Assembly: GCF_019649055.1 (NCBI RefSeq)
Contig: NW_026570257.1
Span: 124,001-188,000, forward strand
Length of the DNA stretch: 64,000 nt
Direction: 5' to 3'
Source: Paramacrobiotus metropolitanus
Lineage: Eukaryota; Tardigrada; Eutardigrada; Parachela; Macrobiotidae
Shown here: in pieces, positions 1 through 64,000 of the stretch
Layout of the letters: every line of letters starts with the position of its first letter
How positions within the stretch are numbered: position 1 is the first letter of the stretch
Notes under the pieces: model-generated
Told to the model about the DNA's origin: nothing
Databases searched by the model: none
The model's input: only the letters and a program-made list of their open reading frames with translations
Position numbers and translations under genes: made by a program

Positions 1-3000
1 CGGTGCTGCAGCAGCGTCAGCTGGCCGATGGCACCACGGACGGCGTTGGCGTTACGGTATCCAGGTAAAACTCTCCAGCAAAATGCCGACTAAAAATAGA
101 AAATAATAAAAGCAGAGTGAGTTATTAGGAGGCAGAGGCCATTATTTCTGCGAGATGTGTTTGGTCTGTATTGGTTGAATCTTCTACTGTAAATAAAAAA
201 ATGTAATTGTCGTTTATGAGCTACGCGTTGGTGTATCAGCAGTTAAGCGTATTTTCTACGAGTATGAGTTTGCGGTTTCTCAATTTGTAGCTAAGCGGAT
301 TCGAGCAGGCGAGCTGCAGCCAGTGCACTACGATATCTTCTCAAGATGCGAAGTGTTACGCATATATATGTTTCGTAGTGTGCATATATTTGTACATTTA
401 CGTATTTAGTATTATCTATCGAATAATTTAATAAATCTAAATAAATTAACTGGAATAATTTTAATAACAGTTTTAATGACCATGACAGTTAATTTTTAAG
501 ACATTTTATTTAATGACAAATTAATAATGGCAACGCATGCATTTTTAATGGCAGTTTTATAATCAATATCGAATAATTTGTTAAGGTTATAATGTTATAA
601 TATGATTTCCGGAAACTTATGTAAAAATTCCATGCCGTCTTGTTTTAGTTTATTAAATACCCTGATTACGTGAGCGAGTTATTTGTATATCCGTTGTTTT
701 TATATTTGTTATATTTGTCAGCTGTTTGCCAGTAATACAATAAAAAATCACTCGGAAAAAATTAAATTCAAATAACGTTTCGCGATCTTCAGACCAGAAC
801 AGTTTGCCGTAAATGGGGTTGCTCAGCAGAGGTGGTAAAGTGCAGACCGATGTCCGAACTTGGCAACTGAAGGGCCAAGCTGGTCAGTCTACCGCTTGTG
901 CAACCGTCCGCGACCAGACCCCCAAAAGCGAAGCCGCGGCCCAAACAATTAAGAGAGACGAACAAGAACGAAATGCAATAGCGGGATTAGAGGAGAACAT
1001 CACACGAATGAACAGTACATATATAATATATAGAATGAACAGTACGTATATACTTTGGCAAAGAACTTGAACAATTTGCAGAAAATGAACGGACAGAGAA
1101 GCCTAGTGGTTTCTAAACGGTTTTGGAGAAATCGCATAGAGAAAGTATCTTGAATAGAACTGATATGGAGAGGCACGTCGTAGGCATTGGATGGCTGTCC
1201 GGTGGTGTCGGTGCATGGTGTGGAAGTTAAAAATAGTTCGGTGGTGGGAAAAGGCAGCGGAGGTATATCGGTATACTTCATTACGTAACTGTAACAAAAG
1301 TTCTGAACATGGGACAGAAAATTGAGAAAAAGAAAACCCATTGTGAATTATGGATTATATTGTGGCTTTATCAGTATAGCGAATTGCGTATACACGTGCG
1401 AAGTTCATATTATTAGATGTTCATGTTCTTTATTGTTAATAAACATATAGTTCTAATCGACAAATCCAAAGTTCTCAACACCTACCCTACGATAAATGTA
1501 GAGTAGAGATAGTGAGATTACAAGTATGAATGAAAGAAAAGAAAATGGTTAAAGAATAAGTAATGCATGGAAAAACATTTTTATAGATTACTGTGAGTAA
1601 CTTGACTTACTTGAGGATATTATACAAGAAATGATAGTATTGCAAATCAGGTATGATGCAAGTTTGAAGTACATGGACAACATTAATTCAGAAGTATAAA
1701 CTATAAAATATTAAAATTATCTCTTTACGTGTATAATTAGCTTGCCATATGAACCTAATTTCGTCAAAATGGACAAAACCGTTCATAAACAATAAATTAA
1801 TAGTGCCATGAAAAGAAGTAAGAAGGGTTTAGTAAATGCACCGAAGAGCAGAAATAAATTTAGTGCATACAGTATAGTACAGACAATATAGTACATACAA
1901 TTTTGTTTTATTTTTTAGTAAAAAATAACTGTACTGTTGTGCTATAGTACTGTTGCATACTGTTGTACTTTTGCAGAGTACGTATTATAAATTCGATAAA
2001 TTCCTTATGCTGGCTCGCCTTTAAATTTGATAAAGTGGAATTCCACTACCAATAAATTCGACTGACGATAGACTGTTCGGTTCAATAAAATTGTATTCTT
2101 TAACGAATATTTCAAATCCCGCTCAAAAGATCGAAACCATTATATCTAAATATGGTCGGACTCGTATCGTATATGTAAGAGAGATTTAGGTTCATAACTG
2201 CCATTAAAAGTTTCCGAGAAGTACTGGGAGAAACGAAAAACCAAAAACATGCGTTGTATGAAAGTAATAGATAGGATAGTGAATCAAAAGAAATATTTGA
2301 TTGGCAAAAGAAACAATTTGTTCAGACTGATTGGACGGAGTTTATGCGGTAACGCTACAAAAATGTGTTATGTACTCTGTAGAAGGCCGGAAGCCATTCA
2401 TAGTTAGTTTCTCGTGCTGCATATTTATTCAGTAACTGCTCTACAGTATATAAATATCGTTTGTCTTGTGTAAAAAATATGACACATAAAATTTGACTCA
2501 CGTCCGCTATACTTCTACTCAAAATTCCTGATCAAGTTGATTTGATTTTTGTGGTATTCTTCGGAATACTTTTAGAAAATTTCGGTTGTAGTTTAGACTT
2601 CTGTAAACTTAGGAATTGTCTCAGGAGTCGGATGAAAAATTCACTAAAATCTTGGTTCAGTTACAGACTTAGACTATTGTAGATAGCGCAAAAAGGATGC
2701 ATGCAATGATACTATGCTGACTAGACACGAAAAAGTGTGTACGGTATAGTTCAAAAGCTTGTTACCATGCATGCCGTCGAGTTTACACGGGCTTCTACTG
2801 TCAATACCAAAACACGGTATTTCAAAAATTAAAATATAATGCATGTATTACAAATAGTTATTAGGCACAGGAGCGCACTGGTATGATTCGTGGCACAGTA
2901 GCAGTTGTGATTATTAAGATGAAGAAAAGTATCGTGCTTATGAACAAAGGGATGATGACCAATAGGAGCAAAGCATTACAATTATGAGAGGCGATAGGAG

Positions 3001-6000
3001 TATGAATTCTGACTCAGGATTAGGAGTATGAATAGGAGGAGCATTATGCGTATTAGGTACACGATATGCATGAAAAATAGCAACGGTATGCATAGAATTA
3101 TTATAGCCTGCGAAGCACTTCTATATTCTTATATTTACAGAGTACGTTAAAACTGACACTGCCAAATTACGAAATCAGTAGGAGTGGTGTGAAGTTCATT
3201 TAGGTTTCTTAATTTACGAAATAGGATACGGAAACGATAGTGACCCGAAATCAAGATAAAACTGCAGCTAAAGTTGCGGGAAAAGCGGGCACTTTTTTGC
3301 TATAAAGTTTAAAGCATAAATCTAGTTTAAGGCGTAAGCGGCGAACAGAGCATAATGCAACAAAGCACAAGTTGCGGGGGAAAAAGAAATAACGGGCACG
3401 TTTGAAACGGAGCTGATAATGTTGGAGAACAAATACCGTAGTTTGCACGTAATTTACAGCAGAACGTACGAAGTACCTGTACCTTCTAATTATACCACTA
3501 CTGTACTGCAGTTTACCGAGAAAACGCGTAATCAAGCGGGCGAGCGAAGCGAGCCCGCGTTTCTAATTCAAGACATTTTGAGGGTTCGATGTAACGGAAG
3601 TGACAGTGACCTTTGGGTCGCCGAGTGACCTTTGGGTCGCCACCGGTTTTCATTGCGATTCCTATAGAGTTTGACATGCTGAGTCGAACTGAAGTACTCG
3701 GGGACCTCGAACTGGGTCCCCGAGGTCGCCACAACGATATGTACTGTATTTGTACAGTTTGACGTGCTGAGTCGAACTGAAGTACTCGGGGACCTCGAAC
3801 TGGGTCCCCGAGGTCGCCACAACGATATGTACTGTATTTGTACAGTTTGACGTGCTGAGTCGAACTGAAGTACTCGGGGACCTCGAACTGGGTCCCCGAG
3901 GTCGCCACAACGATATGTACTATATTTGAACAGTTTGACGTGCTGAGTCGAACTGAAGTACTTGGAGACCTCGAACCCGGGTCCCCGAGGTCGCCACAAC
4001 GATATGTACTGTATTCGAACAGTTTGACGTGCTGAATCGAACTGAAGTACTTGGAGACCTTTGCCAGTAATATTTGCCAGTAATACAATAAAAAATCACT
4101 CGGAAAAAATTAAATTCAAATAACACAAAGTTAATCTGCAAGAAAAATACTCTTTTCTTTAGGCTTGTGGTGCTTGGTTAGGGCAAAAAGACACTTTTTT
4201 GTAGTGATGGATTGATCGCCGCTGTGGATTACGATTCTGTGATCGGAACAAATTACCCGCCGAGTTGTTTCGACAGCATCGTGGATGCCAGCGGACAGTG
4301 CATTCTGCCGGGACTGATCGATGCGCACACGCATCCGGTGTGGGCCGGCGATCGCGTCCACGAGTTTTCTATGAAGGTAACACGACAGAATAATTTTTCT
4401 TTGCCAGTGCATGCCACTACATCGGGTTCCTTATTTTAAAAAAAATTCTTATTCGTTTTTTTCATGTCTTTTATTGGATGCTTTTCCCTGGTATTTTAGT
4501 GAAACTGTTTTTTCCCTTTTTTTCGGAAAATGATGTACAACCGATGAACTCTTTTCTTATATGTACACTATAAAATACACTAAAAGAATTATTATTTTAT
4601 TATTATTTCTCCTTTTTCTGGCGTATTACTTTTAAATTTGCGATATGTTTTGTTTTTTTACCGTTTATGCTTACGCTTTATTCTGCCAGTACGAGCGTAA
4701 GTCGTAAGTTAGTATTGTTTGTATTACTGCCTCCTCTATTTACTTTTTTATTCACCGTATACCAACAAAGCTGTGGCCTTTATTGCGATTACTTACTTTG
4801 AATGCAAAAAATGTATTCGAAAAGGTATCGGAAAATAACTTGTAATTTTGCCTTAATCACTTAAAATGCTTTATTTATACTTCTGAGTTCTGACGCCTTT
4901 TTGGCTTATTCGCCCGCTTAGAGCCATCCCACTACAACGCTTATTCTTTCGCTCGCAACAAATGAACAATCATGATGTTCAGGTGAATTTTGATATGATA
5001 AAATTATAGATTAAAAAAATAAAGATTTGTAATTTTGTTCCGGAATTATCTGCCGCTTATTTTTATTTCGCAGTCAGATTTAGTAACGTCTGAAAACAGT
5101 TTTATTATCGGGCTTGCTGATAAATATACAGATTAAAGTCTCTATTTATTAAATATTATTATAACCAGTGAATAACCGAATACAGTGACTGCGATTTGCG
5201 AACCTTGGGAATTCGTTTTGGTGATTGAGGGGTGTTCAACGCTGCCTAACAGCTTGCAGGAGCATCATACATGGACATTCACAAAGCCGGTGGAGGCATT
5301 TATTTCACCGTCGACCACACCAACGCGGCCACCGAGGAGGAGCTGTACGCGTCCTTAAAGGAGCGATTGCTGCTTATGCTGCAGACTGGCACCACTTCGG
5401 TGAGTGATAATCATTTTCAAACCGGTGCTTCTCATTTTCCGTTTTAAATTTTTGCATTTCCACGCTGAAAATGTGTTGTCTGTAGGGCGAGAAATTAGTC
5501 GTGATTTTTTTTGCAGCATAATCCCATTTGCCACACCACAATAATTACAATTATTTTGTCATATTGCGAATATGCGATTTGTTTTACCGGTGAAAACGAT
5601 TGCTGAAAAAGAATTTGTGCCAACCCCCAAAACAGAGTTTGCGGCGCAGATTTTCAAAAATGTCTCAAATTAAAAAAGAAAATTTTGATTTTGCTTCGCA
5701 TCTAAACTACGTACTGTTATATCGAATGGTTTGCCAAGCGGATTCAGCAAGTACCTTTTTACCCATCACTTTAGCCCTTACTCTACGATTGTCACCTGTT
5801 AAAGCAGTGGTACCGTGCATGCCAGATTCAGTGGATATTCAGTAATCCGCAATTTAAATTTAAATTTTAACTGCCAGCGCTTGCAATTATTATTATTCGG
5901 GTGGCCGTTGCCCAGTAAATCTAAGTAAACTGCAATTTTTTATTACTGTATTCTAATCTGTAAGACGTCGACCATTTATACGCATCCGGAACCGCGCAGA

Positions 6001-8439
6001 CCCATTTGAATATTATTACAAGATTTTCCAGATGAACATTCTGAATATATTTCAAAATAATTTATTTAACATTTTTCACCTGTGAAGAACTGGAAAAACT
6101 TGTGAGTTGACTTTTAGTCCTTCGTTCGCGCTATCCTTAGCTTAAATGTTGTACGGGAAGCCGGTGCAGTTTTTGATGGTGTAACTGTTTAAGTAAAGTT
6201 TTTATAGAGAAACATAAAATAAACGAATAAATAAATTTTGTGGGGCGATGTAATAAATAATGTGAACGCTTGCAGACGGAAGTGAAGAGTGGCTACGGAT
6301 TGGATTTCGCCAACGAAGTCAAACTGCTGCGCGTATTGCATCGTGTCAAAGCGGAAATCCCCATGACCTTATCCATCACATACTGTGGCGCTCATGCTGT
6401 CCCAAAGTGCGTTCCGTAATTTACAAAGCAATCCATGGAGCTAAACATTAACAGCCGAAAAATTCAAATTTTATGAATTAAACTGGAATTTATTATTTGA
6501 ATTACTTATTACGTTTAAATTGGATTATTTTGAATGTTTGTAGAGGAAGTACGTCGGATGCCGCCACCGAGGACATTGTAAATCACGATCTGCCCGAGTT
6601 GCGACGGATGGTCGACCAGGGCGAGGTGTCCATTGACAATGTGGATATTTTCTGTGAGAAAAACGTCTTCTCCGTGGAACAGACCCGGCGTATTTTGGAG
6701 AAGGCGCGCTCCCTGGATTTTCACGGGAATTTTCATGCGGAAGAGCTGTCGTATTTGGGCGGCACCGAGGTAATGCAGCTCGTCGTTGGCCAGTTTTCTT
6801 TTTGTACAAAAATCTTCAGAAGCGGTCTCGAAGTTGCGTGTAACGGCCGAATCATTCTGTACTTCTACTATAACTTAAAACAATTTTTATAATGATTTGT
6901 TCGTAATTTTGTGTCGAAGTTATTACTTTGATATTTTCGTGATTAATTAATCAGTCAAATGCATAGCGTCACTGGCGCAACGGGCCGTCACTGCAACCAA
7001 GATAATTTGTACTATTCGTAATTGATCTATTTTTTATTTGATGATTTATGTTTTATTTATTAATTTATTTTTATTTGATTTGATTTTTCCTTTGCGCCCT
7101 TTCAGATATATGAGCTCACGATAAAAAGTTTTACAAAATTTACAGTTTAGTTTCGTTTAATTTTCAGTTTAATTTCGTTTCTTCTACTGTATTATGTGAA
7201 AAAATATACGCTATGATTTTATTTTTTTTGCGCTTTATACGTGCTATTCGTGCATCTGTTGGCTGTCAATATGTCAATCAGACAAGAACTGGTTTGTGCC
7301 AATGTACTACGCTAGCGATACGTTCTACTGTTTTGACTGATACCGGCCTAATAGTGCGATACGGTACTGGTCAAAACCAAGAATATTTTCTAGCTTTTAC
7401 AATTACAACCAACCAAAAACCGGTTTTAAGAAAACAAATTAATTAGAAGGTGAGGCTGTTTGTCAAACTCCATAAAAAAACAAAATTAATTACTCATTAA
7501 TAGTACCAACGGTGCCACACTGCCCTCCTTTACGGTCGGCGGGGCTTAATAATTCGACTGACGTTTTCCTTATTTGCGTAGATGGGCGTGGCAGTGGGTG
7601 CGCGGGCCATTTCCCATCTGGAGCACATTAGTGAAACCGCCATGCAACGCATGGCCGACGCCAACTGCGTGGCCGTTCTGCTGCCCACCACCGCCTTCCT
7701 CATGCGATTGATTCCACCGCCCGTCCGCGCCATGATCGACGCCGGCGTCCCTGTTGCCCTTGGGACGGATTTCAATCCCAACGCCTACTGCACATCCATG
7801 GTAGGTTTCGTTTCACCGCGGATTAGAGGATTCCAGTCTCAACTGTTTGGTTTACACTTTTGCGAAAGCCTTTAGTAGACTGCGCATTTTTTTAGTTATC
7901 AAAACAGCCTTGTATCTTTATTTTTGAATTTCAACATTTATCTCAATATTTCAACATTATATTATTCTTTCCACAGTTTTTATTTTTTATATTATGCTCT
8001 TATTTTATATTTTATATTATGTTATTTTTTATATTATGCTCCTTTTTTAAATAATTTTTATTTATCAGTTTTTACGATTTTGTAATCTTGAAAATATGGA
8101 TTTTTCCCTTTTTAATCCAGTTTGTGACGGAGGATTTTCATAATTTTAGCAGCATTTTGTACAAATTTATCCTGATGCTTGTTCGATTTACAGCCGATTG
8201 TGATGCACTTGGCGGCCGTGACCTTTCACATGTCCCTCCCGGAAGTGCTCATTGCTTCAACGCTGAATGCTGCCGCCTCGCTGGGATTGTCGCGCTCGCA
8301 CGGATCCCTGGAGAGAGGAAAATGCGCCGATTTAATGCTGATACGGGCGCCGCGATGGGAGCATCTGGTGTACCAATTGGGCAGTGCCAGTCTCATTCGC
8401 GCTGTTATCAAAAATGGCAGTATTGTGCACGGATGTTAA
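1..8439 (+). CDS. AMDHD1: Imidazolonepropionase (amidohydrolase domain-containing 1), 5' end outside window
   Basis: Third enzyme of histidine degradation: hydrolyses 4-imidazolone-5-propanoate to N-formimino-glutamate in the cytosol. Exons read as <1-64, 4205-4376, 5253-5399, 6276-6406, 6544-6769, 7582-7800 and 8194-8439; all phases agree and the frame stays open to the TAA. Family landmarks in order are the metal-binding DAHTHPVW in the second listed exon, AGGGIYFTV, TYCGAHAVP, the FHGNFHAEE histidine segment, GARAISHLE, and GTDFNPNAYC with the metal-site Asp. The whole region aligns co-linearly with animal AMDHD1 from memory of the family. The first exon begins before the window; the relic copy at 12420 suggests roughly 45 more N-terminal residues. 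The exon starting at 5253 uses the acceptor before CTT, not the nearer AG at 5258-5259, because only that keeps phase. The first intron is unusually long (4.1 kb) because of an inserted repeat segment. Confidence 0.93.
725..4124. repeat. 3.3-kb intronic segment bounded by identical 52-bp direct repeats
   Basis: Positions 725-776 and 4073-4124 are identical over 52 bp, starting TTTGCCAGTAATACAATAAA. The DNA between lies wholly in the first AMDHD1 intron and has no recognisable coding content. Open frames in it, such as 813-1070, have no family signature, and the antisense frames at 3513-4141 are translations of the satellite. The decayed AMDHD1 copy at 12.6-13.65 kb has a corresponding intron of only about 1 kb, which suggests the segment was gained by the intact gene. 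It could be a recombined or degraded mobile element, or a duplication that trapped the satellite. The repeats are longer than ordinary target-site duplications and short for LTRs. Confidence 0.6.
3663..4062. repeat. 88-bp tandem satellite, about 4.5 units, each with a hairpin
   Basis: The word GACGTGCTGAGTCGAACTGA (first unit GACATG) recurs at 3673, 3761, 3849, 3937 and 4025, an exact 88-bp period. Inside each unit TCGGGGACC and GGTCCCCGA form 9-bp arms around an 8-base spacer. The last two units have diverged (TTGGAGACC for the left arm, and the last unit is cut short). The array is in the first AMDHD1 intron. Long antisense open frames across it are by-products of the period and not genes. 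Confidence 0.9.
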
Positions 8440-9040
8440 TTACTCATTTTATCCTGTATGATTTACGACATTCCACCGAATTGAGTGAATGAGGTAATTG
8501 AAGTTTTAAGCTGTGAGTCTATGTATAAACAAAATATTGATCCTCTTTCTGTTGCTTCCCATGACCTTTCGATAGTGTGTAGTAAATCCAAAATCGGATA
8601 GTAAATGCCGTAAAAATGCGCAGTAATGCGCATGGTTGGAGTGTAACCTAAGAAAATGTGAAAGAAGACCTAAGAAAAAATGAGAAAACAGCGATGGGCC
8701 TTACACTCGAAAACACACGAAAGACTGAAAGAGGAACACACATTTTTATCAGTGATTATATTCAACTAGAAGTATTCGAATTTACGAAGTGGCGCGCAAA
8801 AATACTTACAAAGGATAAATAGCAACGGCAGTCTGTTTCCCTCGAACGAAAATGTAGCAGACGTTTGTTTTATTATTCCTGTGAAACGAATTGACTGGTG
8901 TTTCAGCAGTAAACGTAGTACTGTGGCATCTGGGCTGATAGACAGGAATCGGTAGCACTTCGCTGACAATCTCAAAACTGATTTGGTGATTGGTACCGAT
9001 AGGCAATATACGCAAATAAAGGCATCAAGTGTAGCGATTT
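8440..9040. other. Gene-free 3' flank of AMDHD1
   Basis: AT-rich DNA after the AMDHD1 stop. I see no splice-linked exon, RNA gene or strong repeat in it. It separates the intact gene from the relic field. Confidence 0.5.
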
Positions 9041-9053
9041 TATTTTTTTGGGT

Positions 9054-9645
9054 GAGACTATAGGCACCCTTTCACCCTCGTTTGCTATAGGCACCCCCTT
9101 TTGCACCCTGTTTTACTATCGGCACCCCTTTTCTATTACATAAATCTCGCTTTCCTTTTTTCCGCGGACTCCTTTTTTCCGCACCTGAATCCTGTTTTCA
9201 GTTTTTTCCCAGAAGCCTGACAAAGATTTTCTAACAGGTTTTTCGGTTTACAAAGATTTTTTTGACGATCTGACTTGACCAGCTCATTGATATAAAAATG
9301 TGTACAGACACTCCATTCGACAATGTGCCGGTTTGACTGATTTGAAAATCTTCTTCGATAAATTCTCCTGCAGTCCTGAGGTTTATTATGTTAATGTTTG
9401 TGACCTTTTTAGGGTGTCGGACACTACGATGCAAATAAGTGCCCCGGTATCTTTCTTACGGATTTCGTTTAATACATGATTGCCCATCCTCTCTTCGGTT
9501 CTTTCACCTCGTTCCACTTTATCGTGCTCGGTTCAAGTGTTGTTTTCGTGTGCGACGGGGTGCAGGAATTAGTTATATTTATATATATTCGAAAAGGGGT
9601 GCCTATAGTCTAAGTGGGTGTGAAAGGGGGTGCCTATAGCCATTT
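9054..9645. mobile_element. Candidate non-autonomous inverted-repeat element
   Basis: The word CTATAGGCACCC occurs three times in slightly varied form at the left (about 9057-9132). It occurs twice in inverted orientation at the right (about 9590-9645, reading GGGTGCCTATAG). Left and right blocks are also flanked by T- or A-runs. The roughly 450 bp between hold no convincing reading frame. Inverted ends plus no coding capacity suit a MITE or foldback element. No clean target-site duplication was found, so the boundaries are approximate. Confidence 0.5.
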
Positions 9646-9929
9646 CCTATTTTTTTAACGTTTAAATTGGAATCATTTCAAGATACCGAGTAGAGCCAGC
9701 AAACGCACCCTATCCTCGCACATAAGTTATCTGCAAGTACTCGTAAATACGGAAGCTTTCATTGGGTTTCCTTAGGGTTGCACAAAGATGCACGCCGAGT
9801 GAATTAGCAGTGACCACAGACCAGTTGAATATGTTGCTGTCTGTATTCGTATGATTAAAGATATTTTTGAAGAGAACGGCAATTGTTAGCACACGCAATG
9901 AAGAGTAACTATTTCGAAAACTTGATATG

Positions 9930-10620
9930 CTTAGAGTACAGATGACGATTTCCGGCAGCTGCAGATCAGCAACCAGTGCGTGGTAATCAGTCCTTTACCC
10001 TGCAACCCAACAATATTACCCACTTCAGCAACGTATCAGCAGTGTTCGACATGTTGCGATGTGTCCGGCAAGTAAAACGCAAGGCGTACAAAACGCTGAT
10101 GTTAACTTCCACTTAACCGCGCTCCACCAGGAGGAAGCCGCCGATCCCTTCCCAAAAGTCATGCTGTGAAAATTTCCGGAGGATGCATGCTTGCAAAATT
10201 CTAAAAATGACTGCATGCAACCGACGGAATTATTAACTAAAAATAATTCCCATTCACTTGCTATTATTTTTTGGGGAAAAAACGAACCATACAAATACTC
10301 GACGTGTGAAATATTTAACAATTTTGTACGCGGTAATAACGTTCTGTACTGAGAGTCGTTCGTCGCATTTACTAAGCCACATTTCTACGATCTACGTAAC
10401 AACCATCGGAAGACAAAATCAACCAGAATACAAGGAACGACACCGTCCCAATATAACTCGTAAATCATTACAAGCGAATACAGACGGGTTTAAGGCAATA
10501 TCAACGAAAGGAAAGTATGTAATGGCTCGACATTTTAACGAAGCATCACAGTTTTCTTTATTATTACGAGTCTCCGGCATCGCTGACATTTGTTGCGACA
10601 TGTAGCTCCGTAACTGCGTA
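9930..10620 (-). pseudogene. Relic of guanylate cyclase: last two exons joined to an internal intron
   Basis: On the minus strand 9930-9999 reads like the final exon of the intact cyclase at 21320 (GKGLITTHWLL against [11 protein letters not shown]). The block at about 10112-10165 matches its penultimate exon (EGIGGFLLVERG) but has an in-frame stop right after that motif. From about 10200 to 10600 the sequence instead resembles the intron between cyclase exons 12 and 13 (25206-25630), including the shared words GCATGCAACCGA and AAGCCACATTTCT. Exons 13-19 are therefore missing. This is a non-functional, internally deleted duplicate. Confidence 0.8.
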
Positions 10621-11029
10621 CGACACTTTTCGTGATCTAGTGCATTCCCGGCTAGGCTTGGGGTATATTTCGGTACTTACAGTACATTTCGCCAATTGTA
10701 ATTTCGGAACAAGCTTCCAGTTAAACCGTGAAGGATCCCGGACTAATTGTTTACGGCCGATTAGCTGCCTTCGTGTTATTTAAGATTTAGTGCTCGTATT
10801 GCTGAATCTGTGCGGAGAAGTTTTACAAATACGTTAATAAATACGTTAATATGTAGATACCGTAAATCTGCCTTTTTAATGAGTTTTAACTTGGCCGTTT
10901 AGATGCAGTATTTAACCGAAAAAGGTTTGTACGTTGCTGTAGGTCGGTAAAGCAGGAATTTTTCCGTCGATTAGTTCTCTTGTTAACCTGCTGGTTGGTG
11001 AATGGACGAACAAATTGAATGAAAATTTA

Positions 11030-11460
11030 ACGAATGCCGCTTGATGAGGGCAATCTGCAGCATTTTGTTGGTATAGTCCGGTGAAACGACGGGATAATTT
11101 ACTACATTGCCGGTGAAGTATACCGCAAGGGATCGTAGAGCAGTATACGGGAGAATGGGCTTGTGAAACTGGATTCGTTCGTTAAGAAATTCCTTCGTGC
11201 GCGACTTAATCAGTGTACATCGTTTTACCGGGTTGTACCGACATGGCTTACCGAATTGTGGCATATCGTAGTACGTTTGCCTGTTACCGCAGGTTTTAAC
11301 ATATTAGATATATGTACAGCATCAATAAATTACAAACCTAACGATCATTTTGAAAGATTTTTTTCGGTTCCCGATTATTGCAAATAAACTGTCTAGAACT
11401 TTTTGTTCTTTGTGACAAGTAATAGCTCATATGTAATTTGTGCCGAATAATCGACAGCTA
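11030..11460 (+). pseudogene. Inverted relic of guanylate cyclase exon 12
   Basis: On the plus strand 11040-11225 reads [10 protein letters not shown], then a stop, then YIAGEVYRKGS and another stop. This matches the kinase-homology exon at 25923-26105 on the minus strand. The flank at 11390-11455 is the reverse complement of 16275-16360, so this piece was inverted relative to the other copies. Two stops and lost splice context make it a pseudogene fragment. Confidence 0.8.
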
Positions 11461-11758
11461 CTGTATAGTGACCCAACCCGACATACATGAAGTATTACGT
11501 TTATCGTTACTTTACGTCAGCTGGTCATTGTTATTTTTTGTTGTTTTGAGGTATTTTTTATTATATGCTCCGTTTGCACATGTAAATGTTTTATTTTTCA
11601 TTTTGCTCGTATTTGTTTATTGTTTTTTAACGATACCTTTTGTATTCTTGAAAAGATCGGTTTTCCCCTTTTTTCAGTTCGTGGCAAAGGAGTTTCAGTC
11701 AATTTGGAGACCTTTCTTAAAACGTTTTGAATCCTCTTCATTTTTCGATCTAGTAAAG

Positions 11759-12009
11759 CCGAATATTGTACATCCGGCGGCCGTGACCTTTCAAATGTAC
11801 CTCCCGGAAGTGCTCATTTCGGCGAAGCTGAATGCTGCCGCTTCGTTGGAGCCGCCGCGCACGCACGATCCCTGGAGGCCGGGAAGTATGCCGATTTAAT
11901 GCTGATCCGGGCACCGCGATGGACGCATCTGGTGTATCAGCTGGGCAATTCCAGCCTGATTCGCGCTGTCATCAAGAACAGCAGCAATACCGTTTATGAA
12001 TGTTATTAA
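11759..12009 (+). pseudogene. Relic of AMDHD1 last exon (copy A)
   Basis: The segment matches the last exon of the intact gene (AAVTFQMYLPEVLI against AAVTFHMSLPEVLI) and keeps the distal part (PRWTHLVYQLG) in another frame. A one-base loss near 11865 breaks the frame. The acceptor CAG before the exon has become AAG. The preceding 200 bp resemble the last intron of the intact gene, so this is a DNA-level duplicate and not a retrocopy. Confidence 0.88.
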
Positions 12010-12419
12010 TGCTGAACACTGCCATTACATTAGGTTTTGTTCCATTCTGCGGGTTAATGAGATTTTTTAAAATCAACGCTTAAGAAGCGCAATTTAGTAG
12101 GCTCTTTAATAAGGCCATACGCTTCGAAAACAGACAAAAGGAGGGCTAGTTACAACAAATTCCCAAAGTTGCCACAGATTTGGCATGCTATAAAGCGGTC
12201 CATGCGACATTAAAAACGATTTTGTTAGTTAAAATTCTGATTGTTAAAAGTCTGATGCTGAGATTAAAATCGAAATTCTTTCCACTTCGGTCTTTTTACC
12301 CTATGACCTTTCCTGTGTAGTCCATAGCGTCCGCCATCACTGCCGTGAATTTTCGCGCTTTTCCTCCTCGCTGAGGTTGATTCCGCACATCCGACATTTT
12401 TCCGCAGGATTTCTGCTGT

Positions 12420-15400
12420 ATGATGGATGCTCTTCAGGGGAAGATGAAGCTGTGGATCCGCTCAGCCTGCCAGGTGGTGCAGATCTGCACCAACGGCAAG
12501 AGGTTTCCCAGAGGCGCAGAGATGCAATAAGTGGCGGTGCTGCAGCAGCGTCAGCTGGCGGATAACACTGTGGACGGCGTTGGCATAACGTTATCCAGGT
12601 ACAACTGTCAAGAACAATTTTCACCAAAAAACTAAATGGATTATTTAGAGGCAGAAGCCATTTTTACTGTGGGAGAGTTTTTTTGGTCGGTCGTAGTTTC
12701 AGAACTGAATTTTGCACAAATATTAATAAAGAAAACTGAATCATCAGTATAAAAGCTACTGCCAGACATATGTGCTAAATATGTTTCCCATTTCGCAATC
12801 TGATGAACTATTGTAAATGGAACTTGCGTAGTAAAAGGAACTTGTCGCGTGAGGTTTCCAGGAACTTGTGTAAAATTTTCGTATCAGATTATTCTTTATG
12901 TCGTATCTAAAAGGGTTGGACAACCTTTTCAGACCACTTCCCAGTTCCCAGCCACGCTTAGCGGTATGAGCTCTCTTCTCTCTCAAACTGGTATGGCGAA
13001 AACAACTTGGAGGATCGATGGAAATATGCGTATGAATACAGGGACCAGGAATCCCTATCAGAAGCCCTGCGAAACTCGAACGAATTTGCTTCTCACTTCC
13101 GGTCTCGGTTCTTACGCGGATTAGATAAAGGCGAAGGTCTTTGCGGCGCTGCGGTAACCCAAAGCTAAGATTAGACAAGAATCCCGAACTTCTAGGTAAC
13201 CTTTAGAAAATACTGCCCTGTAATCCAATGCACATCGTAATCCTCGACACATGAAAGTCAGAAAAGTAAGAATACCAGAAATCAGAAGACTAATTCCTGA
13301 CCGCTTCCGATATTAGCCACCACCCAAGCTTATATAGACTTTCAGTAGTATGTACAAGGCTTACATCGCCAGGAGTTTAGTGTACAGCCAATCACAGGTA
13401 GCGAGATAACTAGATAATAACACGGCGGGTTGTATTTACAGGTAAAGGCGGACATCATCGTGGCATCCGGGTGTACATCCTCCTCCCCACGTCATTTAGT
13501 TCAGAAGTGATTTAATTATAGTTATTGGTTTGTCGGTTTTGCAAAAAATTTTATTGTATGCAGCAAATCAAACAGAAAATCGCGATTCAGAAAAAATTCA
13601 TTGGCGGTGAATTAAAATAGTATAAAAATTAAACTGTTAAAAAAACTGTCTTTTAGTGATGGGTTGATCGCCGATGTGGATTACGATTCGGTGATCGGGG
13701 CAAAGTACCCGGCACGTTGTTTCGACGTGTACCGGCAAAGTTGTGGCCGTTTTTATTTACTTTTTAATGCAAAAATATTCGAAAAAACTATCGGAAAATA
13801 ACCGGAATTTTCGCGTGATTGTTTTGAGATGACTTGGTCGCGTAAAATATTTTGTGGGTCCTGTAACTATTGACGTTGCACTCGTATAAGCCCACCCACT
13901 ACGCTTTTTTGTTCGTTCATAGCAAAATAACAATCGTTATCCTTACCGCGATTGCTTCGGATTGCCATTAAAGATTTTCATGTTGCGGTGTTTGATTGTT
14001 AACTGATTGCCGAATAGTACCGCCTCTTTTTCTTTAATTCGCAGTCAAAATCAGCAATGTGCTGACTGAGTAATATACCAGATTAAAGTCTTTATTTACT
14101 AAATTAAAATATCACGATTACCAGACACCAGTAAACAGCCAAGTACTACTGTATCACTGCGAATTCTTTTTTGTGATTCCGTTGCATTTAACGTTGCTGC
14201 TCAGCTTGCAGGGGCATCATAATGTACCTGGACATTCACAAAGCCGGCGGGGGAATTTATTTCACCGCCAACCACACCAACGCGGCCACCAAGGAACAGG
14301 TGTACGCGATTACTGCTTATGCTACAGTCTGGTACCACTACGGTGAGGGATAGCTACGTATGTTCAAACCGATGCTTTTCGTTTTTTTAACATTCTGCAC
14401 GTTCACGCTGAAAATGTGTAAAGAATGGGAAATTACTCGCGAGTTTTTAAGCATCGTAATCTCGTTGAAAATAGCTACTTAGATTTTGTCGTATAAAGAA
14501 AATGGTGAAAAACAATTTTAGGTCAACCGCGAAAATATATTTTAATGCGCAGATTTTCAAAAATGCCTTAACATTTAAAAAAACTTATTCTTAATTGGCA
14601 TCTAAACTGCATACTGTTCTGACCGTCAAGCTACAGCGGTTTGCATAGCGCATTATGCGAATAATTTGGTTTGGCCCTCACTCTACGATTGCTACGTGTT
14701 TATTCAGTGGCTCCGTGCATGCCAAATTCGATGATTTTTTAACAATCTGCATGTCTTTTACCATTATGCGCACTCGTACGTAACCATCAATACTCATTTG
14801 AATTTTTATATAAATCTGCAGAAGAAAACTGTGCATTTTAATTACAAAATAGTTTTTCACATGTGAAGAACTGAAGAAACTTCTGGAGTTCACTTGTAGT
14901 TTTTTTGCTTCGTTCGCACTATTCTGAGATTAAATGTTGTACGGCTAGCCAGTGCAGTTTTTGATAGTGTAACTGCGTAAGCGCGCTAAAGGTTTTATCG
15001 AGAAAAACAAATCAACGAATAAATAAATTTTGCGCGGCGATATATTAATGTGAACGCTTGCAGGCGGAAGTAAAGAGCGCCTACGGACTGGATTTCGACA
15101 ACGAAGTCAAACTGCTGCGCGTATTGCAGCGTGCCAAAGCGGAAATCTCCATGACCTTATCCATCATATACTGCGGCGCTCTTGCTGTTCCGAGGTGCGT
15201 TCCGTAATTTACAAAGCGATTCATTAAGCTATACATCAACAAACTGAACAAATTAAATTTCTTGAAATAAGATTTGGATTTTTTTATTTAAAATTTTCAT
15301 TACGTTGAAATTGGAATTTTCCAGTTTTTCAGAGGAAGTACGCCGGATGACGCCACCGAGAACATGTCCTGACCTGCCCGCGTTGCGACGGATGATCGAC

Positions 15401-15553
15401 CAGGGCGAGCTGTCCATTGCCAATGTGGATAATTTTTGTGAAAAAATGTTTTCTTTGTGTAACAAACCCGGCGGATACTGGAGAAAGCGCGCTCCTTGGG
15501 TTTTTCACGGGAATTTCCATGCGGAGGTGTTCTCGTATTTGGGCGGCACCGAG
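12420..15553 (+). pseudogene. AMDHD1 pseudogene copy B (exons 1-5)
   Basis: Five exon relics lie in order with introns retained: 12420-12598 (exon 1, starting MMDALQGKMKLWIRSA and broken by a TAA after GAEMQ), 13657 to about 13730 (truncated exon 2), 14205-14342, 15064-15194 and 15333-15553. Exon 2 is fused to intron 2 sequence by a deletion of about 0.5 kb that removes the DAHTHPVW metal site. Exon 3 has frameshifts, and the donor after exon 5 has mutated from GT to GC. It preserves the only view in this window of the gene's N-terminal exon. Confidence 0.9.
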
Positions 15554-15849
15554 GCAACGTAGATCATCGGTGGTCGCTTATAATTTTTTAAAAAATCTTC
15601 TCAAATGCGGTCTCGAAGTTGCGCATATCGACCAAAGAAATATTCAATCTGTACTGTAATTTAAAACAGTTTTGATACATAATTTGTACACAATTTGTAA
15701 ATAATTTGTAATAATTTGTACAATTCTGTCGATCTGTTCTTCATACGTATTTTCGTGATTAATTAATCGGTCAACTGCATTGCTCAAAGTTGTGCAACGG
15801 GCCGTCACTGCGACCATGATGTTTTGTGTTCTCTCTGCTCCCTTTCAAC

Positions 15850-16510
15850 TTCTAACTAAAGAATTATTAGTAAAGATTATTCCAAGTCACTGCCAGTTTT
15901 TCGAAAAAAAGCGAACCAAACAAATACTCCAATTGGGAAATCATTCACAATGCCGAACAGGGTTATAATTATTGGGGCACACTGTACTGGAAGCCTCACA
16001 CCGTACCTACGAAGCCACATTTCTCCGATGAGCGTGGTAACCATAGGAAGATGAAATCAACTAGCGAGGAATATCACCGCCCTGCTTTTGCTCAATTAAA
16101 TCGTAATACATTACATGTTAATAAAGACGGTTTTAAGGCAATTTCTACGAAACTACGTAATCGCTCAACATTTTAACGGAACGTCACAGTTTCTTTATGA
16201 TTTCTTCGCATTTTTGGCAGCAGTGATATTTGGAGCAAAATATAGCTCCGGGCTGCGGATGACCTTTGCGTGAGTCAGCTGTCGATTATTCGGCACAGAA
16301 TTACTGATGAGCTAAATTTTCCGTAAAAAGAAGTCATAAATTCTAGACCGTTTGTCTGCAGTAATCTGGAAGATAAAAAGATGCCTCAGAAAGAACGTTA
16401 ACTTTGTTGTTTATTGATCCTTTACAGATACCGCACCCTGACAGAAATCCGCTATCAAGCCAGTGTACTACGATTTCACAATTCGGAAGGTCATGTGACT
16501 CATGTCGGTA
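15850..16510 (-). pseudogene. Relic of guanylate cyclase intron 12 region
   Basis: The segment shares ordered words with 10230-10610 and 25240-25860, including TTATTCCAAGTCACTGCCAG, AAGCCACATTTCT and the terminal GTACTACGATTTCAC. No cyclase exon is complete in it; it is mostly duplicated intron. It sits between AMDHD1 copies B and C, as expected if a cassette containing both genes was duplicated. Confidence 0.65.
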
Positions 16511-16782
16511 CAACTGACCTGAGAAAGTTTTCGAAATTAGAAGAAGTTCATTCTAATTCGCATCTAAACTGCGTACTGCTCTGAACGTTGAACGGATTGC
16601 ACAGCGTATTCAACTAGTGCCAGCAATTTAGACCTTTCTCTACGATTGTCACCTGCTAAAGCAGTGGCTTTGTATGCATGCTAAATTTAATGGTTTATTT
16701 ATTAATTTATATTACAAAGTACTTCGACCATATGAGCACCCGGAACCATGACGGCTCGAGCTCATTTAAATTTTCGAAATGG

Positions 16783-16810
16783 CTACGCGCGTGAGTACTC
16801 TCGCGCGTAG
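16783..16810. repeat. 28-bp palindrome in relic intron
   Basis: CTACGCGCG and CGCGCGTAG are exact 9-bp inverted arms around TGAGTACTCT. It lies in the copy C equivalent of AMDHD1 intron 3, and the intact intron does not show it. Confidence 0.7.
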
Positions 16811-17051
16811 ACCTGACCCTAAATTTTAATAAAAAATTTTTAGAAGAAAATTATAATGTAAATTATGTAATTATAAAATACACTATTTAGCATTTTTCAC
16901 TTGGGAAGAACTGAAACATTTTTGTAGCTGGCTTTTGGATTTTTTCTTTGTTCGCGCTTCTCTGAAATCTGATGTTAATTGTACGGCAATCCGGTGCAAA
17001 ATTTTGATGTCGCAAACACTAAAGTGTAAGTACTAAAGTTTGCGCTTGCAG

Positions 17052-18573
17052 GGGGAAGTGAAGAGTGGCTACGGATTGGATTTGCCAACGAAGTCAAAGC
17101 GCTGCGCGTATTCCTAGTGCGTCAAAGCGGAAATCTTGATCCATCCAAACTGCGGCGCTCATGCTGTCCCGAAGTGCGTTTCGCGTAATTTACAAAACGA
17201 TCCATGAAACTGAACATTTACAACTAAAAAATGACAATTTAATTAATTTTAAACAGGAATATTTTAATTTAAAATTTTCGTATCGTTTAGATTGGAATTT
17301 TCAATTTTTCAGAAAAAGTACGTCAGATGCCGCCACCGAGGACATTCCAGTCATGATCTTCCCGAACTGCGAACTTGCGACGGATGGTCCACCAGGGCGA
17401 GCTGTCCATTGACAGTGTGGATACTTTCTGTGAGAAAAATGTCTTCTACGTGGAACAAACCCGGCGTATTCTGGAGAAAGTTCGCTCTCTGGGTTTTCAC
17501 GGGAATTTCCATGCGGAAGAGCTGTCGTATGTGGGCGGTACCGAGGTAACGCAGATCGTTGTTGGCCTTTATATTTTTGTACAAACATCTTCCCCAGTGC
17601 GGTCTCGAAGTTGCGCTTTAACGGTCAATTAAGTATTGGATCAGCACCCATAATTTAAATCAATTTTGATGAATAATTTGTACGTAATTCTGTCGAACTG
17701 TTTCTGATATATTTTCGTGAGTAAGCAATCGGTCAACTGCATACTGTATAGTGTGAATGATGCAACGGGCCGTCACTGCAACCAAAATTATTTGGTTTTC
17801 TCTTCGCCCTTTTAACTTGCTAAAGTCACAGTAAAAATTTTACAAAATTCCGTTTCTTTTATTATGCGAAAAAATGTACGGTGTAATTTTGTTATCTTTG
17901 CGCTTTACTTTTACTACATCAGTTGGCTGTCAACAATCAATCGTTTACCCGTTTTGTGCCACTATACTACGCTAGCGATTCATTCAGCTTTTTTGACTAC
18001 TTACCGGTCTGGTCGTGCGATATGGTACAGTAAGTAAAACTGGTCAAAAGCAAATTAATTTTTGGCTTTTACCACCCCAACCAATCGACAACCGATTTTA
18101 AAAAATTAAAAGAAAATTAATCAAAAGATGAAAAAGCGCTGCTCTTTGTTGAATCCCATCAAAAATTGCGAAATTAGCTTGTAGTAATTAGTAACAACGG
18201 TGCCACACAGCTCTCCTTTACAGTTACCTGGGTTTAAAAATTCGACAGACCCTTTTCCGGCTTTCGCAGAAGGGCGTGGCAGAGGGTGCGCGAGTAATTT
18301 TCCACAGCTGAAGCACAGTTATTGTGTTATACAGCCAATTGTGATGCATCTGGCGGCCGTGACCTTTCAGATGTCCGTCCCGGAAGTGTTCATTGCTTCG
18401 ACGTAGAATGCTGCCGCTTCGCCGGGGCTGTCGCACACGCACGGCTCTCTGGAGACCGAAAAATGTGCCGATTTGATGCTGATCCGGGCGCCGCGATGGG
18501 GGCACTTGGTGTTGGGCAATGCCAATCTGATTCACGCTGTTATCGAAATCGGCAGTATTGTTTATGGACGTTA
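17052..18573 (+). pseudogene. AMDHD1 pseudogene copy C (exons 4-7)
   Basis: Relics of exon 4 (17052-17173, with lost bases), exon 5 (17313-17545, disrupted near VMIFPNCEL) and the start of exon 6 (about 18268, GRGRGCA in place of GVAVGARA) are followed almost directly by exon 7 (18335-18573). Most of exon 6, including the TDFNPN segment, is deleted. Exon 7 has an in-frame TAG at 18404-18406 and a missing block before the end. The copy starts within intron 3 at about 16530. Confidence 0.9.
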
Positions 18574-18829
18574 ATTGCTTGTTTATCCAGTAATTGCTTG
18601 ATTTATCCTAATTGCAATATATAATCTGGAACAGAAAAAAAATTTCAAAATATTCTTTAACTTTCCAATTACTGCAAATCTGCAATGCATTTCAGCTTGC
18701 TATTACGTACAAGTACTTCGCAACGTAAGATGCACAATACGAAGTTGAAAACCCACCAACACGCCGCAGTACTACGATATGCCACAATTCGGTAGGCCAT
18801 GTCGGTACAACCCGGTACAACATATGTAC

Positions 18830-19013
18830 ATTGGTTTAAGTCGCGCACGAAGAAATTCTTAAAGAGCAAATTCCGTTTCACGAACTCGTTATCCAGCACA
18901 TCGGTTAAAAATTCCTTGTGGGGTACTTCACCGGCAATGTAGTGACAGATCCCGTCGTTGCGCAGGGCGATACCCATAAAATGCTGCACACCACCCTGAG
19001 TCAGCGGTTTGAT
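18830..19013 (-). pseudogene. Isolated guanylate cyclase exon 12 duplicate
   Basis: On the minus strand it reads IKPLTQGGVQHFMGIALRND and onward, close to the functional exon 12 at 25923-26105 ([20 protein letters not shown]). It is 184 bases against 183; one extra base lies near the 3' end. The acceptor ACAG and donor GTACAT are retained and there is no internal stop. It lies downstream of the cyclase stop codon and has no partner exons, so it is most likely a young relic. Confidence 0.8.
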
Positions 19014-19735
19014 CTGTATTCGATACATTTTCATCCAGTTTGTTCCCTCCACTCACCAACCAGCAATATAACAAGAAAATTAATCGACGGAAAAATTCGT
19101 GCTTTAATAACTAACAGCAACATATTAACTTTTTCGGGGTAAATACTGCATCTACATAATTACTGTATATAAACCATTAAGTTAAAACTATCAAAAAGAG
19201 CAGGTTTATATACGTAGGTACGGATTTCTTGCAAAACTTCGCCGCACAGCTTCAGCAGAATGAGTACTAAATTTTAAATACAACGGAGACTGCGAGTGCC
19301 GTATACAATCAGTCCGGGATCCTTCTCGATTTATTGGGAAGCCTGTTCCGAAATATATATGCCTAGTACACTCCAAGCTGTGATAAAACAAGGTCTTGTA
19401 GTGACCCGTCCCGACATACGTGTAGTTAACGTTTTATTAATATTAATACTTTAGGTCCTCTCATTAATTTTTATTTTTGTTATTTTTATATATTTTTTAC
19501 TATAAGTATGCTCATTTTCAAATGCGTAATTTTTATTTATCTATACTCTCGTGTTTGTTTAACAATACATCAACGTTTGCTCGTATTCGTTTTTTATTGT
19601 TTTTCAACGATACTTTTTGTATTGTTGAAAAGATGGATTTTCCACTTTCTAATCCAATTCGCGGCAAAGGACTTTTCAATCAATTTTTTAAGCCTTTTTT
19701 AAAACATTTAATGTCCTCATTATTTTCGGTTACAG

Positions 19736-19890
19736 CCGATTGTGATGCATCTGGCGACCGTGACCTTTCCCATGTCCCTTTCGGAAGCGCTCATTGCATT
19801 AACGCTGAATGCTGCCGCTTCCTTGGGGCTCTCGTACACGCACGGATGCCTTGAAACCGGGAAATGTGCCGATTTATTGCGATACTAGGA
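19736..19890 (+). pseudogene. Truncated relic of AMDHD1 last exon (copy D)
   Basis: The acceptor TTACAG and first ~150 bases of the last exon are kept (MHLATVTFPMSLSEALIALT). The match stops after GKCADLL, where unrelated sequence ending in TAG begins. The preceding 230 bp match the last AMDHD1 intron, including the word GTATTGTTGAAAAGATGGATTTTCC. Confidence 0.88.
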
Positions 19891-20476
19891 AGGGAATTTA
19901 TATACAGTATGATCTGCGTTTAAATTAATTTGTAACAAAGCTTGTTATATGTATGACCGAAAGCTTTCGACCGGTTATTAGCGTTGCGGCAGCAGTTAAC
20001 ATAGAACTGTGGCACTTTCCGAGTGGGTGAGAACCGAGCGTTGTGCCGTCGAAATTTTGATTACATACAAATGTGATACAATGTATTATGGTTTATTTTT
20101 GCTATTTACTACGAACAGTTTTACATTATCAGTTTTGCTTTGTGATATTGCTAATTTGCTATATGACTGCTGCAAATATAGTCAGCTGTATTCTTATTCT
20201 GTCGTTATTACTAGAGTAGTAATACTGCAGTGTACGTACACTTTTTTTATTAATTGTATCGTTTACTATTTATTGCCAGTTTGATCTTATTGTGTTATAA
20301 CTTACACGGCCATTGTTACCATACATCAGCGGCAATTCATCCCGGTGCACAAAACGCATACTCAGCATAGTCCAGGCCGGTACAGAAACAGCGACAGCAG
20401 CAAAACAATTTGTCTCACTGTCAGTCCTCACTTCAGCGCGTGAAGAAAATTGTATCCATCGTCTAAAACACTCTAG

Positions 20477-20543
20477 CAAAACTGTACTCAAGGGGTTAGC
20501 ACTCCCCCCGCCCCCCAGTGCTAACCCCTTGAGTACAGTTTTG
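20477..20543. mobile_element. 67-bp foldback mini-element with 7-bp target duplication
   Basis: Two exact 27-bp inverted arms (20477-20503 and 20517-20543, starting CAAAACTGTACTCAAGG) flank a 13-base C-rich loop. The element is bordered on both sides by ACTCTAG (20470-20476 and 20544-20550), the signature of transposition with a 7-bp target-site duplication. It is too short to code for anything and must have been moved in trans. Superfamily is not assignable from this alone. Confidence 0.85.
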
Positions 20544-20652
20544 ACTCTAGTGACAAGCCTCTGCAAACTTTGTGAAAAGCTAAGTTTGACAAACAAAAGT
20601 TTGGGCTGACAATGACCTTTATATATTCCTTATTGGCAAAATCATTACTTAC

Positions 20653-20800
20653 TGTACCGATCGTTGTATGGCGGATACGGTTTAATTACGAGTCCTCCCT
20701 GACCTGCATCGCAAACATTAAAGACACCGCATCCCCAGATTAGCAGGAACTTGCACGTTATCAGCTCAATAATCTTTTTTCCCATACGTCCGTAATTCAT
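20653..20800 (-). CDS. Possible first exon of a small secreted protein (weak)
   Basis: An ATG at 20800 opens a frame with a hydrophobic stretch (about residues 10-25, IIELITCKFLLIWG) followed by CDAGQGGLVIKPYPPYNDRY. It ends at a textbook donor (ACA|GTAAGTAA). A GC-richer open stretch at about 20310-20440 on the same strand could be a second exon, but the foldback mini-element lies next to it and I could not join the two in phase. I recognise no family. It may be a relic. Confidence 0.2.
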
Positions 20801-21319
20801 GATTTTTGAATCATTTTTCGCCTTAAGTGCAACATATTTTCTTGTTACGAAATGAAAACAACCTTTAGTGTAACAGCAGCAGAATTTCAATTAGCTTTAT
20901 CTGTGTGCGGCATTTCTTCTGTTGCAGGTCTTCTGAAACTGACTTTCGCTAAAGCAGACACCTGGAAATCTTCGCAACTCTATGGTGGTAAACATTGTGT
21001 AACTCGTCATACCAGTAGTTTTCAGAATAATAATAACTACCGAGTGCATGTGTCAATTTACTATTGTAGTACGTCGTTGTCAACTTGGTTTTCTATTATT
21101 GTAGGTGTTACCGTACTGCTAGGATTAGTTTTTACACTGTTTTTAAGCCGGTACAGTTTTGGTTGTTCGTTTTCATCTGCTACCGTATGATTTTATTCAC
21201 TTCAGTGTTACTTGTTCAAATGTTTTCTTCATTCATCAATGCCAACAATACAACGCGAGAAACTTGTACGTATTTAACATACAAGCAGATACATTATCAC
21301 GACTAAGTACTGTAGGTGA

Positions 21320-24300
21320 CTAATGCAGCGATTTCCGGCTACTGCTTGTCAGCAACCAGTGCGTGGTCATCAGTCCTTTGCCCTGCAACCCAAAAAACTG
21401 AATTAATTTTGGAATATTTTGACTTAATGCAGCACACGCTGCAAAATAAAAGTAAAACACGGTGCACACCAGACGCTGACCTTCACTTCCACTTGACCGC
21501 GCTCCACCAGGATGAAGCCGCCGATCCCTTCCAAAAGGTCACGTGTATCCTGTGTCACTTGGATTTTCATAGCTGAAACATCGGTATTCTATTACCGGTA
21601 TGTTGTTCTAATCGCATCGATAGTTCATGTCCAAAGTATTCAGAGAATAAAAATTAAAAACGGTAAAAATGCAACCGAAATCTGTGAATTTTCAGTCTGT
21701 AAAACCGAATCATTTTTAGTAGTGACCGCGAAGCGTTGTTGTTATGTTGGTGGCTGTTGCCGAATAAATATTTCAAACCAAAATTATACAATCAAATAAA
21801 ATATTTGAAATATAATGCAAGGCAAAAAAACATTTATTAGTAAAAAAAAACCTACCTTCACCAGTGGATTCCATGCGCGAGGCAACGTTGACAGTGTCTC
21901 CAAATCTAGACGGCAAAAATATAAAAAAATTATCCAGCACAAATGGTGTACTATAACAAATTTATTCTGATGTTTTCTACCATATTTTGATTACGAGTTA
22001 AGTCGGTCACCAGAAAATGGCCGCCACTATACTACGAGTATGCACATTAAACACTCACTGAACGAATCACCGTAAGACATCTTTTTTGTGCCTTCTGTTG
22101 TTCTGTGCATTGAGATACGAGTACAATATCGGTGCCAATGTATAGCGAAAAGCGACCCAGAAATCACTTGTTTAATTTTTACCAAACATCTAATGGTAAT
22201 GCCAAAAATGTTATTTCTTGATAAAAGTTTTGCTGTTAACTCCAAAATTTCTGATGCCAGTTCCGTACTTGTCTTTAAATTTCTACGCAAATCTGGTGAT
22301 CTGTCCAAAATGTGTACATTAACACAAATTTGTTTTTGTTCGACCAGACTCGAAGTCCCTTTGGGATTGTCTGCATTTGTGCCATGATATTAATAATAAA
22401 TTTTAAATGTTAATAGCCACGTTTATTGAATCAAATATCCGAATAGTTCCACTTGTGGCACAGAAGTATTTACATTTAGCAGACAAATAAACGAATAAAT
22501 ATAACTTTTAGGAAAAGATCGTAAATATCTGGATACGCATCTTCAGATGCCTCTCAGATTGGCGTTTAATTCCCGATAGTCTACACAACCAAAAGCCTCT
22601 ACACTACATCTGCACCTTCCGATGGTACACTGCACGAACGCACTGTTTGACATAACATTTGACACAAGTGGCGCATCTACTTACAGGCAGTATCGCGGCA
22701 TTTTCAGCCCGACAATCCCGGCAACGCAGGGACCTATAGGGAATTAGGGAAACAAATTCAGTGTGATGTGTTGTATTATTGGATATATCGCTAGTATCGT
22801 GCACAGTTTACCGGAATTGATGCCGGCGCGGATTTCGATGCGCTCATCCGGTCGATGCGGGACGACAAACTGCGAAATCTTCCCCACCAGCTCCAGCGTC
22901 ATCTCGGCGATCTCCACGGCGTGCCGGTTACCGTTTCTTACCGGCAGTCCGGAGGAAACCTGTATAACAAGGGCACCGTCTCTGGTTAAAAATATTGGAC
23001 AAAATTTCCGAAAAGGTTAATTACAATCTTTCGCTGCCTTCTAGTTTTTCAGTTTCAAGCGATATTAGTTATTGCCTGAGAAAATCTTTATACAAAATTT
23101 ACTACAAAAACATGAATGATCAAAATTAAATAGAAAAAGTTAAAATAAATGCGTTCTTGAAAGGTTTGCGCGTTTTTAATTCGCTATGCGCAAGTTGCTC
23201 AAACGTAAGAGTATGTCGTTAGTGACGGGTTACCATATACGCATCGCCGATGGTTTCCACTTTGTACACGTCAAACTTCTCCATAATGTTGTCAAAGAAT
23301 GTGTACAATCCGTTAAGCAGAACGACCACATCCATGGGCGTGCCCTTGGCCGCTAATGTGGTGAAGCCGACAATATCGCTGAAAAAGATCGTCACGCATT
23401 CGAACGCTTCCGGATCGGCATGGATACCCTTCATCAACTGCTTGGCAATGGCTCTGTAACCAACATCAGCGTATCAAAAATGCGATAAATATACCGAAAA
23501 TTGCAAAATTAACGCCACTAATAATAATTTTTTCAAAATTCAAAAAGAACAGTTTCATAATAGTATACCGTTATTAAGCCGCAAACATTACTAACGGTCT
23601 ACCATTATTTGCTTTATTATGTCTTCGTGTTTAGTCCGTAAAGGCGCTATCGACTTATCGGTGATGTAAATTGTATACTAACACCACTGATTTGAATAAC
23701 TGGGTCCTTACGCCCTTCTGTTAGGGTCACTAATGGTAAGACTCGCTATGATCTGATAGTCCTGTAACCCATTTTTCTCCATTGCATATTCAGTTAACCA
23801 AATTTTCTACTGTACTGTACTTATGTCCTTAGATTCTGGCTACTTGCTTTGATTTACGTTATCAGTAATTATTCCGCGTGGAGAATGTGCGGTACGACCG
23901 TACGAGTGCAAATGTACGATCTGAAAGTTGAACCGGAGACTACATCAATATCGATATGGCTATCGTAGACTAGTGGCTCTCTGTGTACGGTGCGAATTTA
24001 AAGAGTAGGATTTCGTCAATGCGACTGAAGTTATTAAATGCACGAAATCAAGGCCAGTTTGACCATTAGAATTTTGAAAATTATTTTGGTTAAAATGTAC
24101 TTATCGAAGCACTGAGGCTACTTTTAAGTTGATAATGATTCATTTCGGTTCTATCTCCGTCGTTGTGATTACTTAGGCAGCAGTTGGTTGAGCAATTCCT
24201 CGGAGCGGTTCTTCTCGTCGAGAAACTGCTGCGTCTGATCGGCCACCTTCTGCTCGAGATCCGTGGCGTACTGCTCCATCCGCTGCAGCAACACATCCAC

Positions 24301-27300
24301 GATGTTGTCGCCGATGTTGCCCACCAGTTTGCGCAGTTTCTCCCGCATTTTCTGGAAGGTCGGCCGGGCCAGCGGCGCCTCATCCCAACAGCGCTCCATT
24401 AACTCGTACAGCTCGTTCGAGCAGGCCGAGCGGGGCACACGCGGCCGCACCGGGGGAATATTATTGGCGATGATCTGCAAAATGCAGCATATCACTGCAA
24501 AAGAATATCGACAGAAATGTTGCGCAAAAAAAACAGAAATTTTCTACCGTTTATCAGCTATCAGTTATGCCGACTAAATTGCAAAATCAAGAAAATAATT
24601 ATAAATCTATAAAAAGAAAATATTTCTAAAAATTTAAAATAATAATTTTGGCGTCAATAGAAAAATTTTTTGTTTCGGCAAAATTTTAAGAAAAACCAAC
24701 ATTTTAAGGAAAGAATTTTGAAAATAAACGTAAGGCTGTATTTCAGCCAAAAAAATCACCTCGTGCAGGATTTCTTCATCTGACAGCTCCAAATTATCAT
24801 CGGGCATCCTGTAAGGTCCACTGCGCAGAATAATCTGCTGCAGGATAATGGCGAAGCTATAGACGTCGCCTTTCTGCAAGCAAACCATCATAAAGCCTTT
24901 CCAAACGTTAAGTTGTCATGATACCGGCTGCGACTACCTGGCTGCCTCGCAATGGCATCGTATGGCGCAGGAATTCCGGCGCCCGCCAGAAGTACTTCCC
25001 CAACGACTGGTTATTGGCTAGTTCCAAACGGGGCGGAGAGTAGTCGCTGGCGCCGCGGAAGTAAGTCAAACCGTACTCGGAGATCTTCAGGCTGAAGCGG
25101 GCGTCAATCAGGCACGAGCAGGAAGACAGGAAACCATGCGACGACACCGGTGTGGAATGAAGGTAGGCCATGCCCTTTGAAAACAGTCTTTTTGAGGGTT
25201 TTGATTCGCAAAATTCTAACAGTATTCTGCATGCAACCGATGGAATCATTGGCTAAAAATAATTCCGAGTCACTGCTGTTTTTTTTGGAAAAGAAACGAA
25301 AACCACATTTGAAAGTTTTACCACTTGTAATTTTTTACCGGACACATACTGCACAGAAAACAAACCCTAACAGGTACTAAGCCACATTTCTGCGATATCA
25401 CTCTTAACCACCAGAACTCTGATTCAGAAAGCAACTTACGTAGGTAAGTACATAATACGAGCAACGGCACCGTCCCGCTTTTTGCTATATTTAACCCGGG
25501 ATCATCACATGCTAATGAAAATTCTCTTAATGCAATGTCAACGGAATCCATCGCTCGTAGCTTTTTTATATTATGTGGCGCTTTCAGTGCCGTTAACATC
25601 TGGAGCAGAAATGAATCGTAATTGCCGACGACAGCTTCCGCCAGTTATCTCCCACTATTCGACATAAAATTGCAGAAGAAATGTTTCTTTTAAAAAGCCA
25701 GAAAATCCTAAGACTGCTTTTTTACAGTAATCCCGGACAGGTTAAAAATATCGAATTTGACATTAGCTGACAGTGTCAGCCTGACACTGACAGTATTTGT
25801 TAACATATCTTTAGCTACTTGTGATCACGGAAAGAAACGCAGCCAGCAAGCCATCATGCTACGATAAGACATGTCACCTAGCGTACATTGACAATGAGGA
25901 AGTGTACATGCCACCCACGTACATTGATTAAGTCGCGCACGAGGGAATTCTTGAAGAACCAGTCCAGCTTAACGAATTCGTTCTCCAGCACATCGGTTAA
26001 TGATCCCTTGCGGCACACTTCCCCGGCGACGTAATGACAGATCCCGTCGTTGCGCATGACGATACCCACAAAATGCTGCAGATTACCGTGATCCAGCGGT
26101 TTGATCTGAATCAATAAATTTCATTAAATTTCACGCAGCAAAATTCTAAAACCAGCAACCACACCAACCAGCAAAATTCTAAAAACAATGATGTAGAAGT
26201 TTGGAACTTAAAAGTAACACTGAGTGACCTTTCTTCGGTTGAATACACAAACCGGAGCGACTAACCAGTACACACTGGCAAGCTCCAAATTTTCTTTTGG
26301 GAGATAATTATTATAATTATGAATTATTACTAATTGCATATTACAAAGTAATAACAGAAAGCAGAAAGAAAAAAGAGCGTATAATCACTGCTTTTACATT
26401 ACTCACAGACCACAGTCACGTGCACAGGTGCACTGTAATATGCACTTATTTCATTTTGTTTGATTCTAGCATGGACACGCCCTATTGAGCTCTGCAGATG
26501 ACCTTTGCAGGTGGAAATGTTTTTGAAGTACACTATGTTGGTAGTCTTAACTCTGTGCATAAAAACGCATCTTTTGGAATTCGAAGTTTGTCTATGTCCA
26601 CTGTCCTGCATGATAAGTAAAAATTCGCTAGACAAGATCGATTTATATACGTACATCAAATACATAGGCCTTACGGCTAGAATACTTCGCCGTACAGCTT
26701 CGCAGTACAAAAGCGTACGCACCATGAAGACTCCGAATACCTACTTTGGCAGAGGCTTACCAGGTGGGCTTCCTCGACCAGCTCCTGTTTGGCGTACTTC
26801 ATGGCGGCGGACACATCCACCAGCGACAGGACACCCCCGTCGTAGGTGGCCGTCAGGAGGTTGGCGACGTAGGGTGAGGACTGGGGAGTGCGCTTATTGA
26901 GACTGACGCCGCCGTTGGACGATGCCTGCAAGGACGGAAGGGTAGTGGAGGAGCGCGCTACTCCTAGCCCGGCTACAACGACACACCACACCCAACAGTG
27001 AATCAGTTCACCTTCAGCTCGCCAATCCGCGAGGAGCAGCTAGCAGCGCCACCTGTGTGCACGGTTATCTCGTCCTCTGGGATGCGCCACCAATAAGGAT
27101 CGAACTGGGCCCGTAGCTGCCTGTGGGAAGAGTGCAGCCAGGTAAAGGGAAAAATTCCAACTCTTGTTTATTTTTGATGCCAGTGAATGGTCAAGGCAAA
27201 GACAAAAAATGCCTTCAGTCAAGCAATGTTATAAAAATGCCAAAAATTATATATACGCAACTGACACCGCTGAAGGCAGTTAGCTATGTATGGCTTCATC

Positions 27301-30300
27301 GTTCCATTCTATCTCAGGTTGGTCCATTACACTACAATATTTATTGAGGTAATGTTGTTCTACAAAGGAATCAGACGAAATACCGGGCTCAGTTTATTTA
27401 CAACGCTGTTCATTGGTGTAAGTACCTTAATTTGATGAGGACAATGGCAACGCCGATCCCGATCGCGATGACGGTCAGAAAGGGCACCACGATAGCAGCC
27501 GACAGGACACCGGGCGACAGCGTACTCTGGCATTTATCCCCGTGAAAACCGCACAGCGGTTCATCGGGCGGCAGTTTGCCGTTGTCACTCGGCCAGGCAA
27601 TGTCCTGTACGTACTGGAATTTCGACACGTTGCCGCGCTGATGCTGCAGATATTGCAGAAAAACCTACAAGAAACTCACGCCTTAGCTAAGAAAGTTTTG
27701 AAATTTCCTTAAAAATGACGATTAAATTACGGTCGATTAAAAAACTGTGCAGATTCCCAAGTGTTCGTACAAGTTATAACTACTGTATGTTATATACATC
27801 TATATAACAGCATTCTTGGTCAAGATCATGACATCGCTTATCATTTGACGCCTAGCAAAGCCACCCCACTACGATCTGTCCGTTAGGGTAACGGAATACA
27901 AACCAATACAGCCTGTAGAAAAACTGTAAATTGTTTCAGTTTTGAATAATTTTAATTAGTTTCCATCAGCGCAGGCAGAGTTATGCGATCTGGATCAACT
28001 GGCTACTGCGAAATACAGCATATATTTTTTAAAAAGTAAATTTGCTTAAAAGTGACGGTAAAACGGCTTTCATGCAATTACATACAGAAATCAAATACTT
28101 TTTACAAAAAGTAAAGCGATCTTACGTTCTTATAATTATGTCATAATAGTAACAGCCATTTCGATCAAAATCTTTCGCTACCCCACTCCTTCGCAGCGTA
28201 AAGCCACCGCACTACAATCTGTCTTTCTTTCAAAAAGTATGAGTACACGAGAATATCTATCTCTAATAAACATGTCATAATCTGTTATTGATTTTTCGAC
28301 TTAGTTAATCGCATGATGTCGATACGATAAATCAATGATATCAAACACTTATACGAGAAATCTATCTCCAATAATTTTTTTACCATTATTATTATGGTAA
28401 ATTCGATTATGCCCGCTCCTTAGTCCTTACCATAATTAAATAATTATTTTTATCGCAGTACTGGATTTACTCTTACAAAGAACTTTAAATACCGGCATTT
28501 ACCTCAAACCCGCCGGTGCGCGGATTGAAATGTTTTATGTTCATATTGCGGTCGCGTTCCCCATCGGCGCCGATCCACATGCGTGCGCCCTTGAAGACTT
28601 CGTAGGATGAGTTGAGGACGGTGCCGGCGATGAGCATCCCGTCGGTGTAGTTGGCGCCTGAACGCGACAGATTGGCCACGATACTGGCGTACATCATGAT
28701 GGACTCGTACAGCGACGACACCGTCGGGTCAATCTAACAACCCATACATGGCAGTTTAGTGAGAGCTGTCCACAAGACATCAGATCTGCTACAGACATTC
28801 CGGGATCAAACAGAAACTGATTTTAAGATGAGATGCTGAGATTTCTTCTAATTTATTGTTTTCCAAATTCAATTTCATTCGTGAGGATTTTCTTTGTACA
28901 CCTACATACGCACATCACCGCGATTACTGGTCGATAATACTACTCTGTCCGATTTATCAAACCTACTTTTAATAAAATTAGAATAAACCCTTCCAACCGT
29001 GGCATTTGCAGAATCTGTATGGGATCCCGTAGGCACGTATGTATTTGTTGGTTTTTTAGTTCAGTAATGTGTATTCATTTTTTACAGCTCTACAGTTCCA
29101 GAACATACGATGATTTTGTTGCGTATAAAAAATAATTCCATAGAACCAAATTCAGCGATACGCTTTCTAAATAAGATTCACGTAAGTTATGGCAAATAAG
29201 AGTAAGCACTCGCATGCATCAATTTGCTGCCATTATTCTACAACTTATATTACGTACTGGTACGTTATCCACCGGCATGAAGGCGTTGGAAAAATATGTA
29301 CTGCCACAACAGCGGTTACTTACTCATTTTTAAATTTTTTTTCAAGAAGAACTTGTAAACATTCTGACATTATAATGTAATTCAGAAGACTCATTGTAAA
29401 CAGACAACAATCAGCGTGAAGTGAGCACAGGTAATTACCGGTTCCAGCGCATCGAAAGTGTAGTTGAAAGTGCGGCGCGCCAGTGCCTTGACTTCCCGCT
29501 CGAATTTCTGCATGTAATGCAGGCTTTCCACTTCTTCGCGCAGCTCCACGATCAGTAAGCACTGATAGGCCAGCAGAGCAACCTATCGAATAAAAAGAAC
29601 TAATGCAACCAATAACATTACCGAAACAACATAACATAACCGAACATAACATAACAACGTAACATTACCGAATATGTAAAACGAATAATCGAGTAAAACG
29701 TACATTACCGAGTACGTAAAGAACGAATACAGGATAAACTTTTTTAATCCACACAACGCGAGAAACATTCGCAAATTAAAATGAATCGCATTAACAAATC
29801 GTATAAACAGCAAAACTTTTAATCCAAATTAACCATTTTTAACTGAAACAGCAATAAAAACTGAGAGTTAGGCAGCTGCATCTATGGGTTTGCTGTGCAT
29901 TTACCTCCACCACTGCTAGAGCCACTACACTACAAACAACTACACCCATTCTCATGTAGCTGTTGCTGCAGAATATGTAGAAGTCACCGAACACTAGCGA
30001 GTATATCTCCTAAGCAGCAATAAATCCTACATAACAACACACAAACAGATACAGTTCGGGTAGAAACTCCGTACATACTCCAACCGAAATAACTATAATA
30101 AATTACAACACTGTAATGCCGCATACATCATTACCGGGTCATTGCGATCCTGATTGAAGGGCGTGATGATGCCCCAGTAATCCAGATGGTACAACTGCAC
30201 CGCCAGGAACACCTTCACAAACAAAACAGTCCCTATTCTAATCAAAGACTACAGCTCTGTACGGTTCAACAAAGCATACATACATGATAGCCCTTGGTGT

Positions 30301-32727
30301 AACCTAGTTGACTGGCGGAAATCTACAGACAAAAGTATGGAAAAGGTCAAGAAAATCCCCATCAACCATACGCCGAACTAACGAAAATCCCCGGCTGATT
30401 AAATCCAACCTCGTACCATGATGTCGCGGATGCCCAGAGCATGGACCAGCAGAACAAACACTGAACAACAACAACAAAGAAGATGCACAACATGACGAGC
30501 AAAATTTTGAAATTTTGGGTTAAAAGAGAATCAGAGCGTACCCCGCGAGCGCTCATTAGCGGCGCGCAGCATCGGCTTGTACTTCTCCACCGTCATGTTC
30601 TTACTGCGGATGTGCGTCACCACGGTGTTGGAGAAGAACAGTGGTCGGCGGGCTTGTAAAAGGGAGAGGATGGGGTTGACCATGGCGCTGAAGAAGGAAT
30701 AGGAGTCATCCTGTTTTAAATAATTTTTGTCATTAATTGGTTTGAAAATAATCCAATTCCAGTCCATGGAACTGTTGGATTGTGCAAATAACGAGACTCT
30801 TGTCTGAATTATAATATTATCGCTGATCTGAGATTCAGAAGGCCGAGAAATTAGATAAAAATTCGAAAACATGTATTTCAATTCACCGGCGAAATGACAT
30901 AACAAAAAGTCAAAAATAAAAAAATCGCGTGGAAAAAAAAGTTAAAATAATGAACTTCTATTAAAAAATAAAGATTTAAAACTGCCAATGATTGTAGAAC
31001 GTTTTTTGTTTATTTATTCAGCCATAATGATACTACCATCAAACGTGCATCAACATAATCTTTTTAATTAAAATATTTCAATTCAACATTGAAATTAATT
31101 TAAATTTACTGCAGATTTAAAGGATCTAAAATAATTTACTAAAATATAATTTTGGAAAACATCAGGTTGAATACTGCCGGTGTCGGTTCACCTGGAAGAC
31201 AGAAAGATGCCGGTAACCAAAGCGGTCCAGAAAGTAGACAAGAAAATCAGTAAGGTCACTGAAGCCGAAAGCCGGTCGGATTAGCAGGGGATAATCGGAG
31301 AAATCCGAGTCGACCTGCAGTGACCAGACACCGGCCGCCGGTGAGCCGAAAATGGGCACGTTCAACGAGGAGGCAAATCCGTACACGGCGGCGGCGGTGT
31401 AGGCGCAACCTACACATATCGCAGAATGGGATAAAATACTGTGGACAACAAAACCGTTTAAATTTAATCATTTCCGGTATTCCCTTATTGCACACAGCAT
31501 AAGCCCCAACGCGGCGAAAAAATTCCAGTCTACGAACACATTTAAAAATATTACGAAGATCTTTTTGAGAAGTGCTGTCTACTCTTGTTCTTGTTCGCAT
31601 TTCGGTAGTTCCCTTATGTAAAAAAGTGAAGCCGCCTTTTCTAGCCATAGTTCTACGATACCCCAACTAGTACAACTTACAATCAGATAAATTTAAACGA
31701 AACGGGACATTTCCATGCAGTTGCATTTGAAAGAATTCAACAGAAAATTATTATATGCACAAAAGCAGCAAACAATCGATAAAAAACTGTCACTGTCACA
31801 ATAATCATCAGTCATGTGACGACAGTACAGCCGAGTTTCAATCTCTATTCCGTTCTACGTGGAGTATTTTGATCAAAACAGCAAATTCTCTTGAAAATTC
31901 GTACAATGGTGTTATATTCTTAACTGCAGAAGTGCGTGAATACAGGCTGGCATTATGACTTTGATGTGGCTAAACCACAATTCTACGATAACCGTTCAAA
32001 AATTGTGTACACAATTAGGAATCCAGAAGCGAAACCATGTTAACACTCAACATCGCCATTAAAGCAATGCGTACGACATTTGCACAAGCTTTGAAAAAAT
32101 TTTGCTAATACTTTTACATGAAAGCATGTTATTACGGAAATATCTCGTGCATAGCAGCACTGCATAAATGATCTATTATTTGTAGGTGTACTCGAAGGAA
32201 ATGAGTACACTCAAAGCCCCTATTCTACGAACATCGCTCATATTTAGTGTTAAGGACACAGCCTGCATCTTTGCCACTTACTCTAGCCAGCGCCCGTCGC
32301 AAGGTCATAATACTGCTAAACTAACTGTTAGTTACATAATATTATTATCGTTCGCTACAATAAAATCAGCGTAAAAAAATCCACTGAAACACTTACACTA
32401 ATAATAATACACACACTATTTATTACACTTACTGGGACCGACAAAGGCGCTGCACGTGGCGCCGGTGTTGAGGAGATGGTAGATCTGCTTGACCACCGAG
32501 TACATGGTGTGGCCGCAGGACGGCCCGGTACTCTGGTACAGCACATCCATGTGCACGCCCTCGGGTAGGACAAACGCGTTGGCATTATGCACCCCCAACT
32601 GCACGGCGGCGGAGGCGCGCTGCAGCGTGGAGAAGTAGGAGTCATCCTCCCAGATGAAACACACGGTCAGATTCCGTCCGCTGACCACTGCCATCCCCAA
32701 TAAAAAAATCACATCACCCAACCACAT
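21320..32727 (-). CDS. Receptor-type (natriuretic-peptide-receptor-like) guanylate cyclase, 21 exons
   Basis: Single-pass receptor converting GTP to cGMP. Exons, 5' to 3': 32433-32727, 31192-31409, 30542-30710, 30417-30460, 30284-30322, 30135-30212, 29439-29582, 28503-28733, 27426-27664, 27012-27120, 26761-26925, 25923-26105, 24938-25174, 24760-24873, 24173-24474, 23234-23453, 22812-22959, 22685-22733, 21856-21905, 21481-21572, 21320-21382. All phases close, giving 1062 residues, the usual family length. Order: signal peptide (1-17), ligand-binding ectodomain, TM (about 461-482), kinase-homology domain (about 523-755), dimerisation helix (about 756-856), cyclase (about 857-1062). Metal aspartates ([13 protein letters not shown]), guanine-selecting Glu (KVETIGD) and Cys (YCLFGDTVN) and NVASR are present, so activity is expected. 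The kinase-like domain lacks the VAIK Lys, HRD Asp and DFG. The start is the only Met preceding a signal peptide. The ligand is unknown. Confidence 0.93.
29590..29715. repeat. AC-rich simple repeat
   Basis: Irregular reiteration of ACATAAC and CATTACCGA words within a cyclase intron. No element structure is visible. Confidence 0.6.
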
Positions 32728-32731
32728 GTTT

Positions 32732-32953
32732 AAAAAAAAGGGAACAGGTCCGGGATGAAAAGGAAAACGCTGGCAACTGAGCCTTATAAATTCGGGAGCA
32801 ACTAACGGGAACTGGTAGGGATGACCACCGAGATTGTCACAGCACGCAGCAGCATTTTTTTCCAAAAAAGGGAACAGGTTTGGGATAAAAAGGAAACACT
32901 GGCAAATGCATCCTTTAAATTCGGGATGAACTAAAGGGATTTGCTAGGGAAGA
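32732..32953. repeat. Diverged ~90-bp duplication at the cyclase 5' end
   Basis: About 32732-32822 and 32864-32953 share the same order of words (AAAAAAGGGAACAGG, GGGATGAAAAGG / GGGATAAAAAGG, CTGGCAA, AAATTCGGGA, CTAACGGGA / CTAAAGGGA). The first copy abuts the cyclase start codon on the minus strand, so it is probably 5' UTR or core promoter. The duplication may have copied promoter elements. Confidence 0.7.
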
Positions 32954-33974
32954 CCGTTCGCATTTCGCCCGGGGCGCCGAACAAGCATCCGCTTAATGAG
33001 GAGCCACAAGAGATGCAGTTTTGTTCACTGTACTGGTGTTTCATGCATCTGCATTCCGCCACAAAGCGGAATCGATAGGCGTGCTCGCGGGTATTAATTA
33101 GTCTGACTGGGCTACCCGGTAGCATCTTATTTTCCGTTCTCCAGTTCACCTGGAATGCGCCGCTTCGCAAACTCGGCCAGCTCCAGTTTCCAAGAAATGC
33201 CAATCACTTAAATTTCTAAACGACAACGTTTCCGATTTTGTTCGAATTTTAAAATAAATTCCCGGGCACGGATGACGCAGGTGGCAGAAACCCGGAAGGA
33301 CTTCAATGCAGCGGATGCGGAACGTTGTTTAGAGTTATCGGTAATTGTTTACGTGATATGCATCTCTTATATATACGTAATATGCACAATGATTTGTTAT
33401 TTCTTGGGTCAGTGCTTGACTGGATTTTTCGAGGTTATTGTATTGCATGCAGATCGAACTAAATATGGAACAAACAGAAGTGCCGAAAACAAACAGAATA
33501 ATATAACGAAATTATTGGAAAATCAAAAATTAAATTTCGGAATAACTGCACAAATTAATGATAATCATACAACTAATCACGAGAAAAAAGTAAAAAAATA
33601 TATTCGTACTCCAAAAATCGTACAGCACTAAAAATTTGTTTCAGGAAAACCGACGATATCGGCCCGACAAAATTAAATAAATAAAATAACAAACAAGAAT
33701 TTATTTTCGAATGATGACGCAAATAATTATCGCAAATTATTTGTACTGTAGTCACACTGAAAATGAAAAATATTCCCAGAAATGTTAATGAAGTAATTTC
33801 TTTTTTTAAAAACCGACAAACTATCGTGAGCGGAATTAGTAACCGTACGTGCGCTTTACTGAATTTGTTCTACAACCTTTAGTCACTTTTTTCAAACTCC
33901 CAGAAACTAACATGTAAAAAAACCGACCGACGATAAAAAAACAAATAAAACCCGAAAAATCTAACCGGCCCCAA
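32954..33974. other. Intergenic region between cyclase 5' end and FARSA 3' end
   Basis: The block at 32931-33203 is GC-richer than its surroundings and has a 90-codon minus-strand frame with several cysteines (AECRCMKH, NCISCGSS). I found no splice partner or family for it, so it is not called as a gene. The remainder is AT-rich and holds the presumed cyclase promoter and FARSA 3' flank. Confidence 0.4.
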
Positions 33975-36900
33975 TTATTTCTTCTTGTCCTCCATCTTCT
34001 CGGTGCGATCATCCAGGATGCACACGGGGTTGCTCTGCACCATCTGCAGGTCGACTTTATGGCCGACCAGATCGCGGATGTTGTCGATGCCGTACTTGAT
34101 CATGGTGGGCCGTTCCAGCGACAGTCCCCAGGCGATCACCGACACATTCTCCGGCAGCCCCATCGGCAGCAGCATCTCCGGCCGGAAGACACCCGAGTTG
34201 CCCACCTCCACCCACTTCGCCAGGCCTACAACACGCGCACACACCTGATTAAACGGTAATCAATGACAGACACTGACCTTTAGCGACAAGAAAATCTTTC
34301 TACAGTCGACACTGATAAAAACAGCCCGCACGACAGAAAGGAGCTGCTTTGTAAAACTGAAATTCACATTTTATTACAGAACACTCTTCAGCGTTTTTGG
34401 CGATTGCAATTTTGTATTTTCTGCTTTTAGGACTTTTTCAACTGCCCGTGCAAAAAAACATATACTGACATAAAAAAAATTTCTGCATACAAAATTTTCA
34501 CATAAGAAAACTCGCCCCAAACACGAACAAGCGCTACTGCACTGGACGAATGCAATCAGTTACAGAGAAAGCAAAACTGCGGAACATACGTATCTTACAG
34601 ATGCATGAAAAATCGATATCCAATGATTCGAATAAAAAAAATTCTAAAGAAATATCTGCATTAGGAAATTAATTTAGGAAAGTCGCATTTATCTATCATG
34701 TATCGGTTGCACCAAAGAGATACCACCCGAAATAGATTTATAGCCTCAACACTACGCCAACTATTCAGTGACACACCAAGAAAGACATTCAAAAAAATTA
34801 TAAATTTTTTAATAAATTAAACCAGATTTCCTAACAGTTAATACATTCAAGCATTTTTAACGTACCGGCATGGTAGCTGAAGATTTCCATGCTGGGCTCC
34901 GTGTAGGGATTGTATGCCGGTTTGAAGCGCAGCTGGGTGATGCCCAGTTTCTTGAAGAATTCACTGAGGACGCCCTTCAAATGCCCCAACGACAGATCGT
35001 AGTCCGCCACCACGCCCTCGATCTGGTGGAACTCGGCCAGATGCGTGGCGTCCAGATTCTCGTTGCGGAAGACCCGGTCGATGCTGAAGTATTTTGCTGG
35101 TTTGAAGCCCTAACAACAGCAAATTATTTGCCATAAACTTTCAGAACATAAAATTAATGCGCTAAAATGCACTGTTTCTCATCGCCCGACTTTTCTCAGT
35201 TAGAAATACATAAAATTTCGATTAACGGGCTTACTACTGCTATTCACAAACTCGTTTCCGAGGTAAATTCAAATAAAATCAATTTAAATAAAAAAATGAA
35301 ATTTGAACCATAAACAACTATGTCTTCCATTTTTTTCCCGTTCGCATTTAAACGTCGAAATTTGTCAGACAAATGCTTCCTGGGTCCTACCCTTACAATA
35401 GCTAATAACATAAGAATGTACTATTATTTGAAAACTGATTTGTTTTCATTTTAAATCCTGCGCGCCTTGCGAAAAACAGCTCGCTTTTCAAAATCGATAA
35501 TTTTTAATGCGATTACGGAACCAACTAGAAGATGAGGAAGTTAGAGCCTAAATTAGCGCACCTTGAGGGCCAGTCGGCGCAGCATGCGGGCGCTGACGGC
35601 GGTGGTGTGGGTGCGGAGGATGTTGCGCTTCGTCTCCGTGTCATCCCACTCGTAGTTGTAACCGGCTGAGTTGAAGGCGCCCTGCGAGTGCACCTGCTTC
35701 ACCAGGTCGACGTAGCGCTGACTGGGCAGCCGGATGGTTTCTTTGGGATCTGCAGAATAATTATTCTTCCGCTCATTCAACGGAACAGTACAGTAGCAAA
35801 CGATAAAATTCACCCGATTAAACACGTCGACGAGAGCACTCGACACGGATATCATATGCATACCGGCGTTAAAAAAAAGTCACATAATCATCAGAATAAA
35901 AATCAAAAAGTGAGTAACATCAAATCGCGTCACGTTAGCTGTAATACGAAAGTTACAGTATACCGGATGGCATAACATCTGACGTTTCCAGTATTAAGCC
36001 ATTACTCTACGTCAGCTGCTATTGCCAACTAGTATTCCATATTATACAGCCTACGAGCTGAATCTCAAAAATATCAATAAGAAAATATCTAGGCTTATTA
36101 CAGTGTAAGGAACGTTTATTTTGATTCAGTATAAGTATGCTACAAATATTATTGTTCAAAGAAACCTTTTGAAATTTAAAACATTTTTGAAATATTTTTA
36201 TTTAATACAACTACCGAATCTGGAATTATTCACTTGCCGTGGAGAATGCGACATTAGCGAAATGTTATTAAAAATTTAAAAAAAAACCGCCTCGGCTTGT
36301 GATAATAGCGAAACGCCAGCAAGAGACAAAAAAAAACAGAAAATAGTTGGTACCTGAAACAAAAAAGGTATCCTGGACATCGCGAGCCGGATGCTGCTGC
36401 GGCACGAAAAGGGCATCGAAATTCCAGAAAGAGTTCTCCACAAAATTATTCGTCGGCATTTCTTCGAAGCTAGAAAATTGGCACCGTTGTACAACCGAAA
36501 AAATTTTTGTTTAACGAATATTTTTATTCATTAAGTTTTTTAATTTCAGCAACCCAGTGAACCCGACGATGTTTCGTCATATGAGTACAGCTTATAATTA
36601 AATTCTGAAAAGGCCGAAAGGAGGACAAAAACTTTTAACATATGTTTAATTATTACAGCATTCGATATACGTTAAACGTATTATGTTAAACTTAAGAGCA
36701 TCATTCCGGGTTTTATAAGCATTCGTTAGGCCACTGCTCTACGACATACCCCATCTCCAAGAAAATCTGTCGGAACTCAGTGCGGACTTTGAGTAATGGA
36801 TGGAAATAGCCGGCCGACGGCGGCACGCCCAGCGCATCAAAATTGTACTCTTTAAAGCGCTTTTCCTTCCAGGCATTTCTGTAAATACAAAAAATCAGAA

Positions 36901-39275
36901 TCCCTCTGTCGCATATAATTTTTGGGAATATTTTCTCCGTACTTTAATTCATATCAATACCAAAAATAATGTTCGTCTGAAATATCTACACACTGCCAGC
37001 CTGATATGCACACACCCGGTTATTATTGCAAAGGCTATCATTTACGGTCAGTTATTGTAGAACAACGGCACCAGAGTCCCAGTATCGCACCAACTACGGA
37101 ACATCCGGCTGCACATTCTAAGTTCTCGCAAGCAAAGTTCAGATTTTTATAGCTAATTGTACGTATTTTTACGTATTAAAAAACGTACGTTTATTTATTA
37201 TTTTTACGTGTTTACGTTTCGTACGTGTTTTTACGTTTTTACGTATTTTTACGTTTTTACGTATTGTACGTTTTTTACGTATTTTTTTGTATGTATTTTT
37301 ACGTATTTTAATTGGGCTAAATCGCCGCGACGGGTTATACAATAATTATAATACCTCAATAATCAATATAAGTATATTTAAAATCATTATGGAATATATT
37401 TTTCAGCATGTAATTAAATCTTCTTATTACGGAAAAATTTCTTTATCATGGGAAATAATAATGCAGAGAAAATATGACGAAATAAACTGCGTCAAGAATT
37501 ATAGAAAAAATTCTCTAATGTTAATATCCTACTTGGCCAGCATATCCACAGTTAAATCGGTCTCCGCCTTGCTGATCGACGTGGCGAAATTCGGTCCTTT
37601 GGAGACCAATAAACTCTTGAGAATCCTGCGAACGGCAGAAAATGCAACGCCACAAATTCACAATAAATCACCAGAACATGAACACTGTATTTACTGTTCT
37701 TGGGCCAGTTTCCGCTTCTTTACATCGGCCTTGACGGGATCGGGGACACCGAGGAAATCACCGGCTTCCAGTTTCTGGATGATCTCGCGCACTTCATCTT
37801 TGATATCGCTGGCAGGCTTTTTGGCGCGAATTATCGGACCGCCGGTTGCTTTCTTGTCGATCTCAATCCACTGCTGCTCCAGCGCTTTGTTGACACCAAT
37901 TTGGCCGTATTGGAATGATTTCTGCGGAAATTCATATAATTATCACTAACCAAATTGCATGTTAATTTTATTGTTCACAAGGACAAATCATAATCACTGC
38001 ATTTCAATAAGAGGTTGCCTAAAAACCGCCATTAATAATACAGTCATATTACCCTACCAAAATTTAAATTAAAGAACAAAATAAAATTGTCAAGAACGTT
38101 TTTCAAAATTCTGAATTTTCAAAATTCCATTATTGTATTTTCATAAAAACTTCACGTTAACTAAAATAAGCGACAGTTAAATAAAGGTCTTTTTAAAAAA
38201 AATTCGGAACACGTTCCAACAAAATACGAATCTTAAATTGTTGCCGGTTACTATATTTTGTGAAATTGGAGACATTTTATCCCGATAAAAGTTTGTACTG
38301 ATAATCAAAATAAGTCACTACACTACGACCAACGACATAATGTGTCTAACTGCAGCAAAATACCAGGCAATGCGCAGACATACAATGTATATGCACGAAA
38401 CGAAACAGAAGATAAAAATAATACTGCAATGAAAACCATTTAACTTTCTTCAAATCTCCAAATCAGCGCGTAAACATGGAGACAAATCTTTTAATAAACT
38501 GGAAACCAATTAAAAAACACCAAGATCATAAATAGACCAAACCGAAAAAAGTCGATCTGCAAATCCCATGACTAACTGTAAGATGCAGTAAATCCCAAGT
38601 AAAAAAATAACGCAGAAATAATGCGCATTTATGCAAAGTAAGTTCTTATGTTGAAAACGGATAAAACATGATATTCGTTAAAAATGTTTTCAATATGTTC
38701 GAGAAATCAAAAACATCTGTAGATTTTCAAAGGCCAATTAAATTACGAAATTGCATTTTACCGTGCCTTTAATAAAAAAAAATAAAAGTTATTAAATTGC
38801 CTTTTAAATTACTAAATTAAATTAATAAATGCAGTCAAATTAATAAATTAATTACAGAATCGCCGCAGTTTGTTTACAATTAAAACAGTAACGAATACCA
38901 TTGCGAAGGGTACGAAAAAACTCCCAATAAAAATTAAGCAGAATCCCCGCAGAACGCCGTCACTCCACATCAGTGCTACAAGACGAACATACATACCTTG
39001 ATTTCATCGAGTTTCTGCCCCTCGGCAGGAACCATCTGCAGGACACGGTACTCATGACTGCCCTTGGTGGCGATCTCCTTGCCTTCGGGCGTCAGCACCC
39101 ACAGCGTGCGCGACTCCGGTTCGGCCTCGATCAGGCCCGGGATGCCCTGGAGGCTCTTGATGGCGCCGATGATCTTCTGGTGATCCTGATGCAATTTCTC
39201 CGCCAACTGCAGCGAACTCACGGGCTGCTCGTGCTTGGCGACGGCTTCCAAAATATCCTGCCCCAATTCAGCCAT
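33975..39275 (-). CDS. FARSA: Phenylalanyl-tRNA synthetase alpha subunit, cytosolic
   Basis: Catalytic alpha chain of the (alpha-beta)2 enzyme that charges tRNA-Phe. Eight exons: 38997-39275, 37695-37921, 37533-37625, 36750-36878, 36354-36469, 35562-35749, 34866-35109, 33975-34225. Phases close to 508 residues, the same as the human protein. The N-terminal 90 residues carry the winged-helix tRNA-contact region ([18 protein letters not shown]). The class II core follows with [30 protein letters not shown], motif 2 (FRNE, about 358-361), [14 protein letters not shown] and motif 3 (GLSLERP, about 459-465). The start is the only in-frame ATG ahead of the conserved N-terminus. It is transcribed away from MAX with 441 bp between the start codons. 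Nothing suggests inactivity. Confidence 0.97.
37150..37315. repeat. TACG/T-rich low-complexity tract in FARSA intron
   Basis: Degenerate repeats of TTTTTACGTATTTTTACG over about 165 bp in the second FARSA intron. Open frames across it (Tyr/Phe/Val-rich) are artefacts. Confidence 0.85.
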
Positions 39276-39716
39276 TTTACACGATCAGTATTGGCTCTGT
39301 TAAATTCGTAGGATTAAAAACAGGATAAAGGAATTTTTCTGGATGGTCTGGCAAAAATTCAATCGAGGAAAAAACTGAGAAACCGAAAAAATTGTTGTGG
39401 TTTCAAATTGTCTCTGTATTTGATAATTTGAATTTTGATATTTCACTGCGCATCCGCGTTTCATCATCTACTGCACGTAGCGAGGCGAGGTGATAAACGA
39501 AGTGGTGAGAAGTACCGGAGCATCGGGCCCCTTCACTACGCTGTTTAGTGCATAAAGCTCAGTCTGCGATTACTTATATTGCAAGAGTTTCGAGTTAAAC
39601 CTGATTTTTGAGGTGCGTATGAGCGTATCCTTTGTTGGTCGCGGGAACTCTTGCCACCGTTGTTGCCCGTGCTCCCCTGAAAATACTCCAGCATTTTTGT
39701 TATTCCTTATCTCGTT
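39276..39716. promoter_or_regulatory. Divergent promoter region shared by FARSA and MAX
   Basis: The FARSA (minus) and MAX (plus) start codons are 441 bp apart and face away from each other, so both 5' UTRs and core promoters must lie here. No clear TATA box is seen at a typical distance on either side. A GC-richer patch around 39470-39540 is the likeliest core. Co-regulation is inference. Confidence 0.6.
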
Positions 39717-41869
39717 ATGGCAGCTGTTAATGGGACGTCTTCTCCAGTCAAAAGCACATCCGTAAGAACGCCTTCAACTTCAAAATCTGATCTGCCTTTG
39801 TGCCAGCTGTTGCTGTTATTTACCGCTGGTGCGGTCATTTCGCTGTTCAGACCGCTCAACCACGCAGCGTTCTTACGGATTATGTCATCATATGCGTCAT
39901 GTTGTTTTTTGTCTTCATCGATTGTCTTTACTCTTTGCTGAAAAAAGTTTGATCTGGTTGTTTTGTCTCTAGGCGGAGAAGCGCGCCGTTCACAATGCTC
40001 TGGAACGGAAGCGTCGCGATCACATTAAGGATATGTTCAGCCAGCTGAAGGATTCCGTGCCGAATCTGTCCGGGGAAAAGGTTAATAAAGTGCGTCATGC
40101 CCTGCTGCGTCCCTCGTGTGTGCTGCGTTGTCGACGGTGTTTCGGGTGTTCGTTGGCGTTTTGATGACTGACGCGTGGGCTACTGTTTTGCAGGCATCAC
40201 GGGCGCAGATCCTGAAGAAAGCCTGCGACTACATCCAGCTCATGAGGAGGAAGAACACCTCGGCTACGAAAGATCTGGATATGTTGACGCAGCAAATCAC
40301 GCGGACGAAGAAGCAAAGTGAGTACTTGTGTCGCCTCTTAATGAGTCTTAACAGAAAGATAAATTAAATGAACTAATACTGCGATAAATCCCCCCGAAAT
40401 TTAAATAAGTTGAAACTTAAAATGTAAAAGTTTTGTATCGCAATACGCATAATCGTATTATTCTTATGTCGATGTTTTTAAATATAGGTGGGGTGACACC
40501 GTGACGGCGATCACGTTTTTGTTGGATTTTTTCCGTTTTTGTTTTATGGCTCTTTCGGAAAGGGTTTTGTTTTTTTTTGTTTTATTTTGAACGCACAGTG
40601 TAAGCAGTGATTTAGGTGCCATACTTTTTTATAAAAAAACCAAATTATTGCTGGTATCAAATTTCTATTCGTCATTCTGGTGGGTTTTGAAATTGGGAGT
40701 CAGCAAAAACGTAAAGTACGGTACAGATACGAGTACGCAAAGGAAAGTCGAATAATGAATTTTTTTGTTATTTTCGGGAATTGCATTTCTTGAGTGCTTG
40801 TGTCAGAGTTAGAGGTACATAATTTAATAAAATAAGTTACGTTTGAATGGTAATATGCTTGCTACTGAATTTGATTGATTTGATTGTTATTAAGTAATTT
40901 TTATTTATTTTTATTTTGTTATCGGATAACTCTGATGACTGATTTTCTACGCCTAATAAATTGGGTTATATCTGTACATGCGTTTTAAATTAATACACTG
41001 TCCCCAGTTTGTAGGTTGTGAATAGGTATCGCGTGTGCATTTTTATTGGTTTAAATAGGCTAACTGGCTATTGCCTAATATATAAATGTTAGATATTAAA
41101 ATGTTATGTACTGCCTATATCTATACTTATTACAGACTAAAGGTTACTTATGGTTACTTATTACAGACTATCTATACTTATTACTTCTATAACATACTGA
41201 AGTATACAGTATTACGCTGTGATTTTCCAACAAATTAACGCGCGGTTTACTTGGTTGATTCGTGGATAATAGATTGAAATCGTAGTGGTGTGGCACAGTA
41301 GCGTTGGCGGTTATGGGTAATGTATGCCGATCGGTGGCATGATATCGTGGTATTGTAATTGTGCACTGCACGCGGAAAATAAATTTCTCGATAAAATATT
41401 TTTATAAAAAAACTGTTGACAAAAAACTAGGCGTGCATGTTGCCGCGACACTGTAGCGATGTCTAAAATACCGTCCGCAGGTTTTAATATCAGTCGCTGT
41501 CAGTTGCACTTATTACACATTTTTCCAGTCGCTAAACTGGAGAGCGTCCGCAACACCACCCGCTACGTCTCCGGCCTGTCCCCGCCGGAATCCCACGTCC
41601 TGCCGGCGCCATCCCCCAGCGAGCCGCCGCAACACTTCAACCTGGCCCCGGCGCACTCCCTGTCGACCATTCCCACCCTGACCCTGCCGCCCCAGGGGTA
41701 CGGGACGGCGCCGCTGCTGGACAGCTACCGCATGATCAACACTCGCCTGCCCAGTCTCTTCGTGGCCGACCGCGGCCTCCATGGCAGTCCGCTAATGGCG
41801 GCGCGCGGCGGTATGATGGAGACGGCGGGCGAGGGGATTCCCGTGACGGCTAACATGGAGCGAATCTGA
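39717..41869 (+). CDS. MAX: MAX, bHLH-leucine-zipper dimerisation partner of MYC/MXD
   Basis: Nuclear transcription factor that dimerises with itself or MYC-network partners and binds E-boxes (CACGTG). Four exons: 39717-39761, 39973-40080, 40194-40317, 41529-41869; phases close to 205 residues. The basic region has [13 protein letters not shown] with the His, Glu and Arg that contact the E-box. The loop and helix 2 read [23 protein letters not shown], followed by MRRKN as in vertebrate MAX. The zipper ([20 protein letters not shown]) is short. The C-terminal exon is Pro/Ser/Leu-rich, longer than usual and without recognisable motifs; it lacks the typical acidic and basic tail. The 1.2-kb last intron is AT-rich and empty. 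The splice at 40317/41529 rebuilds an Ile codon. Confidence 0.94.
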
Positions 41870-42373
41870 GAAATTCATTAAAAAATACATAAAAAATGGA
41901 AAAGGGATTTTGGTCGGAATTTTTTGGGTTTTATTGTGGTAGCTGTTGGTTTGGTCCTATCCAGAGAGTTTTTATCTTGTTTTTTGTTTAAGAATGTGTC
42001 TTGGGGTTTTAGTTATGTTTTTTCATCCGCTTTTCCGGTGGTTGATGCGATTTTGTGTCCACTGTTTTATTTTGAAGAGGTTTTATCTTTTGTTGTTTTT
42101 GTTTTTGGGCCGCGTCTATGGGCCGCGTCTATGGGCCGCTGCAGACGTCGTGTTTTTCGTATTTATACACGATATTAGCGTGGTACTGAAGAACGTGAAG
42201 ATGTGTGTTATTGAGAACGGGTAAACGGCGATAAAGCACGTACGGATCGCGTCAAGTGCCTTGATTTCTCGTCAACACTACCCGGTGCTGTCTATCGATT
42301 AATGCAGCAGCTTTAATTTTTAATCCAATGCTTTTTGAGTGAAAGAAATCAGGGACTGTATATACGGAAAAAA
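41870..42373. other. Intergenic MAX 3' flank / Ig-gene promoter
   Basis: T-rich stretch (41890-42180) with a tandem GGGCCGCGTCTATGGGCCGC duplication near 42108-42140. Open frames through it are hydrophobic only because of T-richness. I see no gene here. Confidence 0.45.
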
Positions 42374-43182
42374 ATGCAGTTAATTCGGTTTCTGTCGCTA
42401 TTTTTCGTAATGATCAGTTTCGGAATGGATTCGCACGCGGAAACCGTATTTCCAACGGTTATGTCAGCTGTGAACGGGATGGATGTGAGTTTGGTGTGTA
42501 AAGTGCCCGATCATATGGAGAAGCGTATGCTCATCTGGTTTAAGAACGGGACTTTCCCGATTTCCGTGGGAACAACACGGACCCATAGTGATCTGCGTTA
42601 CCGGTTGGTCGAGTCGATAACGGAACTGGTATTGAAGATAACAGCGGTTACCGTGAAGGACTCCGGAAATTACAGCTGTTACAGTTTAATGGACTCCAGA
42701 GATTTGGCGTTTTTCATGGTTACGGTCACCAGTCAGGATGGCTTATCTTGTGAGGATAGTGCCACGTGCGGTGATACTGGAATGGACGATGCAGCGGATG
42801 CAATTAATGTAAAGAAAGAAATTACACTCGCTTCGCTCGCTCGTTATGTGTGGTAGACTGCTCATTCCCAGCTTTATTTCAGCCCGTCTTCGCTTTAATG
42901 TTTAGTGCCAGATTTACAAAATGTATTAACGAACGGGCTTAACTGATTTTAGTGTCCTGTATCACTGAGATACCGTGACACAGTACACTTTGGTCTGTTT
43001 TGTAGTTGCTGAGTTCTAATGAAGCCTGGACCATAGGATACAATATGGCGGTGCGTTTTGCAGCCGTCGGCGTTGCTGTCGCCATCGTTACCCTACTGGT
43101 GATTCTCGCGGCCGTTTACTGCCGGAAAGAACGTGCCCAGAAAGCCCGTCCGTGTCCTCAAAACGAGGAAGGATCCGCCTGA
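42374..43182 (+). CDS. Single Ig-domain type I membrane protein
   Basis: Two exons, 42374-42808 and 43006-43182, join in phase 0 to give 203 residues. The start at 42374 is chosen over the in-frame ATG at 42335 because it begins a signal peptide (MQLIRFLSLFFVMISFG, ending near DSHA). One V-type Ig domain follows, with Cys in VSLVCKV, the core Trp in LIWFKNG and the closing DSGNYSCYS. A Cys-containing acidic linker (GLSCEDSATCGDTGMDD) precedes the splice. The second exon supplies one TM helix (VAVAIVTLLVILAAVYC) and a short basic tail without signalling motifs. Unspliced reading ends 16 codons after the donor and would give a secreted form. A likely polyadenylation signal AATAAA is at 43407. 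Cell-surface recognition or adhesion is plausible. I do not recognise the orthologue. Confidence 0.75.
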
Positions 43183-44292
43183 AGAAAATGCCGTTAGTTC
43201 TTGACAAGTAATCGAAATTTCATGTGTGCATTCATCCCTCTTTCGGCCGGCCTCTTGCAATGGTGGTCTGTTATTAGCATCTACTGTTTAATATTGATGT
43301 AGCGAAGTGGTGGATGATCTATCTATACACATTACTGATACTTACTATATAAATGTTTAAAATCCTGGTTCATGTTTATTTGAATAACTGCTGTAAAGGC
43401 ACAGTAAATAAATCAACGGAACTGAAAATGTCGTTAGGCACTGTCCGCAGTATACTTTTGTAATAAACCGGCCCGAACCCTGTTCAGGGTTCATTCTTCA
43501 CTGCTATGATTCAAATAGGTTCACTCTTCACTACTATATCTAGAATTATTCTAGAAATTCATGAGAAGGGAAACCAGCCGGTGAAGTAGACACAAATTCA
43601 TAACGCGATGGAATGATTCATCATAACTGGGCGGTCTTACCGTTCGTACAAATAAGTACTATCGCTACAATAGTTAGTCGGTGCACTTCGTTACACTAGC
43701 AGTGTCTGAACTCTGAACCGCAGTGACGCAGTCGCAAAAATACAAACGTACTCGTATTTTAAAATTTCTTTTTGCGGTTCTTGAAACTCATGAGATCGCT
43801 GATCGCCAACCATCGAAATGACATTCATGAGATCGCCAGTGTTTATTATTGTGGACTGCTGAATGCGGGAATATTGTACTTGTTTTAATTTAATGCCAGT
43901 TTAATTTGTGACGTTCGAAGTGAAAGGAACCTAATCTGCATGATTTTATCGTGATCGGTTGATTTAGCAAATTTTTCGGAATATTTGTGATTTGTTTCTG
44001 GCAGTAACTATTAAGGTGTGCTCGCTGGCTGTGCGAAGTCGCGAAGACTTCGCATTCCCGCCATTCCGGTCAGTTTCTGACCGTCGCATGCATCTGCGAC
44101 CGTAACAACGATGTTCTAGGTGGAGTAAGATTGGTTTGGCTTCTTATATTTTCTGTGTAGTGCTTTTCTTCTACGCTTTAGACATTTAGGATTGTGTTTC
44201 CAGCACCGATGGCATCACATCCTGAACTGTTAACCTGCTGTGTCAATTTCAGGTTGCTGGCTCTCGCACCCTGTTGATGACTGACATTCCAC
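43183..44292. other. Intergenic region between the Ig gene and GTF2E1
   Basis: Contains the Ig-gene 3' UTR with AATAAA at 43407-43412, a plus-strand copy of the dispersed GTAG..AGTGGTGG motif at about 43297-43314, and the presumed GTF2E1 promoter. A short direct repeat GGTTCATTCTTCACT / GGTTCACTCTTCACT is at about 43489-43532. I see no gene. Confidence 0.45.
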
Positions 44293-45509
44293 ATGGCAGA
44301 GAACAACCGATATGGAAGCTCTGCGTCCACAGTTCCGTACCAGGTGAAGCAGCTGGCCAGAATGGTGGTGCACGGATTCTACGGCCAAGAGCACGGCGTA
44401 ATTGCGGATATTCTCTGCAGCCTGTCGGTGGTTGAAGAAGACGTCCTGTGCGATCTTAGCCGATCTAGTCAAGCTGGACAAGAAGCAGTTACGACAGTTG
44501 CTGGCTGTTCTGAAGGCTGATCAGATTGTTAAAACGAAGATGGGTGTGGAAACGGGCGAGGACGGGAAGAGTTTGCGTTGTACTTACTATTTCATCGACT
44601 ATCCTTCCTTGCTCAATATGGTGAAGTACAAACTGGAGCTGATCCGCAAGAAAGTGGAGACGCAAGAGCGTAATACAGCCAACCGGGAATCCTTTAAATG
44701 TAAAGACTGTGAGAAGACTTTCTCGGATTTGCATCAGGTCGGTACATTATGATGGTCTTTACGCAAATATTTATAAGTAACTAATAAACAGTAATAAATA
44801 AGACTAGTATTAATAGTAAGTTTTAAAACAGACTAATAAATAGTAAATAATACCAATAGGTCGTAAGATTTTGTCTGCCTCTGAAGTCTGAAATAGTGCT
44901 GTAAGCGCCTTTGAAAATTTATGGGGAGTTATTTTTGATTTGCAGGTTTTGGATCCCTTTTCAATGAGCTTCAAATGCACTTTCTGTGGTGGAGAAGTGG
45001 ATGAAGAGATGGTTCCCGCACAAGAATCCCGAGTTGTGATGATGACTCATTTCAACGAGTCCACTAGTGCCTTATTTGATCTCATACACGAAATCGACAG
45101 CCTCAATCTCACCCCTGCCGAACTACAAGCGGACATGGCGCAGTCGATGGTCAGTGCGGCCAAGGCTGCAGCCAAACCCGGGGCGGCCGGCTCGTGGAGC
45201 GACGATACCAAGAGCACTGAGTACAATTACGTTCCTACCCAGGATATCACCGTTACGATCGGAGAGACCGAGAGCAAGGGCCAGAAGGCCAAAGAACGTC
45301 CGGTATGGCTGACGGAGAGCACCGTCTTCGCCGGAGAGGTGGCTACCTCGGAGATAGATGTCAAAGACCAACCGGAAGCGATTATGAAATATGACGAAGT
45401 CATGTTAGCGCTGATGCGGCACGAATCCCACGTGTACGAGGAAGATAAGCGACCCGAGCCGGCATCGGAAGACGAGTTGGAGGATGTGCAAGATATAGGC
45501 TTCAAGTGA
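44293..45509 (+). CDS. GTF2E1: Transcription initiation factor IIE subunit alpha, frame broken by a 10-bp duplication
   Basis: TFIIE alpha recruits TFIIH to the RNA polymerase II preinitiation complex. Exons 44293-44737 and 44946-45509 join in phase 0. Landmarks: winged helix (LARMVVHGFYGQEHGVIADIL, KKQLRQLLAVLKADQIV), YYFIDY, VVKYKLEL-like VKYKLELIRKK, then a zinc ribbon whose first knuckle FKCKDC and second FKCTFC straddle the intron. The C-terminal half has KERPVWLTEST and an acidic tail, as in the family. A 10-bp near-repeat (CGATCTTAGC followed by CGATCTAGTC, 44451-44470) shifts the frame after EEDVLCDL and brings a stop at 44518. With one unit absent the frame would run through as 332 residues. 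No intron can absorb the 10 bp in phase. AATAAA lies at 45654. Confidence 0.9.
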
Positions 45510-45653
45510 ACTACGAGTGATTTGCCATTCGAAACGCGACAACCCAGTGACGGATCAGTAGGCCTGACGCCAAAGGCATTAAAGTTTATCCGAAATTCGA
45601 TGCATTTTCTTCGAGGATCACCAAATAACTAAGATTCGATTACATGCTATTAA

Positions 45654-45659
45654 AATAAA
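45654..45659 (+). terminator. Polyadenylation signal of GTF2E1
   Basis: AATAAA 145 bp after the GTF2E1 stop codon in an A/T-rich 3' UTR. Confidence 0.55.
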
Positions 45660-45871
45660 GATAGATTTTGTGATGGGATGGATTTGCTCACCGGTTGACC
45701 ACTCGCATAATTCAGAATTTTTAGTGCTACTTACTCTTTCCCTGGGGCGACTATAGTTGTTCGGTTTTCGGTTTAGTAGAAGCCAGACGGATTGGCTAAG
45801 TTAAGGTGGGCCAGGTCCATAGATTACTATGTTATAAAACGTTTTTTGAAGGCAACCATGGCTCCCTGGTA

Positions 45872-45960
45872 GAAAGGGCGTCGCCTACGCAGCCTTTCCT
45901 ACTTCGGACGTGGCCTTCGGTAATCCCGAATTAGTTCGCGCAGTCGTCTGCGTTTTCGGG
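45872..45960. other. Two adjacent stable hairpins between convergent genes
   Basis: 45872-45898 folds as GAAAGG..CCTTTC with inner GCGT/ACGC. 45925-45960 folds as CCCGAA..TTCGGG with inner CGCAG/CTGCG around TCGT. The patch is far more GC-rich than its flanks and lies between the 3' ends of GTF2E1 (+) and the Ly6-type gene (-). A small structured RNA is possible. No snoRNA box or tRNA core was found. Confidence 0.4.
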
Positions 45961-46147
45961 TACCTCCTGTTTACTTCCTCAATACAAGTGGTCATTGAGC
46001 AATAGTCAAATTTGTCAGAACCATTTTTGATACTGCAGCCCGTAGGAATAAATCAAAAACAGTGATGTTGTCTTGACATTGCCGTGATCGTCTCATTATG
46101 CCATTATGTTATGTCTTTCAAAAGAATAAAGTCAAACAGATTTTCCC

Positions 46148-46721
46148 TCAGAATCGTGACTTAACGACTTGCAAGCTGGTCACAAACAACAAAATTCCCG
46201 CCACGGTCAGAGCGACGAAGAGCGCCCAGTTGTAGCGTCGCCAGCTAGTCACACCGTTGCACAGATTGGACGTGCACATGCACACCCTCACGCCCGATTC
46301 TAGTCGGCACTCATGGGCCAGACTGCTGGGTATCCCGCAGTCCCGGATCACTTTGCCGTCCACATCGGCTTTGATGCAGGAATGCACGTCGCCCTGGGTC
46401 GAAGCGCACTCGGTCTCCATGTCCTTCGTCACCGTGTCGCACGCCGTACCACTACGACACTTGTAGCAACTGAAGCCTCCAACACCTGCAACGGCTGTTA
46501 AAGGTCATAGCACTGCGAAGCTCTTATAAATTTATAAATAAAAACTCCCATAAATCTTAGCATTCACAGTGAAATGAAAAAGATGGGTCTGGAAAAGCTG
46601 TGTTCTTAAAAAGAGTCATAAACATTTAACGCAATTTGCTTGCGAATTTCACGGATGATAGCTCACCAGTGCATAAGAATATAACCAAATGAATCAGTGC
46701 TAAACAAGTTGGACCTTGCAT
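46148..46721 (-). CDS. Ly6/uPAR-type three-finger protein, membrane anchored
   Basis: Exons 46667-46721 and 46148-46485 join in phase (rebuilding a Gly codon) to give 130 residues. Signal peptide MQGPTCLALIHLVIFLCTG is followed immediately by FSCYKC, the classic start of a three-finger domain. More cysteines follow (GTACDTV, TECAS, HSCIKA, RDCGIP, HECRL, VCMC), ending in SNLCNG, the family-typical CN close. A hydrophobic tail (WALFVALTVAGILLFVTSLQVV) ends in KSRF; it could be a GPI-addition signal or a short TM anchor. In invertebrates such proteins often modulate channels or receptors or organise septate junctions, but the sequence does not say which. I do not recognise the orthologue. The first exon is tiny (55 bp) and is supported by the signal peptide and splice phase. 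Confidence 0.8.
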
Positions 46722-47364
46722 CTGCAGAAGGTAATTGCCATCAACATTGTCAGATCTCAACGTTTTAAAAAAGTCTAGAATTACTATTTATTGATAATTA
46801 TTCGGAATACTGCTATCTGCCTAGCCTTCTTTAAACTGACTAGGTGCTACAGCGAGACCTTTGATACAGCGCTTGTCACACTGCAAACTTCAGCAAAAGC
46901 GAACCCTTAGCAACATCCAGCTACTGTGCGTTTATGCAATAGCATCTAATGGATAAATGCTTCCTGCAGTTGTTTTCAAAAGAACGGCACTGAAAGAAAA
47001 ACGAGTGGAGTGGAAAACGAGTTATTGAACCTAGGTCATCAGTGAATAACCACGAGTACTTTTCAAATACAATTATACAAATACGTTCGTACAAATGCTT
47101 TCTTAAATCGTGAGAGAAGAAGAGTGCTGCTGGCCTTCCGCAATGCCATGTATGATGCAGGGGCCGTCCTTTTACCGGTTTTGGACTGGAAAGCTCACAA
47201 AATACACTGTTCCCCCGGAAGTTAACAAAAACGTAGCGCATCCTACCGATTAAGTTTGAAATACATTTCGCATTTCCAATACATAGCTCCCTCTATCACT
47301 GTAATAATAATGACAGAAAACAAGGCCGAACCCACGAAATCGTGGGTTTGTAAATGTAAGTTAG

Positions 47365-47596
47365 AAGTTTCTGAGTTTTCTCTACTCTACAACATTAGCT
47401 GTGCAAGTTTTGTACAGGAAAATATCCGACTTTCCCTTCACACCGGCCATGACTAATAAGGGTCAAGGCGTATTACCAGGAAAGCAACCGTAACATTGAT
47501 TTGGTGCATCACAACAAAAACAGCGAAGTACGGTAAATTTCCTTGAACACAACTTGCACAGCTAATGTTGTAGAGCAGAGAAAACTCAGAAAGTTA
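47365..47596. repeat. Foldback inverted repeat with ~65-bp arms
   Basis: 47365-47428 is the near-perfect reverse complement of 47531-47596 (shared core TTGCACAGCTAATGTTGTAG) with about 100 bp between. A small palindrome AACCCACGA/TCGTGGGTT sits just outside at 47329-47348. No coding content. It is likely a foldback transposon or MITE. Confidence 0.75.
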
Positions 47597-47672
47597 TGGC
47601 GCTGTTTAATATTCAGAATTTCAGATACTGTAATTAATTACAGTATGTGAAATTCTGAACAACAGCGCCATA
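47596..47672. repeat. 77-bp near-perfect palindrome
   Basis: TATGGCGCTGTT at the left pairs with AACAGCGCCATA at the right. Inside, TTCAGAATTTCA pairs with TGAAATTCTGAA and ATACTGTAATT with AATTACAGTAT, leaving essentially no loop. It abuts the preceding foldback at 47596, so the two may be parts of one element. Confidence 0.85.
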
Positions 47673-48335
47673 TTCCGATAACGGAGACCTGATTTATACA
47701 ATGAACCCCTAATGAGGAACCGCTGGAAACCACGCATCTTTAAAACCAGAGATTAGACCCATTTCCGGTTATTGAAGAGAACAGTATTTGTTAGGGGAGG
47801 CAACATTCAGACTATTTCCCTGGAGCATTGGATTCTGCCATGACTTCAACATTTTCTGTAAACTTTCCTTTGCATCAGCTTATATTCCACTGCAGCTATC
47901 GTACTTACAATTAATTATAAGCATTATAATTAAGTGCTGCATGGCCACAGAACTAAGCGCTATACGTACAGGACGTACAGAACTATGTGCTATAGTAAGT
48001 CGACGCAGTTGCCTTGGTTTGTACACTAGAAGTCGGAAGAGGATCGAACCGGTCAAAGCTGAATAACGATGGGAGTGACCAACTTAAGCTCCTCTCTGCA
48101 ACTTGCGTTATGTGCATGCCATGGTTACAGCCTAATACGAGTACAAACTGCGCATCCGGTAACAAAGAAGGTACGGTAGCAAGCGCTAACTGGGCGGTAA
48201 AGTCAATTTTATTAAATATGAATTTCTTTAAAGGCTCTAAAATCTAGTGTCCTATTATAAAGAAACTGTTTGTTGTCTGCCTCAGCTACTAAACGTATAA
48301 GCCGGTTTCCTTTGCCATCACTTCAAGAAGACACG
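47673..48335. other. 5' flank of the F-box gene
   Basis: No independent gene is seen. A pyrimidine-rich stretch ending TGCCTCAG at 48284 could be a splice acceptor for an upstream non-coding or short coding exon of the F-box gene. Confidence 0.35.
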
Positions 48336-50799
48336 ATGACATCGTTGTACTATCGCAAGCTGTTTACAGGCGCACGCGAAATCAATTACGGGAACACAGT
48401 ACTGGTGCAGCGCGATAACGGCCAATGGTGGCTGGGATACGTACAAGACATTGACGGCGATAACTACTTCATTGACTTCGATGCCAGCACAATCAACGCC
48501 CAGTGGATCCACACTAGACATCTCTGGCCGCATCCCTTCCTCTCCTCAATGGCATCATATGAAGGCGAGTCTATCCAGGTGGCGTTAAGGCATTCCCCAG
48601 GAGCACCCATGGTTTTCCGCCCGGGCTTTGTTATCGATGAGCGGACCATTGGCCTTTTTATCTTCGTAAGTGTGGACGAGCAAAATCCTGGCGAAAACTC
48701 GACGCACATAGTACCGGCAGCGCACTGCGTCGAAAATCTACCGCCGTCTGACGATGGTGGTAGTTTCTTTGCGCGATCTACCGGTTACCTGTATAAGAAA
48801 TATGTCGTCGGGTTTCGTGAAGCGCATTTGTTGTCGGACGTGGATTTCCTGCCGTCGTTCCTAGCCCATACGTGCGACTTGTCGCTGCAACGCGGCTGTG
48901 ATGAGTGTAATACGAATTGCCGCTTTGAAAGAACGGTTTTTATGGAGAGAAGCGATTTTCTGTGGCGTGGTTTACGCCCGAAGAAATATTCGTTTGATGC
49001 GGGTTGCCGGGTGTTTGTGCGACTGGGATTCGATACGGTCACTTTCGTTTGTGCTGAAGTCTACGGTAGTGCAGCTGGTCACAACATGTTCTGGACTGAA
49101 AATTCCTTGAAAAAAGCATGTGAAAACTATCTCATTGAGAAACAACGGGGAGAATCTGTTAACATGGACACGACTCCGTGGAGCGCGCTGCAGCATGGTC
49201 AGTGTTTCAGTGCTATAGGTGGCTGACGATGTAATGATTTCCTATCGCTGCACTGCATCAGTCTGTTTTGATTCTATGATTGCATTAGATGTTACTTAGT
49301 TCCTTACTCAACATTGTTTACTTCGTTAAATATCGAACTAAACGTGTTGATCCTATTATATTGCTTCACATCTAGAATGCGTCCTTATAGCAACTTGAAC
49401 TCCGTAACGTTGAACTCAAACAAAATACTTCGCACTTGTAGAAATATAAGAATATAATGTTTTGCTAAGCTAAATATTCTGCAGATGCTGAGGATTTGTC
49501 CATCAACGAGCTACCACACCCGATCGTAACATGCATCCTGCTTTACTTGGATGTGGATTCCCAAGCGCAAGCTAGCCGGTACGTTTCAGTTGGCTCTTTT
49601 TCGTATTAATCACATCTTTTTAGGTTTGTCTAATTTGGTTGCGCCCGCATTCTAATCGGCTGCTCTGCATTGATTGTTCTAATCACCGAATACTACTAAT
49701 ACACTACAGCGAATTTGATGGTATTTTATTTTCCATTAATCAGCGTATGCGTTCTATGGAGAATGATCTCCAGGAAATACGTGACCAACCGGAACATCCT
49801 CTTCGATTTATGCGCGCACTGCGATAGGCAGCCGCGAGACGACAACTCGTCCGGGAAATATAATGAATATCTCACATACAAACTGGTCACCCTGCTGGAC
49901 AGCCTGGCTCCTGGACTAACACAGACGCTGGCGCTGAAGGAAGGCGAGAACCAGTGTCATGCTGACGCCGATCTCCAAGGACGAATGCACATAACCAAAT
50001 CCGTGCTCGCCACTAAAAATATCCGTCTGCCTTTGATTATCGTGAAGAACGGCCACGATTCCCATGGTTCGCCAGTGCCTTTCTTATGCATTTCCCGTAA
50101 TCGCGACAGCGGTATCTTGGAGTGGGAATCGCTGTCCGAGATGCAGTCCGTTTGTGAGGAACTGGTGCTGATCGACTACCATGCGGGAGAAGCAATCATG
50201 GGAACTGTGTGTGGGAGATTTTATATCTCGATACAGCATCAGCTTTGCCGAAGTCGGAGACAAAGTTTATGCGAAGCCTTGTGGCGGCCCGTTGTGATAT
50301 CATTATTCCGCTGATGCGCTTTCGCTTCACGGAGACGGCCGCTGAGCAGTGTCGAATGTTTTTGGCAGCAGCAGATGCCAACTGTCCGGCCGTTAGCCCG
50401 CGCGCACTTGAAAAGGTCATGGCGATGCATTCACGTTGGGTGCAGACGTTGACGTATCCCATTAAGTGGACCGGTATTCGTGTTTTCTTACGGCTGTAAG
50501 TGTCGTCTCACTGGTAGCAGCGAGTCGGTAGTGCCCGGCTTTATTTATTTCAAAGGGATTTTATTTGCATCTTAGCAAGATTTTTCTTTTGTTAGAACCA
50601 ACAAACTTTATCCCGGTAAAATGATTTACAAATTATTAGCTGTTCATTTTGCCTTATTTTCTCTAAACTGAGCAGATTCAACAGTCTTCTGCCGGATGAT
50701 AATCCACAACGCTGGGATACTATGGACCTGCGAGAGCTGGATATTTCTACTTTGACCAGTATAACATTTGTTGCCCTTGATGGATACTTCAAAAGCTGA
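48336..50799 (+). CDS. F-box protein with N-terminal Tudor/SH3-like segment; frame broken at a TG repeat
   Basis: Exons 48336-49218, 49485-49578, 49744-50495 and 50676-50799 join in consistent phase. Residues about 10-60 (NTVLVQRDNGQWWLGYVQDI, DNYFIDFDAS, QWIH, LWPHPF) look like a small barrel of Tudor/SH3/chromo-barrel type. The F-box (about 300-335) is split by an intron: INELPHPIVTCILLYLDVDS then ASRVCVLWRMI. F-box proteins are SCF ubiquitin-ligase adaptors. The long C-terminal part has no repeat (WD, LRR, Kelch) I can recognise. At 50206-50213 a TG run has four units; three would keep the frame through VWEILYLDTASALP and on to a 616-residue end, while as read the frame stops at 50314. An upstream in-frame ATG at 48270 is possible, but the region before 48336 looks like UTR. 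I know no orthologue by name. Confidence 0.7.
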
Positions 50800-51355
50800 A
50801 GAACACCTTGACGCCTGCGCTTTGTTATGCGTAAAGTACAGGTTTCTTCTCGCTTTAATTTGCTTTCGTTTTGTTAGCACTACAGATTTTTTTTAAAAAT
50901 AGTATTTTATGTGAGATCGTTAACAACGGCGCATAAGACGATGAATGTTGATTACGGCTTTGTATTCTTTATTTCTGTTTCATTTGTCTGTATACTTGGA
51001 TTTTGGATTTGCTTAGCGTTGTCAATTAAGTAAACACAAAGTAGTACAGGGGGTTTTAGTTGTGATAATGCATACTCCAAGCGCTCGCATACATGAGAAA
51101 CCAAAATACTTATTCATGCACTGACAACACTATGCTAAGGAACACAAACTAGGTACAACAATTCTTAAATGAAAGGAAGAAAAACAAAATATTTTACGCA
51201 GACGGATGCGGTTCAATTCACGTTTCCGAGTGGAGGAAATCCAGCGTCAACAGCGGCAGAGACTCGAAGGTTAATTTTAAGATTAATCCAGCGTCTGCGC
51301 AGCGGTCTCCTGTAAACACCGTCAATCCGGCGCTTGCACCCGTGCATGCGCGCTA
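50800..51355. other. Tail-to-tail spacer between the F-box gene and K1
   Basis: The two 3' UTRs must lie here. No exon or repeat recognised. The minus-strand open frame at 51213-51473 is a shadow of K1's last exon. Confidence 0.4.
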
Positions 51356-52954
51356 TCACCAAGGTCCTGATGATCGGCCGGTTCCGAACAGGAACTTGAG
51401 AATAAGCACACAAACGACTAGAAAAAGTAATACCATTGCTATTACACGTTTGGCTTTTTGGCGCAAGGAACAAGGAGGAGACGGAGTCGTCAAGCCCAGT
51501 GTTTGCGGTCTCACTTCCGTGTTCTTGCGCAGCATTTCCATTACAGCCACAACGCTGATCCTGGCCTTACTGTCGTAACACAAACAACGGCGAGCACATT
51601 CTCCCAACGGAAACGGTGCCGCAAAGGGCACTTCGGGCATATAACCAGCCGCGACCATGACCGCATAGTGGCGCTCCTCAACATTATCTCCCCGCTTCCG
51701 ATCGTGCGCTAGCTCTCCGTTGCACAGCCATACATGATCGGTGCCCATGACGCAGTTGATCATGTCCAGCATAATACATCCCAGACTCCAGATATCGGTT
51801 TTTCTGCAGATTTTGGCGTTGAAAATACCTGCCGTCGAGCAGCCGAGCATCTCTGGTGACATGTAACGGAAACTGCCCTGAGGGTAATTAGCATCAAGAT
51901 CCGCTGTAGCGATGAGGTTGTTCTTTTTCTGGACAAAATCCTCAAGGCCACCGATTACAAGTACCTCGTGGCTGTTGGCATCATCTTCGATGGTGCGGAC
52001 GAATATGTTACATGGATTTAGATTACCGTGAATAATGCCATTGGAATGCAGGAACCCCAAACCTTCGGAAATCTGAAACATGTAGTCCACAGCGGTTTTC
52101 AGGTCAAAGGGCATCTGTACCAGTCGGGTACCGTTGGCGGTGTTCCACATTTGATTCTGGTGGCAAAATCTCTGCAAGCGATGAGCCATGTTTCCTTCTA
52201 AAACATGGTAAGCAAAATTAGGATTTGCTGCACACCAGTATGCTGAAACGTAGCCAACGACAAACGACCTTGCCGCTTGCACATCAGTTGTTACTTTGTT
52301 ATACTATCACCATACTTTTCTAGTCAACCTGCGATGTACAATACTCGCATTTTAAAAGGTAAAACAGAAGTAGTCTATCAGATTCTATCATGATGCTTTT
52401 AGCTGCGGTCGGTCTGGCTTGCCTTAAACGCATCTTGGCTGCGTAAATTTGCTGTCATAAAAGTGATTTTACTGGGAGAGTAGTTACTGTAATTGTTGTT
52501 CATTCAGTGTCCTGGTTTATGTACTCTGGGAGGACAAGTCCATGATTTCCGGTAAAACAGCTACGGCCAAATATTACAGATCATCTTATCATTTAGAATA
52601 CTTACTATTATAGTAATCCATAAGCACATACACGAAAAAAGTGTCGCCGGATGTCGTGAAATCGATCATAAACTGGTGGTACTCGGTGATGTGATCGTGG
52701 CTAATCCCCAGAAGTCGCTGAAATCGACTGCGCATTCTGTTCCTGGCCGATTCGTCCGCGTAAGTGTCCTTTCTAGGTTGAACAACTTTGACGGCCACAT
52801 CGCCGTCTCCTGTGTAATTTCCGTAATCCGTGATGGTCGCTTTGCATACATAACCAAAGCTCCCTTGTCCGATCAGCTGGCCGGGATCATGGATATCGTA
52901 CAGATATCGGCAAGTCTTTCCGTAGACTTCCGGCTCAAACGTAATGGCAACCAT
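51356..52954 (-). CDS. K1: membrane-anchored pseudokinase
   Basis: Exons 52606-52954 and 51356-52197 join as A|AA to give 396 residues. The N-lobe has IGQGSFGYV (ATP loop) and VAVKV with the ATP-contacting Lys. The C-lobe has LHSNGIIHGNLNPCNIF, VLVIGGLEDFV, GSFRYMSPEM and RKTDIWSLGCIMLDMINC. Relative to active kinases HRD is HGN and DFG is GLE, so both the catalytic base and the metal-binding Asp are gone; its siblings K2 and K3 keep HGDLKPGN and DLDD. After the kinase domain comes a basic stretch (RQKAKR) and a single C-terminal helix (VIAMVLLFLVVCVLILKFLF), so the fold should face the cytosol as a tail-anchored protein. It may be a scaffold or regulator of the sibling kinases. The start Met at 52954 is supported by the similar N-termini of K2 and K3. 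Confidence 0.82.
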
Positions 52955-55796
52955 TTGAACGGATAAATGGAAAACTATGTGAGAGTGAGACGATCACGAA
53001 CGAATACGGACTATTGAGTCAGTGCTGCAGGAAGCATTATCACAAAAGCCGCAGAAACTGCGATTTATTCAAAAACACCTTTATTAAAGTACTGTAATTT
53101 GGTCAAGGTTGACATATCGGACTATTTGTTAATAAAGCATTGCGATTATTCGTACTGCTAGTAAAGTTTCCACAAAATAATCTTCTGTTCTGCTGTCAAG
53201 TGACTCATACACAAGGTGGCATCAGCTGATAATATAATTATGAACATATTAACGGTAAAGTACGCGGAAAACTGAAATGTTCACTCACGATTTCAGGAAA
53301 TTGCAATACAACTGATCCCTGATCCCCAATACACGCGTATACAATAACATTGTGCGGAATAAAATTACGGTCCTCGGCGGCTTTCCGGTAGCGGATTGTT
53401 GAACAATTCCCCTGTTTGGAAATGGGTAACGTTTCACTGGGAATTTTATGTACAATATAGCAGTGGTGGGCAGCTGCTGCAGCATACCGTAACTTGCAGA
53501 TCGTAAATGTGGTTATACCGTACTAACTGCCGGCAACATGGATGCGCAATTGATCACTGAGCCCAAATCAGGCAGCTATCATGCAGCTATCATGCTGTCA
53601 AACTCTCCCGAACGCAGCAACCATTAAACACGCAACGGTGAGTGCGCTAGCTACGAGTACAGTATTGTAACAACTTTGCATACTTGCACATACAATACAC
53701 ATGTACTAACACATGTACATGTACATGTACTTGTACTCTCAGCAGTGCTCGTACAATATTGTAATGCACTAATTATTTTTATTCTTCATGCAGGCTAAAA
53801 AGCCGCGTAAAGCAGCACTTTATGCAGCAAAAGTGCATGCAGATCTTAAACTACAGTAAAATACACCAGTACATTGATGTACATGCAAAAGTAAAATATC
53901 TATACATTCTTACAATCTTACCGTCGCAAGGCGTAATTCCGTGGGTTATTATGGAAAAATCAACGCGTGGTCGGTTTAAGTTCAGCATAGTCTTGAAATG
54001 AGTCTTATTTTCCATAGGTATGTATTTACGCTGAATTTTAATTGTCTCTAGAACTGCCAGGTTTGAAAACTCTCTTGGTCGTTTTAAGTATAGGAAAGCC
54101 TGAATCTCCATGGATTAATAAGATTATAGAATACGTGGTCATCTAGAAATTTCGTAAGGACCATGGCAAGAAGTGAGCGACAAAAAAATTTACGGCACCT
54201 TACATTTAACATACTTAGAATGTCAACGACCGTGGGAAACGGGTGAGATTTTTATCTTAAGTTATCTTCCTGAGATTTCGGGACGATTCCAGACAAAGTA
54301 TTATTTTACTTAAGTGCTTACAGTACGTACTCGAGAAGCCTGACAACAACATTGCGAAGAACTCTGTAATTTAATTAAGTATGACATTTAACGTAAGGAC
54401 AACTTTAGCCATGGATCTGGGACAATATGCATTAATATATATAGTTTGTACTGTACGTCGAGTGTACGCTATTTGATTTTTGCGATAGGATAATAATTAG
54501 TGAGTGACTGTCCGTGAGCAAAATCTGTAGGTGAGTGAGTCACCGAGCTACCACGACTCATGAACAAAATCTCTAGATGAGGGAGGGAATTAGCTACCAC
54601 CACTGTCCTGTGAGCAAAATCTGTAGGTGAGTGAGTGGCCGAGCTACCACCACTGTCCGCTACCACGACTACTGTCGTTAGCACTACTGTCGTATCTCGT
54701 TACAGTCCATAAATTCAAGCCTAACCTTTCCAATACACATTTGCCGAGCGCGGAGCGCGAGGCTTACCTTGTAATTAATGTGATTACAGTATCATAATAT
54801 GATACTGAACCATATTATGGCAATTTTGAACCATAACACGTATGTATTATGTAGTTTGACATGCACTGTTGCCACAACCATAACTATTATTAGTATCGTG
54901 TGGAAGAATGGTTGTCTTTAATTACAAGGCAGTTAAACCAAAACAACAACACAGAAACAACACGACACACAGTAGGTATGCCCGTTGCCGGGAATCAGGT
55001 CAGCAATCTCGTGAATAGACTTGTACGTCAACGAATAATGGTCATAATTCGCTTTAGGCTCGGCTTATTAATTTGTATTCTGTATTTGGGCTTGCTCAGA
55101 GTGAACCTAGTGTAGCACCCGAAGAAAAGTTATCAAAAATGTTTGTACGAGTACAAACAACCAGTATGCATGGTTGGCTAAGGGCTGGTGCTTTCACAAA
55201 CTTTCACAAATAACGAGTTTTGCTCACTGTGGTTAAATTACATTAACTGTTTGTTAAATTACATTAAATTACATTATGTAATTAATTACATTAATTACAG
55301 TTCACTGTGGTTAGTTTACATTAAATTTTGTGATTAAACAATATTACCATATGAAGGACGTTGCTATCGTTCATGACAAAGCGGCATGTAACGGAATTCG
55401 GCCGCAAATGTTCACCATTACTAGTATATTTTCGGTTGGAGGACGATGGAATTCATCAAGCAGTACGTGCAATATGTTGGCCGATTTCTAGATAACTATG
55501 CTTACTGGCGGTTTGTGGCTAGTCCGTGTATTCCTCATGATCAGTTGTACTTTGACCAGTTTTTTGCAAACTGAAACTTCTTTACCAGTTCACCAGTCTG
55601 GCTTACCGCGAATAACAAGCTCATACACTACGGAATATCATGAAAAGAAGATAAATTATTGGCAAAAAGTTTGCTAGCACTATGCAGTCGCAAACTTTGT
55701 AACAAGCCTTTTATAGCCTCTTCAGGTCAACCCTGCTACGTTAAATTTAAAGCGATAATTTACGTCTACTTCCCATAGCCTTTTTGAGATTTCTAA
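52955..55796. other. Divergent intergenic region between K1 and K2
   Basis: Contains both promoters, an ACATGTAC-type microsatellite at about 53690-53750, the short tandem repeat at 54515-54700 and AT-rich repetition at 55250-55330 (ATTACATTAA words). No other gene is visible. Confidence 0.5.
54515..54700. repeat. ~48-bp tandem repeat, three diverged units
   Basis: GTGAGCAAAATCTGTAGGTG begins units at about 54515 and 54611, with a diverged unit between (ATGAACAAAATCTCTAGATG). Each ends in GCTACCAC(C/G)ACT. Shorter CTACCACGACTACTGTCG words trail off to 54700. Confidence 0.8.
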
Positions 55797-57659
55797 ATGG
55801 ACGCTATTGCAATCGAGCCAGAAATCTATGGAAAAACCTGTCGATACCTGTACGATATGCATGATCCGCGTCAGCGTATCGGACAGGGCGGCTTTGGCTC
55901 CGTGTGCAAAGCGACTATCACGGATTACGGCAATTATGTCGGGGACGGTGTATTGGCCGTCAAGGTTATCTACCCCAGAAGGGACGCCTATGCGGACGAA
56001 GTGGCCAAAAACAAAATGCGCAGTCGATTTCAAAAGCTGCTGGAGATCAGCAACGAGCACATCGCCACGTATCAACAGGTTATTATCGATTTCACAACAT
56101 TCGGCGACACCTTTACCGTGAAATTGCTCATGGATTTCTATATAGCGGTGAGCATTTTGAATGATTTATCTTTGACTATGAATTTGGTACTCTGAATCAT
56201 GATCTGGTTCTTCAGATCTGTTTCTGTTGAACGTAGTCAAAACTTGGGTATGCTCCGTTGTTCACTGAAAAACGTTCACCTCATTAGCGCTTTAAATTTC
56301 TTGATCGATCGGGAGGACAATAATGGTATTAGGTAGTCAATAAATACCGTACGCATAATGCACGGTAATTGCTCTCAAAATAAACACGAGTACATATGAG
56401 CAAGTGAGTTCTGAGCAGAGTAAGTTGGAAAATATGTACAGTACGTTGGTCACCAATGCTGCGAAGGAAGAGATTACCGGAACTGAGATAACACCGGATC
56501 ACATATCCGTTTAGTCTAGAATAGAGACTAAAGTAGATGGTTTATCATTTTCGTATACATAAATACCAAAGAGTCAGAAAGGAAGCTAGATTAGGACACA
56601 GCTGCATAAATAGTCTCAGCAGTGCAGTTGAGCTGCCCTTAGCAAATCTGCAGCTGTACTGAAGTATGCCACGTTCATCAAAAACTGGTTAGACCATGCA
56701 GTGACAACATGGTAAACTTGTTAGCCACTACTTCCGCTTCAGTAAAAACACCCAAACTCCGAAGAGTTGCTTTAGATCTTTTAGCTTAACGAACTGTATT
56801 TATATTTTCATTTCGTAAAACCTAACCCGTTTACTGTATTTCAGAAGGCGACTTGGCTCATCGCTTGCAAACATTGCGCCACGAAAATCAGCTGTGGCAC
56901 ACCGGCACCCGACTGGTACCGATGCCCTTTGACCTGAAAACTGCGGCGGACTACGTATTTCAGATTAGCGAAGGCCTAGCGTTTCTGCATTCCATCGGCA
57001 TTATTCACGGTGATCTGAAGCCTGGAAATATATTTATCCGGACAGTAGCACAAAATACTACTAGCCGCGAAGTACTGGTCATCGGCGACCTGGATGACTT
57101 TGTCCAGATGAAGGCTAACATCACCTCAACAGGCGACTTTAGTGCTCATCACACTCCGGGCAGTCTCCGTTGCATGTCACCCGAACTGCACCGCCGATCG
57201 GCCACGGAAGTTTTCAACGATAAAACGGGACGGAAAACCGATATCTGGAGTCTGGGATGCATTATCCTGGAGATGATTAATTGCATTATGGGCACGAATC
57301 ACTTATGGTTGTGCAATAAAGCCCATCCGCCTGACCGGAAGCGGGGTGATAATATTGATGAGCGCCCTTATGCAGTCCTGATGTCGAAAGGCTATCTGCC
57401 CGAAGTACCCTTTGCTGCACCGTCCCCATTGGCGGAGTGTGCTCGCCGCTGTCTATGTGAGGACAGCAGGGTTAGGATCAGCGCTGCAGACGTGGTTCAG
57501 ATGCTGCGCAACGGCCAGGAAGAGATCGCGCAAGCTACGGAGCTAGCGGGAACGCCTTCCGGGCATCGCATAGCCGGTCGTATAATGGGAGCGATACTGA
57601 TGTTTCTGTTAGTATCGGCTCTGGTTATTATGATGTGTGTAGGGCCTGGCCGATTCTAG
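55797..57659 (+). CDS. K2: membrane-anchored divergent kinase, exons out of phase at the splice
   Basis: Exon 1 (55797-56147) has IGQGGFGSV and LAVKV. Exon 2 (56845-57659) has LHSIGIIHGDLKPGNIF, VLVIGDLDDFV, MSPEL, RKTDIWSLGCIILEMINC and the C-terminal helix MGAILMFLLVSALVIMMCV. The catalytic Asp of HGDLKPGN is kept; DFG is DLD with its Asp present. It is close to K1 over its whole length. In K1 and K3 the intron interrupts a codon after its first base, and exon 2 here starts with the matching two bases (AA GGC GAC). The only plausible donor, GCG|GTGAGC, leaves exon 1 in phase 0, so the join is off by one base. Either K2 is newly damaged, or it uses an unusual donor, or the sequence has an error. 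Unspliced, exon 1 would end at 56195 as a 132-residue N-lobe fragment. Confidence 0.7.
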
Positions 57660-59840
57660 AAGTGGGAATCTTGGTGGTAGCGAAGTAAATACGCAACATT
57701 GACAATTGATTACTACAAGATATAGCCTATATATCCTCAGGGTGTTTTCGCATTTTAATCGCTGTAATCTGAATTTCAGAAGCACAAGTTGCCCGCTTTT
57801 GTCTAAGTCAAAATACTTCTTTTTAGTGCTACAGCGCAGCCGTGTTTTGCATTAATTTATTCAGACAAAATGAATTAGGGGAAGGGTGGCCGAGCTCTGT
57901 AATCTACGAGTACGTATACTCGTACCGCTCAGTAGCCATCTGAATCCCCCGCCGTGAATTTTGTTGCTCCATTTTTTCTTCAGCGTTTTCCAACAAGAAC
58001 AATAGTCCCGAGTGGAAAAGTAAGATCCGAAAGGTTCTTGCTATCTATCTGATGCTTGCTGTTGCTATTTTGTAGCAGAAGACATTAATGCATGAGTGTG
58101 AACTCGTATTGTACGAGTACGTTGCACGATAACGTGTGTAGAGTGCGGGTCACGTTATGCTGCGGAAGTCTAGAATAGCTGGTATTCGGAATTCGGACAG
58201 TTTTTGGCAAATGCAGCGTCAGTGATTAAGGTCCGAGTAATTAAGTTTTTTTGTTGCTTGGCTTATTTTTCCTGATTTCCCGGTGGGGAGAAGTCTCTGA
58301 GAATGTGAACGTTTTCGCAGTAGCACATCCTAAGGTAGGTGTATAGTTTCACCACTGATTGTCGTTAACCAGCGACCTGTAGCTTGATTAATAATATTGT
58401 TTTACGTTCACGTCCAACGTCGCGACAAAGCTACAATAATGTGTTGTTGGGTATTTTAGCGGTGCATATAGTGCCATATACCTTTTGCTGAACTAGCAAG
58501 CAAGCAGTAAGAAAAGTAGTGACTACAGTAAGGGGCGATCCAAAAATTACATACGCAGCGAACCAGGAAGAGAGGAACAAAACGTCATGACCTGGGTGGA
58601 GTATCAGGATGGCGTCCTCATGTGGATTATCGAGTGTATAGTGCACACTGGTGATTAGTTAAGCTGTACTTACGTAACACGTTACTTTATAATCGCATTA
58701 GTTTTATACGTGAATGTTCTCACTTCTACTAAGGTAGTACTTGATAGCTTTTTGCAAAACAATCGGCCAACACATGATGCCAGTCGTATTTTCGTTTCAG
58801 TATGCATGTTTGGATGCTGCGTACTGCCTGTATGGTAGGTATACAGGGTGCTTAAAAAATCTCGGAGTTCTGTATTATAAATAACTTAATGATGCAGGTT
58901 ACAATGTACAATACACTTTGTACTGCACGCACGAACAAATTAATAGATCGGTGTACTCCGGAGTACCTTTCTTTAATGCCCGCCGTATGGTATATAAAAT
59001 TACTGCATAAATTTAATTAAAATTTTCTATACAAATTATTCCTGCCACATGAATTGAATGACCGGGCTCGGACACTGGAAAATAAGTTGCTGAGCTAACG
59101 AAATAAAGTTAACTGCCAAATTTTTACTGATGAAATTATTTTATCATTATCAGAATAAATTGGTACTGTTTTTTGTAGGAACTCATGCAGAGACGCTGCG
59201 CACTACTGCCCAATCTGCAAAAGCAACCTTGGAAAATACAAGCGACTGTGATTTTTATTGTGGGTTCTTGCCCATTTTGTTACGGAAATGGCCAGAATGG
59301 CCGTTGTTACAATGTAATGATTGCAGTCCCAGTGAGTTGATAACACTAACTGAGGTCATTTACAAAAGAGCATTATTCTAATCACTATATACGAACCAAT
59401 AACCAAACTACTGTATGTTGGTACTTCACTTGCGATTACGGTACAAATACATACTGTACTCTTGTTTAAAAGACATTTCCAAACTGTAAACTGAAACTTC
59501 CGTATTACTTAACACGACGTTTTAAACATTTTTCAAGTCACTCAAAAATCTGGCTGTTTAAATTATAACCACAGTAGCCATTGACGGCTGCAGCTATCAG
59601 CCATTATTTATTACCATAAAAACGACCACAAATAATATCGTCGTTGTTTGAGCAATCGACCACCGGCCGGTAAAAATCTTGATGAATTTTCACGGCATGT
59701 TTGATGCAGAATTGTCGATGAACTTCCTGTTGGTCGCAGTTGTTGCAGTTCCCGACTTATGCTCAACGAATTCAACAAAAGAGTAAATGAACATAAATAA
59801 AAATCATAAGGATCGTTTTGGGTTTTCTAGATCATCGCCC
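57660..59840. other. Tail-to-tail spacer between K2 and K3
   Basis: About 2.2 kb with no recognisable exon. An ORF at 59130-59381 has no family features. A tRNA-like word GGTGGCCGAGC at 57886 was examined and rejected. Confidence 0.45.
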
Positions 59841-62800
59841 CTATTCGTTAAAATACTTCCAAAGCTTGTAACAGCTTGCAATAAAAGTTACCAAGCCCGC
59901 CACAGCTGCTAGTACTTGATAGCACGGACCTCTCCGGCGTCTCCGCTCTTCCGATTTAACCGCTTTAGATCGGGGGGAGCGCAACAATGGAAGTAGTTCT
60001 TCAGCGGTGGCCCTCGTTTCGCTGTCATACCACAGACAACGGCGAATGGCTTCGGCGATCCCGGCTGGAGTGTGCTTCGGTTCCAGCAGAACAAACCCCG
60101 CCTCGACCAGCCTGATGAAACTTTCAGCATCGACATTATCGCCCCTCTTCTTGTTGCCTTTGTCAACATCAAACATCCACAGTTCCTCCATCATGCAGTT
60201 AACCATTTCCAGCATAATACATCCCAGACTCCAGATATCCGTCTTCATGCCCACTTCCGTGGGAGGATCTCGCAGGTACTTCCCGCACATTTCCGGCGAC
60301 ATGTAACGGAAGCTACCGTGCAGGTGCGCGGTGCCTGCGCTGCTATGTTCGATTTGGATGAAATCATCCAGATCACCGATTACCAGTACTTCCCTAACCG
60401 CCTCGTTACCCTGTATGAGGCGGATAAATATGTTTCCGGGCTTGAGGTCGCCATGAACGATGTTGTTTTGATGCAGAAAGCCCAGTCCGTTCGCGATCTG
60501 TGACATGCATGCCGCGGCTGTTTCCACGTCTAACTGCATTAACGAAGAAGCGTCAAAATGTTCATGTGGTGGATTGCGTCGCAGCTGATTATGTTTTTGG
60601 AACTCCGCTAAAAGGCCAGCCAAGTCTCCACCTGTTGCAAAGGCAAAGGGAAGCAATAAGCGACAAGGAAAAGGCGCTTGTACAGCATGCATAACAACAC
60701 TAATTCCATGAGATAATTTTTGAGACGAGGTACATAGTATTAAAGCGCTATCTGTTACGTATGTGACATGTTTCGCTTATTTTTGACCGGAGCGAAGCGA
60801 AGGTCTTCCTAATTCAGCTCCAGTGCTTAGCTTCACTTGTGTCCGTTACGGAAGTCTAGCTATGACGTCATCCTGGATAAGTCAGATGACGTCACGGCTC
60901 TATACAGTAGTTTTGCAGTGCTCACTTGTGTCCGTTACGGAAGTCTAGCTATGACGTCATCCTGGATAAGTCAGATGACGTCACGGCTCTGTACAGTACT
61001 TTTGCAGTGCTTAACTTGTGTCCGTTACGAAAGTCCCAAATATGACTTTACCGCGGACTAGCCCGATAACGCCATGAGACTGTAGAACAGTTTTGCACTG
61101 CTTATCTTGTGTCTGTTGGGGAAGCACCGTTGATGGTAACGTGGTGTTTCCTGTATGCTTAAAACGCTAATGAAGAACACAGGGCACTTCAAATAGCAAC
61201 CTTTCCCAATGTCGCATTCGAATAAAACGTGCCTAACTTATAGAAGAAGCTCGACAAGTAAGGGCACCCTGGCTTAGATAATGAAGACCCGTGCCAACCC
61301 TGGCTTAGGCAGTTGTAAGAAGCAACTGGGGGTGATCACCAATTTTAACAGTGCCGGCAATAATTCAAAAAGGTCACCCAGAGCTTGGTTAAAATCGACT
61401 GGCAAATAGACACTCCATTGTTTGCGTAAAATTCCGTTGTTTGTTACAACATTTATTTAGAGAAGCGGGCTTATGATACCTAAACGGTTTCTAAACTAAT
61501 TACCTTCAACTCTGGCAACAACTAAAAAACGAATTTTTAATGGGAGGAGGTGCTTTAGGGACCCTGGGTTGAACTGCTTCAACCCGGCAACGTCTGCTAG
61601 GTGGAAAAACCACCAGTACTAGTTCGCCAGTTTTACAACACCAGGACTATTGTTATTGCCTGGGTCACATATGCGTTAGATTAGATAGAGCAAAGATAGT
61701 GTATTTTAGTTGCATACTGTATTTTAGTACCTTAAAAAACCTACATGGCTTAAAACCCACTGAAAAATAACGTAAAAGTACTACGAAGTGTATCTAAATC
61801 GGCTCTTATGGTAATAATTTGGGATTAAATTGGTGATAACTCCATATGAGTATCTCACAATTTCAGTATTACACAAAGTCTGCAGCTCTTTTGAAAAAAC
61901 TGTGAATTTACACTGAAAAAAACACTGAAAAACAGAAAACACTCAAAAAATAACGCAAAGTTCTACGAAGTGTATCTAAATCGGCTGTTATGGTAAAATT
62001 TGGGATTAAATTGGTGATAACTTCATATGAGTATCTCACAATTTCAGTATCCCACAAAAGTCTGCAGCTCTTCTGTAAAAAAACTGTGAATTTTCAAAAA
62101 CAGCTGGTGGAAATTCCACCGCTTGGGCATTGTCGTAGGACAGTAACATGCTGCCTGAACAGGCACAATAACCAGAGCCGCACACTTCATATGATTCAGC
62201 CGTTGCGTACTAAGAGTAGCCAAACCATAACACTGTCAGCAAACTGATCAAAATATCAAACAAATAAGGACATCTCAGTGCTTTTATAATAGCATAAATG
62301 CTAATAAAACATTTTTCTTATCATATCACAATATTTTCTTCGACTGCAATAGGAAAAAGAACAATAGAGACGTTGTGGATCGAAGCAGCCAACAATAAAT
62401 ATGGCTGGCTATGATCAGTGTTATGCTCATGAAAACTGGCGCAGCCCACCATGACCCTGTTGCATACTGACCGGAATTCAAACATTTTTGAGTATAAATT
62501 CAACCATGAACCTTTTCATGATGAATTAAATTGCACAAGCTAACTATTATAAAGTGTAAGCAGCTACCACAGCCAGGTTGATTCGAGTAGATCAAGTAGC
62601 CACAATGTTGTGTACAACGGGGTTTGTGTGGTGTCGCACCGGCAACCACCGTGCCCACTGCCCACACCGCCCGTATTGTATATCGTTAATGCCCAAGCGG
62701 TGCCACCTACCCACCTACCCACCTACCCTTCAAATTCTAAACTACTGCAGCAAAAATTTTGGAAAAACATAGTTCAGGGTTATTTATTGTTATTCTGGTA

Positions 62801-63648
62801 TGAATTTCAACTTCGACAAAAATTCCTTGATACCTCGGGCATTGCCGGGTTAAGCAAATTTGCCGTAGTTTTAATTTCGCTGTAATCACGGTTTAGTGTC
62901 AGAAATAACTGAAAATACTCATAAAAGATACTGGACATACGGTAATAACTTAAAATGATCAATTTGTATTTGTTGACGGGTGATATGTGGCAAATTCTGG
63001 GAACAACTGCTCTAAGCTTGCTTAACTACAAAGTGAGAAAACTAAAACTGAAAGAAGAAAGAAAGAACAGAAATGACAGAAGAACGGTGGCAAAAAGTTT
63101 AGTCTGGTTTTCAGTTTTTCCTACATGTTGTCCGAGAATGATTTACAAAATTTCAATGAATTTTTTGTCGGCGGGCCATGCAACAAAGCTTCTTGACCAA
63201 GCTGTGAAATCGCTTCGCTCCGGTCTGCTAAGGCACGCCAACGTGCATTTTTCTAGTAATAATAGCGAGTAATACACAATGACAAATGTACACTTAAGTT
63301 GACCTGACTGGCGTAATAGTCCATCATCAGATGCACCGTACAATCCGGACCGGGTTTGGTGAGGTCAATAGAAATCTGATGATAAGCGGCAATGTGGTCG
63401 TGATGGATGTTGACTAATGTCTCATAACGACGGACCAGTTTTTGCCTGGACTGTTCAGCCGTAAATATATTCTTCTTGAGATGAGCCACTTTAACGGTTA
63501 CAGTCGGCGCACCCACATAGTCTCCATACTCGGTAATTGTCGCAGCGTAAACGTAACCGAAAGAACCCTGAGCGATATGTTCACCCTCTGCAATTTGATA
63601 CCGACAGGTTTTTCCATATGATACTGGCTCGATAGGAATTACTTCCAT
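59841..63648 (-). CDS. K3: membrane-anchored divergent protein kinase
   Basis: Exons 63309-63648 and 59841-60631 join as A|GT (Ser) to give 376 residues. The ATG at 63648 (MEVIPIEPVSYGKTCRY) aligns with the starts of K1 and K2. The ATP loop is IAQGSFGYV (first Gly replaced by Ala), VTVKV carries the Lys, and RRYETL offers a Glu where K1 and K2 have Gln in the presumed helix C. The C-lobe has LHQNNIVHGDLKPGNIF, VLVIGDLDDFI, GSFRYMSPEM and MKTDIWSLGCIMLEMVNC; the catalytic and metal Asp are present, so activity is possible. A basic RRRR stretch and a C-terminal helix (VLAAVAGLVTFIASC) end in KLWKYFNE. The 2.7-kb intron is far longer than in K1 (0.4 kb) or K2 (0.7 kb) because it contains two repeat blocks, one rich in TGACGTCA sites. 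Confidence 0.85.
60834..61110. repeat. ~89-bp tandem repeat carrying paired CRE-like TGACGTCA sites
   Basis: CACTTGTGTCCGTTACGGAAG starts units at 60834 and 60923, a diverged unit at about 61013 and a remnant at about 61103. The first two units each contain ATGACGTCAT and ATGACGTCAC about 20 bp apart, perfect matches to the CREB/ATF palindrome; the third has lost both. It lies in the K3 intron near exon 2. The open plus-strand frame at 60837-61061 is a repeat artefact. Confidence 0.85.
61760..62095. repeat. ~180-bp duplication in the K3 intron
   Basis: Two copies (about 61760-61910 and 61945-62095) share GAAGTGTATCTAAATCGGCT, TTTGGGATTAAATTGGTGAT, CATATGAGTATCTCACAATT and TCTGCAGCTCTT with few differences. 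Non-coding. Confidence 0.85.
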
Positions 63649-64000
63649 TTTTGAAATAAACCAATGCTCAACAGTTATAATCTTCGTTAACACCTAACTG
63701 ATCAGAAGCAGAATAATCGGTGCGAGAGTATTTATTTATATGCACAGAAACGCACGACAAGTATATCTTCCACAAAGAACTCAGTATGACTACGTACATT
63801 CACAAGCGATATCATACTTATCAGATTTGTCGCCATTTCAGTGCGCTCGATCTTCACAGTAGCGAGTTTTCTTTTCAGTACAATAAAATTTGCAAGAGTG
63901 AACATCTGCGAACGTCGGACATGGCTTAACCTATACTGCAAGCTCGGCTAGGAACCGGTGCGTCACGTAAACTATAACTGTATCGCTAATACTGAATACT
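63649..64000. other. Upstream flank of K3
   Basis: The presumed K3 promoter and 5' UTR. No other feature seen up to the window end. Confidence 0.4.

Follow-up and report, generated by a model that had tools for sequence, protein, structure and literature searches.

Three neighboring kinase-fold paralogs with hydrophobic C-terminal stretches in a tardigrade: a candidate enzyme, a predicted pseudokinase, and a probably disrupted copy

Receptor tyrosine kinases have an extracellular domain, a transmembrane (TM) helix placed before the kinase domain, and a catalytic loop of the HRDLAARN type. Tail-anchored proteins lack an N-terminal signal and have a single TM helix that lies no more than about 30 residues from the C-terminus. 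To our knowledge, few tail-anchored kinases are known, VRK2A and PKMYT1 being proteins in which a kinase fold carries a C-terminal membrane anchor. An earlier description of the locus analyzed here, made from the DNA letters only (the sequence-only reading), had stated that a soluble kinase fold combined with such an anchor matches no kinase family known to its author; with these two examples the combination is not without precedent. VRK2A is placed at the NE and peripheral ER in PMC6550788. Kinase-fold proteins are considered pseudokinases by the bioinformatic definition when at least 1 of the beta3 Lys, the HRD Asp, and the DFG Asp is missing, and HGx instead of HRD has been noted in ROP kinases (PMC4718504). 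Kinase families of a single animal lineage have already been reported: of 365 domain-congruent clusters exclusive to 2 tardigrade genomes, 27 are kinase clusters, and in a cluster with a receptor ligand binding domain 276 of 284 members come from tardigrades (PMC5531438). Lineage-only kinase families are therefore to be expected in tardigrades.

A cluster of three kinase-fold paralogs

The window, the whole stretch of 64,000 nucleotides of the Paramacrobiotus metropolitanus genome that was analyzed, contains 3 kinase-fold genes, which we delimited by stop-to-stop reading and exon joining:

51356-52954, minus strand: K1, 396 aa
55797-57659, plus strand: K2, 387 aa as a read-through model
59841-63648, minus strand: K3, 376 aa

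The 3 proteins match the Pfam Pkinase domain (PF00069) with E-values of 4.1e-24 (K1), 1.6e-24 (K2, read-through model), and 1.1e-29 (K3), and their whole-domain scores of 85.8, 87.2 (read-through), and 104.1 bits, respectively, lie above the cut-off of 31.7. They are 41-62% identical, with 240/386 identical residues between K1 and K2, 153/371 between K1 and K3, and 151/367 between K2 and K3, which makes K1 and K2 the closer pair. These 2 genes are placed head to head and show up in the DNA as inverted repeats (74-78% complementary). A tblastn search of the window with K1-K3 (E up to 1) returned the 3 loci and one chance match (E 0.32), and thus revealed neither a further copy nor a fragment. 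The proposed three-gene cluster of paralogs with orientations -, +, - is thus confirmed at its place, as is a conserved strand, the EVLVIG motif being invariant in the 3 proteins. The two-exon layout proposed for the trio is confirmed, and the common intron position applies to K1 and K3, in which the donor lies at offset 16 from the conserved ATGGA[TC] codons, in the same codon and phase (phase 1), and the acceptors join in frame; the phase of the K2 intron differs (see below). The sequence-only reading had also seen an unusually long insert between the ATP loop and the VAVK Lys. Measured between the Gly-loop Val and the beta3 Lys, this spacing is 19 residues in K1, K2, and K3 and also in the aligned row of KIT, and therefore the insert is not unusual.

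The coding history of the closer pair was analyzed by comparing substitutions between K1 and K2. The dN/dS ratio (NG86) is 0.26 (bootstrap 0.19-0.35); the kinase core taken separately gives 0.22 and the linker plus tail 0.54, and dS amounts to 0.89. In a neutral simulation with 0.10 substitutions per site (600 runs), the frame stayed free of stops in 1.3% of the runs for K1 and 2.8% for K2. Compared with the observed dS of 0.89, this indicates that K1 and K2 stayed protein-coding during most of the time since they separated.

Neighbors of the trio read as animal genes (TFIIE-alpha, an Ig domain, and a receptor guanylyl cyclase):

44402-44749, plus strand: TFIIE alpha subunit exon (Pfam TFIIE_alpha, E 3.4e-14)
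42317-42853: Ig domain (Pfam)
21773-33000, minus strand: exons of a receptor-type guanylyl cyclase with kinase-homology and cyclase motifs
24172-24543 and 24911-25252, minus strand: kinase-homology pieces of the guanylyl cyclase (Pfam PK_Tyr_Ser-Thr)
23219-23473 and 21773-21961, minus strand: cyclase motifs of the guanylyl cyclase (by eye)

An open frame at 44892-45509 (plus strand) has no Pfam match and, judged by eye, may be a further TFIIE alpha exon. Two open frames on the plus strand, 48261-49226 (321 codons) and 49700-50314 (204 codons), are located about 1-3 kb beyond the 3' end of K1; neither has a Pfam match at E 0.001, and they are possible orphan genes. The open frame at 33975-34259 (minus strand) resembles by eye the C-terminal part of phenylalanyl-tRNA synthetase alpha. 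At 3513-4109 (minus strand), overlapping open frames repeat a motif (around KYSTYRCGDLGDP), which probably reflects a tandem repeat in the DNA. The kinase-homology domain of the guanylyl cyclase was considered as the origin of the trio and rejected, since tblastn with K1-K3 (E up to 1) gave nothing there.

Catalytic motifs and coding state of the three genes

The exons of K1 and K3, which splice at the same codon position, distribute the kinase motifs as follows:

52606-52954, minus strand: K1 exon 1, with the start Met, Gly loop GQGSFGYV, beta3 Lys (VAVK), and alphaC; donor AATA/GTAAGT, phase 1
52198-52605, minus strand: K1 intron, 408 bases, GT-AG
51356-52197, minus strand: K1 exon 2, with the catalytic loop HGNLNPCN, GLE at the DFG position, SPE, the alphaF Asp, and the stop
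63309-63648, minus strand: K3 exon 1; donor GCCA/GTCAGG, weak by eye, phase 1, at the codon position used in K1
60632-63308, minus strand: K3 intron, 2677 bases, with 2 small tandem duplications inside
59841-60631, minus strand: K3 exon 2, with HGDLKPGN, DLD, SPE, and an RRRRR stretch, followed by the C-terminal hydrophobic stretch

The tandem duplications of the K3 intron are located at 60833-61010 (an 89-base unit, 98% alike) and at 61758-62058 (a spacing of about 181 bases, 82-95% alike).

The beta3 Lys, the +5 Asn, SPE, the alphaF Asp, and the alphaI Arg are common to K1, K2, and K3, and DLKPGN and DIWSLG are signatures of the Ser/Thr type. The Gly loop reads GQGSFGYV in K1, GQGGFGSV in K2, and AQGSFGYV in K3, which begins with Ala. 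HGD for HRD and DLD for DFG had been attributed to all 3 proteins; this is correct for K2 and K3, while K1 has HGN and GLE. The motif table thus lists for K1 an Asn at the HRD Asp, an Asn at the +2 Lys, and a Gly at the DFG Asp, with the beta3 Lys kept. This places K1 within the bioinformatic definition of a pseudokinase and outside the sequence test for a catalytically competent kinase (beta3 Lys, HRD Asp, and DFG Asp), which K2 and K3 pass, the coding frame of K2 being in doubt. With its catalytic Asp, catalytic-loop Lys, and DFG Asp all replaced, K1 is a predicted pseudokinase, encoded by a gene under coding constraint. Among the 146 core columns in which K2 equals K3, K1 has 26 private changes, 3 of which fall in the 10 essential columns. 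Compared with random placement of the 26 private changes, this is no excess at the catalytic site (P 0.25), and suggests that no special constraint is left on the essential columns of K1; it is not evidence of selection for loss. In the equivalent comparison for K2, 145 columns contain 25 private changes, and none of the 7 essential columns is affected.

K2 and K3 keep the beta3 Lys, the catalytic Asp, the +2 Lys, the +5 Asn, the DFG Asp, the APE Glu, the alphaF Asp, and the alphaI Arg. The alphaC Glu is the salt-bridge partner of the beta3 Lys in kinases. The column that aligns to this Glu in KIT is occupied by Arg in the 3 proteins, in a register that rests on one alignment (KIT). All 3 have in addition HG instead of HR, a change found in 19 of about 50 human pseudokinases versus 8 of about 500 active kinases (PMC4718504). 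Together with DLD, these features imply that K3 too may be inactive, and that the activity of both K2 and K3 may be weak or absent. The entire family could then consist of pseudokinases acting as membrane-tethered, nucleotide-binding or purely structural scaffolds, of which K1 would have gone furthest. HG for HR and Arg at the alphaC position in all 3, DLD or GLE in place of DFG, and the enrichment of the HRD Arg-to-Gly change in human pseudokinases (PMC4718504) all speak for this explanation, but the essential residues that K2 and K3 retain, from the beta3 Lys through the catalytic Asp, +2 Lys, and +5 Asn to the DFG Asp, speak against it, and we consider it unlikely.

In K2, the open frames and the splice signals are in conflict:

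55797-56145, plus strand: K2 exon 1, counted to the codon position of the K1 and K3 donors
56148, plus strand: K2 GT donor, 2 bases past the donor position common to K1 and K3
56845-57659, plus strand: K2 exon 2, with HGDLKPGN, DLD, and SPE; open, and out of frame if the 56148 donor is joined to the acceptor before 56845

The K2 donor has offset 18 and phase 0, versus offset 16 and phase 1 in K1 and K3. When this donor is spliced to the homologous acceptor, the reading frame shifts, and 30 altered codons are followed by a stop. Between codon 84 and the point where the exon 1 frame closes there are 5 GT dinucleotides, four of them in phase 0, one in phase 2, and none in phase 1. Downstream of ATGGAT, GC dinucleotides occur in phase 0 at 56145 and in phase 1 at 56152, the latter in a context (gtga/GCATTT) that is poor by eye. 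Three AG acceptors (56845, 56848, and 56892) are present in the interval that begins with the open exon 2 frame and reaches 60 bases into the exon. The first 2 require phase 1, and the one at 56892 (first base, inside exon 2) suits a phase-0 donor with the loss of 15 codons after the hinge. K2 would thus have 2 in-frame ways out, the phase-1 GC at 56152 and the acceptor at 56892, both weak candidates. Apart from this conflict, K2 exon 2 is open throughout, with gaps of 6, 9, and 12 bases relative to K1, which indicates recent damage, an error in the assembly, or an unusual splice. K2 is therefore probably a copy disrupted at the splice junction, recently or only in the assembly. The 3 kinases announced by the sequence-only reading are in this analysis reduced to K3 as the best candidate enzyme of the trio, next to the predicted pseudokinase K1 and the probably disrupted K2.

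All 3 proteins would be active kinases if K1 worked by a non-standard mechanism, as CASK does, and K2 were spliced non-canonically. The coding constraint on K1 and K2 and the 2 in-frame ways out in K2 are consistent with this, as is the activity of CASK in spite of its missing DFG (metal-binding) Asp (PMC4718504). However, K1 has lost the catalytic Asp, the +2 Lys, and the DFG Asp together, more than CASK lacks in that account, and K2 offers no GT in phase 1 between codon 84 and the close of its exon 1 frame, a poor GC context, and an alternative acceptor that removes 15 codons. We thus regard activity of the whole trio as very improbable.

The C-terminal hydrophobic stretch and the proposed membrane anchor

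A hydrophobic stretch is found near the C-terminus of the 3 proteins, encoded in each case by exon 2:

K1, exon 2: residues 368-386
K2, exon 2: residues 363-381 of the read-through model
K3, exon 2: residues 353-371

The strongest 19-residue Kyte-Doolittle window is C-terminal in all of them, with values of 3.19 (K1), 2.76 (K2), and 1.74 (K3), and the maximum reached before the last 45 residues is 1.18, 1.33, and 1.16, respectively. The C-terminal value was matched within the last 45 residues by none of 5000 shuffled proteins for K1 and for K2, and by 89 of 5000 for K3. The C-terminal TM helix that had been assigned to the trio therefore stands as a hydrophobic stretch in the 3 proteins, and K3 is a weak case for an anchor. 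The stretch is followed by 5-10 residues in each protein, and none of the four best hydrophobic windows is N-terminal. Linker plus tail are identical at 19/53 positions between K1 and K2, versus 221/333 in the core, and tail hydrophobicity has been kept nonetheless. An AlphaFold model of K3 exon 2 (262 residues, 3-row alignment) has a mean pLDDT of 41.2, with confidence limited to a C-terminal helix that spans residues 235-261 of the 262 (pLDDT 80 in block 241-250 and 89 in block 251-260).

According to the positive-inside rule, the positively charged flank of a TM helix is on the cytosolic side. The 20 residues that precede the stretch carry a net charge of +4 in K1, 0 in K2, and +6 in K3, and the charge after it is +1, +1, and 0, respectively. 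The positive flanks of K1 and K3 would thus place the kinase domain in the cytosol. A cytosol-facing tail anchor fits K1 well, K2 through its hydrophobicity, and K3 through its charge.

The explanation that we favor, tentatively and with the case for and against it almost in balance, is that the trio are local duplicates of a tail-anchored cytosolic kinase fold in which K3 is a candidate enzyme, K1 a pseudokinase, and K2 probably disabled. The sequence itself shows the paralogy, the motif states, the coding constraint, the hydrophobic tails, and the clash of frames when homologous splice sites are joined. One animal gene with a product of the Ser/Thr-type protein-kinase fold would have been duplicated locally to give K1, K2, and K3. 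This product would face the cytosol and be fixed to a membrane by the C-terminal TM helix, and K3 would phosphorylate substrates close to that membrane. K1, which has kept the Gly loop, the beta3 Lys, and the fold but neither the catalytic Asp nor the catalytic-loop Lys nor the metal-binding Asp, would most likely act without catalysis on the same membrane as a scaffold, decoy, or allosteric partner. K2 would probably have been disabled by a frame shift of 2 bases where its exons meet, either recently or in the assembly only. Membrane insertion and its side, K3 activity, K1 inactivity, and any partnership between K1 and K3 are what we infer beyond the sequence. So understood, the trio would show in one place how genes are born, lose catalytic residues, and decay, a convenient system for studying how pseudokinases arise, and an interesting yet ordinary case of a diverging gene family that leaves the established picture unchanged.

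Family placement and comparison with known systems

The sequence-only reading had called the trio a divergent, perhaps lineage-specific family that matches no kinase family known to its author, and our attempts at placement failed as well, the leading matches varying with the query. In searches of solved structures, the best E-values and the leaders among the best 60 matches were 3.3e-10 for K3 (ASK1, NEK2, and KIT; best 60 of 1047), 5.1e-10 for K2 (PERK, a MAP2K-like protein, and CDKL3, also CDK2; best 60 of 704), 3.6e-11 for K1 (a MAP2K-like protein and PERK; best 60 of 617), and 2.8e-13 for a profile of the trio (JNK1 and KIT; best 60 of 1376). PERK ranked high for both K1 and K2 among the matches listed. 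Top scores were 42-53 bits; the KIT rows (with K3) and the PERK rows span most of the domain, and many others cover part of it. NCBIfam returned only kinase models, far under their cut-offs (best for K3, 56.9 bits versus 450). No relatives were confirmed among 54 pattern matches in viral contigs and 94 in prokaryote genomes, scans that do not bear on animals. A description of the family was not found in the titles and abstract starts of the matches listed from the open-licence literature, nor did we find an open-licence paper on a tail-anchored transmembrane protein kinase in tardigrades. The trio could still be an already named kinase family that has diverged too far to be recognized, which would be compatible with the favored explanation because it concerns kinship and not mechanism. 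The weak matches to many families, the best with an E-value of 2.8e-13 (profile), and the extent of the KIT and PERK rows are in line with this; a top row that changes with the query, at 42-53 bits and with many partial rows (best 60 each), is not, and we find a named family possible but somewhat unlikely. No named kinase family is supported for the trio, which is most likely a diverged family of kinase-fold proteins that face the cytosol and have a tail anchor.

Among the best listed matches of K3 and of the profile, KIT (a class III receptor tyrosine kinase) resembles the trio in its loop-to-Lys spacing of 19. Unlike KIT, the trio has a catalytic loop and alphaF of the Ser/Thr type (DLKPGN and DIWSLG) and no possible extracellular part before the kinase. 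The Pkinase match begins at residue 21-26 and the hydrophobic stretch is downstream of the kinase domain, and with a loop that reads HGDLKPGN or HGNLNPCN, this led us to reject a receptor tyrosine kinase. ASK1 (MAP3K5), NEK2, PERK, and JNK1 share kinase-domain motif similarity with the trio, but reach at best 42-53 bits with ranks that vary between paralogs, and the ASK1 row has the standard HRD and DFG, unlike the trio. VRK2A is like the trio in having a kinase fold, one TM segment near the C-terminus, and a kinase that is cytosolic or nucleoplasmic. However, no VRK was present among the best 60 rows for any of the four queries, and HGD/HGN and DLD/GLE are features of the trio.

For K1, the closest parallels are STRAD, MLKL, and the ROP-type pseudokinases, in which the HRD and DFG aspartates have been lost and the fold kept, a comparison of motif states (PMC4718504); the HGN of K1 also corresponds to the HGx of the ROP kinases. 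By analogy with STRAD, K3 and K1 might form an enzyme/pseudokinase pair that arose by local duplication and is tethered through tail anchors to one internal membrane, K1 acting allosterically on K3, with no named group to which the pair would belong; we judge this improbable. K1 differs from STRAD, MLKL, and the ROP-type pseudokinases in keeping both the Gly loop and the beta3 Lys and in having a C-terminal hydrophobic stretch.
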